NCBI GenBank assembly: GCA_022578965.1
Contig: MU400523.1
Coordinates: 62,001 to 126,000 of the forward strand
Source: Xylaria sp. FL1777
Lineage: Eukaryota > Ascomycota > Sordariomycetes > Xylariales > Xylariaceae
DNA: 64,000 nt
Direction: 5' to 3'
The first letter of the stretch is position 1; every line of letters begins with the position of its first letter. The translations under genes and the position numbers were made by a program. Of this stretch, positions 1 to 64,000 are shown piece after piece. The notes below the pieces were generated by a model. The model was not told the origin of the DNA. It did not search any database and saw nothing but the letters and a program-made list of their open reading frames with translations.

Positions 1-407
1 TTCCCCCCAACCGTGTAATGAACAAGTCCCCCTCCCTTTGGAGGCGATCTATCCCGTTTCCAGCTCGTCTTTTTAATTAGTAGAACAGAGATCGCACTAT
101 TGAACATCCCGTTGGACAGATGTACCGACATTTTGTCCTTGACTCCGCCCACTGTACATTAGAAAAACCCGATCCAGTGGGTATTGCCAGACCGCTGCCT
201 CGACCTTGTCGCCGTATATACGTATGTTGTACATGAAACACTATCCGCCGAGAGCGACAGAAACATATCGTTACTTACACGCTCCTCCTATATGAACGCC
301 CGCTATAGAATTGTTATGATTGCCTCGAGCTACATGAGAGCTGTGGATTAGTACAATGCCAACTTGACCTAGTCAGCTTGGGAAATTCCAAGAATATCTA
401 AAGATTT
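1..407. other. Intergenic, no gene seen
   Basis: I see no supported coding region, RNA gene or repeat here. It lies downstream of the minus-strand GDT1-type gene and probably holds its 3' untranslated region. Confidence 0.5.
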
Positions 408-2138
408 TCAGGCATAAAGTGCCTCGACCAGATAGATGAAGCCAAATACTAGGAACGCCACCGCGCCACCCACAGTGACTAGTTCTTCAGTTAGTAAACT
501 ATGGGGAGAACACGATGGATATTCTAGGGAAAAGTTACTTACCGACTTTTAGGCTGACCTTGCCGGCAATAGCCCTACCACCAATGACTGCTACACCGGT
601 GCAGCATGCGTGGCCCAGCATGGCACCCAAAGTCACCCACCAGTAGTCCTGGCCCGCAGCCATAGCTATGGTAGCAATTTGGCTCCGATCTCCCCACTCA
701 CCCAGGAAAGTCATCACGAAAGTCTGCACCCAGGCTGGACTTAGGAGAAGGGAGAGAAGGTTTGAGAGACCCACAGTCACCTCATTCACAATTCCTCCCC
801 GGGGTGAAGGGCTTCGGGCAGGTGACATCGATGGGCTGCGTGGCGGCGGTGGGAACCGAGACTGGGGCCGTGGCTTGCGATCACGAGCAAGACCCATCTC
901 CAGGGCGTATGGAGATACAGAGGATCGTCTACCTTTCTTTGATGCTTGGTGCTCTTTCTCCTCCAGCTCCATCTCAACCTCTTCCATTTCCGCGGATACA
1001 CCCTCGTTAGGATCCATAGCCAGGCCCTCGCGGAGCAACTTGGCGCCAAAGACAAAAAACAGCCCGGCAGCAAGAAAAGACGTCAGCCGCTTGGGTATCA
1101 GCGCCGGAAGGGTGTGCCCCAACACAGCTGACAACACAGTCATGACCAGTAGCGCACCGAACGCGGCTGTGAAAACCAGCATACGGTCATGTTTCATGGC
1201 CATAAGGGCTGCAACTAGGAATGTCTTGTCGCCAACCTCGGAAAACAGTATCATAGTAAGCGAGAGAATGAAAGAGTGGAAAGGTTGGATGATGCCTTCG
1301 TTCGCTTCGTTTTCATCAACTGCGACTTTGGCGCTCGATTTAGATGGGTTGCTGACATCTAGATGGTCCTTGTTTGCCGAGTCGGGGAGCGGATTCGGAT
1401 GATCGTATACCTTCCCAGGCAAATCAGCCGGTTTCTATCTAGGTTAGTATGTCACACTACCAAAAATGACCCTTGAACACTGCGTACCTCAAGTCCAGCA
1501 ATGTCGTCGGTGGTCTTTTCTGATTTGCTCTTGTCCTTCTCAATCTTGCTTTCCTTTTCGCTCAGCATCTTCTCCTGCTCGCTGTGTGGCATAGGAGGCT
1601 TCTCCTTGGGTGTCTCGGGGACCATTTCGGCCTTTTCGCCCGTCTTTCCTTCTTTGGCTTTCCTTGCCTTGGCCTTCTCGCTCACACCGCCTTCAGTGCC
1701 GGTGGTGCCCTGCTTGGGCGGCTTCCGATGCGGATCATCCATAACACCATCGTTGGATTCCGGTATTTTCTTTCCGTCAATGATTGTGGGATCGGCTGGG
1801 CGATTTTTCAGAGCTGGGAGATCTCTGGTGTCGGTAGCCAAGTCCTCATCGGCGTCGGTATCAACTCCTTTCCTGCGTCCCTTGTCTGAAAGACTGACGA
1901 AGGGGCCTTCATGGGGCATCCCATCCTTGCCATCCACAGGGGCGTTCTTGGTACCGACGTTGACTTGGGGCTTCGAATTGCCAGTGATGGCTGAATCTAA
2001 TTGGGGGGAGTCGTCGAGGGCTGTATCGACGCGTGCAATTCGGCTGTTCTTGGAGGACTTTGTGTCGGCAGTGGGAGGGAGAGCGAGCGATGGTAAGAAG
2101 AGAAGAAACAGAGGCGCGTGTTCTTGACGGAATCTCAT
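408..2138 (-). CDS. GDT1: GDT1-type Mn2+/Ca2+ transporter (UPF0016/TMEM165 family)
   Basis: Three exons on the minus strand: 2138-1488, 1434-543 and 478-408, giving 537 aa. Intron 1 (53 nt) has TACTAAC and ends ATAG. Intron 2 starts GTAAGT and ends CTAG. Phases match at both joints. The product starts with a hydrophobic signal-like segment (FLLFLPSLAL), followed by about 190 residues of charged, low-complexity sequence. Then come the two family signatures, EVGDKTF in the first membrane bundle and EWGDRSQ in the second, which form the cation-binding acidic pair. They are separated by an Arg/Ser/Pro-rich loop. The small last exon supplies the final membrane helix (VAFLVFGFIYLVEAL). Family members move Mn2+ and Ca2+ in exchange for protons in the Golgi and support glycosylation. 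The long N-terminal lumenal region is usual for filamentous ascomycetes. The gene is divergent from the telobox gene. Confidence 0.93.
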
Positions 2139-3385
2139 GGCGATTGGAGGACGACACTAGTGGAGTGCCGCGCGTTGGGTTACAAAGAAGCAACGGGGAG
2201 GATGAATTGGCTAAAAGTACAGACGTAGTCGACCTAATAGGAATGGAGATGTGAAGTACAATGTGTATGTAATGAACGTGATTCAGAAGGTAGATAGAGA
2301 TGGGAGGACTTAGGTAGAGAAGTAAAGAGGCTGATGCTAGCTAGATACATGTAAGTTGGTAGACGAGGTCGAGAACGACTTATAAAAAGTACCCTTTTGC
2401 CAAGTGGAGCCGTTGATTGGACGTGGTATTTAGGGGGAGGGGGGTTGCAGGGCAGTGCAGTGTACACCTAACACCTAAGTATATACTACGTAGGTAGATG
2501 TAGTGATGATGTAAGTAGAGGTGGTCTACCTGCAGCACATACTAATGCAGGCTGGGTACCTACGTGTATGCGGACGGTGGACTACTAGGATGGCAGCAAT
2601 ACCGAGCAATGCGCAACAATACATATCAGCCTGCCAATATTCCTTGACGAGCCGATAACTTGGTTCTTGCGCCTTTTCCTCGATATTTATTTATTCATGT
2701 ACGTAATTTTGTTGTTTCAATGTTCTAACCTACCAATTATTGGACTTAACCAGGTTCTATTGCGGTACTGCTGCATGTACCTGATGTAAGTATGGTACGT
2801 ACCAATAGTAATTAATTATCTTGGGGTACTACCTATGTAAGTAGGTAGGCTGCACACACTTACTATACATACCTGAGTATCTCGTTTAGAGGGCAAGATA
2901 CCTAAAGCCTGCATGTCCATAGGCTTGTATAAAAAACAGGCTCTTAAATAGGTACATTAAACGCAATGCTAGAGGTCAGAGTTGGGGTTACAACTGTCGA
3001 TATTCCTAGCATCTTATGCGACTTACTAAGTACACAATGAAACGTTGTCTTTAACCCAAATCCTCACTAGCCACCTCCACGAATCCGGACTACGCCACAA
3101 ACATAAATATCTACCTACCTAGGTACCTAACCTTATTAGGTTAGTATTTACACACCTAAGTTCAATGGGTCTTATAGTATACACATCTACTTAATGTTTA
3201 CTTCAATGTTGCGATCATATGCGTGCTCAAGGTAGGTACTGTATTTAAAGACCGCCACCGCCTCCGCAACACACATTTTCCTTATACAAGTGATCTAAAT
3301 AGGCCTTTCGGTGGATTTTAACGTCACGTACCTCGTCCACACGTATGGATCACGTACCTACATTGATTGATCCGAACATGAAACC
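2139..3385. promoter_or_regulatory. Shared divergent intergenic region with TAGGTACC-type repeats
   Basis: A 1.25-kb region between the divergent GDT1-type and telobox genes, so it should contain both promoters. It has many copies of TAGGTA, GTACCTA and TACCTACCT near 2480-2530, 2780-2860 and 3105-3145. I see no convincing ORF. The 77-aa minus ORF at 2234-2467 is low complexity with no family match. Confidence 0.45.
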
Positions 3386-5584
3386 ATGAATACTCGGCGA
3401 ACTCGCGCAACTACTCGCCGCGACGAATCGCCCGAGCCTTCTCGTCAAGGTCCTGTCACTAGGCAAACGAGGAGCAGCTCTAAGCGCGTTGAGCCATCGG
3501 GCGCATCGCCACAATCAAAATCCCCGTACCACTTAGAATCTGGAATCCCCCAGCGAGGGACCCGTCGCCGTCGCCGTCGGAGTCTAGAGAGCGTTGCTAC
3601 CAATGACTTTCCTAAGAGTTCGGCCGATCTTGCTAGTCCAGACCATCGTATGTTTAATCTCATCGTGAACCGTCGCACTCCATATGCTCACCTTTTGTTT
3701 AGCCGCGATGGAGGCGCCCGAGCCTGTGAGCGCCGAAGATACGGCCGCTTCCAACATAGAGAGCCAAGATGACTCAGATGAAGACAGAGCCGCGAGACTG
3801 CAGGACATCCTTGACTTTGATCTACCTAAGCTTTCCCGCTGGTGTGGGAAGCTTTACGGGGCTTTGTCCTCTTTGACGCAGCCTGAGCCTACAGCGGAAG
3901 AGCGTAAGCATCTCCGCGTGGCGAGGAAACTTTTCAAGATGGCGCGTCGCCCGTTTGCTAAGGATACTGCGGCCTACATCGATCTTCCGTTGTCTGGTCT
4001 GCCTTATCAAGATGGCTCAAGTGCACATGCCACGATTCAGAAAATCACACGCGAGGCGAATCTGATTTCTGTTCTCCTCTCACTCACCGATTTGAAGGGC
4101 TCCAAGCAGAATATATCAACCTTTCTACAGGATTTGGACGATGACTTTCCTCTCTTTCTAGATTCGGATTTCTCGACACAGCAAGAAGGCTATACCCTTG
4201 CATTTCGTGTCAGATGTTGCCGGTTAGTCGAAGTGCTCAAAGAGGAGGACTTGGAGGCGGAGGCACTCGTCCTAGCAAGTATACTATTTTGTGAACAGTC
4301 CGCCGACACATCGGAAGAGGCTACACAACGGCTGCGCGAAGGACCGTTCAGACTGTTGGGTGGTGATGAACAGGGCGGGGATTTTACGTGTTCTGCAGAT
4401 TATAAGACGCAAATGGGTGAGATTGTGGGCAAGCTCTCCGTGCCGGAAAAAGCCGAAGCGGAAGAATCTCTCAATGTAATGTTTCCACAAGACGAACTGC
4501 TTGAAGATTTGCGGCAATGGGTTCTGGACACGTATTTGGATATGACCAAGAAGATGGATGAGAGTTCCGATTTAGAATCGAGCAGCGAGCACGAGGAGGA
4601 GTATCACCAACTGAAGACGCTCACTAAGGAGTAAGGACCGACTCTAACATATCATATCTCTCTTGACATGAAACCTACTAACAGTTCCCTAGGCCAAGTT
4701 TCATTCAAGACCAGGCTGCGCTGGCTGCAGTGAGGCGGAGCGAAAGGGGTGGTTCGAAAGGCTCTGGAGCAGAGTCACGGCCGAAATCGAAAACTACGAA
4801 AGGAAAATTGACAGAGTCGCAAATCACAGATGCTATTCGCCGACTAGATCCAGCTGAGATTCTGGGGGATTCAGGCGATGACGCTGATGGTGACATCGTA
4901 GCCCCGGGCGCCAGAGCCGCGGGTTCTCGCTCCCGCTCTGCCTCTGAGGAACTAGGAGCGGTAGGGAAGCGCGCACATTCCCAGGGAGATGAGGACTACG
5001 TGAATGACGATGACGATTTCGAGGTCAACGAACAAGTAATTAACGAATCTAGGAGGAATCAATACGACGGCTCTAACGTTTCGCGGCCGGCTCCTAAGCG
5101 CTCTCGATTCTCTGTGAATCTCGGTAAGAACGGAGGCAGGCCAGGGTCGCCGGAGAACACACCGGGGACTACCAACATGACGGGGGATGACCTTGCTACT
5201 CTAAGCCGGGCGGCACGCGCCAATAAACTTGCGAATAAGGGCAAGGGCCACCAGCTTCGGGAAAGGTGGAGTGCCGCCGATACAAACCGTCTGCTTGACC
5301 TTATCGCCGACGAGGACCTCAACTGTTCGTGGTCGGAAATGGAGAAGCAAGGAGGCTTTCAGACATACCGAAATCAACAAGCCATTCGTGACAAGGCGCG
5401 CAACTTGAAAAAAGGATACCTGTGTGCGGACGCAATCCTGCCTAGTGGATTCGACCTTGTCTATCTCAGCAAGAAAGAAAAAAACGACGTCATCGCTTCA
5501 GGACACAATCCTGATAGGATGGAGGATGATATCGATGAACGCGGGCGTGTGATTCGTAACCTATGGAGAGAAAGATCAAGTTGA
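3386..5584 (+). CDS. Telobox Myb-domain protein, TRF/Taz1-like layout
   Basis: Three exons: 3386-3647, 3703-4630 and 4693-5584, giving 693 aa. Both introns (55 and 62 nt) have good donors, and the second has TACTAAC. Phases are 1 and 2 and match. The first about 87 residues are basic and low complexity. Residues about 110-370 are helix-rich and could be a TRFH-like dimerisation domain. A disordered acidic/basic linker follows. Near the C-terminus (about residues 589-640) is a single Myb/SANT repeat starting RWSAADTNRLLDLI, with RDKARNLKK at about 629-637. That matches the telobox motif (compare KDKARN of Tbf1 and KDKWRT of TRFs). A C-terminal telobox Myb after an N-terminal helical domain is the layout of TRF1/TRF2/Taz1, so a role in binding double-stranded telomeric repeats is likely. 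Tbf1-like promoter binding is the alternative. The Myb domain is secure; the TRFH call is inference. Confidence 0.8.
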
Positions 5585-6329
5585 AATTCGATGGTACTGG
5601 GACGCAAAAGGGGTGAAGAGATGAGATAACGAGCTTGGGCGTTTTGGCGTTTGGTTGTAGGCGGAGGCAATTCGAGTTGATGATATCCAATATAAGCAAT
5701 TTTTCTTTTTTTTCCCGAGAAAGACTATTCGGGTGTATTGGACACTCGGTTATACACGTCACCTATATCTCATATCTTACCTTAAACGATTAGTTGGAGA
5801 GGTATGTCGAGGTTTATTCATCAGTTTGGTTTTTAGTAGCTTATAAGTACTCACAGAACTTATTAGGGGTGTTGGAATTAAACAAGCTGTCTGATAGGTT
5901 TGCTCTTTAACAAAGACACAAGCTAAATTAATTCGAATTTCGTCATGTTATTATCTCTCTTTTTTTTCCCCCCTCATCCTCTCTCTCTCCGTGATAACCA
6001 GGAACGGGAAGGTTGAATCGGTGGTACTCTATCTAGTGGGGGAGGTTCGGATGTAGGTAGGGACCCTGCTAGTCCCACTTAAATTTTTCCAATTGACCGA
6101 TCAGATCGGCTTCAACTTACGATCACGAAATCTTCATTCACCGCCGCACATGTAAGGGAACATTCACAAAACCCCACAACGACCGGACGAACACATCGTA
6201 TACAATCAATCCTACAAGGAACAGGCAGCTACCCCTGATAGCTCACATCCGGAGCGAGGGAGGCATGAGCCTCCAGCCGAACACACATACGAAATCCCCT
6301 CCCCGCCGACCCTCCTCTCCAGCAACACC
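5585..6329. other. Intergenic between telobox gene and mL45 gene
   Basis: This holds the 3' end of the upstream gene and the promoter of the mitochondrial gene. It has short T and CT runs near 5960-5990. I see no gene. Confidence 0.5.
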
Positions 6330-7452
6330 ATGACCGATCTCGCGAGGATAGCACGGCCATGGCTGCTCTCGTCGAGGCAGCAGCTCATCCGGACGTCAGC
6401 GATAGCGTCGCCGTATCTCGGCCTCGGATACAGCCGCAGCATCAGCGCCACCGCCACGGCCCGTAGTGGCTCTACCACAGCAAAACAGAAAATAGCGGAA
6501 AAGCGCGCGTTGAAACAGGGGATGGCGGCTCTCTTCAACCCCTCGTACCTACTTCCCTGTAAGTCGGAGCTGCTGGTGCTGCTGCTACTGTTTTTTTTCT
6601 TCTTCAGTTCAAGAACTCGTGGAGAGAGAGAGGGAGAGAGAGCTTGGCCCCATTCGTTTCTCCCCCCTGACACTCCCCTCGACGTAGCGGAATAAAGAAA
6701 AAGATGACCAGTCGTTTACTTACTTACTTTGTCTCCCGTCAACAGACACCATTGTCCCCCCACCGATCTGGCGCTTCCCGCTGTCGCCGCTGAAATTCGG
6801 CCAGATGGTATGGCTTCTGGCGCAGAACCGCGCGCGGGCGCTCGCGTCGCTCCTAGGCGTGACCTTCGTGTCGATGCAGAAGCCGAACGGGGGGTACGGG
6901 TGGCCTCGGTTGCGGACCGGGAAGCGGGCGAGCGTGCCGGCGGCCAAGGCGCTGCACGCGCTGATGTCGGAGGCCGTGGCCTCGGGCGACAAGGACACGC
7001 TGCGGCGCATCTGCACGACGGAGCTGTTCCAGACGCTCGCGGGCGCCATCGACTCGCGACCCGCCGGGATCCGCACCGAGTGGGAGCTCGTGCGCTACGA
7101 CAACAAGCTCGTGTACCCGCGCATCGCCGACTTCCGCGTCGTCTACCAGCCCAGCGCCTCCGCCGCCGGCGGCATGAAGCTCATGAAGCAGGCCGTGGTC
7201 GGCCTCTCCAGCGTCCAGCGCCTCACGCGCTACGACGACCGCGCCGGCGGCGCCAAGGTCCCCGGCGGCGAGCGCGAGCGCCACATGCTCGAGCACATCG
7301 TCCTTCAGGCCCAGATCAACGAGAGGACCTTCGAGACCGAGCCCTGGAAGATCTGGGGCAACCTGCCCGAGATGTCCTTCGAGATGCTCCTCAAGGACAC
7401 CGCCATGTACGACGATGCCATGACTAGAGAGGCTCGGCGGAGAGGCAGATAG
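6330..7452 (+). CDS. mba1: Mitochondrial mL45/Mba1 family protein (Tim44-like fold)
   Basis: Two exons: 6330-6558 and 6746-7452, giving 311 aa. The 187-nt intron starts GTAAGT and ends CAACAG, with matching phase 1. The N-terminus (MTDLARIARPWLLSSRQQL) is Arg/Ser/Ala-rich without acidic residues before the first Asp-free stretch, as expected for a mitochondrial presequence. The rest contains family features: ALHALMSEAVASGDKDTLRR, then SRPAGIRTEWELVRY, then QAVVGLSSVQRLT and a closing KIWGNLPEMSFEMLL. Members dock the mitochondrial ribosome at the inner membrane near the exit tunnel and aid insertion of mitochondrially made proteins. Exon 2 is very GC-rich (GC-ending codons nearly throughout) compared with its surroundings, which creates long antisense and alternative-frame ORFs that are not genes. 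Confidence 0.85.
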
Positions 7453-8449
7453 TAGGGGGTTAGTAGCGGGTTCAGAAGGCTATTGTAGCTAGCTTTTCTG
7501 CCCGAGCGGATCCGAGCCGTGGCCGGATAGATATATAGACGGCGCGCATGGGCTTATTTGTTCAAGGGGGGGAGGGTAGAGAATTGGCTGGCTGTTTGTA
7601 TCATATCCCGTGGACCTGTATATCAAGCATGCATGTCACACCCGTATAATCGTCGAAGTGGAAGGGAAAGACCAATTTGTACATATATAAATTGTACTCT
7701 ACACTGCCAAAATTAGAAGGAAAAAGAAAAAGAAAAAGAAAAAGAAAAAGAAAAAGAAAAGTAAAGTAAAGATTCATGATATAGTTATATCATTGACCTA
7801 TTTTATAAAACATGTTGTGCTCTGAGATTTACTGTTTTTAATTCTTCTTTGTATATAACTAATGCACTGCACTCACGGGCATTGAACTGGCCTCACGAAT
7901 TCTCCTGCATAGCCCCTTTGAATTTTTGAATTCAAATTTTATAGATTGGAGGGCTGTGCAGAAGTTGGTAATGTTTAAGGAAATCTTCAAGGTATTGAGT
8001 TTTATTTTTTATTTTATACGGCCCTCTTGGTGGTAGACCAGTGTTCAGCTGGGTCTCGATGCGAGGTTCTCCTCGACAAAGTAGTGCCAGTAGCAGGACA
8101 TGATCTCACATACCATGATATACAATGCCGGAGTCAACGTAGACTGAGTTAATCATGTGTGTGTGTGTGTGCTTCCGGTCTTCACAATAATAGAACTCAT
8201 GGGCAAAGCTGTTTTTAATGTTCGAATTCATCAATTACCGAGTATTATATATGCTCGATATCGACTGTCCAATTCTTAATCCCTACTTCAACATTCATTT
8301 TCGAAATCTCCTTCGCGTCTCAACTCATCGCCTCTTAATATTCCAATAATTCGCACCTCTGAACCCCTAATCACCACACGCTGCATCTCTAGTCTATAGA
8401 AGAGCCCAGATCGCCACGCTGCGCTAAACTGACTGTACCAATGGTTCGC
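7453..8449. other. Intergenic with microsatellites
   Basis: A convergent gap between the mL45 gene and the symporter. It holds a (GAAAAA)n tract at about 7711-7760 and a (TG)n tract at about 8155-8172. No gene is seen. Confidence 0.55.
7711..7760. repeat. (GAAAAA)n microsatellite
   Basis: About seven to eight near-perfect copies of AAAAAG/GAAAAA are read directly in the sequence, within the 3' flank of the mL45 gene. Confidence 0.9.
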
Positions 8450-10872
8450 TTAGAAGAACTTCCCTGCGGACTTCGCAGACACAATTTCGTCCTGGATTTC
8501 AGCCGGGTTGATGGCATCATGATCCTCTGACATGATCCCAGTAGGAATCGGACGGTCCAGGGCATCAAAACGTGAGCCATTGATCTTGGATTGCGCATAC
8601 TGGAAACCCAATCGTCCCGCGAGCGCAATGAAGCCCCAGATCACACCACCAACCGGGGCCGCCACGAAGGCACCAAACGCACCCCAGTCGCCGGTGTACA
8701 ATCCCTGTTCCAAGAGGATGAGCTCCCCGCCCTGTTGAGCGTTACCGTAGTAGATAGTTCCAAATATGAAGACGGTGAGTATACCACCGAGACCGCCCAT
8801 GACGACCTCGAAACCACGCCACCAATAGAAATAATTAGACAGCCCCATTACGAGGACTGGAATCGTAGCCGCGGATAGTAGATCCGTTATTAAGTAGATC
8901 TGCAAGATGCCCGGGGCCTTGAGGGCGAGCACGGCGACAGGGAAGATGACAAGCACGACGGCGCCGCGGACGAACCAGATATTGAGCCGGTTACGGAAAA
9001 GGTCATTCGATGCTGTTGAAACCATGGCTGACTGCAGGCTGTCAAACGCCGCCGTACTGAGCGCCACAGCCATGACGAGGACGATGCCTACAACCCAGTT
9101 GGGGAGCTGTTCGAGGAGCAGGAAGAAGGCGACGGAGCCATCATCTTGTGGCGGATCACCCGGCCATGCACCAGACCATGCAGCGATCAACCCAGTTACA
9201 CCGACTAGTGTCAGAACGATGGTGATGAAGACAGTGGCGATTGAGATGCCTATCCATAAATCCTTGTCCGTCTTAGAAGCGAAAGCACGCAACCAGAAGT
9301 TGGCGAGGAAGAAGTTATTAGTGAGGATGGCTATGGGAAGAATGTATATGAGTTGCCAGCCGACTAAGCTTGCGTTCAGCAGCCCGGAACTCTCAACTAG
9401 CTCCGGCTTTATCTCTATCTTGACGCCGATGGTAATGGTAGCAATGATGATTAAGCCAACGATCATGGTACCTTGAATATTATCGGTAATAAAGGAGATC
9501 TTGAAGCCTCCGAGTGCTTCGGGAAAAGTGTCAGCTGTGACCTCTTAGATAGGCTTAGAAACATACACGTATAGATAGTAGTAACAACAGCCTCCACGAT
9601 GACTATAGGTAAGCCATCCAGCCCGGTCAGCGCCGTCACTACCTGACCAATGGCGGACAATTCTGAGACCATGTACAAGAAGAGCGTCAGGAGGGTCAAA
9701 GCGCTCAGGTACAGCGCGGTGACAAGCCCATACCGCTGGCGTGTCCATTCAGTGAGGACAAACCCTTCCGGGCACTTCCGGCGAATGATGGGCGTGAGAT
9801 AAGCGAAGACGAGGATCGGCGCGGCGGAGGAGATGGCGTACACGATGACGCCTTGGAGACCGGCAAGAGTAGCTAGCTGCGGATATGAGAAGAGAATGCC
9901 AGATCCCATGGCTGAAACGTTAAGGATTGAGGGTCAGCAAGAACGCATGTTGAAAGGGGGAGGGGGGGGGGGGGGGAGACCGAAGCGGCAGCACATTTCC
10001 CACGCAAGCATTAACTTGATCGAGTAATTACGGTACAATCTCAGCTTCATATCCGCAGCGCCCTCATGAATCTCCTTCCAGGCCCCCCCGGAGAACCGGG
10101 TCGGAAGGTTGGATTCAGGGGGGCTGCTTCAATTCGGCGCCCGTAGTGAGCCGCGGTGTACCTACCCCTGAAGCAGCGACGGGCCCGAAGAACAGACTCT
10201 GCTTGCTTCAGGGGTAGATGACCTTTTGAACTTGGGTATAAACCTACAGTCTTGCGTGTGCAACCTGTTACTCCAATCTCATACTACCGCAGCCAGTCTG
10301 GTTGACTGACTGGCTGACTGGCTGACTGGCTGACTGGCTGACATCATGCTCATTCGTGTCGTCTAGCGCGGCCGCTGCTAGTCATTTGTGTGTGCCGCCG
10401 CTCTGGATTGATCTCTTGGAAAACGCAAGGACGCATTTGCCGGAGCGGCACAGTAGCTCTTCACTCACCAGCGGCGATGAAATTGAGTGCCAGAGGCAAC
10501 GCTGCTCAGCAACTATGTTAGTACATGTTTCGAACTGGGAAGGGGGCGAAGATCAAGAGCACATGGCACTCCAGAATTAAGCTCTGACCCTTTTGCGATC
10601 TGTTTCCAGCCAGAAAGTCGGCTTTAGACTGGTTCCTCATCCTCAAGGCGAGGCCAACTCCAACAATACTGCAGGAGAAGTTTAGACAATTGTTAGACCA
10701 GCCCTTCCCAACAGAATAAGTAGACTTAGGGTAGAGCAGGCAGCACAGTTCGGAACTCAAAGAGCCATAAACTGAACCAATGCCACTGCTTTGCGTGATC
10801 TCCAACATACAGAAAGACGCCATATGTCACATATATAATGGCGTTCGAAGCCGCAAAGGATGGTTGGCCCAT
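8450..10872 (-). CDS. Sodium:solute symporter (SSS/DUR3-like) family transporter
   Basis: Five exons on the minus strand: 10872-10811, 10668-10589, 10501-10469, 9911-9567 and 9516-8450, giving 528 aa. All phases match. The joins restore a continuous family pattern: YGVFL then IVGVGLALRMRNQSKADFLAGNRSQK, LPLALNFIAA, MGSGILFSYPQLATLAG, TTIYT-SLGGFKISFITDNIQG. Exon 3 is only 33 nt. Intron 4 (50 nt) ends in AAG, which is the acceptor that preserves the conserved TSLGGF. About 13 hydrophobic helices are visible, and the LGGFKISFITDNIQG block matches the core of SSS proteins such as DUR3. The substrate cannot be read from sequence; urea, polyamines or another small polar solute are possible. It is predicted at the plasma membrane. 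Intron 3 is 557 nt and repeat-rich (see findings). The two ORFs that seem to lie upstream (10518-10995) are its first exons. Confidence 0.88.
9912..10468 (-). repeat. Long repeat-bearing intron of the symporter gene
   Basis: This 557-nt intron is several times longer than its siblings (142, 87 and 50 nt). It contains a G-run at about 9957-9977, a perfect 14-bp inverted repeat (10162-10175 with 10204-10217, sequence ctacccctgaagca), and a tandem array of ggctgact at about 10300-10342. The donor is GTGAGT and the acceptor TTTCAG. Confidence 0.75.
10300..10342. repeat. Octamer tandem repeat (ggctgact)n
   Basis: About five consecutive copies of the 8-mer ggctgact (gactggct in another register) are read directly, inside intron 3 of the symporter gene. 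Confidence 0.9.
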
Positions 10873-12196
10873 GATGACCGAAGCGTTTTCATTAATCTGA
10901 ATAGGCAAAGACCGGATGGATGGCTGAGCGATCGCAGGCCACTTGAAAGTAGAAATGCGAGAACAAAATTTTCTACCCCAAGATTGCGAGCTCACAGAGC
11001 GACGATGACTAGGCTTGGTGGAACTACTTAAGTATGGCTTTCTCCTCTTAGACCTTAGTAACGCGCCTTACCAAATACGCTAAGTATCGGCGTGGGGGAT
11101 TATCGTAGCACAGTGTCCGGTTTCGCGCACTGTCCGCCCTTTATTCAGCCTCTGAGATAACGATATCTTCGTGACGAATTGTCTCTTCAAGTCACTAGGG
11201 ACATGTTGAATATGGGGGAGGGCTGCCAAAGTCTCTTCGTGAGTCCAACTTGGTGATGCCTACATAATTCATCCATATCTCGTAATCTTTGTATCACGTA
11301 GGGGATTGATTAATACCTACATATTTCCCGGTCTCTTTGAGATGCCTCATCTGCTACCTTATAATCTTCAACCTAGGTACTCGACATCAGGCCTTGTCTT
11401 CTAACGCCTGGTTTTGCTCTTTCATTCATTTAGTATAGCTATGGAAGGTCTTTGATCTTGATGTCATTGAATAATTAAGACCATGTTTTCGACAGCCTAA
11501 TCATATTTCCCTACCTATGTTTACATTCCTTACAGTTACTGGGTCACGTGATCGTACCTTCGCCGGTCTCTGAGAGACAATAGAGATAATGCGTTTAGGT
11601 CAAGGAACGAATTATTATAAATTTATACGCGTTCGCTATGTATCTAGTTATTCTGTATTTCACACTGGTTCTTGGAATGCCCCTGTTTTTATGTTTAGTT
11701 AACATTAGGGTTTTCTTATAAGCTTAGTTAAGTGCTAGATTCTAGCTATAAGCAGTTATTCAAGCCCTCGATTACCGGTGCCGAGTTGGTTATTAAAGGG
11801 GTAGAGAACGGGTAATTATCACTTACATCTATCTCCTTATCAGGTAATTAAGCAACTCACGCAGAAGACGCACCTTATATGCTTTAGGTATGAATGTCTT
11901 GATTGCGAATCTATAACTGTAGCTTATAGCCTAGTTATTGCGGTATCTAACTTCTAAAATATGACGAAATGGAGTCGATAGTTTCACGACATATGCATAC
12001 CTACTGGAGTCTCCCATAGACTTCAAATCAGCAAGTAAGATTAATGTAGGCAACGCATCCCCCACCACGATGACTACCTTTTACCCCACCTCTGCCGCTA
12101 TTTACACTCGAGAGTTATTGTCGATAATAAAAATAACCAAATGCTTATAGCATCTACTATAAGCATCTAAACACACGATATAAAGGCGTTTTGGGA
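10873..12196. other. AT-rich intergenic, no gene seen
   Basis: A divergent gap of 1.3 kb between the symporter and the gasdermin-like gene. From about 11.2 kb it is rich in TA dinucleotides with many stop codons in all frames. It probably holds both promoters. A decayed repeat is possible but not shown. Confidence 0.4.
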
Positions 12197-13141
12197 ATGG
12201 CTAATCGCACCCCTTATTTCTTCCTCGCGCCAACATGGGATTACCCATCCTCTTCATCCGGGCCTATCCAACTAGGCAACATCATCACCTCCGTCAAAAC
12301 GCCCGAGCGAGCACTCTACAGGGCGCCAATGCCAGACGACTCGACCGTCTTCTCTACAGCGCAGAGCCAGGTTGAATTCTCAATAGAGAAGCTCTTTGGG
12401 GGCAAGCTCGGGATATTCACAAAGTTGTTGAACGCAATACTTGGTTTCGGCGTTGACGCGGCGGTTAACTGGGAGGTGAAGTAGGTAGCTATTATATCCA
12501 ATTCGGGCCATTACGTGCAGGCTGATGTTTCCCCTTCCATTTCCCTCGCTTATAGTGATACGTCCCACTTCATTTTTGAAAGTCTCGAGACTACTCAATT
12601 CTCCCCGGAACCTGGGTATATCCACAGCTGCGTCTCTGCCGAACCCGTGCGGCGCTACTTGGAGAAGTCGCGCTATCGCAAACCCGTATACATTATCACA
12701 GGCCTGAAGACTGCTAGGGGCGCGACGGCCCGGTCACTCAAGGCACGCACCGTTGACGGGGATATAAGTGTCGGGGCTGACGCGACGTCTTGGACCGGTG
12801 TCCCCGTAGAAGGTGGTATTGAGATTGGTAGCAAAATAGGCGGCAAGGAGCATGTATCGTGGAAAGGGACTAGTGATTTTGTGTTTGCGTTTCGGGTGCG
12901 CAAGCTCGTGGTAGAGAGGAAGACAGGTCTAGTGAGCAAAGAAGCAGATTACAAGAAAGGCGCAATGCTAGAAAGCGTGATTGAAAAGAGGAGCGAGTCC
13001 GAGTTGAGTATTACAGAGCAAGCAGTAGAAATGGATGATGACGTTGCAGGGTTCTTTGACGAAGAGTTGCCGGGGGATGACGAGTTAGTACTTCGGGCTG
13101 TCCCGAATATTCAGCGTGGTCAAACAGACATTGGGTCGTAA
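12197..13141 (+). CDS. Fungal gasdermin-like protein (HET-Q1/RCD-1 type, candidate)
   Basis: Two exons: 12197-12475 and 12521-13141, giving 299 aa. The 45-nt intron (GTGAAG...GTGCAG) is phase 0 and skips an in-frame TAG. The start is the ATG at 12197. The N-terminal part shows YFFLAPTWDYP, GPIQLGNIIT and LLNAILGFGVDAAVNWE, then HFIFESLETTQF, PVRRYLEKSRYRKPVYIITG and a Gly-rich VGADATSW segment. I associate this layout with fungal gasdermin-like proteins such as HET-Q1 and RCD-1, which bind membrane lipids and form pores that kill the cell. The last about 60 residues (after VVERKTGLVSKEADYKK) are charged and end acidic (DDDVAGFFDEELPGDDE). This could be the tail removed by a protease to activate the protein. 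The gene is tail-to-tail with a subtilisin-like protease 47 bp away, the expected partner. Family assignment is from memory of motifs plus context. A fold prediction would settle it. Confidence 0.68.
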
Positions 13142-13188
13142 TGGATATGGCTACAGCCTCTGTGTTTCTATTTCCAACCATCCTTATG

Positions 13189-16100
13189 CTATGCACTTAA
13201 AAGATCTCTAATGATATGATCAATGTACCCTTTCTCTTTCCCGAATAGGCTATCATTATATAAACTCAAGTCGATGAAATGATAGCCGTCCCGGGGCTTA
13301 TACATTTCCCCTTTCTCCGCAATCCTTTTCAGCATTGCTTCCATTCTTTCTGAGCTCTTCAATGCACTGGCCTTTTCGGGGAGATGTACTTTCACGTAAA
13401 GTAAAAGAAATGCTGCGATACCTGCAGCGATGGGCGTCGCATACGAGGTGCCGGATTTTATTTTGACAAAGGTCGGATTCGTGCTCTCCTCACACAAGTA
13501 TGCTGGCCATGCCGATTCAACACCTTCACCGATAGTCGCGAGTGTGATTCTATCATCCGTTGCGGTCGGACTGAATCCCGACCGGTTCCCATTCGGGTCG
13601 GTTGCGTGTACGGCGATGACGACCTTCTCACGAGCTGGATACGAGAGGCCGAGTCTGCCACCGTTGTTCGAGGCGGCGGCGAAGAGTAAGACGCGGTTTG
13701 CATAAGCATTCAAGAGGGCGCGTTTAAGTAGAAAGTAGTCCTCGATATTGCAATCCGGAAACCCAAAAGACATAGATATGATATCCACATTCCAAGTCAA
13801 GACAGCATGGTTGATAGCCTGGAGGTAGTGTCAATTCTAGTTCATCCTACTTTTGCAAATATGGCTGTTACTTACTGCAGCTAGAATCCTAGGGCTTGAA
13901 GGCTTGTTTTCGGCAATCTTGGCAATATATAGCTCTGCATCAGGTGCATAGTCAAGAAGCAGGCCTGCTGTGAATGTGCCGTGCCCGTTACGATCATAGA
14001 CCAAATTTATGTGATTCGTGTCAAGCCAGTTATACCTGCCCTTAATATTCTCTAGGCGTGCATCGATGTCCGGATGTGTTAAATCGATACCCGTGTCAAG
14101 AATCGCGATCTTGACCGGTGTTAAACGACTGCCGGCCGGCTCCCCAGGAATGAACTTCTCGTATACCTCTTTATACTTTGTCTTCCAGTTCAAGTAACTT
14201 TCGCATCCATAATATGAGAGTTAGCGCGCCAAATCTACCGAAACACTATCGCACAAAGTAAAGAAAACAAAGAAAGGGTACTTACGCTTCTGCAGAATGG
14301 GTCTGGGGAATGGTTTCATCATCAAAGAATCTCCGAAATTGGTAGTCGATGTCATTGATTGGTGTACAAGCAATGGTGGACATAGAAGCATGTAGGTAGG
14401 GAGGACAATAGGAAGGGACTGGTTGGGGACTTTGATAAATTTGACCTGTGTATTGAAGGCTTGACTGAGTTGTGGGAAAGATCTGGGTATAATTTGGCTC
14501 GAGAGGTTTGGGTAAAAGATTGAATGTTTGGCTGGAGGCCGGTGAGTGACCACGTGAAGTCTCTGTTGAATGTTGCTGGTTCCATGATCGAATGGTACGA
14601 TCCCAGCTCGCAAAGTCCAAATTCCGCGCGAACTCATCGAGAGAGTCAATGGAAATGGAACTGTAGGTTTGGGTTAGTTCGGTCTCGAGCGGGCGGACGA
14701 CCTCTTCATAGATTTTGGTTCTCAATGTCTGGTTGTCTAGTTTGTTGCCTTCCGTATCTTCCCAGACTGTGTGATCCAGGCACTTTTCAACTGCATAGAG
14801 GAACTGGAAATTCTCAGGTATCTCACTCCTACATTCCTGAAAGACCAAGGTTGTATCGACGTTCCTTGTGTAGTTACGGAGTCCCAAGTCTTCTCCTAAG
14901 TTGACTCCGTACCTCTGAGCTAGAACGTCAAAAGGTGTCACGAAGTATAGTTCCATTAGGATTATAGCCAATGAGATAAGTGTAGGGCATTGGTGCTGAA
15001 TCAAGTCGTCTGGATCAATGTCGTCCGGGTCTATATCGTCTAGGGCGCTGCTTTGCAACTCTCCTTCGTTACTATCACAACTGTTTTGAACCTGTCTGAG
15101 GTCATGTGTGTGGTCGGGATTCGAAAGTTGAATCTGAATGAATGGCCTTAGAGGAACAGCTGAAGAAGTTGTACGGAAGAACAACACATCAGAAGAATTC
15201 CATGTTGGCTGTAACCAGGGGGTATCGTGTAGATGTAGAACTGCAGAGCTGAGAATTACAGCAAGAATGCGTCTCGTTCTTTCAGTAAAGGAGCGCGATC
15301 CACCCTGAAGGAATTGCTCTAAGGAGATGCAATCCTTTGTCGTATCAATAAGCGAGGTACTTCTCTTAGACTGTAGCTTAAATAATTGGCCACGAATGAC
15401 TTTAAACTCAAGGCGATATTGTGTCATGGTTTGAATTTTCGCGATCGGCTCACATAAGTTTTTCACCTTCATTGACCTATTCCCTGGGCCTCTTGCCTTG
15501 GACGAAGGCTGGCTCGGTTCGTCGCTAGCTGCGAATTGGACAACAGTTTCTTTCGCGGTGTGTACACAAACCTCGTGCCAACTCTCTGTCATAGAGAGAA
15601 ACATGTCGAAGTCAAGCTCAACATCCACGTTCAAATCGAGCTCATGGTCAGGTTTCCGATAGGTGCCTAAGCCGAGCCGAGCACCAAACTCATGCATTGG
15701 ACGGCATGCGCAGCCTTTGCAGGCAGCTAGTGCTTTGAATATGGATTGTGCTGCATTCCAGACCGCGTATGGCGGTTCCCTAACTTTCCTCTGGGGGGCG
15801 AAGTCGTCTATAGTCCATTCGGAAGGATCTTCGGGATACAGCTTTCTGATCTCCTCTTCGCACATGGCCAGTGAGTGTATGAACTCATTGCGTGCCTCAG
15901 GCGTTGCGCCAAAGTCTAGATAGGATTGAATACGCTCGAGCCTCCAGTTATTGTCAACTTCCCAACGACTCTCTTCCCACCGTCGATGAAGCGCGCGTAA
16001 TCTCATGCCGACTGGGAGACTGGAAGCGGAGACACAAAAATTTCCGACGACGTTTGGAGTAACTACCACCTCTAGTTGGTTTAGTAGTCGAGTATGGAGT

Positions 16101-16282
16101 GTATCGTTTATCCCAACAATAGATTTGCGAATCCGATTCCAGTGACCTCGAATCATAGCGCAGTAGGCCATAAGGTCGGCATAAAAGAGTTTAAGCTCGT
16201 TATGCGTCTCACAAGCCCTTTGGAGCTTAGAAATCTCTTGAACTGTACGATATGCGGCGTGTACGGCGTTGAGGTCTTCCAT
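13189..16282 (-). CDS. Subtilisin-like serine protease (S8) with N-terminal DUF7580-like domain, HET-Q2-type
   Basis: Three exons on the minus strand: 16282-14286, 14197-13876 and 13818-13189, giving 982 aa. Intron phases are 2 and 0 and match; intron 1 has a CTAAC branch site. The C-terminal third is a complete S8 peptidase. The catalytic Asp lies in VKIAILDTGID (about D700), His in NGHGTFTAG (about H738) and Ser in SGTSYATPIAAG (about S898), with an oxyanion Asn in AAASNNGG. No signal peptide or propeptide is seen, so it should act in the cytosol. The first about 650 residues are helix-rich. Their later part looks like the degenerate kinase-like DUF7580 domain (VLHLHDTPWL, then LISLAIILMELYF, then AVEKCLDH). 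HET-Q2 of Podospora is a subtilisin-like protease that cleaves and activates the HET-Q1 gasdermin. The gasdermin-like neighbour makes the same role likely here. Confidence 0.85.
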
Positions 16283-16586
16283 CTCGCCAGCTAATCAATT
16301 CAGCAAAGCCATGTCTGAGAACTGAATTTTATATGTCCGCCAACGTTTCTACCGATGCGCGGTATATCTAAGGCTAGTTCGATAGGAGGAAGCAGAAGCT
16401 CGTGAAGTCAGCTGTACTTTACATCCAGTAGAAATGAGAGTTGGATGCGTCTTGGCCCCCAACTGTATGTAGCACAAACCCCGCGTCCTGAATTAATACC
16501 TAGGTAGTGAGGTAGATACGACATCACATCTATGTTGTAGTTGGCTGGAAGCTGGTATTTCTACTCCGACATCAAACCCTAAGCAG
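16283..16586. promoter_or_regulatory. Divergent promoter between protease and zinc-finger gene
   Basis: Only 304 bp separate the two start codons, so the protease and the zinc-finger protein probably share control elements. It contains a TACCTAGGTAGTGAGGTAG stretch near 16498. No ORF is seen. Confidence 0.6.
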
Positions 16587-18912
16587 ATGGCGACTACGGA
16601 TATGCCAGAGCAGCAGACTCTTGTACCGACGATCGCCGAGCGCACAGATTCATGCTTCAAATCTTTTCAGCATTGTCTCAATGAAGCTGCGACAATTCAT
16701 TCTCGGGAATTATCGTTGGTGGAAGACCAGTTGGCAAGATTCTCACTCTGGAGTTCCAACATTCGCGTCTTCGCCGCCGGGCGGGGTGCATTGGACTACC
16801 GCCTGCGGGAGGCGCCAGATGTTCAGGATGCTGTCGTTGGCGTTTTGGAAGCATTGGATTACCTTGTCCAGGACTGTGAGTATATCTCTCTGCAAAGGAT
16901 TTTTGCAATGTCCTATTAACAAGCACACGTTTCGCCTTGCTAACCTATAACCCTCCACCATAGGTTCACGTATCATCAATTCTCTGGGCCCGGGGACAAG
17001 CGAAAGCGTTTTAGCAGCCGTAGATGAGAGCCTCGACCGTTCCCTTCAAAGGATTTCGAACGAAATAAGCCTTCTCCACAGATTCTCGAACACTATACGG
17101 AGAGCAAGCAAAGAGACGCAGAGCTATAAGGCAGCGAAGACGTTTATGATCAAAGATGATGAAGGTAATAATGCGGAACCATTCTTGCTTAAATTGTTCA
17201 GTAACCACGTCCGCGATCGATTTCCTGGAGCTAGTGATGAGATCAGGCAGCGCCTGGCAAGCACCATGTTGATGCGTCGGAAAAGAGTTCTATATAGTAG
17301 GTCTCGTTATGGAAAGTCGATAGTTCGAACTCAGAAGGTCCCCTCGCAGCCTCAAGCCCGGCCTACAATACAATTGTTTAAGGAACCCGCAAACCGCGGA
17401 GTGGTTACAAGAGTGCCCCAAATCACAGCGCAATCTGTGGCTCAGACTGCTACAACGTTGTCACCGGAAAATTTCCAGAGAGCCTCCAGTCCATCGGTGG
17501 TTTCGGTATCCAAAACCGTAGCACTGAACCACCACGAGGAGGTCCGCTTCCCGCCTGCTCCATGTGGTTGGCTGAAACGTAAATATAATAAGCGTAAGAA
17601 AGAGCGGGAAAAGGAATATAAAAATGCCTTAGAGTTACTTGCGCAGCGCACAGAATCCAGTAATTCACAGGGGCCACCTCTCTCCGAAATGATCCAGGCC
17701 AAGGAGGCGATATACCAAAAAGTGCTGGCTGACGATTGGAACGAATGCCTTCGGTCAACACCGGAAATATCGTGCCCGTATTGTTTCTGCGCTTTACCAG
17801 TAGAGGATGTGGTTGACGAGAAAAAATGGAGGTATGTCATGGTCTGGATATTTCATTCGTTAAAAAATCCGATCACCATTGATACTACTGCATTGGTTCA
17901 GCAGAACACTAACCTTCATAGCTTGCACGTCATAAGCGATCTTGATCCGTATGTCTGCATGTTTCAGGAATGCGACTCACCAGAGAATGTATACAGTCAC
18001 AGCAATACCTGGTTGAAACACATGGAGGAACATGTCCGTCGATGGCGCTGTACTTCAAAATCACACAGTGAATTCATCTGTAGCACAAGGGACGAATACC
18101 TCAGCCACATGAAAGCAACGCACACGGGGAAATTTACAGACGCTCAACTTGAGGTCCTCGCTGACAGAAATGGCCGCATATTTGGTCCTATGTTCAAGTC
18201 CTGTCCGCTTTGTGGGATCGAGGAGGTCGAAGGCAGTATAGAACATCACCTAGTAGGGCATATGCGCTTTCTCGCCATCAAGTCTCTGCCCAGCTACGAA
18301 GAAGACACGGCAGGGCTGTACGAGACAGATAGCCAAGAGGATAGCGCAACGATGTCACGGTCTGGAACCCGAAGCACAATAAGAAATGACCCTGGCAAGC
18401 ACACTGAGTGGGGCGTCGACCAGCTTGAAGCCGCGGGAGCCTTGGACCTTAATTCGGCCGAACCTGTCAGGTTGGTGTCCCAACTTGACGAACGGAGTCA
18501 TATCCCCAACGCATTTGGCCCGCGCCTCGGGACGCCTCCGGGGATAAGACCATGGGTAGCAGATCGTGATCCAGCTTGTGCTATGTGCCATACCCCGGCA
18601 ACTCATAACTGCGACTGTGAAGCCAAGTTCATGGAGGCTGCAATTACGCGGAGAGAATATAGAATGCTGCAATCGGCCCGCGATAGGGTGCGACTCTGGG
18701 TCCAAGACCATGCCGAAAGTGATGTACAGGAGCATTTCGGGTCATTTCTGGATCGATCAACTGCCAGCTCTCCAGAAGAACAAGTACCCCTATCTCAACA
18801 AGCAGTAAATGAAGATCAGCAGGAGGCTATCCATCCATATGCCGAAGCGCTAGAATATTATTCTAGAATGATGAATCACAATCGCCCCTATGAGAAGTAT
18901 GTGTTGGAATAA
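16587..18912 (+). CDS. Fungal C2H2-type multi-zinc-finger protein of an incompatibility/NLR-associated family
   Basis: Two exons: 16587-16875 and 16964-18912, giving 745 aa. The intron starts GTGAGT, has CTAAC, ends CATAG and is phase 1. The N-terminus (IAERTDSCFKSFQHCL, then VEDQLARFSLWSSNIRVF, then LDYRLREAPDVQ) is a helical module that I recognise from many fungal proteins with NACHT, ankyrin or zinc-finger regions. A basic linker (KRKYNKRKKEREKEYK) follows. The middle holds several Cys/His clusters: CPYCFCALP, then DLDPYVCMFQEC, HSNTWLKHMEEHVRRWRC and FKSCPLCGIEE with HHLVGHM. These fit degenerate C2H2-type fingers. The C-terminal part has CAMCHTPATHNCDCEAKF and an EALEYYSRM segment. Function is unknown. 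Its divergent pairing with the protease suggests it belongs to the same cell-death module, possibly as sensor or regulator. That is inference. Confidence 0.78.
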
Positions 18913-20186
18913 GTGGATACAGTACACTCCATACCCTTGGGCTATATATATCACCTATCCCCTCTGACCTTTGGGTCACCTTCCTTACTTCTAGTTATCT
19001 TGAATACACTACTTTACTTGCTATATATCGTACACTTCTTCATACCTCTGACAGTATGAAAAGGTACGCTCTCCTCCTTTACTCGATTCCTGGGAGAATT
19101 CCAAACATGAGAACACAGAGAGGTTAGAAAATAGGTCTCGGAAGTCATATGGGTCGGTTTAGGTAACTGCATATATATTGCCCTAATGAATAATAGAGAA
19201 GATGATTCCTAAGTGGAATTCGCTCGTTTTAAGTGAATTAGCGTAATGAACAAGTAACTGTAAATCGAGGGGTTTCCTGTTGCCAAGAGACATTTTCAGC
19301 ATGCCGAACCTTAACACGGGAACTTGAAGTTAAATCATTCTATAAGCACCACTCCTTAGCCGGTAAGCATTCTATTATCTGTTATTGTTACTTCACTTAT
19401 CTTTCTTCTGCTTTTTCTTTTATAAAAGCTTTTCTCTATGTTCATTTCCCGTTTGCTCCATAACCAAAATTTCTCTTAGCACCATCCCTATCTATGTATT
19501 TACAACGTTGCCGATCTATCCAAAGCACCCCTGATCATCCTTTGAGCGAGTATGCCCCCGTACTTTGATATAAAGACCTACCGACAAATTACTGGGTTCT
19601 GCTCCTGAAATTCTATGGTATTCTAGCCAGGAGCTAATGTTTGGAAAAAGTGTCTTCGCAGTTTTCAAACCATATGGCCTATGAGAAATATATACTCCAA
19701 CACAAGGATTTATACATTTACAGACCTACAGAGGGATATATATTGGCAATATAATGAAACACAAAACATACATCACTAGTGTCGACGATATGATATCACC
19801 AATTAGATTCGGCGTTAGCTCCAACTTTTCATTCGGCTTTACCTGCAAAAGCTATGGACTGAAGCCTGGACGATCGGGGTACAACATGGCGAAGGAGTAT
19901 GGTTAACCAGCAGTCAAGCCAGATCCACCGCAGCTATCCTATGCGTTTGCCCTCAGACCGCCCAAAGTCAATATGAACCATTCTGAACATGAAATCAAAG
20001 GCACGCCGGCCTGTCTGGTCAAATAGTATACACGGTTGATCAGCTCAACGAGATGCCACACAACACTTATTTCGGTTAAAAACATACTCTGCGTCCACCC
20101 TTTTCTTTCTTGGCAAGCAGATTCAAGGCAAGGAAGCAAAGTCATACCACACAAGGCGCACCGCCGCACGAGGCTATTGAAGTGGG
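18913..20186. other. Intergenic, no gene seen
   Basis: An AT-rich convergent gap between the zinc-finger gene and the RNA-binding-protein gene. Only short ORFs without family features are present. It should hold both 3' ends. Confidence 0.45.
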
Positions 20187-22654
20187 CTACTTCTTCTCTC
20201 CAGCGTTCTCTCCAGCGTCCTCATCAGCTTGCTCGCCGCTCTCCAAGTTGTGCTGCTGCGCAGCCAGGTCAACATTGCGGGTAGGCGTCTGGCCAGCATT
20301 TATCGCACTAACAGACCGCACCGGTGCCCCCATCGGTGTACGGTATTGCTGGCCATATCCGGCATAGTATTGGTAACCATTGTTTTGGTCTTGAAGATAT
20401 GGCGTTGGCCAGAATGGGTTGGGAGACTGGCTTTGATAATAAGCCCCTCCACTACCTCCGTGATATGGGGTGTGCGCTCCTCCTGCGACCTGGGGTGTAG
20501 CAGGGTGATAGTTAGCCTGTCCATATTGGTTACGGTGTTGGTCACCTGGTGAGAGAGCATAGTTTGGGCTCATATATTGACTCGGCTGATAAGCCTGGTT
20601 CGGACTGACATATTGAGCTTGGCTATAACCTTCGGGGCTGGTAAAGGTGCTGGGCTGGTAACCCTGATTGGGACTGGCGAATGTGCGACCCTGCTGGTAG
20701 GTTGTTGGTGTTGCAAAAGCTCGACGCTGGGAGAAATGAACGGGTCGGTAATCGGGATTTGGGGACACAGTCTGGGATGCTGCCTGATCGAAATCAACAC
20801 TACTGGATGAAGCGATAACATCGCGACCAACTGCAATGGAACGAGCGGGTGTAGCAGGAACAGTCTCGGCACTTCTATCAGTAGCATCGGCGAACGTAGA
20901 CATGGCGGTCTCGCCACGGTTGCCAGAGAAATTCTCAGCACCCCGGAACTGACCACCTTGGTCTGCACACTTCTTTTTTTCCACACGAATGCGATTGTTG
21001 ACTAAAATTGTTCCTCGCTAATTTAAGTGTTAGGTTATGTAGCCCCATCAATGAACGGGAACCCGAACTTACTAGGTGGTCAACAGCCATAAGCGCCTCA
21101 TCGGGACGCGCGTACTCTACAAATGCAAACACTGTAGGGCGTCCGCCTTCTAATTTTACACTGAATTAGTTATCGGTTCCAAGAAATGACAGCTTCGACT
21201 TACCATTTCGGGGTTCTTTGCGAATAATCTGGACTCTTTCAACTGCGCCTGCTTTGGAGGCCGCGTGGCGAAGGACTTCTTCAATATTCTCGACATTGTG
21301 TGGCAAGTTTCCGACATAGATTGATCGACGATCAACTTCGTATCGTGCGAGGTAATTAGAATAGTGGTTACTGTGAGATGAGTTCGCTTTCTTCAGATCG
21401 TATGCTACAACACCATACTCCTCATGGTATCGGTAGGCCTACTATCCTGTTAGCTGTGGATGTATGAAGCCTCCAAAACAACAACATACCGAGATGATAT
21501 CGCGGCCTGGGTCAAAATGCATGTATTCAACAAACACTGCGCCGGGAAGTCTCATAGCATTCACAGCTTCCTCGTGAAGCGGTTCTAGCTTCGAAATCTC
21601 TCCAAACTGCAAAAGATGACTGCGGGCTTCAATGACGTTAACCTGATGACCTTCACGATTGAACATCACATAACAGCCTTGTATGAGGTTAGCAAGCTCT
21701 CCTATAGCTCTAGGAGCTAGACGAAATCTTACGGTTCGCTTTCACCATCTCAGTTCGGCAGGGTCGTCCCTCGACGAGCAATCCTTTGCCCTCTACCTGC
21801 GCTTTCTGGGCATGCTTAGAATCCTGATTTTACAGTTAGTCGTAGCCGATGAACATGTGTAGAGATACAGACCGTATATTGGCAGAATGCAAAAGGCATG
21901 TTTTTAGGGTCGCGGCGAATCTTAACAAAGACCGGGCCAAATGCAGAGAAGGCCTTGGTGACAGCAACTTCCAACACAGTATCGGACTTCGACTCAGGCA
22001 AACTATCCATTGATAATTAGTAACCGGGAATTGCATACTAATACTTAGATACCCACTTAGCAACAAAAATGCAAGCCTCGGCAGGATAGTAGGTCTGGGC
22101 ATCGACACCTTGAACTAAATGTCGTCGCTCTGCAGGAGACGGCTGGCTATGGATCGGAACAACGGGCTGAGCTTCAGAGGTCGCCAACTGATTGATGATA
22201 GGAGCTGGTCCGGTAAGCAGATGCTGGGTCATCGACGCGCTAGTACTAAAGACTTCCTCGTCGCCGTGGGGTGGCTTTCCGATCTGGAAGTTTTGCTGCT
22301 GAAGTTTGTCACAGAGGCTCTCAACGAAGTCATCGGAACTAGTGACCGGATGAGCCAGCTTAGCAATACGGGAAGTACCCATCTCGCTGCTTTTATCAAA
22401 GTTAGCTGGGTGATGTAATGGGAAAGTGTCTATTCAGAGCGTACATCGATCGCTGATGGGTATTGTCGTTGACAGATAAGTCACTCAAGTCGGCATTGAG
22501 GGGAGCGCCTCCTACTCTACTAATTAGCATATACCGCATCCCCGGAGCTTTGACACTGACCACCTGAGGAATCGGATGAAAACGAAGCCGAGCGAGTACG
22601 ACGACTAGAGATGCCATGGGCGGCCGGACCACCCTTGGGACCGAGGCTTGCCAT
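20187..22654 (-). CDS. Multi-RRM RNA-binding protein
   Basis: Nine exons on the minus strand: 22654-22561, 22511-22445, 22389-22057, 22002-21873, 21823-21733, 21677-21490, 21438-21204, 21149-21073 and 21017-20187, giving 681 aa. Every intron is short with matching phase. A first RRM starts ACIFVANLPES and continues FGPVFVKIRRD, then MPFAFCQYT. A second follows GRPCRTEMVKANRCYVMF with FGEIS and GAVFVEYMHFDP. A third starts DRRSIYVGNLPHN and continues ERVQIIRKEP, TVFAFVEYARPDEA and GTILVNNRIRVEKKK. After about residue 420 the protein is a Gln/Tyr/Pro/Ser-rich low-complexity tail with repeated QSPN/SPNQ-YQPS units, typical of proteins that join RNA granules. The start is the ATG at 22654, because an in-frame TAG lies upstream. 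No pathway can be assigned. A role in mRNA control is likely. Confidence 0.85.
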
Positions 22655-25600
22655 CTCGGGATGTAGACTTGAAGAACTATAGGCAGAGTCAATATCACCT
22701 CTAATATACTCTAGAGCTTTAGCTTGATAACGATGATGTAACAGCTTGGAGAACCCCTTCCTGGCCAAGTCTATTACAGAGCGATACAAGATCCTCTAGA
22801 TTTAGGGCGTGTCTAAGACGGTTTGTAGTATTGTTAAGGTACCCTTGTCCCCAATAATGATAGAGATGAATAAGAACATGCAACACTTACTCGGTCTTGT
22901 TATTGCAACTTGTGCAAGACGTATGTGTGATCTAGGTAGAGATGGTCAGATTCCACAGCGAGCGCTAGTCGTAGGCGATGAGTTCGAAAGGAAACAAAGA
23001 GTCGGAAATAGAGAATCAAGTGGTTTGTAAGTCGACAGAGCCCGATTCTGTAGCTACTACTAACTTGGGGTATGTATGTATAGGGAGATAATAGGACACC
23101 CTGAACTTGAGTAGAAGATGAGAATCGAGGATCGGGTTAAGAGAGAACCCGGGAAATTGCCAAAGGGAAGATGAACTAGGTGGTGGCCATATGGTTACGG
23201 CACAACTGAAATGCCAGAAGAGAAGGCCACTCAGTCGGAAGGGATTGGAAAATGGAGTCGCAAATTGCGATCGCGCTGAGTATCACGGACCGCCCAGCAC
23301 TTGCTGATGGCAATATGAGTCGATATGGGGTTAGATGGATGTTGATGATGGTCCATGCCAGTCAACGAAGATCTGGAAGGATGGGAAGGACGAAAGGAAA
23401 ACGATAAATGTGGAAAAAATGACACGGATACGACTCTTGAGAAAAGTTTCATCTAAGCCAATGATTAAGAGTGCAGCGGCAAATAGACTAGGGAGAAGAC
23501 TAGTGATAGGCTTAGGGCGCAGTCATGCTGACTCGGTGAGAAAGGGGGAAGCAGTGCAGCAATGCTAGAAGGAGATACAACTTACCGAGATGTGAAGATG
23601 CGACGTACCCAGACGGCGAGAGACGCTAATAGCTCGCTGTCAATATCACATGCAACGAGACGGATGAATAAGCGGGCAGTGGAGGTAGCGGACGAGACGG
23701 GGCAGGTAATGATGACGGTGAAGGGGAGCAATGCTGTATATCGGACAAGGCTGAGATATCGACAGTCCGGCAAGGTTCCGAGGGTCGTGCCGATTCTAGG
23801 CGTGATTGCGAACGGGCTGAGGACTCAGGACGGCGCCGACTGGCCACGGATGCGCTCGAGTATGGAGAGAAGATAGTCAAAAAGAAGGAAGGGAAGAAGG
23901 TCTCACCAAGGACGGCGGTTCGGCGTTGGTTATTGGCTGCGGTGCAAGTGCAAGTGCAAGTGCAGGACTTCGCGTGTTGGCAATAAGCACGTCAGTGTAA
24001 AGTGAGGGCTGAGATGGACAGAGACAGAAGAAAAAAGAGAGTTGTGCAGGCGGTGACGAGGCTACACAGTGGCACAAGGAAGATAAGGGGGGTTAGGTTG
24101 TATGTGGGAGGATGGGCTAGGGGGAAAATAGGTACGCGTGGGAACAGAGGGGGGCAGGAGACACGCTGGTGACTGCCACCTGCGCGTGTTTCGAGAGTAA
24201 GAAGGTGCAGTGTACAAAAGAGTAAGTTCCTCGGCGTCCTCCTTCCCGTCCCTTTCCTTTCCATGTACTGCTGTGGTGTTCTTCGGGCAGATAAAGTGTA
24301 GGGCGATCACCAATACATCAGAAATAACTTACCAGAGAGGGATCTTGTTGTTGTGTGTTGACTTAGTCGATAGACTGATAGATACAACAAGAAGGAAGAA
24401 GGGAGAAGGATAGAAAGCGAGGGAGATGGATGTGTTGAGAGCGTCAAGTGTGCTGAGAAACAGTAGAAAGATGGATCTGTGAGAAGGAAGAGTTATATAG
24501 TGCCGCAGGAAGAGAAAGGGGGAGGGGAGGGGAAACAAGACGGGGCCGTGTAAGTGATTGCCTTGAAGTTTTCACGAACCATCAAGGGGATGAGGTGACT
24601 TGACCCGGTTCAGATGGATTCGTTGGTACAATAGAAATAACAATATGTTGACCCTGAGGGCCAGTATAATATAGGGGTACAGGACTACAAAAGAGATCTT
24701 CAAGTATTTACGGACCTGTGCGTAAGTATTTTGATGTAGCTACTACTCTTAGATGTCGCTTGATATATTGATAGAGAGCTAAGTCTCGTAGACTTGACCT
24801 CGTCAGTATTGACAACACAAAGGCAATAGATAATACAGCTAAGAAATCCTTGGAAATATTGCTGATACTAAGTTCATGGTTCTAGCTACATTGATATAGC
24901 AGTCATAATGAGTCGTGAAGAACTGGGACTCCTGCTGAAGATGCCTGGTGATCTAAGGCTTGTACAGATCAATATCTTACGATTTACAATGCTACGCTAC
25001 AATACTTTGGTCCCACGTCTCGCCGATATTTAGGCAACTTCTTCACGACATTTTCTTAACATAATAGCATGTACCAGTGACAAGGCAAGGGAAAGTTGGT
25101 TGTGGCATAGGTACTCGTTAAACTGTCAGCAAGGCATAAAGATACATGGGCCACTTAAAATAATACTTGTTATCGAAGTAAATAGATATTCTAGCATGTA
25201 TCTTGACACGTAGGCGGATAGGGTTGGGACCATGGCCTCTGATTTACAGGTTCTATCCATCCTGTGACATGTACTTGCCGTCCTTGTAGCAAACGCGCAT
25301 ATACGTCACGGAAATGCGGAGAATAAAGAAAACGACTTGAAAAGTTGCGGAGATCGAGGGACGAGGGGCTGCTGGCTAGGTTTATAGCCCGTGTGATTAG
25401 TTTCCGGGGTTTATTAGGATTTGTGCTCGAAAACCAAGGGGTCGGACGAAATAGATGTCATTAAATTAAGGCTACAGAAAGAACAGTTGAGCCGAAGGCA
25501 CTAATCATAGTTAGGCATTACTAGTTAAATAGTCTATTATTAATAGCTAATGTGATAACTGTGTAGCAAATGGGCCTGCGGCAAGGATGCCTGGTGTTTT

Positions 25601-27777
25601 GAATTTGAGAAGCGTTATGCGTCTAACAATTACGCAATTAAGCTAAGTGTTCCTTAAAGAGAGAACAGGAACCAAAGGATCACGAGCTTTTCTTTAGCTA
25701 AAACTAGAGTTCTACAGTTCACTGGAAATTTCACAAATAGCAGTTCACTGTGAACATGAGTCTCATATTTGCAAGCCAAAATAACATACAGAGAAGAGGA
25801 TAAATGCGATAATGCTAGTACTAATTATATACTTCTTTCAACAGAATCTACGTTATGAGTAAGCTTTTCTATGTGATAGGGAGCAATTCGGGGTTTGGTG
25901 GCAAGAATAATAGCAACTTGAACTAATCTCAACTCAATATTGAGTCAAAAAAGAATGCTAATATCAATGTAAAGAGAAGACGTGACGTTGGCTAGGTCAC
26001 GTGGTGCACAAGACATTGTTTGCTCTCAATACCTTCTGGGAATTTTGTCTTAAGATTGTGAGAGTTATCATGAAACTACTAAAACAATCAATGAAGGTTG
26101 GGTTAGGGGGGCAAATATAAGCCAAAGTGCTACGGAATCAGTTTTAGGTCTATAGAACTGTTCGTGTCTTGGCACTCATAGAAACATTTTAGTTGTAGGG
26201 GACAGAAGGAGAAAATAAGTCTCTCTCCGTCATCATTTTACATAGTGACAGAGTAAAGATGGTCTCAGTTTCTTTTCAGATCTAAAAGAATCCCCAAGGA
26301 CAAAGGTCATAATAGGAACCCACCTTATGAGAAAGCTTCTTTAAGGAGAATGTTGGGAAACAAGCGGTGTGGTAGACTAAAGAACCATGGGCCTTTTCTT
26401 AATACTACAAAGTTCTTAGCTTTACTCCCAATAGTAGCTCAATTACTTTTGTTCAGATCGTCATTGGCTGCCAAATAAACAAATGAAAACACATAACGAT
26501 AAATGTAGCAAATAGTACTTAGTTTCGGCTTAGGAAGGACAAACTTTAGGGACCTAGCCCATTCATTAGAATATTTTCTTCTTTTCCATTCTAATCATAA
26601 CGCACTATGTTTCCTAGATACTTCCTCGTACCTCTTGATGACGGGCCGCGTGTTCTATCGAGTCGCTTCCCCTTGGCTGTCAAACGTCAGGGTAAACCCA
26701 CTTGATTAAGTTATGGCGATACAGCACTATGTGAATAACAGGGGTCCATGCTATATACCATTATACGAAAAAGGTCCTGTGGAAGTAATAATCACCTTCC
26801 ACTTAGTGTATTAGAGATCCCTATCTAGGTAGGGGACGGAGTCTGACCTGGGAGCGGTGTTAGGACTTAGATTTGAGGCTCTAATTTGCGAAGTTCGAAA
26901 TTAAGGAAGCGGTACGACCGAAATTACTTTCCTTGTGTCAACCACTAAGTTGATCTACCACGAGGCTGCAAGTTCTTAGGTTATCATATGGGTAAAGTGA
27001 GATAACGGACAAAGCGTCTCCCGGCTTACTTAATTGGTAGCACAAATCTAGTGGCCAGCTACTTAGATATTAACGAGCATGATGTAGGATCTTGACATTT
27101 TTAAGCCCCTTATTCCGTGTCTTCCACAAATTCCATAGTAATTGAAAAAGGGGTGTAAAGGAGAAGCAGGCTCAGAACAACCGCGCAATAGTCCTGGCCA
27201 GATTCACATGAAACTGAGAGGGGTGTGCAGCCTTACTTCGGGAAATTTCCGCAAAGGCTGGGGCTTACGAGGCGCATGCATATCATGCATTCGAGAACCA
27301 ATCTGCAAGCAATGCCGCCCAGGTTACATCTAGGCAGACACATATATTGGCCTGCTATTGGAAGTGTTGGGTGGCTGGTAAATGTTGATAGTGGCTGGTA
27401 CCTACGCCCCACACCCGTCTACCATACAAAACATATGTACTCTCGATGGCATACCGCAGTATTTATACTCATTATCCCAATATGTTACGTTTATTCACAG
27501 CCTATCGTTCGACATTTGTTTGCCCTGAGAGCCTCATACTACCCCGCTCTCCCTTAGCTAGAGTAGTGAGAAATAAGTTCCCAGCTTTATTCTCTTCAAG
27601 ATCTTATTACCTTAGCATTTGTGATTCAATGCAGCTGGACAAAAAATAAGCTGGTAATCCATATTCCTGAGAAGAGACCACGTGAAGGTCTCGACCCAAA
27701 TTACCTAGCACAGCTATAATTATAAAGTACGATCCTTGAAACACTTGGCGTCTTCATTTATAGCATTCTTGATCAAC
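22655..27777. other. Long gene-poor stretch upstream of RRM gene
   Basis: About 5.1 kb without a supported gene. From 22.7 to 24.5 kb the minus strand is pyrimidine-rich (many CT/TC runs at 24.1-24.5 kb), as seen in long promoters or 5' leaders of the RRM gene. A (GTGCAA)n run of about four copies lies at 23941-23965. From 24.6 to 27.7 kb the sequence is AT-rich with many TA steps and stops in all frames. The ORFs at 27142-27649 are short and featureless. Confidence 0.45.
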
Positions 27778-28449
27778 ATGTCTAGTTCAGATCCCCAACC
27801 TCCAGTGACTGGAGACGACGTCTGGACTGAGCATGCTACCCTTATAAGACGACTGTACATATCTGAGAGGAAGACCCTTAAGCAGGTCAAAGAGATACTG
27901 GAGAATCAACATGGATTTCCAGCTTTCCCGTGCGTTTGCGTTTTGTTGTATCTACATCCAAGCCTCTAGCTAATATGCATATAGACTATCAACTTATGAG
28001 ACCAAGCTCCGAGACAAGCTCAGGCTACGAAAGAAGCTCAAGAAGGCTGACTGGCCCGCCGTATACCAACATGTTCGAGATCGCGGGAGCAAAGAAACCG
28101 GAATCTACGTCAATGGTATGAGAATTCCTTGGAAGAAAGCTTGGAAGGAAATTCGTAGATCAGGGTATCGATCAGCCACGGATAGTACGTCAACATTCTT
28201 TGACAGGAGTTATGTGGCAGGATCCCATAGGTGTTATTGTTAACAGTTTGGCCAGACCAGCTGTGTCAACTTCCAGCGGGTGTAGTTGTTCGGACACCCT
28301 CGCCTACGAGACGCGCCTCGCCGTTATTATCCCCGTCTTCACCATCAGCAATGTCTCCACTCCCTATTCCGACCGAGGATCAACTGGAACATACAAGCGT
28401 AGCATTACAAGATTCCGGTAAAGAAATTGATATGACTCGGGGTGCATAA
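27778..28449 (+). CDS. Small Clr5-domain protein
   Basis: Three exons: 27778-27929, 27985-28184 and 28247-28449, giving 184 aa. The introns (55 and 62 nt) have phases 2 and 1 and match. Residues about 15-75 form the Clr5 domain: DVWTEHATLIRRLYI, KTLKQVKEILENQHGF, then TYETKLRDKLRLRKKLKK. The remainder is GIYVNGMRIPWKKAWKEIRR and a short Pro/Ser-rich tail. Clr5 is named after a fission yeast silencing factor. In filamentous fungi the domain occurs in large, rapidly changing families of unknown function. The protein is short for the group and stands alone in a gene-poor stretch, so it could be a recent or decaying copy. No RNA support is available. Confidence 0.7.
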
Positions 28450-30504
28450 ACTCAGGTGTTAATATCCCTCTTTTATAATTACGAGGTTTACCTACTATAT
28501 CAATACTCCAGTCAGTATGACGACTGCACCGGTGTTGTTAACCACCACGCCAACTAATTTGACCCTCTGGTGTTTACGACACGACAGCCAACATTGGCAA
28601 CAGCTTCGATATCGAATTTTATAGAGATATCACGCGTTTTTTATTCGGCTTAAATTGTAGGGTCATCAAATTGAATATAGACCTTCAACACCTGTTTTGA
28701 ACTTCAACAGCTATCAAAGTGGGCAAGATTCTCAAAGAAGAACGGCGGTTTAACTCTACTCTTACATATCTACATAGAACTGGGTAATAGATAATGGCTT
28801 TAGTTGATCGATACTGCGCGGGAAAATACTTTGTAACTCTTTCTTGCTATCACGAGAGATTAACTGATGAATGGCATTATTAGAACTATATAATTACGAG
28901 AGTTAATTCAGATAGTAAGGCATATATAATTGCCATTCATATGAACGCAATAAATTAGAGAGAACTCATCGATGTTGAAAGCAGAAAAAAACTTTCACTC
29001 GAATGAAAGATTGTCGAGACAGTTTCTTATGCACCCATCTAAACACTGTTGGGTAGCGCAACTCGTGTCGGAGATAAGTGAGACCTCACCAACTATAACA
29101 AGGGCTACTATGAGGGCTTAGAACTGAGAACTTGACTCTATTCAAAATACAATAATATGTTATCCCTGCCAAAGTCCATGCCTCACTTCCGGACTCTGCC
29201 GGGCTTGGGGGCTATCCGTGACTCTATCACAATTGGTCCGGCCTTCCTAACCTTCGGAGTCCGCCGATATGTCTCAGATGAGCGAGGGCTGAATAACTTC
29301 ACTTTCTGAATACCTGAGACAGTCTCAATAGATCCCAGTTCAGCGCAGTACGGTTCGGGTGTCTCACCGAACTACGCATTTGGGTATCGCACAAGATGTT
29401 CAGCGCGTTCAGCGCGTGTAACACCAACTGAGTGTCGAAACTCCTAATCACTTAATCATTTGGGGAGGAATGGTCTCTCATACGACGAATCTACCGAGAC
29501 TCATAGCATGATCTAATCCTTCGAATTCAACTTAGGGAGAGAGTTCGCGGACCTCAGTTTCGACTTCTCATGCCTGACAACTACACCGCTTAGCATTGCG
29601 ATGAGCCAGTGCGACCTTTATAAGACGCACTATACTAGCGCAGCTACAGCAAACCTTGTCATCTCAGTATGTCTAATATTATTGATTGTAGGTGAGCTGA
29701 GCTGCATGGCAGAGAATGGTACTGTGACAGTTCCTAAGAAAGAAGTTAATACGTGGCTTATTTGGACTTATTCGGTCTGCGGCAATCGGAGCAAGCGAAA
29801 CATTGAAATTGTAAAGCTAATAACCCTTTTAACGTCTCATTCGAACATTAATCTCTCACGCAAAATTGAATTCGACCAACTTTCAATGTTTATTCGGCGT
29901 CAGAGATGTCCGTCTTCACCGGCGACGCGATTATTCTGAACGTCAAACTCCGATGCTATCCGAGTACCTGTAAGGGGAGATAACTATATTGTTCCACATA
30001 AAAAGATGATGCTCTTGATGAAGACATCTATGAGTTAATACCAATTCAAGAGTGACGGCATTGTGAGAGTAAGATAGTCTATTGTTGCGACGAAGGGTCT
30101 TACACAGCTGTAGATTCAGCGACTTAGGTTACGGTCACTGAAATTACCCGGAAATCTCCTCGTTCTATTCTGATATTTTTTATTCCAAAAATCCCATGGA
30201 CATACAGCAAAGCATAGCGAATAATTATCCAGGGCGATATACACCCGATCTAACCTATGATGAAGGCAATGTAGAAGAGTATTAAATTTTGCTAAGAAAT
30301 CTGAGATTTTTGAGTTGTCTCTTGACCAGATTTCCGTCTGCCCTACGTCACCGTGTCAGTACAGTGTTCTACATCATACCGACACTGTAAAGTTTTTCGG
30401 GCCAACCCGGGGTCGGAAATATTTACCTCGAATTGACCGGCTAAGCTGCAACAGCTGCTGCAAGCTTCACGGAGCACTTTAAGCAGCAATTGACAGCGAA
30501 CACC
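28450..30504. other. Gene-poor stretch, possible decayed mobile element
   Basis: About 2 kb with only short ORFs. The part at about 29150-29600 has a more balanced base composition than the AT-rich DNA on both sides. This might be a remnant of an inserted element, but I see no terminal repeats or coding remains to prove it. Confidence 0.3.
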
Positions 30505-31244
30505 ATGGGCTCCAGCTCGTCTAAGCCCGCCGGGGACTCACTTACGTGGAAGGCGTAAGTAATTTGCTCTTAGGCCCAACCCTCTCTCCCCAAATAGCGC
30601 AGCATTCGCTGACACGTGCACCTGGTCTCTTAGGTCGTCACCCGTAGGCGTATCCCAAGATGTCGTCGACTCATTACAATCGAGCCGCGAGGTAAGCAAG
30701 TCCTCGTCCGGAAGCCCGAAACCGCCGATCTGTGCACAAAATCCCCACGCGAAATACCGAATAAACCGAACATAAAAATAAAAAGAAAAAGAAAAAAAAT
30801 TATAAGGAAAGGAAAGAAGGAGAAGAAGACCCGAACTGACGTAGCCATTCGCATCAACAGTCCGACGTATCCCGCGCGCAGAACCTCGAGCTAGCAATCC
30901 AGGCCCGCGTATCCGACGAGCTCCAGAAGCTCTCGGCCCAAGAAAGCGCAGCGCTGAAGACGACGCTCGCGAAGGCTTCCGAGATCACCGACAAGGACGC
31001 CGCCGCCGAGGCGCAAGGCGGTAGGGAGAAGGTGTCGGCCGAGGTGGAGGCGCTGCGCGCGCGGCTCGACAAGAGGAAACAGCTGCGTCCCGTGCCCGAG
31101 AGCGTCGAGAGGGCCCGCGGCGACGTCGTCCGCTGCCTGCTGGAGAACGACCGGCGGCCGCTGGACTGCTACCAGGAGGTCGAGGCGTTCAAGGAGGAGG
31201 TGCGGAAGCTGGAGAAGAGCTGGGTCGACAAGGTTGTGCGATGA
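30505..31244 (+). CDS. MIC19: MICOS subunit Mic19 (CHCH-type)
   Basis: Three exons: 30505-30554, 30634-30691 and 30861-31244, giving 163 aa. Phases 2 and 0 match. It starts MGSSSSKP, a good N-myristoylation signal typical of Mic19, followed by WKASSPVGVSQDVVDSLQSS. The middle is an Ala/Glu/Lys-rich coiled coil (RAQNLELAIQARVSDELQKL and onward). The C-terminus holds the conserved PESVERARGDVVRCLLENDR and PLDCYQEVEAFKEEVRKLEK. The two cysteines are spaced C-X10-C. Mic19 is a peripheral inner-membrane protein on the intermembrane-space side that links Mic60 to the rest of MICOS and keeps cristae junctions. Intron 2 (169 nt) carries a long purine-rich run. Exon 3 is GC-rich. Confidence 0.9.
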
Positions 31245-31626
31245 AAGGGGTCAGAGGGGAGAAAATAAATCTCTTACCAAAAAATAATTTATCTTGCCCG
31301 GCTTATCTCGTCTCGATATCCCGACTCGAAGCAACCTTGCCCTAGGATGTTCTGAGGCTTGGGATCTAGACGCTTGGTTTGGGTAGATGGGGATGGACTT
31401 CTACGCTGCTTCACGATGCTAGAGGCCCCGGACTGACTGGTTGGTGATGAATCACTCGATATTTGAGCGTGCGCATAGCCGATGTCCTCGTATTGTAATA
31501 TTATGACATAGAGCGCCGGGAACAAAACGCTGGCTGTATAGACGATGCAATTCTAACACATTTCACTCAAGCTGGAGACTTCTGTTTCGCTGCATTAGGT
31601 ATATCTCTTGTGGAAGATAGGAATTA
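31245..31626. other. Convergent gap between MIC19 and TYW3
   Basis: The 3' ends of both genes should lie here. A 78-aa minus-strand frame (31289-31525) has no ATG start and no recognisable family, so I do not call it. Confidence 0.45.
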
Positions 31627-32684
31627 TCATGTCAGATCTGTATTCATAGGGAAATCTAAGTCTGCATCACCGCCCTCCCCCGTATCCCTTTCCTTCTGGC
31701 TCTGGCCTTGAAGTTCAGCTTTCCGCCTAAGTCCCTCCATCCTCTTTCTTTCGCGTCTAGCTTGCGCATCTTCCCATTCGGTACCATCTCTTTTCTTCGG
31801 CGGGCTGCTTGCGTCTAAGATGGTATTGCGGAACCGCTCAATCCTCTTTCTGTTTTCTTCGAACCTCTCATTGGCAATGCGTAGGAGACCGAGTAAATAG
31901 TCATCGGAGACAGTGCACTTCGTTACACCATCTTCTTGTGTGCCGATCAATGATTCAAATGAAAGCCCCATAGACCGGATGGCCACGATGGGTGTTACAG
32001 CCTCAGCTGCTGTTGATGTGAGATTAATGGCGCCACTTTCGCGGAATCCAGCCTGTAAGCCGCAACGGAGCAGCAGTTGGGCATGTTCCAACGATGCTGT
32101 GAGGACATGTAAGATCTAAATGACACTTAAGTGAATATAATATCCCACAAGTTACTCCAACCTCTTATAAGGCTGGCAAGTCCTTTGTAATAGAACGAGA
32201 GGTAACTTACCATTGGTTCGAACTTAAAATGGATGAGTCTCGTGTCCTTAAGAGCTTTCTCTGAGACATCTCCCCCTCCTCCCTTATAGTCCGGAGAATC
32301 ACCCAGCCCAAGCAGGCTCTTGACGCCATCGCCCGCATCAACCGCCACGGGATCATGCGAGACAAACAACCAAGTGCCACCGCCTCCTTTGCCACCAACA
32401 GCAGCAAGCGTAGCGGGTCTGGCAGCATCGTCCTCCAGCACGTCCTCGTTCCCAGCCTTTCTCCCTTCGACGAAAACACTCACGCGTCCCGCGCAGCTAC
32501 TCGTCGTCACAAAGCCATCCAAGGCGTTAATTTCCCCAATCAGATCCCGGATCCCAGCATCGACGGACCCTTTGGGCGACGCATCGCTATACTCGGCATC
32601 CGGGACGGCGAGTAGCTCAAGGATGCGCTCCTTCCTGCGCGAGAAGTTCGGCGGAGGGGACGGGAGCGCTGGCGGCGCTCTCAT
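31627..32684 (-). CDS. TYW3: tRNA wybutosine-synthesising protein 3
   Basis: Two exons on the minus strand: 32684-32211 and 32115-31627, giving 320 aa, with a 95-nt phase-0 intron (GTAAGT...TTTAG). Family blocks are clear: FSRRKERILELL, SPKGSVDAGIRDLIGEIN, FVTTSSCAGRVSVFVEG, GGKGGGGTWLFVSHDPV, then LIHFKFEPM joined across the intron to ILHVLTASLEHAQLLL, LQAGFRESGA and PIVAIRSMGLSFESLIG. TYW3 is the AdoMet-dependent methyltransferase that methylates N4 of the tricyclic intermediate at position 37 of tRNA-Phe during wybutosine synthesis. The C-terminus is a charged helical extension (ARRERKRMEGLRRKAELQ) that looks lineage-specific. Confidence 0.93.
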
Positions 32685-33622
32685 GCTGTCGTTTTAAGGT
32701 TTTGGAGAATAATGAAGGGAAAAGAAAAGCTTAATCTTCCCACCTTCCTCGTCGCAATATTTCAGGACTTTCTCGTTAAACGAGCAGGATCGCAATTAGG
32801 ACCAGGCGAGTTGGTAAAAGGCGATGCTAAATTTTTCTCTCGAGTCTGAATGAGCCTAAAGATCACGTAGGTAGACATACAATTGATGACCAAGCTACTA
32901 GTAATTTTAAAGTAAGATACAGTCGAGGGAAGGAGATATGAGATCTTGACTGGGGGATACAAAACCGGCTGTTAGAAGTTTCGTGGTCTCCACATCACAT
33001 GATGCACGATTTCAACAATCTGTAGTTCTAGTAACACATTTTTATTACGACGTCTGGGCTACTCATAGTACGCTACCTATCTTACGACTGTTGAATGTGC
33101 CACCATACAACTCAATAAGTACCATTTCAAAATAGATACTGCAATGATATCACCAGGGGAGAGTATGGCGCCAAACAAAGGATCATAGTCGAGGTCACGT
33201 AGTCAAGATCGCAATAAGACATATGCAAGTTTCTAGCAAGATCTCCGATTACTGATTCACTAATCATGCTTGCAGCATGCGTAACGAAAGGCTAGCTTGT
33301 ATTGTAGAGCCGACCATCCCTCTTGTCATACCATACCAAGCCGACCGAGTCGCACGTGAGAAAATGCTTCCTAGTATCAACTTCCTTTCCCGACCATTAA
33401 GGGGGATACTCCATTAACTCAAGAAAAGGGTATCATGTCCGGCTCATTCCGTATAACGCCTCGACCGAAAGAAGGCTGTCCACTAGATAGATGGACAGCT
33501 CGCGGTGATGTTCAGTCGCTCTTCACATAGACACCGCAGATAGTGAGCTAGTCCATTCCGTGACACAGTCCGTATATGATCGAAGAGACCGGTATAACGG
33601 AGGTCGTTAGGACATGGCCAGC
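32685..33622. other. Intergenic between TYW3 and eIF1 gene
   Basis: This contains the TYW3 promoter and the 3' end of the eIF1 gene. No gene is seen. Confidence 0.5.
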
Positions 33623-34373
33623 TTAGAAACCGTGGACCTTGATGGTCTTGGGATCGAGCTCTAGACCCTCCTCTTTGTCGACGAGGAACTGTTGCACGTC
33701 GTTGCGTTGGTCGCCCTGGAGCTGAATCACCTCGCCCATTTCAGAGTCGTTGACGATAGTGCCATTGCAGGCTATATGTGACGAGATGGTAAGGTTAGCT
33801 GCGCCAAAGCCCCAGCGAGACTATTCGGACAAAAGCAACGTACCGAACTTCTTCTTGATGACCTTAAGAATCTTCTTGCGATCGAATTTCTTAGGCAAAC
33901 CCTGAACAGTGGTCAGGGTTTTACGTCCATTTCGCTCTGTTGGTGGAGAAGGAATGTCAGCATGATGGTCAAGTGCGCGATGCATGTGGGGGGGGGCAAT
34001 GGTGTGGAACTTGGCAGATGACGCGCAAGTGCATGTGCCCCGAATGATACGATCGGTGGCGTAAGGAGGGTAAGGAGATAGGGAGGTAGAACGTACGTTG
34101 GATACGAATATGAATGTAATTCTGTGCCTGCTTTGATTCGCCAGGCGTTTCGTCGGCTTCGGCGAAGGGGTCTGCCAGGAACCGCGGGTTAGTACCATGT
34201 TCTCGTACTTAGTATCGTGTCGATGGAGGGGTAACAAGGAGGCATTTGCGCGCGAGAAAGACGCCGCAAGGAGGCAGTCGTCTGCACAGCGCGGCCCAGA
34301 TAGAAAACGATCGACTGGGCGATCGAGTGGGATATGGGGCCGTACCGTAGGACTTGAGATTTTCGATGGACAT
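33623..34373 (-). CDS. SUI1: Translation initiation factor eIF1
   Basis: Four exons on the minus strand: 34373-34346, 34171-34097, 33936-33844 and 33771-33623, giving 114 aa. The first exon has only 28 nt (MSIENLKSY plus one base). Introns of 174, 160 and 72 nt all match in phase. The joined protein reads MSIENLKSYDPFAEAD, NYIHIRIQQRNGRKTLTTVQ, GLPKKFDRKKILKVIKKKF, ACNGTIVNDSEMGEVIQLQG and ends KTIKVHGF, which is nearly the textbook SUI1 sequence. eIF1 binds the 40S subunit near the P site and enforces AUG selection during scanning. Long early introns are common in highly expressed fungal genes. The gene is divergent from FRS1, the two start codons being 736 bp apart. Confidence 0.97.
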
Positions 34374-35109
34374 AAACTCGAGTTTTCCGGGTGACCTTGG
34401 GAAAAGGGTTTCTGGGTGGAGGGAGTGGGAAAGAAGCGACCGACTACTGTCTCGCTAGGCTGCTGATAGAGATTGATAGGTAGGATCTGTGCGATGGTAG
34501 AAGAGGAAGATGCGAAGTCGATTCTAGGGCACGCAGAAAGCGATGCAGAGTGGTGGAAGTTGTGTGTACAATGTTGTTGTTGATTTCCGGGGTCAGTGGG
34601 TTGTTATAGTAGAGAAGGAGGCGGAAGTGCGACTGTGGGAAGGCCTTTTGTACAAAGCCAATGTGAGTGAGCATTGGATGGCAAATGGCAGGGGGGAGGC
34701 CCCCAAAACAAGTGGTGGCCACCGCAACGGGAAAGTGGGCATTGCATGTTGTACACGGTACTATTCACACGGCCTGGGGCCACGGTACCTGCTGGTAGCG
34801 TGCGGAACTTGCCAATAGTGGGTTCTGGGTGGGGCATCATTATTGAGTGCCCGCCTCCGTCAAGTCCCACCCCAGCAGACCTTGGATGGAGGGGCAACCG
34901 CGCACTGTGAAAAATTCAGAACAGAAATCAGCTCCGGTCGGATTCCAGCCTCCAGGGTAGGCTGGGAAGATAAGTCAGGGAGCTAGCACGCATGGTGGGG
35001 GCGGGGCCTTGGGTCAATACCGTACATACCTTCGGCACCGCAGAAACCTTAGCCGGCCTGATTGAACATTGTGACTCAAATAAGACTGCGCACCTTCTGA
35101 ACCGCCAAA
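34374..35109. promoter_or_regulatory. Divergent promoter between SUI1 and FRS1
   Basis: A 736-bp region between two divergent translation genes. It should contain both promoters and the eIF1 5' leader. ORFs here are short and overlapping, without family features. Confidence 0.55.
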
Positions 35110-37133
35110 ATGCCCACGATAGGCGTGAATAAAGAGGATTTCTTCGTGGCGCTGGGCCAGCGGTAAGACAGCTCAGCTGCTCCCCCGTCTTGCCACAGAC
35201 TTATTCCTCTGTAGGTTCACCACCGACGAATTTCAGGAACTATGCTTCGACTACGGCATAGAGCTCGACGAGGATACGGAAGATGACCCGTCACGGCCTG
35301 CCAACGAGGCACCCCAGCTGAAGATAGAGGTGCCTGCCAACAGAAGTGACCTGCTATGCTTCGAAGGCCTCTCCCGTAGCTTGAACATTTTCCGCGGCAG
35401 GGCGTCGGCGCCGACATACCGCGTGCTCGACCTCCCTGAAGATCGCATGCAGCATGTCGTCGTAGCAAAGGAGACGGCCGACGTGCGACCCCTCATCTCA
35501 GCGGCTATTCTTCGCGGCGTGAAGTTTACCCAAGCTTCATATGACTCATTCATCGGTCTCCAAGACAAACTCCATCAGAACCTGGCACGCCAAAGAACTT
35601 TAGTTGCAATTGGAACTCACGATCTCGACACCTTACAGGGGCCTTTCACCTACGAAGCTCGCCGACCGGAGGATATCCGATTCGCACCTTTAAACCAGCA
35701 AAAGGAGATGGATGGCAATGAACTGATGGCGCACTTGGACAACGGCAAGTCCTGCTTCAACTACCTCCCTGAGTTCAGTACGCTTACCAGTTAGATTAGA
35801 CAAGCACCTGAGTCGATACCTACATATAATCCGCGATGCGCCACGGTACCCAGTCATCTACGACTCAAAGGAGATTGTTTGCTCCCTTCCCCCAATTATT
35901 AACGGTGACCACTCGAAGATCACCCTGAACACGACGAACGTCTTCATTGAGCTGACGGCCACCGACCGAACCAAACTCGAAATAATCTGTAATGCCATGG
36001 TAACAATGTTCGCGGAATATTGTTCTGAGCCTTTCGTGGTGGAACCCGTGCTGATCAAGGAGGCTGACGGAACAACGAGAGTCACGCCTAATCTTGCCCC
36101 GATCAGAATGGAAGTGGATGTTAGCTATATAAATGGATCTTGTGGGTTGGACCTTTCGGCGGAATCCATTTGCCAACTTTTGGAGAAAATGGCGTATACA
36201 TCTCACCCGTTAGGCTCCAGTATCGAAGTTTTCGTCCCACCGACACGACCGGATGTGTTACATGCTTGTGATATAGTAAGACTAAATGTTATGTCTCAAC
36301 CCATTCAAACAACCAGTGCTAATTGCGATCATAGATGGAAGACGTTGCCGTAGCGTACGGCTTCAACAAACTACCGCGGTCACAGTCAATCAAAACAGCT
36401 ACCATTGGCAAAGCACGGCCGATAAACAAGCTCGCCGACATTGTACGCCTGGAGTGTGCCATGGCCGGTTGGCTTGAAGTTATGCCGCTCATTCTCTGTT
36501 CCCACGAAGAGAACTTTGGCTGGCTGAATAGGCATGATGATGGCACTACTGCCGTGACGCTTGCGAATCCCAAGACGGTCGAGTATCAGGTTGTGCGTAC
36601 ATCACTTCTTCCAGGCCTGATCAAAACCCTCCGCGACAACAAATCTATGCGGCTTCCCCTAAAAATATTTGAGACATCAGATATTGTGTTGAAGGATAGC
36701 TCTGTCGAACGTCGCGTAAGTTGAATGGCATTGACTCCTTGTAACAGAGCATTAGTAGAATGTTGCTAACGAAACCCAATAGGCTAGAAATGAGAGACAC
36801 TGGGCTGTAGCTTATTGTAATACAACCAGCGGTTTCGAGATGGTCCATGGACTTTTGGATAGAATTCTCCTTATGCTTCGCGTAGATGATTACTTCATCC
36901 AGGAGATTTCGGACTTGACCTTCCTCCCGGGGCGTGCGGCTGGTATCTATCTTGGAAAGAGAGGGGAGGAAAGTCGACGTATCGGAGAACTTGGTGTACT
37001 GCATCCTGAAGTACTTGAAAAGTTTGAAATCAAGTTAGTTTCCTATAAGTTGTACTTCATGAACGAAATGCTAACTCGATACTGCAGGTACCCCGTGAGT
37101 GTCCTTGAGCTTAACTTGGAAGTCTTCTTATAA
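35110..37133 (+). CDS. FRS1: Cytosolic phenylalanyl-tRNA synthetase beta subunit
   Basis: Six exons: 35110-35162, 35215-35744, 35800-36275, 36335-36715, 36783-37033 and 37088-37133, giving 578 aa, close to the usual 590. Family blocks: MPTIGVNKEDFFVALGQRF, KIEVPANRSDLLCFEGLSRS, PRYPVIYDSKEIVCSLPPII, NGDHSKITLNTTNVFIELTA, DIMEDVAVAYGFN, TSLLPGLIKTLRDNK and the closing YPVSVLELNLEVFL. The second intron (35745-35799) appears to begin GCAAGT rather than GT. A GC donor is the choice that gives the conserved NDKHLSRYLHIIRD. A GT donor four nucleotides later, with an earlier acceptor, is a weaker alternative. The subunit forms the alpha2-beta2 enzyme that charges tRNA-Phe. Confidence 0.95.
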
Positions 37134-37482
37134 TGAGGGACAACAACAATGAGCACCTCGGCTTCTCTAAAATATGGCAGCTGTACTACAGCTGGCAAGA
37201 AGAGCAATAGATTAGAATAGATAGCTTTCTCTGCCAAATCTTGTGCTGCATGGCGGATTATATCTGTTCAACGAAGAGTTAGCGAGACTTTTAACCAAAG
37301 TATACAACTCATTAGAGCCGGAAAAAGAAAAAAGAAAAGAAAAGACACTTTCTATAGCATATTGTAGAGTGGCTTGAACTATAAGTTGTTAGTAGCCCAT
37401 CAAAACATACGTGACTTGACTTTTGGTGCCACCTGTGGCGTGGGAGGTTAGTGGGTCACTTCGTTAACTTCTCCAATTTCGT
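37134..37482. other. Intergenic between FRS1 and TRM44
   Basis: A short gap with an AAAAGAAA-rich stretch near 37320-37345. It should hold the FRS1 terminator and TRM44 promoter. No gene is seen. Confidence 0.5.
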
Positions 37483-39018
37483 ATGTCATACTCTTATGGA
37501 GGAAGCTCCTTGCTGCATCACACAGGCAAGATGGGTTCCGAGCCAGAGCCATATGCAGAAGGCTCCCCAAGCCTCATCACAGATCTGTCAGGGGAAAAAT
37601 GGACACCACTCTTCCGAAAGAAATGTTCATTCGATCCGGGAAATTTCTTTACAGCCATGGATAATCTTATTCGCAACCCGAATATTAATTCGTCCTGGCT
37701 CTTTCGTGCAGATATTTTAATCGAGCAAGATTCTATGCAGGCTCTTACGCAGAATGCCCCAGCCGATGAGACGGGTCCCAAGCCCATCGTCGTCCAATTC
37801 ACGGGTTTCCATCTAGACAAACTGCTTGTTCGAAGGCTGATACCGAGGAATCCTCAGAGAGACCCGCCCTTAGACCAAACATGCTTGATCTACCACAGTT
37901 GTGGAACAGGTGAGACGGAGACTACTTCTTCGATGGTTGTCTATAAACCCCATATCTCTTCCCATTCCGATGTGCCATTCTACCATCCCAAGGTGAAGGC
38001 TATCGCATTCCTCCATGAGTGGAATTCAAGGATCGGCGAAGGTGCCGTTTCAATTCATTACAATTTCTTTGACGAGTATGGTTCGTCTCCAAAGTTAGCC
38101 AGGACTGGGCTTCATCTGATATCGACACTACATAAACATGGTGAGGGGGACAAAGCAGGATACGTGAAACGAGTTCAGCATGATACTATTATACCTCAAG
38201 CTACTGTTCAGTCTACTTACGCAAGGCTTAAGAAGAAATACGCACGCAAGCTTGTAGAAGGATGGGTCGAGGTCACAGACCCAACAAAACACTGTTTTGA
38301 GGACCTAGCGATTGCGGCATTCCTTATCGAGCTATGGGCTCAGATGTATCACGATTCTCTATTTCCAGGCTTTGTGGACATTGGATGTGGTAATGGCCTG
38401 CTGGTTTACATCCTGCGCCAAGAGGGCTATTCAGGATGGGGCTTCGACGCACGAAGGCGCAAGTCCTGGAACAACTTCACAGACAGAGTTGACCCGGCTT
38501 CCGAAAACGATACAAATGAAAGCCTTCGTCAACTAGTTCTCCTCCCAGCGGTTCTACAGGATCAGGGTCACCAAGATGGGGAGCTTGCTCAGCGGATCCA
38601 TGATGGCAGGTTTCCAAAGGGAACCTTTATCATCTCAAATCATGCAGATGAGCTTACACCATGGACACCCATCCTTGCTACTATCTCGGACTGTCCCTTT
38701 ATGATGATACCATGTTGCAGTCACAACTTGTCGGGAGCTAAGTTTAGGGCAGCGGCACCCAAGGAAAAGGGCAAGTCTGCATCGGCATACTCGTCTCTTG
38801 TGGAATGGGTGAAGCAAATCGCCCATGACTGCGGTTGGGAGGTCGAAACAGAAATGCTGAGGATACCAAGTACACGAAACACAGGAATCATAGGAAGACG
38901 CCGTCTAGAGAACCTAGTTTCTGCTGACATCCCAGCTATTTTGAGAAAATATGGTGGCACCAGCGGATATGTAGACAATGCTATCAAGCTTACAAAGACC
39001 GCTCCGAGAGGTCATTAA
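37483..39018 (+). CDS. TRM44: tRNA (uridine-2'-O)-methyltransferase Trm44
   Basis: A single exon of 511 aa. The start could be the ATG at 37483 or the in-frame ATG at 37531; I list the first. Blocks seen: WTPLFRKKCSFDPGNFF, NLIRNPNINSSWLFRADIL, then LVEGWVEVTDPTKHCFEDLA, the AdoMet-binding FVDIGCGNGLLVYIL followed by GWGFDARRRKSW, then FIISNHADELTPWTPILA and FMMIPCCSHNLSGAKF. Trm44 makes 2'-O-methyluridine at position 44 of tRNA-Ser in the cytosol. It is unspliced, unlike nearly all neighbours. Confidence 0.93.
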   Translation: MSYSYGGSSLLHHTGKMGSEPEPYAEGSPSLITDLSGEKWTPLFRKKCSFDPGNFFTAMDNLIRNPNINSSWLFRADILIEQDSMQALTQNAPADETGPKPIVVQFTGFHLDKLLVRRLIPRNPQRDPPLDQTCLIYHSCGTGETETTSSMVVYKPHISSHSDVPFYHPKVKAIAFLHEWNSRIGEGAVSIHYNFFDEYGSSPKLARTGLHLISTLHKHGEGDKAGYVKRVQHDTIIPQATVQSTYARLKKKYARKLVEGWVEVTDPTKHCFEDLAIAAFLIELWAQMYHDSLFPGFVDIGCGNGLLVYILRQEGYSGWGFDARRRKSWNNFTDRVDPASENDTNESLRQLVLLPAVLQDQGHQDGELAQRIHDGRFPKGTFIISNHADELTPWTPILATISDCPFMMIPCCSHNLSGAKFRAAAPKEKGKSASAYSSLVEWVKQIAHDCGWEVETEMLRIPSTRNTGIIGRRRLENLVSADIPAILRKYGGTSGYVDNAIKLTKTAPRGH

Positions 39019-39457
39019 TGATAACTACAGTATAAAAACGACTATGAGTGAACAAGCCACAGTATAGAAGGTCGGACACATTAAAATCGGCAGTAGGTAA
39101 GACATGAAAGAGGAATTGGTTAGGTGTATCTGGCCTCGTGGCTCTTATGATGCACGCTGTGTCGTTCCAAAACCTTAGATACCTAGGTACCTAGTAGGTA
39201 GCAGAGGTCCACTACAGGTGCTGTATGTGTACTGCAGCGGTGTGGTTCAGCGCAAATACACTATACGTTCACGTGACTGACCCACCGACCGACTTGCAAC
39301 GTCGCTGCTTTCTGAGGCCGCTAGCCTGCACTAGCATGGCGGATTATGTGTAGCCTGTCCTGACCTCCAAAACCTACCACCTAGATGCGAACACCTACTA
39401 GAGACGTACGACATCTTCGACTTTCCTAGGCACCCGGAGAGCTGTCTCGCCGCCACC
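39019..39457. promoter_or_regulatory. SEC21 upstream region with TAGGTACC motif
   Basis: A 439-bp gap containing ttagatacctaggtacctag at about 39175 and a following taggtag run, like those in other gaps of this window. No gene is seen. Confidence 0.5.
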
Positions 39458-42450
39458 ATGAGTTACGGCAAGAAAGATGAAGATGCTGACCTTGGCTTGG
39501 TCAAGGTCGATCGCACCCAAGTATTTCAAGAAGGTGTGTAACTCCGATTCGTCACCAAAACCCCTAAAAGCCACCTTCAAGGATGACCGCTAAATGGGAT
39601 GTGCAGCCCGATTGTTCAACAGTTCACCGATCCAGCCGCGACGATGCCGTATCCTGCTCACGAAGATAGCTCTCCTCCTCTACACGGGGGAGAAGTTCCC
39701 TACCAATGAAGCCACCACCCTTTTCTTCGGTATCTCGAAGCTATTCCAGAACAAGGATGCCAGCTTGCGCCAGATGGTTCACCTTGTGATCAAGGAGCTT
39801 GCCAACTCGGCAGAGGACATCATTATGGTGACGAGCACAATTATGAAGGACACAGGAGGTAGCACAGATGCCATATATCGGCCAAACGCGATAAGGGCAC
39901 TGTGCCGTATCATTGATGTTGGTCTACTTGGATACCGAACTTCAGTCTCTCATTTTGTTGGCTAACAGCCGCAGGCGACCACCGTCCAATCAATTGAGCG
40001 AGTCATGAAGACAGCAATTGTCGACAAAAACCCCTCTGTCTCCTCCGCAGCCCTCGTTTCGTCCTACCATCTCCTCCCGATTGCCAAGGATGTTGTTCGG
40101 CGGTGGCAGTCCGAGACCCAAGAGGCTGCTGCCTCAACCAAGTCCTCCGGGGGATTCTCCCTTGGATTCTCTTCCTCCTCCAGCTCTGTTCCCGTAAACA
40201 ATTCGACGATGACACAGTATCATGCTATTGGCCTATTATACCAAATGAGATCGCACGACAGGATGGCTTTGGTCAAGATGGTTCAGCAGTTCGGTGCTGC
40301 TGGAGCTGTCAAGAGTCCGGCCGCTATCGTAATGTTGGTGAGATTGGCTGCCCAGTTGGCTGAAGAAGATCAATCACTGCGAAAACCGATGATGCAACTA
40401 CTTGATGGGTGGTTAAGACACAAGAGCGAGATGGTTAATTTTGAAGCTGCCAAGGCAATCTGCGACATGAGGGACGTGACGGATGCTGAGGTCACGCAAG
40501 CTGTTCATGTGCTGCAGCTATTCTTGTCTTCCCCGAGAGCGGTCACCAAATTTGCTGCTCTGCGAATTCTTCACAACTTCGCCTCTTTCAAACCTCAAGC
40601 TGTCAATGTCTGCAACCCGGATATCGAAGCGCTCATTTCAAATAGCAACCGATCGATTGCCACGTTTGCTATCACTACACTTTTGAAAACTGGCAACGAA
40701 GCCAGCGTTGACAGGCTGATGAAACAAATCTCGAGCTTTATGTCGGAAATCACAGATGAGTTCAAGATAACTATAGTCGAAGCGATCCGCACTCTCTGTC
40801 TCAAATTCCCTAGCAAGCAAGCGGGAATGCTGGCTTTTCTCAGTGGAATTCTACGTGATGAAGGAGGTTTTGAATTTAAGCGAGCCGTTGTCGAGAGCAT
40901 GTTTGATCTCATCAAATTCGTTCCTGACTCAAAGGAGGATGCTCTTGCTCACCTCTGCGAGTTTATCGAAGACTGCGAATTCACAAAGTTAGCTGTCCGG
41001 ATCCTACATCTAATCGGTCTTGAGGGCCCTAAGACTTCTCAACCAACGAAGTATATTCGCTATATATACAACAGAGTCGTCCTTGAGAACGCCATCGTCC
41101 GGGCTGCCGCTGTCACTGCCTTAGCTAAATTTGGTGTGGGGCAAAAGGACCCAGAAGTGAAGCGAAGTGTCGATGTTCTCCTAACAAGATGCTTAGATGA
41201 CGTTGATGACGAAGTTCGTGATCGTGCGGCGCTCAATCTTGGATTGATGCATGAAGAAGACGATGTGGGCGAACGTTTCATTAAGAATGGTGGGTATTAT
41301 GCCACAACAAAAGTTGCTTTTCGTGCTAACTCTAAGATCAGAAAATATGTTCTCACTGTCCTATTTTGAGCATCAACTTGTTACATATGTGACCTCAGAT
41401 GACAAGTCGGCATTTGATATTCCGTTTGACATCAGCAAAATTCCCGTGGTTACGCGGGAGCAAGCAGACGCAGAAGACCGAACAAAGAAGCTTACGGCAA
41501 CGACACCGTCGCTCAAACCCCCCAAGACTGGACCCTCCAAGGCTCCATCAACCGGGGCCGAGGCGCAAGCATCAGCTGCTGCGGCTGCACAGAAATACGC
41601 CCAGGAGCTTATGTCGATATCTTACATGAAGGAATTCGGCGGTCTTCTCAAGTCATCGCCCGTTGTTGAACTCACCGAAGCCGAAACCGAATACGTAGTA
41701 ACTGTGGTCAAACACATTTTCAAAGAGCACATTGTCCTACAGTATGAGATCAAAAACACACTACCCGCAACTGTTCTAGAAAACGTCTCAGTAGTCGCAA
41801 CACCATCCGACGAGGAGGAGCTTGAGGAAGTCTTCATTCTGCCCACGGAAAAACTCGAGACGGACGAGCCTGGCAAGGTCTATGTGGCATTTAAGAAAAC
41901 GGGTGGCGAAGGATCTCTACCTACTAGTTCCTTCTCCAATGTACTCAAGTTCACAAGCAAAGAAATCGATCCCACGACAAATGAACCTGAAGATACTGGA
42001 TATGACGATGAGTACGAGGTGGCAGAATTTGACCTGGCTGGCAGCGACTACGTAATACCCACCTTCGCCGGCAATTTCAATCATATATGGGAGCAAGTCG
42101 GAGCAGCGGGCGAAGAGGCAGAGGAGACATTACAACTATCTACTATGAAGAGTATCGCAGGTATGTATTTCCATTTCAGCGGCGTAATTGGCCAGATGAC
42201 TGATGTAATCGAAACAGACGCTACAGAACAGCTCGCCAAGACTCTCTCATTACAGCCGCTAGAGGGCACAGATGTACCCATTAGCCAGACAACACACCAG
42301 CTCAAATTGCTGGGCAAGACGGTCAATGGTGGCAGAGTAGTGGCGAATGTCAGGATGGCGTATTCGTCGAAATCAGGGGTGACGACCAAAATCACCGTAC
42401 GCAGCGAGGAAGAAAATGTTGCGGCGATGATAGTAGCGTCGGTTGCGTAA
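39458..42450 (+). CDS. SEC21: Coatomer (COPI) gamma subunit
   Basis: Five exons: 39458-39533, 39607-39917, 39975-41289, 41342-42160 and 42218-42450, giving 917 aa. Intron phases 1, 0, 1 and 1 match. The last intron (42161-42217, GTATGT...AACAG) is 57 nt and has no stop, so a naive ORF reads straight through it. Splicing restores the conserved MKSIADATEQLAKTLSLQPL. The N-terminal two thirds are adaptin-type HEAT repeats (EARLFNSSPIQPRRCRILLT, LTKIALLLYTGEKF, then FIKNENMFSLSYFEHQLV). A Pro/Ala-rich linker and the gamma-COP appendage domain follow, ending KITVRSEEENVAAMIVASVA. The subunit is part of the F-subcomplex of COPI coats that move cargo from Golgi back to ER. Confidence 0.95.
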
Positions 42451-43289
42451 TGATGTTTTCTAAGCTGGAGGCGTTATCGTTCTGCAAAATCTGGCTAGCG
42501 AGATTCGTTTCGATTTCGAGGATATATGCATAGTAGAGATGTCGGGGTTGGAATGGCCTTTTCTCAAACAGTGCACTCAGTCATGAAGATGGCTCAAGGG
42601 AGCTGGATAAGGGGACGTAATCGGTCAAGTCTCTAAGGCGATGAGCCATGCCAACACTGCAATGGAGACGAAAGACTCAGAAAGATTGCACTCCAAAAGA
42701 TGTTGCTTCGACATCAATAGTATCAAGTAAGCAACATAGTTAATTCATTCATATTTTGTATATGTAACTTCCTCTCTATAAGCTTTCGTGTGTCTTATCG
42801 TCCATTTTCAGGGGTAAGTCTGTCATAATCCAACCAACAGGATCTGCTGACCGATACAGAGTACATGTACAAATTGGTACGTACCGAGATTTAGTCTGGT
42901 GCTTTAATTGTGTGCGGCACGCGATTTGACGCGCCCTGGCCCACTTTAATGACGTTTTGTTCGCATTGAATTCGTTGGAAACCCTGACCAGCGCAATTAA
43001 GAAAAAATAAAGGCCAAATAATCTAGTATACGACTGAAACAACACCATGTCCATGGCCAACAACCACCTTCATTTTCTTAGTCTTTGATCCCCAGAGTCG
43101 AGAGGCTAGAATGAAAACTCAAAGCTCCATCTACGAGCACTACGACAGCTAGCGCACAAGCTTCACAGGCTACTATATTGTACCTATTGCGATCTACGAA
43201 ACGACCGATACTATCGATACTATCGATAACATATCCTACCAATCCCATCCTAACCTTTATGAACCAGGCCTGCGACAGCGTCGTTCAAG
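42451..43289. other. Intergenic between SEC21 and the phosphotransferase gene
   Basis: No supported gene. A minus-strand 95-aa ORF (42776-43063) has no recognisable features. Confidence 0.5.
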
Positions 43290-44696
43290 ATGGTGTATGT
43301 ACGGCAGGAATACCTGCCGAATCTCAAGGCGTACAAATACAGCGGCGTCGACCACTCTTTAACGTCCAAGTATATCCTCAAGCCCTTCTACACCCATGTC
43401 GTCATCAAATGCTTTCCCATGTGGATGGCCCCGAACTTGATCACCTTGTCCGGGTTCATGTTCGTCGTCGCAAACTTCCTCACCCTGCTCTGGTACAATC
43501 CCACTCTAGACCAGGATTGTCCGTCATGGGTCTACTACAGTTGGGCCGCTGGCTTGTTCATATACCAGACATTCGATGCCGTCGACGGCTCGCAAGCGTA
43601 TGCTACAAGCCATCTCTTTCTCTCTCCTTGTCACTATGCACGTTTCGCAGGCTGACTTAAGTTATACGACAGGCGACGAACACACCAGAGCGGCCCTTTG
43701 GGTGAATTATTTGACCACGGCGTTGACGCCCTCAATACCTCGCTTGAATGTCTTATCTTTGCTGCCTCGCAAAACATGGGGCAAAGCTGGTTTACAGTCA
43801 TCAGTGTTTTCGCCTGTATGCGGTTCCTATTTCTTTCAACTACGTGTATATGGTGATTGCCTTGCTTTGTTACTGACACACTCGTAGCGCTCGGCACCTT
43901 TTACGTTCAGACCTGGGAAGAATACCACACCAAGACCCTGACCCTAGGCATCGTAAATGGCCCGGTCGAAGGCATCTTAGCTCTAGTCTTAGTTTACGCT
44001 TTCACTGGCTTCATGGGCGGCGCCTCGTTCTGGAATCAATCTGTGCTAGCTACGATTGGTGTGTCTAGGAATCTCGGCATCCCCGACTTCCTGTATGGCC
44101 TGTCATTTACACAATGTTACTTAGCCCAAGGTGCTATTGTCATGGTGTACAACACAGTCGAGAGTGCGCGCAACGTCATCAAGGCCCGTCGCGCTCGTGG
44201 TGATCGTAGCCGTGGCGCTCTACTTGGTCTCGTCCCGCTGTTCGGCACCTGGTTCCTCGTTTCTGCGTACCTATATCTGCAGCCGCTGATCCGCACACAG
44301 CACCTCGTACCTTTCGTCATGTTCGCCGGCCTCGTGAACGCATATAGCGTGGGGCAAATGATCACGGCACATCTCGTTAAGCTAGATTTCCCGTACTGGA
44401 ATATCCTGGCCTTACCACTGAGCTTTGGCATAGTCGACTCGCTCGGGCCCATCCTGAAAGAGCACGTAGGCTGGGCCTCGGGCTGGCCCAGCGCTCTCGG
44501 CGACGACGTTTACCAGGTTGCTTTCATGTTCTGCATGTTAGGCACGGCAGTCGGCGTCTACGGCTCGTTTGTCGTCGATGTCATTGTGACTATTTGTGAC
44601 TATCTCGATATTTGGTGTTTGACCATCAAGCATCCATATGTGGAGGTGGCAGAACACATAGCCAACGGAGACACAAACAGGAAAAAGGTCAATTAG
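43290..44696 (+). CDS. CPT1: Choline/ethanolamine phosphotransferase
   Basis: Three exons: 43290-43597, 43673-43815 and 43888-44696, giving 419 aa. Phases 2 and 1 match. Splicing creates the full CDP-alcohol phosphotransferase signature DG-X2-AR-X8-G-X3-D-X3-D: DAVDGSQ joined to ARRTHQSGPLGELFDHGVDA. The intron thus lies inside the catalytic motif. The N-terminus shows YKYSGVDHSLTSKYILKPFY and WMAPNLITLSGF. About eight to ten hydrophobic helices follow. The enzyme transfers phosphocholine or phosphoethanolamine from the CDP form to diacylglycerol, the last step of the Kennedy pathway, at the ER or Golgi. Sequence alone does not separate CPT1 from EPT1 preference. Confidence 0.93.
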
Positions 44697-45820
44697 ATCT
44701 GAATTGGCGCCACATATACTATATGGAAATGAATTTGGGGTTCTTTATACGATGTCTTGACGTGCTGGGGGTTCTTATAATATATTGGCGAGGCGTAACG
44801 ATGGTTTCTTACTTACGTATATATCTGCAAGCTGAAACAGCGGAAGTGTTTCCAGGGGTGTAATGGCTTTATGTCTTGATGAGGACGAATCTGATGCGAA
44901 TGGATGATGGATAGGCAAGGCGAAGGTCTCGGAAAGTTGACTGAGGGTGTTGTCATAGATATTTCCGGTGTTGAGAACTTCGAGAGGCTAGGAAAACTTG
45001 GGGGTATATATGCTGTGTGTGTATCATAATAGATACATGGAGATATGGGGTACGCATGAACACACTTAATCGCCTTACAACTTCTTATTATCTGAGACTA
45101 CTATAATAATTGCTATTATCTAATGAGATATTCGATTGATTCGATCATATGGAGGAGTTGAGATATTTGGTAATGAATACAGCGAGATCATGCGAATCCT
45201 TTCATGTCGTGTCTATGTGCTAGCTACCTTATATTACGATCTATACCCTGTCTGTCTGCCTGTACATCCGCCATGGTCTGCTTGTATACGAGCTTACTGA
45301 GAGCACTGATCCACGTTATATGTACATACTTTTTCAGCATCTGCATTTCATCCGATCACCTGTTGTCTGTAACCTGTAGCCGTACGTAAATTGCCGTATA
45401 CACAATTAGCCCATGACCGTCTCGAGTCAGAGGTCACTTTTAAGCTCTCAAGCACGAGATTATATGACGCTCAAAAGAATAGCATATTTCTGAGACCGTC
45501 GCCAATCTCCGTAACCGTGACTGTGATCGTCTTGCAACCCCCCCTTCGTGCTAGGGTAGGTAATCCGATCCTAGCCGTGGCCCCTCCATTCCTACCCATG
45601 TCTACTAAGGTCAGCATTGTAGATATATCACGTGATGTGGTAAAGAGTTGTCTCCACCCCCAGACAGACATGGGTAGGGTACCTAGGTACCCACCTGCGG
45701 CATGTGGCTTGCACCAAGCGCGCCAGAAGCCGCGGCCAACAAGCACAACAACATTGGGTCATCACCAGTCCTCGAAACCATCGACGCCGGTCACACCACC
45801 CCAGCCTGAGAAGACATACC
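44697..45820. other. Intergenic upstream of PAC1
   Basis: 1.1 kb with no supported gene. A ggtacctaggtacccacc stretch is at 45677-45694. A 161-aa ORF (45391-45876) overlaps PAC1 exon 1 in another frame and is rejected. Confidence 0.5.
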
Positions 45821-47366
45821 ATGAGTCTTTTAACGAGCCGGCAAGCCGAAGAGCTGTATGTTGGACACCAACATGATCCTCTGTTCCATCTACCAGCGCC
45901 GCTGATCCTATGAGCCAGCCATAAGTCGATCATTGCATATTTAGCGGCGAATAACCTAACCGCCACGGCAGCAGCTCTCAGGACAGAGCTCAACCTAACA
46001 GAAAATGATTTCGATGCTGCTACCGCCGAGCGATACAAGGGCTTGCTGGAGAAAAAATGGACGAGTATTGTGCGGTTGCAGAAGAAGGCACGTGTAACAT
46101 CTCCGGATGCCGCCACGCTTGACATCTGACAACGTCTCATCACAGATAATGGATCTTGAGTCGAGAAACGCAACACTACAGTCAGAGCTCGACAGTGTCA
46201 CGCCCGCCTCCTTATCAATGCGCAATAAAGACCCGTCATCTTGGCTACCCAACCCCAACCCCCGATACACCTTCGAGTCACACCGGAGCACAATCAACTG
46301 CATCGCCTTCCACCCAGTGTTTTCATCGCTGGCAACCGGCTCAGATGATTACACAATCAAGATATGGGACTGGGATGCTGGTGATCTTGAAAGGACGATC
46401 AAGGGACATACTAGAGCGGTTCTAGACGTCGCATACGGTGGCCCCAGAGGCAATATACTGTTGGCGTCTTGCAGTTCGGATCTAACTATCAAGTTATGGG
46501 ATCCTGCCAACGAGTACAAAAACATTCGGACTCTGCCGGGCCACGATCATAGCATAAGCGCTTTGCAATTTATACCCAGCTCGGCAAATCTCCTGGTGAG
46601 CGCGAGTAGGGATCAAACATTGAAGATATGGGACGTTATCACAGGATTTTGTCTGAAAACACTCAGGGGGCATGCTGGTTGGGTTCGAGATGTATCTCCG
46701 ACTTTCGACGGCCGGTATCTGCTCTCTGCTGGGGACGATATGACGGCACGGTTATGGGACATTTCATCTCCAACCCAGACCGAATGTAAAGTAACCATGT
46801 TTGGCCACGAACACCATATCGAGTGCTGCGCAATCGCCCCTCCGGCAAGTTATAACTTCATTGCACTAACAGCAAAGCTGAAAAAGCCACCGCCGCTCAG
46901 CAGCGCGGCCGAATATTTCGCCACCGGGTCCCGAGACAAGACAATACGCCTATGGGACGCGCGCGGGACCTGTCTCTTGACACTTGTTGGCCATGACAAC
47001 TGGATACGCGCGCTTGTCTTCCACCCCGGCGGCAAGTACCTGTTGTCAGTGTCCGATGATAAGACATTGAGGTGCTGGGATCTCAGCCAAGACGGGCGGT
47101 GCGTGAAGGTCATTGGAGAGCCGCATGAGCGCTTCATTACCTCACTACAGTGGGCGCCAAGCATCGTCCGAAATTGGCAACAAGCAGAGCCCGCTACTGG
47201 CGGTGCTACAACAGAGCGGTTGCAGGGTGGGGAAGTAAGTGATCCATCGGCGCCTCATGGTCTAACGATAGATGGAACGCCAGGAGGAAAATCCGGAGAC
47301 GTGCAAATTCGTTGTGTCGTTGCCACGGCGGGAGTAGATTGTAAGTTGAGGATTTTCACGAACTAA
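45821..47366 (+). CDS. PAC1: Nuclear distribution protein PAC1/NudF (LIS1)
   Basis: Three exons: 45821-45855, 45919-46087 (or to 46093) and 46146-47366, giving 474 or 476 aa. The short first exon ([11 protein letters not shown]) joins to [20 protein letters not shown], a LisH dimerisation motif. A coiled coil follows ([20 protein letters not shown]), then seven WD40 repeats with typical endings such as [48 protein letters not shown] and [10 protein letters not shown]. Intron 2 has either a GC donor (AAG|GCACGT), which keeps the conserved LQKKIMDLE, or a GTAACA donor, which would insert Ala-Arg. LIS1 binds dynein and regulates nuclear movement and hyphal growth. Confidence 0.95.
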
Positions 47367-49082
47367 ACATCCGCCGACTTAACAGATTACGAACTACTTC
47401 CCATGTAAGAGCCTTTTGCACAATGAGACCTGCACTATAGGGAAGGTGGTGGGCATATGCAGGATGCACCATGTGAGATATCCCGAATCCGTTTATTCAA
47501 TCATACCTCGGTTCTTCTCAGGGTCTTCCGAGCTTCATCCTGCTGCTCTAAAGCAGACAGCTTCCACATATGTACACCCTCTACGACTGATCAGGTAGTT
47601 CCGAGACTGCCATAGTAGGTATATTATTATTATTGTTCTTACCTCTTCCACATTGGAAATATCGAACACGAGGCTCGCAACGTGGTTTGAAAATGTAAGT
47701 CGCAAGCCCTACATAATATCGGAAACTGGTAAGTTAGTCATGTGACGTCCACCCCGGGCCTCTTGTGACCCTCTACTTTCCACCTTGCCCTAACAACAGA
47801 TCAGTCGGCTTATCTATGGGGGAGAGGACGGGATCTCGAGTTTTCTAGAGGTTGTGGTTGTACATGGAAGAAAGCATGTTTCATCTGAGACTATGTATGA
47901 GTGAGTAAAGCAGGGTAAGTGGGGAGGCAGGTAGGTAGCGCAAACTAGGTACGGGTTGGGTAGCTAGATAGGTAGGTAAGGTAGGTAGGTAGGTAGGTAG
48001 TTTGCAATCACTGCTCAGCCAACACGTGTCCTAATTTCCAGTGACGTTCTCTCTCTCTCTCTCTCTCTCTCTGAGTGTGGATGAGTACTTAAGTAAGTAG
48101 GTACATAAGGTGGGTGAATAAGCTTGTGTCGGCCGGCTGCGGATACTGACTACATAACCTGGGCAGGTATGTGTGTGATACGTACAGTAGCAGATAGACG
48201 AGATACCTGCCTACCTACCTGGTATACCAGCTGTGAATCGAATCGACTCGATCGATCGAAAAAGCAAGGAAGGCAAGCCGAGTCCAGGCCCCTCCCGTCG
48301 AAATGTTCCATATTCTTACTCTACACGTTTCATATTTCCCCTCTCCTTAGGTATTAAGAGGTCTCACTTAGACACGACAAAAAGACTACGACCGGAGTAA
48401 GTTCGAGAAAGAGGTAATTTGGCAACAGTATCAGTATCAGTATCAGCAACAATAACGATAGCGCAGGTAGATGCACTCCCCAACAGTAGCATACCGGGAT
48501 TTTTCAGTCCCCCTTCCCCCTCTCCTTTTTTTTTCTTTTCCTTTCTTATTGCTATGTAGTGCTCTATCCGTTACCCTATCAGTTTACAAGCCCCTGAATC
48601 CATAAGTGCACAAATATTGCATGCTCATCCCCAGAGTACATAGATAGACATCCCCTGTCTGATGATAAACTCGTCTTCCAAAGGCACCCTGCGCATCGTG
48701 ATACAACAGCGAGGAGCAATTTCTCATTTCGACAGTTACTTCGTCAGTGATCTTTCACCAATCAGTGAAAGTACTTGCAAAACTCAAATCGCCTCCCAAA
48801 AGTTTGTTCCTCGTGTACTCATGCAACGGCAACGGCAACACCAATCCAAACTACTTCAAATCTGAAGTATCACCGTGCTTGGTCGTTAACTCTTAGTCCT
48901 TATCCGGCTAGTACTTCTGAGCTATTCCTCTAACCTAGTTTGATCATGTCAACCTTGTTAGCTCATAGGTAAAGACGAATTGAGAAATGCATATCCTACG
49001 GATATCATTCTCTTGCTATACTCACGGCTATGTAGGCTGTCACCAAACCGTCCAGCTGGGGTCGTATTTGCCCACCAGCCGA
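47367..49082. repeat. Intergenic with several simple repeats
   Basis: A convergent gap rich in simple sequence: (TAGG)n and TAGGTA variants at about 47925-48001, (CT)n at about 48049-48071, and (CAGTAT)n at about 48427-48446. No supported gene. Confidence 0.6.
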
Positions 49083-50277
49083 TCATAAGAGCTCATCACT
49101 ACCACTTGCAACGCTATCCATGATGGCCTTTAATACGGCACGCTCTTCAAAGACGGGCCCCTGTCCGTCACATTTGGCCTGGCACTTTAGACGCTCGCTC
49201 ACATCAGCAACGTCAACCAAGCCCTTCTTAAACAAGTCGTGATTGATGATATAATCCCACGTAGCACCGGCAGCCAGTAGACGCTCGCCGCCGGACTCGA
49301 CGATCCGGTGACTAGGAGTCTTATTGGCGTGGTTTTGGAGCAGGTCCGAATAAAAATCAGTGGGATTGTACTGCATGGGTCCCGTGGTGATACCTGCGAC
49401 GGGGGACATAGAACCATTATGCTGCGCGTGAACATTCGATGTTGCCCGCAAGACCTCGTTTTCAGTGCTAATCTTTTGCATTTCGCGCCTCAGTTTCTCG
49501 TTCTCCGTCGCGGTCTGGCTCTGGGCCGCTTCAAGGCTAGCAAGTTTTGCCTCCAGGTCTTTGACGTGTCGCTCTTTGCGCTCACGAAATGCGCGTTGGC
49601 TAGATGGAACACCCGTCAGCGCCAAACCAGCGATGCCAATTTCCATAGTCATCGAGCACTGATATCTCCCTATTGTGTTACCCTATAAGGCGAACAGGGG
49701 TAGGGCACTCACGCAGCTCGATTTTGGGCTTTACGGCGTGACTGGGCCGGACTGAGATCATCTTCCTCAGAATTGGAACCAGTTTGCCGATTCGTATCTG
49801 GATCTTGCTTCGTCAAAGGTAGTAAATCGGCCTGGCTGCCTTTCGCCTGGAGTGTGCCATTGGTACCCGTATGATTCTGGCCATGCAGCGAGATGTTGGG
49901 CGGCGTCGGGGGGCCTGGCGGGCCGGGGAAAGTCTGGTTGTGGTGGTTGAACTGAGGATACTGGTCAAAGTTCTGTGGAAACTGGTCATGATTCGGGAAA
50001 GATTCATATATCTCCTGTGTAGTGCAAGACGACGGAAGATTAGCCTTTGATCTCCGGGGTAAGACGGCACCCGGCCAGCTACAAAGATACACAGCAGACA
50101 AGGCGAGGGAAAAGCAGTATAGAGCAGTGGGTAACGAACATGTGGAGATTGGCTGTGGTTATTGTTGTGGCCGAACTCGTCCGAGGCGGCCGAATTGGAA
50201 TGAGAGGGTGTCAAAGGGGGAATGCCCATGAACTGGTAGGACTGGGCTCCACTGAAGTAAGCATGAGAGAAATCCAT
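49083..50277 (-). CDS. bZIP transcription factor, Yap1/Pap1-like
   Basis: Three exons on the minus strand: 50277-50140, 50014-49713 and 49599-49083, giving 318 aa. Intron 2 (113 nt) lies inside the basic region, and splicing gives SRRKAQNRAAQRAFRERKER. That has the N-X-A-A-Q-X-A-F-R signature of the Yap/Pap1 class. A leucine zipper follows (HVKDLEAKLASLEAAQSQ and onward). The N-terminus is Pro/Asn/Gln-rich. Near the C-terminus, ATWDYIINHDLFKKGLVDV then LKCQAKCDGQGPVFEE resembles the C-terminal Cys-rich domain by which Yap1 senses oxidants, but it keeps only two cysteines. Redox control by a disulphide is therefore uncertain. The likely role is stress- or development-linked transcription. Confidence 0.85.
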
Positions 50278-53200
50278 TGCGAAGGTTGATGCCGTCGTTA
50301 TGGGTCTTTCAGACGAGGGAGACACGACTTGCTAAAGGAGAGGCTGCCGACAAGGCTGTATAATGAGCGATCAAGAGGTTCACTAGCAGTAGTGGTCCAA
50401 GGGCGCGAATTCTAGGGAAGAAGGGGATTGGCAGAGGGGGGAGGAGGATCAGGCAGGTAGGTCGACTAGGTATAAGAGGGAAATACAGCAGTGGCTGGAC
50501 GTATGTATTTATGTATGCATGTACGTATGTAGGCATGCATACACTGCTATGCGTGTGTATCTGTGTATCGTCTGTTTTCTTGTCACCGTCTACCTAAGTA
50601 TAGCATATGTCTGTCCGTCTGTCTGGCTGTCTGTCTTCTGTCCCTCTCGGTGCGACCTGGGGAGGATTGTCCAGGCAGCTACCACGTCTTCAAGGACGAG
50701 GAAGTACTGCGTAGAGTGTAGAAGGCGGGGTGGTAGCCCTCGCGCTTATGTTGTGTGAGTAGCAATCCGGTCGTCTGGTCTGAGCTCGGCCGCTTAGGTG
50801 CGATCATATACCTGGGATACGATGCACGGAAAGGGTGTGGAAGTGGAAGTCGTGAAGCGAATGGGAGAGGGGAGCACGGGGTCGAGAGCCCTTGGGGTTT
50901 GGGCTGGCCGCTCCACTGATCACCCTCTGATCTATTCTAGGCCGTGACAGAGCCGTGAGTCCTGGGCACCTGTATCCTGGGTTCTGTCCTGGAGTGTGGC
51001 AGCCAGTACATGCTGGACATGTATGCTATACAGTACAACAAGACCCGGCTAACCCGAACAAGAAGCCAGTCCAACGCCAGTCGCCAGTCGCTGAGCCAAT
51101 CAATGCGCCATGATTCATGCTACCTACCTGGGTACGGACAAGGACCCCCGGACTAGCCACTCTAGGTACTGTACGCTACTTACTTAAGTATCTACAGCAG
51201 ATTAGGTTCCGTGCTCAAGCTGCACGCTAACATAACTCTAAAATATTAGTTAGTTAACTTACAAACAGAACTCGAAATCGAGGCAAGGAACAGACGAATT
51301 GGTTGTTTCGCAAACATATAATACAACGCAGTGACACGCACGAGGCCTTTTCGCGGTGTATTTGGCGTGCTACAGAAAATTAAGAAATTAACAGCGGGTG
51401 GTGAGGGGTAGGCAAGGAGATAGGGGAACTGACTACTGAGGTTCCGTTACCTACCTGCAGTAACTTATGTATGTAATACGTACCTACGCCACCTTCATGG
51501 TAGATGCAGTACCTACTTACTTCTTATGCGTATGTAAACTACGTGATCTCGACACACGAGCCCGCACTGTATTTCGCTACCTCGGTATGGCATTTACCAG
51601 ATGGGACAAAACTGCTCTTTGGCAGCTTGCGTACTACCTAATCTGGAAATAGATACCGGCAAGTCATGAGTGTACTTGTATAAGTACCACTAAATATAGG
51701 TAAATCTACAACTAAATTCAAACACGAAAAGAAACAAAACAAAGTAAAACTGTTCGGGGTTCAGTTCGGGTTGGCCCTGAGCAAACATGAAGACGCCATC
51801 AGACGAACGTGTTGGTGGTCCGGTCTAAAACGACCAGGTAGCTTCTTTGTGGTATCAAACTGCGTCATACTTCATTCTTCCAATCATGTGAACCCCAATG
51901 TTACTTTAGGACCATGAGACAGACTTGGTAACTCGAATACGTAAAGCATTACCACGATGCTTGTAGGGAGTCGATGCCTCGGGTTATATGTAGCATGCAG
52001 AACGAGTAAGCAGTTGAAAAGATGCTTACGCGTCACAATCGTCGATTCGAACGTAACGAAGGAACGATAGCGAAGTCACGAACAATCATGGTATAGCTCG
52101 ACTGAATGCTGTGTGTTGGAGGCTGTACTATGTTAGTGTAGATAGTCTGTAGTGTGAGTACCAATATTGATGAAAATGGGAAAACAATTCGGTTGATGTG
52201 AGTGGAACCCAGCTTCGACCAGTTCAACCCCTTTCTCCTTCGATGTTGTTGCATCGTTCGAAGGGTGCCATGATCTGCATCAATACACGTTCCCCAATAT
52301 TAGAGTCCGTCCTACGTCTCGCGCGCGTCGCATTGGATGAGGGCCGTACTCCAACCACATTCCAAGGGTTCCAGCTGAGCTTGCGTGCCTTGCTGCGTCA
52401 GGGACGGACTAGGCTTGCGTCTGCACGCCATTGAGGCACGACGCGGCGGTGTATAGAGGACACATTTTAGGTTGCATCACCCGTGACCCTACGCATACAC
52501 AATATGATGTTATACCAGCTATCCCCACAGCCAAGAGAGATACCACGACGGCATACAAGACCCGAGATGCCGTGGTTGTCGCCTGCGAGCCAATGTTGCC
52601 TTCAGTCTTTGCCAAGCTCGGTTCCGACTTCTAAATCGCTCAGTGCCTCGCTAAATGAGCCGGTGTCACGGTGCTCGTCGAACTGGGGTGGGACGGAGAT
52701 ACCCTTTGCACACGTCAGATACTCGAACATGTTGTGATCAAAGTGGAGATGGCCTCGGAGACTGAGGGGCCTCAAGGTGTGCCTGGTAGTATCCGATCCC
52801 GGACCGACAAACAGCATACCTCGAGCCTGTTCGTGTGCTCTGCCGTTGTGGGACTCTGTGCTTCTAGTACACATAAGTAGCGCCGCCCAGGCGAGCCGGG
52901 AGTGCCAAAGCCGGCCGAAAAAGACGTGGATGTCACATCACCGACTGCACATGAACAAGCAGCCCTGGCAGCACTTGGAGTGAGAAAGAGATGCCGAAGC
53001 CCGCCTCCCAATGGTAAGCAGCCCCGAGCCAGGCCTCGATGCAATATCCTGTCCGTAATTGGCAGGCGGATATGTCTGCGTCTAACATTCTCGTCTAACC
53101 CTACGGCAGTGCGTGAGTGCGTGAGTCCAATGCCGCCTCAGTGGTGTCGCGATCCCTAGCATGAACAGTCTGACTGCAGGAGCTGGAAGCTGCATGGGCT

Positions 53201-55845
53201 AGGCGATTTATTTCTTTCCCCTGTGTCGGGACCAAGGGCATGCCCCAAATTTATCTAATGGCTAAAGCGCCGCACATCCCAGAACCTGTTCTGCGGGGGT
53301 CAACCATGGGTTCTTCTGCACGAATCCGCCACATTTTCCCTCTAGGGTGCGCATGATAGGTGCGCTCCCTCGACACCATTCCTTTCGTACTTGAAAAGTC
53401 CACTTTGTGGCTGTTACAATTTACCCCTAGCGTAGTATCTTAAACGAATGGCACATACCGGTACTCATATCTCCTTTCGCGCGGCTGTAGGTCTCTTGGC
53501 ATCTCCTGAGTCTTGTGGGAGGTCGACGCACGGCACACGGGTCGACATGACGACGCCGAAACCCTCACGTGGCCGGTTGACTACCAATGCACCACGATTC
53601 TCTCTTGGTTCCTTCTACGTCTCTCTAACACAGCGCTTAGGCAAGGAGTCTTTGGTTTGCAGTAATCGTTTCGACGGTGGACCAAAGACTTCGACCAACT
53701 ATTTTGTGTACATGTAGGTGAGTGCAGTGAGTGCGGTACAGCGGAAAGTCATCCGCAGAATCCACACACGATAGCTCATAGAACAACCTAAACAGACTCG
53801 TAAGCAGATTGGGTGGCGAACGTTGGGCATGCGGGAGCCTCTGGCAGAGTAGCAATCAGCGGTTCCCCAACTAAGGACTGACCCCTACTTTCTTACAGGC
53901 ATGTCGGCGATTTCGAGGCTTGGCTCACCCAGGAGGGCAAGCTTCCAAGTATGTTCTAGAAGATGGTCAGTCAACCCTAATGATCAAAACAGGTGTCGTC
54001 GACACTTTCAACGATCTTGGCGTTTGGCAGAGGTAGCGATTACTACCCTCGTTTCTCTCCGGCATCGAGAGGGTGGCTTAATAATGAGTTACATAGTAAC
54101 AACAAAAATAGAAGAGAAGAATCGAAGAATACATTAAAGATATAAATAAATGAGCAAGACCTGCCTGTACCTGTACTGCTGTATGTACACACTACCTAGT
54201 AGATGCAGCTACACTACACAGGTCAGTAACGCTTATTGGTGATGGAGCTTCCAAAATGACCAACTAGCAACAGCGAGGGCGTCTCTACCAACTAAAACCC
54301 TGGTTCCTTCCAGGTTAGCGTCACGCCGGGCTTATGTCAGATTTGGTGCTATAGATCTAGCCACGTAGTATTCTTAAGAGCGCTCAAGTGATTCTATAAC
54401 ATCAAAGCATTAAATTAAAGCCAAATCTAGGTTTGTTTCTGTCTTGATAGCGCCGCACAACGGTCGATTAGTTGATAGGCATAGCCTCCTTAAGAGTTGA
54501 GCTCATGGTCTAAAGTAAGCCCCATTGATATCATGCTAGAAATGCATTTCTCTGTGTACTAGGTAGCAATAAGTGCAAAGTTGTCAACTATGATCAAACA
54601 AGTTTAGGTAGAAGAAAGAAGTGTTACTCTCTTCCTTCAACTTGAAGCTTGATGAAAGTGTAATACAAACTAGGCTCTAAATGGGAATGAGTTATTCAAC
54701 GTCCAACCACACCAAATGTATCTGGTTACGATTTGAGTTTCGGTGGAATGACAACACACTTACTAGATAGCTGTTGAATTATCAAGAAAACATTTTATTA
54801 TGTATGATTTAATTTTAGTAGGATAGAGTAGGTAACAACGCAATCTCGTCAGGATATCTAGGTTAATAACTAGTCTCCAAAGCCAACCATCATTACTAGC
54901 ATCGCCAGCCCTAGCTACCATAACTCTCCACTCTTCAATGAAACTTTGAAGTCAATCACGCACCGTTGATTCATTAAAAGAGAGCTCCTAGAAGAAAATG
55001 ATAAGAAAGCTTGAAACCAGCCATATTAACGCCGGTGCTAGGCGAGGCAAGACTCCATGTAGCCAACCGGTGGTCATTATTGTCAATTGACTAGGCTAGA
55101 CAACAAGACAAGCAACACAGACTTGGGACTGGTGACTAGAACTCGTCAGAATGAACGCGAGTGGCCGGTAGACAATGGGACTCAAGTCGCCGTCAAATAG
55201 TGCCAGTATTCCGGAATGTAGAAATTATCTTCGATTGTTAACAGCTGTCCCTTTCTGCCCTTGTCTGGCACCACCCACTTTCTGGACAATAAATCAACCT
55301 GAAATTGCAGCTTCCTTGTTATATCTTTGAGATTGGTGGTTTGGAAGCTGACTCGGGGTAACAACACGTTTCTCCTTCACTTGCACCAGACGTACCTACC
55401 TTGCCAGGAATGAACTAAGTTCCAAGAGCAAGAGCGGGAGTAAGAGTAAGAGGAAGAGCAAGAACAACCCATCTCTCAGTTTAGGTAAGGTCATTCCCTT
55501 ATCCCAATCCCAAGCATGGTCTCAATTCTACTACCCGTCTTTCCCTTCCACCATCATTTTCTATCGTGCAGCTCAGTCATCGTCGTCATCAATCATCATC
55601 GAAATATAGCCCACCGGACGTCAATTCTCACTTCCTACTACTGCGACTACTCTACTGCGTAGCGTAGCGAAGAGCCCTTGCCCATTGCCCGTATAGCCCA
55701 CGATCATCTTATACTTCATTCTACAGACCATTTTGGTCAGTCGCTCTTATTGCCTAAGTCTATCTTGTCTTCCTGCTATCCGTGGGGAAAGCTTGCTGGA
55801 TGAGTTAATAAGCTGACAATACTGGCTAAGCAGAGATTAAAGATC
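50278..55845. other. 5.5-kb gene-poor divergent gap
   Basis: This lies between the bZIP gene (-) and the 560-aa unknown gene (+). Near 50500-50640 are tatgtatg-like and ctgtctgt-like simple repeats. At 55426-55467 there is an imperfect AAGAGC/AAGAGT hexamer run. Overlapping ORFs of 60-90 aa at 52.2-53.7 kb have no family features. Long upstream regions are common for fungal transcription-factor genes and may hold long 5' leaders or non-coding RNA. Confidence 0.4.
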
Positions 55846-57601
55846 ATGATGGAAAGTAACGAAGATGAAACCTTCAAGGCAGCCTTTGCTAGTTATTACC
55901 GGCCGCAACATTTCCCACAATCGCAACCGCCTCAAGCACATCAGCTTCCCAGTCACTCTGAGCTGGCGGTTGCTCAACAGTCTACACCTCCTCGTCAATA
56001 TACTACCGTCGGCTCTGTCTACAACCCACAACCTCAACCCCTTCAGCCGCCGGTTCGCCGTGGCCGTACTGTCAAGTCTCTATTTCCTTACAAGAGCGAC
56101 TCGCCCGCTGGACCACCCCAGCTACAGTACACCCCATTGCAACAGAATTCTGACCGAGCTATTAGTCCAGTCCGCTTCGACCCCGATGTCCTCCATTCAA
56201 ATGTAAACATCAATCGCCAGGAAAGACAAGTTCTGCAGAACTTCGGAGTAGCGGTTCCCACCCTCCATCAGGCTTCAACTATACGGGGCTCATTACAATC
56301 GCCCATCTCCGACAGTGCTAATGCACCACGATTCATCAGCAACCGGGCAGCTAGTGGTATTGATGTTTTCGCTGAGCATAGTGCAGCGGACAACCCTGCA
56401 ATGTTTGTTGATCCCAGTGCCGACTCTGATAATGGAAGTGACGGAGCCGATACGAAACCCATATCTGCTATGAATTTCAACAGCTTAACCAACTTGGCCT
56501 CCTATCCCAACCCAATGCAACGAGCTGCGCAGAAGGTTCTTGCTTCTCATCGTCCGAATCCTGTCCCTGCCTCCGGCGTGAGTCTCTCGGTACCCTACCT
56601 TTACAAGAGGACTGCTCCGTCTATTATCAGTGAAAGGACTGACATAGTACAGTCCCAACTTTCGGACATTCAGTCAAACCCCTATAATGCCGAGCCAGAG
56701 TCGTTACTGTCGCTGTCAGAGACTCCCATGTATATGGCGGCCCTACCCAGAGTTCGCGGGGCACCCGCACCGTTGACTGCCGGACCACCTGGTGTCCGGC
56801 AACTCAGACCGACAACATTCGAGCAGGAAACCCTCCAGAGAGCTCGGGAGTTCGACGATGAGAACCCGATGCTGAATCCGTATAATATGCACATCCCCTT
56901 TAATCAGCATATTGGCGGTCCGTCTTTCGAGGGCGAGAGCATGTCTTCCGCCCTTGCTGTCGAGACCACTGAGGAGGATGAGGACGAGGACGATGACAAC
57001 GACAGCTACTTCAATAACGAAATGGCCTGGATTGTCGATACCATCTCGGAATATGACGCGGGTATCTTCTATCCAGATGGTCTACCTAAGAACTTCAATC
57101 CATACACCCAACCCATTTCCCCACATTGGGCAGCTGAACGTCTAGAAAAAATCGACTATGCGTCTAATAGAAACTCGATCGGAAGTCAAGAGAAGTTCCT
57201 GGCCGAGCGTAAACGCCTTATCGACAATCATTTCTACAGCGGGGTTAATACGTTCAACAAGACTTTCGATATAGCCGTTTTGGAACACCGTCACCGCAGT
57301 GTCGCCCACCTTGTCGGCCGCCCTTTCAAGGAGCCACAGGATAACGAAGGCAAGGTCATCAACCGTCAACTTTCGGTTCACGATGCATCACTTATGCCTA
57401 CATCAGATCAGTAAGCTTCTCGAGTTTCTCATTCTTCCCATTTTACTCCAAGCTTACAACTACTAAATTATGAGCTTGGACAGTGCTATGCCTTTGCTTT
57501 CAATGGCCCTTCAGGCTATCATCAACCTCCCGGAGATCTCGTCATATGCTAAGCTTCCGAGATTTAAGCAAAGTCTCTATCCCCCTTACTTGAGAAAGTA
57601 A
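55846..57601 (+). CDS. Fungal protein of unknown function, disordered
   Basis: Two exons: 55846-57410 and 57484-57601, giving 560 aa. The intron starts GTAAGC, has a TACTAA branch site, ends GACAG and is phase 2. The second exon adds HAMPLLSMALQAIINLPEIS and a short basic end. I do not recognise a named domain. The N-terminal 120 residues are Gln/Pro-rich. The middle has APAPLTAGPPGVRQLRP, a motif I have seen in unnamed fungal proteins. An acidic run (EEDEDEDDDNDS) precedes a more ordered C-terminal third (MAWIVDTISEYDAGIFYPDG, then AERKRLIDNHFYSGVNTF). No signal peptide or membrane helix is seen. A nuclear or cytosolic scaffold role is possible but unsupported. Confidence 0.75.
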
Positions 57602-58329
57602 TTTCAGAATACGTCAGTGGGACTATTTGCAACGACGCTTGGTTAAACGACGGCATGATTTCGTTCAGGCTTCGTTGTGGGTGCTCTAGGAGAGAATCAT
57701 GAACTGATCTGGTTGAAAATCCCTTTGCACAACTACCCCACTTTTCCTTCTCCCGGGTATCTTACAATGGACATACGCAGTATGTCCATTGTTATTTTTG
57801 CCGGAGCAGGATAAACTTAGTACTCAATTACGAATTTCCGTATGCTCATGCGTTTGCCTATACCTCAAAAAGGAATTTGTAGTTTTACGTTGGAGACGGG
57901 CATAGTGAGTCTTGCCTTGTTTTGATAGATATAAGAAGAATCAAGAGAATTGAAATATTAGGGACTCGGCACGAGAGCCTGTGCTGACTCATTACGCGGG
58001 TCGTAGCGGTGCAGTCTACCTTGTAGCTGCTGGGCCTCTGTTTTGCTATCGGCATGTTAATTCTAATGGTGCACCATATTAAATGAAACAAAATTGTCGA
58101 GCTGCTAAGTTACTGCGTATGTTGCTTTTTTGGCTTTAAACAATGCTGCTTTTACTTAAGCTACTTTTTTTTTCATGCTTTTTGCGGAATATCTTAGGCT
58201 GACTAGCTAATTTTACGCCTATGCTGCTAAAAGTGCTAATAGTAAGAGCCTTTAAAGCTTACAATAGTAGCCGTACGGCTAGGAGCTCTGTTAGCTGAAT
58301 TCTCAATTTAGAAAATACGCTAGCCCAAA
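57602..58329. other. 3' flank and AT-rich gap
   Basis: This holds the 3' region of the 560-aa gene, including the hairpin at 57764-57792, then AT-rich DNA with many GCT/AGC words. No gene is seen. Confidence 0.5.
57764..57792. repeat. Perfect 12-bp hairpin followed by a T-run
   Basis: The arms acaatggacata (57764-57775) and tatgtccattgt (57781-57792) flank a five-base loop (cgcag) and are followed by tattttt. It lies about 160 nt after the stop codon of the 560-aa gene, so it is probably in its 3' untranslated region or at its transcript end. Confidence 0.8.
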
Positions 58330-58417
58330 ACATCCATTTTGACCGGTTGCAACCTATTGGCCACCGCACGCGGGGTCCCGTCCGCTCCCCCATAGCTAAG
58401 CCAGATACCGTAAGATT
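58330..58417 (+). pseudogene. 5S rRNA-like 5' half
   Basis: The stretch ggtcccgtccgctccccca followed by tagctaagccagataccg matches the middle of fungal 5S rRNA (GGATCCCGTCCGCTCTCCCATAGTCAAGCC), including the A-box region. The upstream part (acatccattttgacc) is a diverged match to the 5' end. The match stops at about 58413, so the 3' half is missing here. Confidence 0.6.
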
Positions 58418-58448
58418 TTTGCCAAGCATTAAAAGGAAAACTGGAGGG

Positions 58449-58672
58449 AAAAAAAATTGGTTGCATCTCTTTGAAAAGCGTGTCATCCTTAGTGCAGGGG
58501 CCATGCTAATCTATATCTGAGGTTAGTAAGTCTAAAGGGAAAGAGCAGTTTTTGTGGGGCGGACTTTCCTTCTCTGTCTAAATCACGATTGTACGTTAGC
58601 ATATAGCTTGAACAGGTGGCCTGTATACAAGGTGACTTACATCGTTTCAAATTGACCAAATGCCCGAAGGCG
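58449..58672 (-). ncRNA. U6 spliceosomal snRNA gene, interrupted by two insertions
   Basis: On the minus strand the segments are as follows. Exon 1 (about 58672-58641) has the GCC-TTCG-GGC 5' hairpin, CATTTGGTCAATTTG and AAACGAT. Insertion 1 (58640-58578, 63 nt) has GTAAGT, GCTAAC and TTTAG. Exon 2 (58577-58569) is ACAGAGAAG. Insertion 2 (58568-58511, 58 nt) has TACTAAC and ends ATATAG but starts GAAAGT. Exon 3 (58510 to about 58449) is ATTAGCATGGCCCCTGCACT, AAGGATGACACGC and AAAGAGATGCAACCAA followed by eight T. Joined, this is a normal U6 core: the ACAGAGA box, the AGC triad and the internal stem-loop. A TATA-like element at 58700-58688 sits about 28 nt upstream, as expected for a polymerase III U6 promoter. 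Introns in fungal U6 genes are known. Two so close, one with a non-GT start, is unusual. Confidence 0.88.
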
Positions 58673-58687
58673 GAAGCTACGTCGCGT

Positions 58688-58700
58688 AATAAATATTATA
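58688..58700 (-). promoter_or_regulatory. TATA-like box of the U6 gene
   Basis: The minus strand reads TATAATATTTATT about 28 nt before the U6 5' hairpin, the usual spacing for type 3-like polymerase III promoters. Confidence 0.65.
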
Positions 58701-58827
58701 ATCAGGGACCAGCCCAATTAGGTGACTCATTAGCCACCACCAGCCACTTCTAAGCCACAGGCATAAGTTGCCCCACCAACGTACACTTCCAACTTCAATT
58801 ACACCAGTTCAAAGCACCCCGAGCTGC

Positions 58828-58912
58828 TACATCCAATTTTTGTGAGCGCCGAATTAGTAGTTGGGTTGGTGACGACCAGCGAATCCTCGGTGTCGTATGT
58901 CGTTTTTCTTTT
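58828..58912 (+). pseudogene. 5S rRNA-like 3' half with T-run terminator
   Basis: The stretch attagtagttgggttggtg, then acgaccagcgaatcctcggt and gtcgtatgtc, matches the 3' half of fungal 5S rRNA (TTAGTAGTTGGGTGGGTGACCACCAGCGAATCC), including the C-box. It is followed by TTTTTCTTTTTTTTT as a polymerase III terminator. The 5' half expected directly upstream is absent. Confidence 0.65.
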
Positions 58913-59040
58913 TTTTTTCTTCTTCTTTGTTTTTGTCTTTTCCTGTGTCCCTTTGCGGAACCACTGTCCCCAGACCCAGCTATCGCAAATGTCAGTGGTC
59001 TGGCTGAGAAATGGTACATACCTATGTACTGGGAGATTTA

Positions 59041-59132
59041 GTAGGCCCAGAAGCCTAACTTTGCTTCCAGAAGGGCAACTAGACTTCTGGAATCCACTTC
59101 GCTTCCGAAATACACTACGCTTCTGGGCCTAC
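59041..59132. repeat. Nested inverted repeat, MITE-like
   Basis: The outer arms gtaggcccagaagc (59041-59054) and gcttctgggcctac (59119-59132) are perfect 14-bp inverted repeats. Inside them, ttccagaag and cttctggaa form a second stem. The unit is about 92 bp. No clear target-site duplication is visible. Confidence 0.7.
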
Positions 59133-59455
59133 AAGTATTTCCTAGCTGAATTTATATAGAGAAATACCTTTCAAATAATTTAGGGCTTTACTGCTAGAGC
59201 CTCAGGCGTTCTTAACCCTACAACCACTATAAACCTAACCCGTAGCCCCTGTAGCCATACGGAAGCCGTACAGACCTTCGAACTTAGCCAATTTTTTGAC
59301 TTGGTTACCCCAGCCAACCTACCTTTGCCCACCTACTTTCTCCAACCTTCAACCAACCAACCTACACCCATAGTTACATAGTTACCTGTCTCGTGATGCA
59401 GAGCCGACGCCACAAGTTTTGCACTGATACCTGTTGGGGCAGTACGTAAGCTACC

Positions 59456-59479
59456 GGTACCTAGGTACCTAGGTACCTA
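59456..59479. repeat. TAGGTACC tandem repeat
   Basis: About three overlapping copies of the 8-mer ggtaccta are read directly. The same word recurs in several other gaps in the window. Confidence 0.85.
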
Positions 59480-60538
59480 AGGTTTAGTACGTGAGTTCGG
59501 CAGCACGGCGCTGGCGTGTGGGGTAACGTGGCTCGCGTGGGTGGGGCCGGATTTTCCTATAAAGACTTTAGGAGGTTCAGCCAAAGGCCGCCTCCAAGGT
59601 CACGCTTCAGATCGTAACAATGTCTCTCATCTTCGTCTCATAAAGATACTCAGGATAAACTATTGTCAACACAGCCACCTACCTTCAACAGGTATTTCTG
59701 GGTGATTCCAGTATTCATTAGCAAGGCTAAGCCGATGGATTTGCGCGAATGTTAGGCCAAGGCTGCCTCCGGGGAGGACATGACACCAAGATATGATGAT
59801 TGATTGGGGATCTTCCAGGCCTGGTGTCGCACTAGGCTTCGTGCTAGTCGACTATGGCTGTCCTTGTCTGATCTTGGATAGATTTGTAGCAATAGGAAAT
59901 AGAAAGTGGATGGGAAGATAAAAAGAACATGGGGAGATGAGAGGAACATGGGAAAACACCAGATATTTATGCACAAACCTCAGCGATAGCTATCTAACGC
60001 ATAGAGAAGGGTGTAATATCCTGGATAGTAGTTGCTTTCTTTGTTTTATAGATTATTCGCGAGACTTTAAATCGGAAAAGAATCACAACTATACGTGTTA
60101 GAGACGGTTATGGCCACATTAAACAAAAGTTATAAATGGATACAGCTTTAAATATGACAACACGAAACAGCATTCGGGTCACAGTATGTACTTGGGAACA
60201 CAAAACAATACCATAAAAACGGAATTTGGTTTATAGTACAGATAGGTGGTGGCTTATGGCTACATAGCTAGATCATGTGACCTGACACGATCCAACGACA
60301 ATTCAGGGGAACGTCATCTGAGACCGAAGCTTGGTAGTTGGGTGTCACGGACCCCTACTGCGAAATCTCTAGTCACAGTGAGACACGCTCACTGATGGAC
60401 ACGGCCTGGTGCATAAGCTCAAGAGTCAATTGTAGAGTAGCGAAAGCAGTAGTGAGCTAATTCGGAGACCACCGTAGTTTGACTGGGAGAAATGAGTGGC
60501 GGCGGTTATTCCAATAAAGACTGCAGCAGCGCTTGAGA

Positions 60539-60760
60539 TTACTGCTGTCCTTCCATTCCATCTTCAACTTCTGTGTTGGGATTCTTGACTGGCCCGACTA
60601 TCTCTCCCTTCTCATTGAAACCAAAATTCCCACTGTTGCCTCCCGAGCCGCTGTTATTCTTGCCCCTCAGTTGTCGCACCGAGGCTTCGATTGATGCATT
60701 TTCTTCTGCTGTCGGTGGCCACACAGCCTTCCAAGCATGGATTTTTGTAACAGGAGGCAT
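60539..60760 (-). CDS. Small hypothetical protein
   Basis: A single ATG-started frame of 73 aa (MPPVTKIHAWKAVWPPTAEE at the start). It is hydrophilic with a Gly/Ser/Asn-rich centre and an acidic C-terminus. No domain, signal peptide or membrane helix is seen. A 179-aa frame on the other strand overlaps it and looks less protein-like. This could be a real small gene, but nothing beyond an ATG and plausible composition supports it. Confidence 0.35.
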   Translation of the reverse strand: MPPVTKIHAWKAVWPPTAEENASIEASVRQLRGKNNSGSGGNSGNFGFNEKGEIVGPVKNPNTEVEDGMEGQQ

Positions 60761-62104
60761 TTTTGGAATGCTTGAAAATGAGTGGGCACGAATTGTATTG
60801 TTGTCTGCTCTAGTCAGCCTTGCTAAGAAGCAACCAAGTAGGGGACTAGTCACCAACCTAAATGGATCTTGTAGGATAGGAGTTACTGGGAAAATGTTTG
60901 GTTTTGCAGCTTCGAGAGACACAGGAGAAGCACGGCGTACTGGTATATATATACGGCGTTATGCTTGGGGCGTTCCTGCCAAAATGTGTCATATGACCAA
61001 GTTTCCTCTGTCAAGACCACTATTAGGACCTACTGTAAGTGGAAGAATACGTATTAATGCGATCGGCATATGGGTGTTCATGAGTACAACCCCAATATGC
61101 AAGGGGACCTAACAATAAGGCATATTGTCAGCAGCACAGACGTTCATACAATCAGTGTTCACTAGGGACTATTGAATATAAGTGATCACAAGCACAGCAA
61201 GGGACCTATGTTGCCAAAGCACAAAAGGGGCGCATTTGGGGGCCCCGGAACCTAGTCATAATTCGGCTAATAATTCCCCATGGGGTCTCAAGGTCCATGG
61301 TTTCTCTCTCTCTCTTCCTTTGTTAAGGAGAGACTCCAGACATTCTCATAAAATCTTCCATGACCTTCGGCTGTGATGATATCCCGAGAGAGCATTAATT
61401 CGTAACGTAGCAGTCCTATAGAGATGACTGAGAAGACGGCGTATTTCAATAAGCCTTTTTTCGACGTTTGTAAGCCTAGATGTTTACCACACCTCAACGT
61501 TATGCATCGTGGGTCCTTAGCCTAGTCAATGGTTGATATTTATTTTTTTTCTCCTAATCAACGCTCGAAGGCCGTGTTGTACTCCACAATGGCTGAATTC
61601 TGGCATCGGAAAAGCCCCCCCAAAAGCCTCCAAAAAGCACCGGACCTTAGCAAATCCCCCTTCTTTGGAATGCCTCTCATTTTACAAATCTTCTCCTAGT
61701 ATTTTAGGACTTACTGATTCATATTCCAAGAATTCCCGATGTGTGATAAATTAGAGGCTGTTTCAGTTCAAACTCTGTTCTGAATCATGAATAACTAGGT
61801 AAAGGAGCTCATACATAACTAGTCTTATAGACTAATCTACCTACGCAGCACCCCCCTCTCACCACCCTCCCCGCTCGTGTTCGCAGCCCATCGGTCGTTT
61901 CGTACAGCTGTTCTACTCTAGACCTATTCGTCATGTCATAAATGTCACAGTTCGCACTGCTGGCTGTTCCAGTATTGGCCTGTTGTTATAGTGCGGGGGC
62001 TATCTTACTGCATGCAGAAGGTCCCTGCGAACAGCGCCGAACATCACTAAAGTATATGGCTTCCTGATATATGGGCTAGAATCTCGGACCTGTGTTATTC
62101 CAGC
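60761..62104. other. Intergenic, no gene seen
   Basis: About 1.3 kb with a short (CT)n at about 61303-61314 and T-runs. I see no supported gene. Confidence 0.45.
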
Positions 62105-62374
62105 TTATAGAGCTGCATCACAGATAGTGGTGTCCTGTTCGGGATAGTACTCAAGGGGAAACGCTAGGGTGAGCTTCTGTAAATCGGTAAACGAAGTGAT
62201 ATTATTGAGGTTAACTACGAGGCTTTCGAGATAAGTCTTCAAGTTTACAATTAACTCGGCGCTCATTACTCGCGGTATATCAGAGTCCTGCTGTTCAAGG
62301 GCTGCAGGGAACGTCGTATTGACAATAATTTTGCCGGCAGGACGCATAATATCGAGGGCGTCTTTGAAATACAT
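62105..62374 (-). pseudogene. Possible gene remnant or 3' exon
   Basis: An 89-aa frame (MYFKDALDIMRPAGKIIVNT and onward, then LVVNLNNITSFTDLQKLTLA) has the hydrophobic rhythm of real protein. It appears to continue upstream in frame (LKHGISIDWWPE) to a TAA at about 62420. A further frame at 62610-62450 (GFNLRRVGELEDSECGEYLH) ends at a good GTAAGC donor. The available acceptors do not restore a common phase, so I cannot build an intact gene. It may be a broken gene or a mis-modelled one. The family is not recognised; a leucine-rich or F-box-like fragment is conceivable. Confidence 0.35.
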
Positions 62375-62983
62375 TTCTGGCCACCAATCAATAGATATTC
62401 CGTGTTTCAGTTTGCCTTAAGCAATATTATTGTGCTAGGTATTATGCTAGGTAAAGGTAGTAGTAGGAGCGGTGAGATATGCAGTTGGTTCGTGTCGACA
62501 GAATGGCTTACATGCAGGTATTCTCCACACTCGCTGTCTTCCAACTCTCCAACCCTCCTCAAGTTGAATCCCGATGGGGTTGAAGGTTGGTAATCTCGTG
62601 AGCGTAACACGCCCAGTGTTTAAAGGTAGTGCCCATTGTCCGCTCGCTCTATGTCGTGACTAATTTCGGGATATTACTATTACGTAGTAATAAGTTTGCA
62701 GACTAGGACTAGGTGGTATGTACGGGCCGGATATTCGTACACTACATGAGTAGCACGCTGCCTGGAAGCGTGATTACGCCCTCGTATCAGGAGGGGGCGC
62801 AAACGACGAGTTCATGACCGTGGCCTGCATATACCACCACCCCAGGATATTTATCTTGTTTGTCGCATCCGATAATAATCATCACAATTGTTGAAAAGAC
62901 TCCCTTCACTCCTAGAATCCAATCTCTGCTGTATTAAGAGTGCTACTTGAGCCGAAAACTTACAAATCCTGAGCACGCGCAGT

Positions 62984-64000
62984 ATGGATCGGCAAATGGA
63001 GATTAGTGTCGTTGGGGAAGGCGATGTGACAACCGAGATTCTTTATCTACAACGAGACACCAAGTGGGAACATGAGCAGCCGTACGAGATGAGGTACCAG
63101 GCCAAGGAGGATTTCCCTTTCACAAACGCAGCCCACGAGGCTCGAACCGTAAACATCCGGGACTTCCGAGCAGTTCAAGGCGCCCAGAACTACGAAGATT
63201 ATGGCTTCTCGATAGCCAACACCGAATGTCCCCTAACACCTTCAGAGTTCGCTGACGACAATAAGGTGGAGAGCATGTTCTATCCTGTGGCCCGCCGGCT
63301 TCTCGAGAAGATGTTTCCTGACGCGGCCGAGATCAGAATCCTGGAGCATACGGTAAGTGATCTCGTCTTCATCCAGGGTTATTTCGTGCGACTTTTGAAC
63401 CCGTAATTAAATGGCTCAATTAGTTCCGCAAACGTGATGTACAGTTTCTTGGGGAAAGCGACAACGGCTTTGATACTATACAGCCTGCCACAGCAGTGCA
63501 TATTGGTGAGCAACTAACCCAGCCATTCCCGAGATTATTGTTCGGCTCATCGAATGGGAGATTATTCGCCGCGCTCGGTTGTCCGACTAGCTTCGGCATT
63601 CGACATCGATCCAGGCAAATACACTAGATTCTCAACTGTAAAGTACGTTCCGCTAGTTTCACTCCTTGGGACTCCTTATCTTACCATTATAGCGTTTGGA
63701 AATCAGTCCAGGGACCTGGAAATGATTGGCCGTTGGGATTGTGTGACCGACGTACAATTCACCATGAGTCAGAGGCAATCGCCGCCGATGTGGTCTTCCC
63801 TAACCGGTATATTGAGAACATGAGGCTCTATTCCAGCCCAAGACACGCCTGGTATTATGTCAAGGACCTAAAGGATGATGAATGCATTGTTTTTCATCAG
63901 CTAGATTCTGATGGCACTGGTGGTGAGTTAGCTACGATGTGCATTACGATCCCGAACACTATCTGACCATTCTTCATAAGGTGTTGCGCACGCAAGTTTT
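62984..64000 (+). CDS. GA4-desaturase/CmcJ-like oxygenase, 5' part
   Basis: Exons 62984-63352, 63424-63505, 63561-63642, 63693-63922 and from 63981, running off the window end. All phases match. Blocks seen: VNIRDFRAVQG, YEDYGFSIANTECPLTPSEF, FRKRDVQFLGE, then PATAVHIDYSPRSVVRLASA (HXD motif formed across an intron), NVWKSVQGPGNDWPLGLCDR, YYVKDLKDDECIVFHQLDSD and the start of GVAHASF. This pattern is that of the fungal GA4 desaturase/CmcJ family (relatives such as asaB and CTB9), Fe(II)/2-oxoglutarate-type enzymes often found in secondary-metabolite clusters. Substrate is unknown. About 20 bases of the fifth exon are in the window, so the 3' part is not seen. Confidence 0.85.

What the first reader, a model, noticed from the sequence alone, without database searches (positions are those of the whole stretch)
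12197..18912. Gasdermin-like gene, subtilase with DUF7580-like region, and zinc-finger gene form a candidate cell-death module
Seen: a 299-aa protein with gasdermin-like motif order lies 47 bp tail-to-tail from a protease with an intact Asp/His/Ser S8 triad and no signal peptide. The protease is in turn divergent by 304 bp from a multi-zinc-finger protein. Known: in Podospora anserina HET-Q2, a subtilisin-like protease, cleaves and activates the gasdermin HET-Q1, and fungal gasdermin genes are often next to protease genes. Inferred: this locus encodes an allorecognition or immune pyroptosis-like system, with the zinc-finger protein as a possible third part.
Basis: partly seen in the sequence, partly recalled or inferred. 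Interest (0 to 1): 0.92.

Follow-up and report, generated by a model that had tools for sequence, protein, structure and literature searches.

The report
Three-part gasdermin cell-death switch, exchangeable effector
In the fungus Xylaria a gasdermin gene lies beside a protease gene and a zinc-finger gene, and the same trio occurs in other fungi; the protease is predicted to cut the gasdermin into a cell-killing pore, and the zinc-finger protein is likely its sensor, because in Fusarium the same zinc-finger gene sits beside a partner whose protease part is replaced by a predicted nucleotide-cutting enzyme.

Summary
The three spliced proteins equal those recorded for Xylaria sp. FL1777. The gasdermin is 289 aa, not 299; its family profile finds RCD-1 (E 4e-13) and HET-Q1 (1.5e-7) among solved structures. 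The protease is DUF7580 plus S8 with an intact triad. Gasdermin beside HET-Q2-like protease is a known kind of cluster.

What looks new is the zinc-finger gene, which follows DUF7580 rather than the gasdermin. In this genome 6 of 10 DUF7580 matches have a divergent zinc-finger gene within 3.4 kb, and a second locus repeats the trio. Trio members share 18 contigs, this one included; 11 of 12 orderable DUF7580/zinc-finger pairs are neighbours. In Fusarium-type relatives a nucleoside-phosphorylase domain replaces S8, with no listed gasdermin on those contigs (0 of 21); they form one branch. Against: 82 of 119 gasdermin contigs show neither partner in these capped lists.

Proposed: a split receptor; the zinc-finger protein senses, DUF7580 (probably a pseudokinase) transmits, the effector is exchangeable. 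Cleavage, sensing and killing are untested; allorecognition is not shown.

The parts
12197..13141 (+). fungal gasdermin gene, exons 12197-12480 and 12556-13141, 289 aa
   Evidence: equal to P0001 of Xylaria sp. FL1777; profile hits RCD-1-1 8jyz 4.2e-13 and HET-Q1 9uv9 1.5e-7
12971..13138 (+). acidic C-terminal tail of the gasdermin (residues 234-289, 6.2 kDa, net charge -12), predicted inhibitory piece that would be cut off
   Evidence: body charge +5, tail -12; tail acidic in 86 of 86 relatives that hold the motif before it, out of 120 looked at; HET-Q1 loses a 40-residue tail
13142..13188 (.). 47-bp tail-to-tail gap between gasdermin and protease
13189..16282 (-). DUF7580-S8 protease gene, exons 16282-14286, 14197-13876, 13818-13189, 982 aa
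   Evidence: equal to P0240; Pfam
15839..16270 (-). N-terminal helical part of the protease (residues 5-148), helical in the predicted model
   Evidence: AlphaFold2 model; no family match of its own
14669..15760 (-). DUF7580 domain (residues 175-538), probably a pseudokinase
   Evidence: Pfam E 1.3e-35; kinase link through paralogues; direct link not significant
13399..14115 (-). S8 peptidase domain (residues 694-913); Asp 14095-14097, His 13981-13983, Asn 13666-13668, Ser 13444-13446
   Evidence: Pfam E 9.8e-31; triad; profile best match intracellular serine protease 7y6m 7.6e-31; coordinates
16283..16586 (.). 304-bp head-to-head gap, possible shared promoter
16587..18912 (+). zinc-finger partner gene, exons 16587-16875, 16964-17831, 17922-18912, 715 aa
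   Evidence: equal to P0121
16617..17121 (+). N-terminal helical bundle of the zinc-finger protein (residues 11-149)
   Evidence: AlphaFold2 model and VIA-align, relationship inconclusive
17773..18261 (+). conserved Cys/His block (residues 367-499)
   Evidence: C367, C370, H388, H419, H423, C429, C480, C483, H499 invariant in 60 aligned relatives

Best explanation
A gasdermin, a DUF7580-S8 protease and a zinc-finger protein are encoded side by side and most likely form one inducible cell-death switch, in which the zinc-finger protein would sense a trigger, the DUF7580 domain would pass it on, and the protease would cut an inhibitory tail off the gasdermin, which would then make pores. Shown here: gene order, gene models, gasdermin and protease family membership, intact triad, recurrence of the arrangement, and replacement of the S8 domain by a nucleoside-phosphorylase domain beside the same zinc-finger family. 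Inferred: (1) the S8 domain cleaves this gasdermin after about residue 230-245, releasing the acidic tail of about 6 kDa, as HET-Q2 does to HET-Q1; (2) DUF7580 is a kinase fold without catalytic Asp that holds the protease inactive until its partner changes state; (3) the zinc-finger protein is that partner, with an N-terminal bundle and finger block for docking and an exchangeable C-terminus for recognition; (4) in the Fusarium version the same two-protein sensor would release a nucleotide-destroying enzyme instead of a pore.
For: Gasdermin: profile hits on RCD-1 4.2e-13, HET-Q1 1.5e-7, bacterial gasdermin 0.017. Acidic 6.2-kDa tail after a basic body, tail acidic in 86 of 86 relatives with the motif (of 120); the HET-Q1 pore chain aligns up to the start of that tail. 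Protease: DUF7580 and S8, triad kept, closest solved relative an intracellular subtilisin. Same genome: second trio at C30 with gasdermin tail to tail with DUF7580-S8 and divergent zinc-finger gene; 6 of 10 DUF7580 matches and 6 of 8 zinc-finger loci form divergent pairs. Other fungi: trio on 18 contigs including this one; gasdermin and DUF7580 tags 1 apart in 8 of 9 orderable cases (the ninth 2 apart), DUF7580 and zinc-finger tags consecutive in 11 of 12 (the twelfth 12 apart). Exchange: of listed DUF7580 proteins, S8 type 64 (28 with gasdermin, 25 with zinc-finger on the contig), phosphorylase type 21 (0 and 11); the phosphorylase/GTPase types are one branch of the DUF7580 tree. Sensor idea: the C30 zinc-finger protein carries ankyrin repeats in the same open frame; relatives carry phosphatase (6), annexin (2), WD40 (1) or TPR-type (1) domains among 119. 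Kinase-like DUF7580: paralogue family matches kinases (hhalign 92.6%) and the window's family (98%); Pkinase overlaps DUF7580 in the C135 paralogue (E 6.9e-5, below its cut-off), whose best solved match is MLKL (E 0.032); the column inferred to match the catalytic Asp holds Asp in 2 of 78.
Confidence: 0.55

Rival explanations
1. Plain two-gene gasdermin/HET-Q2-like protease cluster; the zinc-finger gene is a transcription factor that switches the pair on through the shared 304-bp promoter region.
For: Head-to-head promoter of 304 bp; conserved Cys/His block; short basic clusters at residues 201 and 306.
Against: The finger block is poorly matched by C2H2 models; relatives carry ankyrin, annexin, WD40 or phosphatase domains rather than activation domains known here; the gene follows DUF7580 even where the effector is a phosphorylase.
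Confidence: 0.2
2. An allorecognition (het) locus like het-Q, where death follows fusion of unlike strains.
For: HET-Q1/HET-Q2 is an allorecognition pair of the same two families (passages of PMC10989679).
Against: Both genes lie in one genome here, unlike the one-strain-each het-Q scheme; no strain comparison was possible, so polymorphism was not tested.
Confidence: 0.1
3. The genes are neighbours by inheritance only, and the zinc-finger protein has nothing to do with the protease.
For: 82 of 119 gasdermin contigs show no partner in the lists; two zinc-finger loci on C1 have no DUF7580 match.
Against: Divergent pairing at 6 separate loci of one genome and neighbouring tags in Sordariomycetes and Leotiomycetes are hard to keep without selection.
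Confidence: 0.15

Closest known systems
Podospora anserina HET-Q1 / HET-Q2
   Same: Gasdermin of similar size (278 aa against 289) with a short C-terminal tail, and a subtilisin-like S8 protease as its activator (passages of PMC10989679); family profile hits the HET-Q1 pore structure.
   Different: HET-Q2 is 388 aa; this protease is 982 aa with DUF7580 in front, has a zinc-finger partner gene, and both genes are in one genome.
Fungal gasdermin plus Q2L protease clusters
   Same: About 80% of fungal gasdermin genes lie near protease genes, about 63% near S8 proteases; many Q2L proteins are multidomain (passages of PMC10197012), and kinase-like domains fused to the protease and two- or three-gene clusters are mentioned (passages of PMC12881547).
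   Different: Repeats that recognise something are described as fused to the protease; here they would sit on a separate zinc-finger protein that follows DUF7580 across effectors. The passages seen do not mention a zinc-finger partner (word count).
Neurospora RCD-1
   Same: Best solved match of the gasdermin profile.
   Different: RCD-1 works without a protease, by meeting of two allelic forms (passages of PMC12881547).
Fungal NLRs and immune proteins with PNP_UDP domain
   Same: The PNP_UDP module (PF01048) is described as an ATP-acting immune effector (passage of PMC12881547); it replaces S8 in the Fusarium-type DUF7580 proteins.
   Different: No NLR domain was found in the DUF7580 proteins scanned (39 scanned).

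Membership tests
Fungal gasdermin (fGSDM) | sequence relationship to RCD-1 / HET-Q1 | tested here: met
   profile of 26 relatives: 8jyz 4.2e-13 and 5.2e-13, 9uv9 1.5e-7
Fungal gasdermin (fGSDM) | gasdermin fold of the protein itself | not tested
Fungal gasdermin (fGSDM) | short inhibitory C-terminal tail removed by proteolysis | tested here: inconclusive
   acidic 56-residue tail present; removal not tested
Fungal gasdermin (fGSDM) | membrane pore and cell death | not testable with these tools
   needs experiment
HET-Q2-like (Q2L) S8 protease | S8 domain with Asp/His/Ser triad encoded next to a gasdermin | tested here: met
HET-Q2-like (Q2L) S8 protease | cleaves the neighbouring gasdermin | not testable with these tools
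   needs experiment
het-Q type allorecognition locus | unlike strains carry alternative genes or alleles | not tested
   no population data; both genes present in this genome
Protein kinase-like fold (for DUF7580) | sequence relationship to kinases | tested here: inconclusive
   through paralogues 98% and 92.6%, direct 2%; no Pkinase hit in 39 members
Protein kinase-like fold (for DUF7580) | catalytic Asp of the HRD motif | tested here: not met
   aligned column holds Asp in 2 of 78, placement of the column by eye; hence pseudokinase
HeLo / MLKL four-helix bundle (zinc-finger N-terminus) | sequence or fold match | tested here: inconclusive

The most novel reading that the evidence does not exclude
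A general fungal split-receptor system: a zinc-finger protein with an exchangeable C-terminal recognition domain, paired head to head with an MLKL-like dead kinase (DUF7580) whose C-terminal effector is exchangeable, either a protease that fires a gasdermin pore or a phosphorylase that destroys nucleotides. Both the question and the answer of the immune switch are modular while the two-protein core stays.
Probability: 0.45. Interest if true: 0.85.

Novelty: new variant of a known kind. Interest (0 to 1): 0.66.

Why it matters
What switches on the proteases that fire fungal gasdermins is named as a major open question in the review passages seen (PMC12881547). A gene that follows the DUF7580 core through a change of effector is a concrete candidate for the missing sensor, and the second trio with ankyrin repeats gives a matched pair to swap domains between in yeast.

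Tried and rejected
My first 745-aa zinc-finger model: replaced by 715 aa; searches and alignment A1 used the older models.

HeLo for the zinc-finger N-terminus: only E 0.36, none in 60 relatives, no relation found to the protease's N-terminal bundle (hhalign 2%); left open. A profile of that protease N-terminus found nothing in the fetched loci. Zinc-finger profile against solved structures: one chance-level hit (E 0.1). Whole-chain fold search of the protease was filled by subtilisins, so the DUF7580 part was not really tested by fold; a kinase was not seen in the rows shown.

A third gasdermin next to the DUF7580-S8 gene on C319 (P0360): profile E 0.14 with filters off, hhalign 37%, no solved-structure hit; kept only as a lead. 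Searches of the genome with two gasdermin queries found two loci each, so more distant ones may be missed.

Literature: six searches. DUF7580: no paper. The five-term search with gasdermin and zinc finger gave two unrelated papers. Passages only were seen of PMC12881547, PMC10197012 and PMC10989679; the primary paper of Clave et al. 2022 is not held and most subscription papers are outside the library, so 'not described' is limited to this.

Mantel correlations are reported but not relied on. Names PF00149 phosphatase, TPR and GTPase accessions and 23 tables are recalled from the accession numbers.

Full report
Identity of the window. It lies on contig C18 (529,211 bases) of a 58.7-Mb genome. 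The three spliced proteins are identical to records of Xylaria sp. FL1777 and those records' longest contig has the same length.

Gasdermin. The 289-aa protein has 149 relatives at E<=0.001, 120 listed, nearly all fungal hypothetical proteins. A profile of 26 sequences hits 7 distinct sequences among solved structures, all gasdermins: RCD-1 (4e-13), HET-Q1 (1.5e-7), bacterial gasdermins (0.017, 0.021). Pfam gives nothing. After the motif KGAML (229-233) follows a tail of 56 residues with net charge -12 on a body of +5; of 120 relatives, 86 hold the motif with a tail over 25 residues, and all 86 tails are acidic, median 53 residues. HET-Q1 is reported to lose 40 residues after F238 (passage of PMC10989679), and the solved HET-Q1 pore chain aligns up to just before our tail. 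That cleavage happens here is inferred.

Zinc-finger gene and its pairing. Zinc-finger relatives occur at 8 loci of the genome, DUF7580 matches at 10 places. Six pairs are divergent with 0.8-3.4 kb between the match edges: C18 (window), C30, C3, C22, C27, C319. The C30 locus repeats the entire window: zinc-finger gene, DUF7580-S8, and tail-to-tail gasdermin, about 70 bp between the open frames. On C3, C22 and C27 no S8 or phosphorylase profile match was seen in the 10-kb stretches, so some pairs have no recognised effector.

Other fungi. No fungal genomes with order were available, so I used contig lengths and gene tags of the listed relatives (120 gasdermins on 119 contigs, 120 DUF7580 proteins of 168 found, 119 zinc-finger proteins). 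All three on 18 contigs including the window's own; gasdermin and DUF7580 only 13; gasdermin and zinc-finger only 6; DUF7580 and zinc-finger only 20; gasdermin alone 82. Where tags follow gene order: trio consecutive in 4 of 4 (Scytalidium, Cudoniella, Hypoxylon texense, Neonectria ditissima, that is two Leotiomycetes and two Sordariomycetes); gasdermin-DUF7580 1 apart in 8 of 9; DUF7580-zinc-finger 1 apart in 11 of 12, the other 12 apart. Orientation is known only in Xylaria.

Exchange of effector. Listed DUF7580 proteins fall into S8 type (64), phosphorylase type PF01048 (21), GTPase types with or without phosphorylase (4), and 31 without either, many from intron-blind metagenome calls. Gasdermin shares a contig with 28, 0, 0 and 3; the zinc-finger gene with 25, 11, 0 and 2. 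In the tree of 89 DUF7580 N-terminal parts the non-S8 types are one side of one branch (support 99, FastTree), so this is one event, not many, and its direction is not fixed by the midpoint root. Some Fusarium genomes with a phosphorylase-type protein have a gasdermin relative elsewhere (FGADI_685 against FGADI_9530; ACHAP8_011810 against ACHAP8_008956). A gasdermin too distant to be listed could be missed.

Judgement. The gasdermin/protease pair is a new member of a described kind. The zinc-finger gene as constant partner of DUF7580 across two effector types is, as far as the six paper searches reach, not described, and turns the pair into a probable three-part switch. Because both genes are in one genome the protease must be kept inactive, which is the job proposed for DUF7580 and the zinc-finger protein. 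That last step is inference.

Noticed in passing
L036:7347-9878 and L037:77-865 (G000:C319:7347-10865): Another DUF7580-S8 gene, with an open frame (P0360, 263 aa) tail to tail about 200 bp away that weakly resembles gasdermins; a zinc-finger/DUF7580 pair lies just beyond.
   Followed up: partly
L043:4170-5792 (G000:C135): Paralogue with weak HeLo match followed by DUF7580 overlapping a kinase match; best solved match MLKL, so a fungal protein with MLKL-like layout.
   Followed up: partly
L041:2916-5291 and L042:4784-7078 (G000:C8, C63): Proteins with a clear protein kinase domain followed by DUF7580 in one open frame.
   Followed up: no
window 20187-20984 (-): 265-aa open frame with repeated Tyr/Gln/Ser/Pro-rich segments of the type YxSPNxxYQPS; no Pfam match.
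   Followed up: no
window 22001-26000: Stretch of strong GC skew (0.21-0.24), far above the rest of the window.
   Followed up: no
window 37483-47366: Ordinary genes to the right: methyltransferase, adaptin-like and coatomer gamma parts, WD40 protein; among the 10 open frames scanned no other cell-death family was seen.
   Followed up: partly
P0343-P0346 (Fusarium graminearum and F. austroamericanum records): DUF7580 proteins with GTPase-type domains (PF01926, PF04548), with or without phosphorylase: a further effector type.
   Followed up: no
P0003 and P0015 (Nemania sp. NC0429): Two gasdermin relatives on one contig of 300,488 bases that also holds a DUF7580-S8 and a zinc-finger protein.
   Followed up: no
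P0033, P0088: Two of 120 listed gasdermin relatives carry a precomputed newer Pfam family PF26164 that the session's Pfam copy did not report for them.
   Followed up: partly
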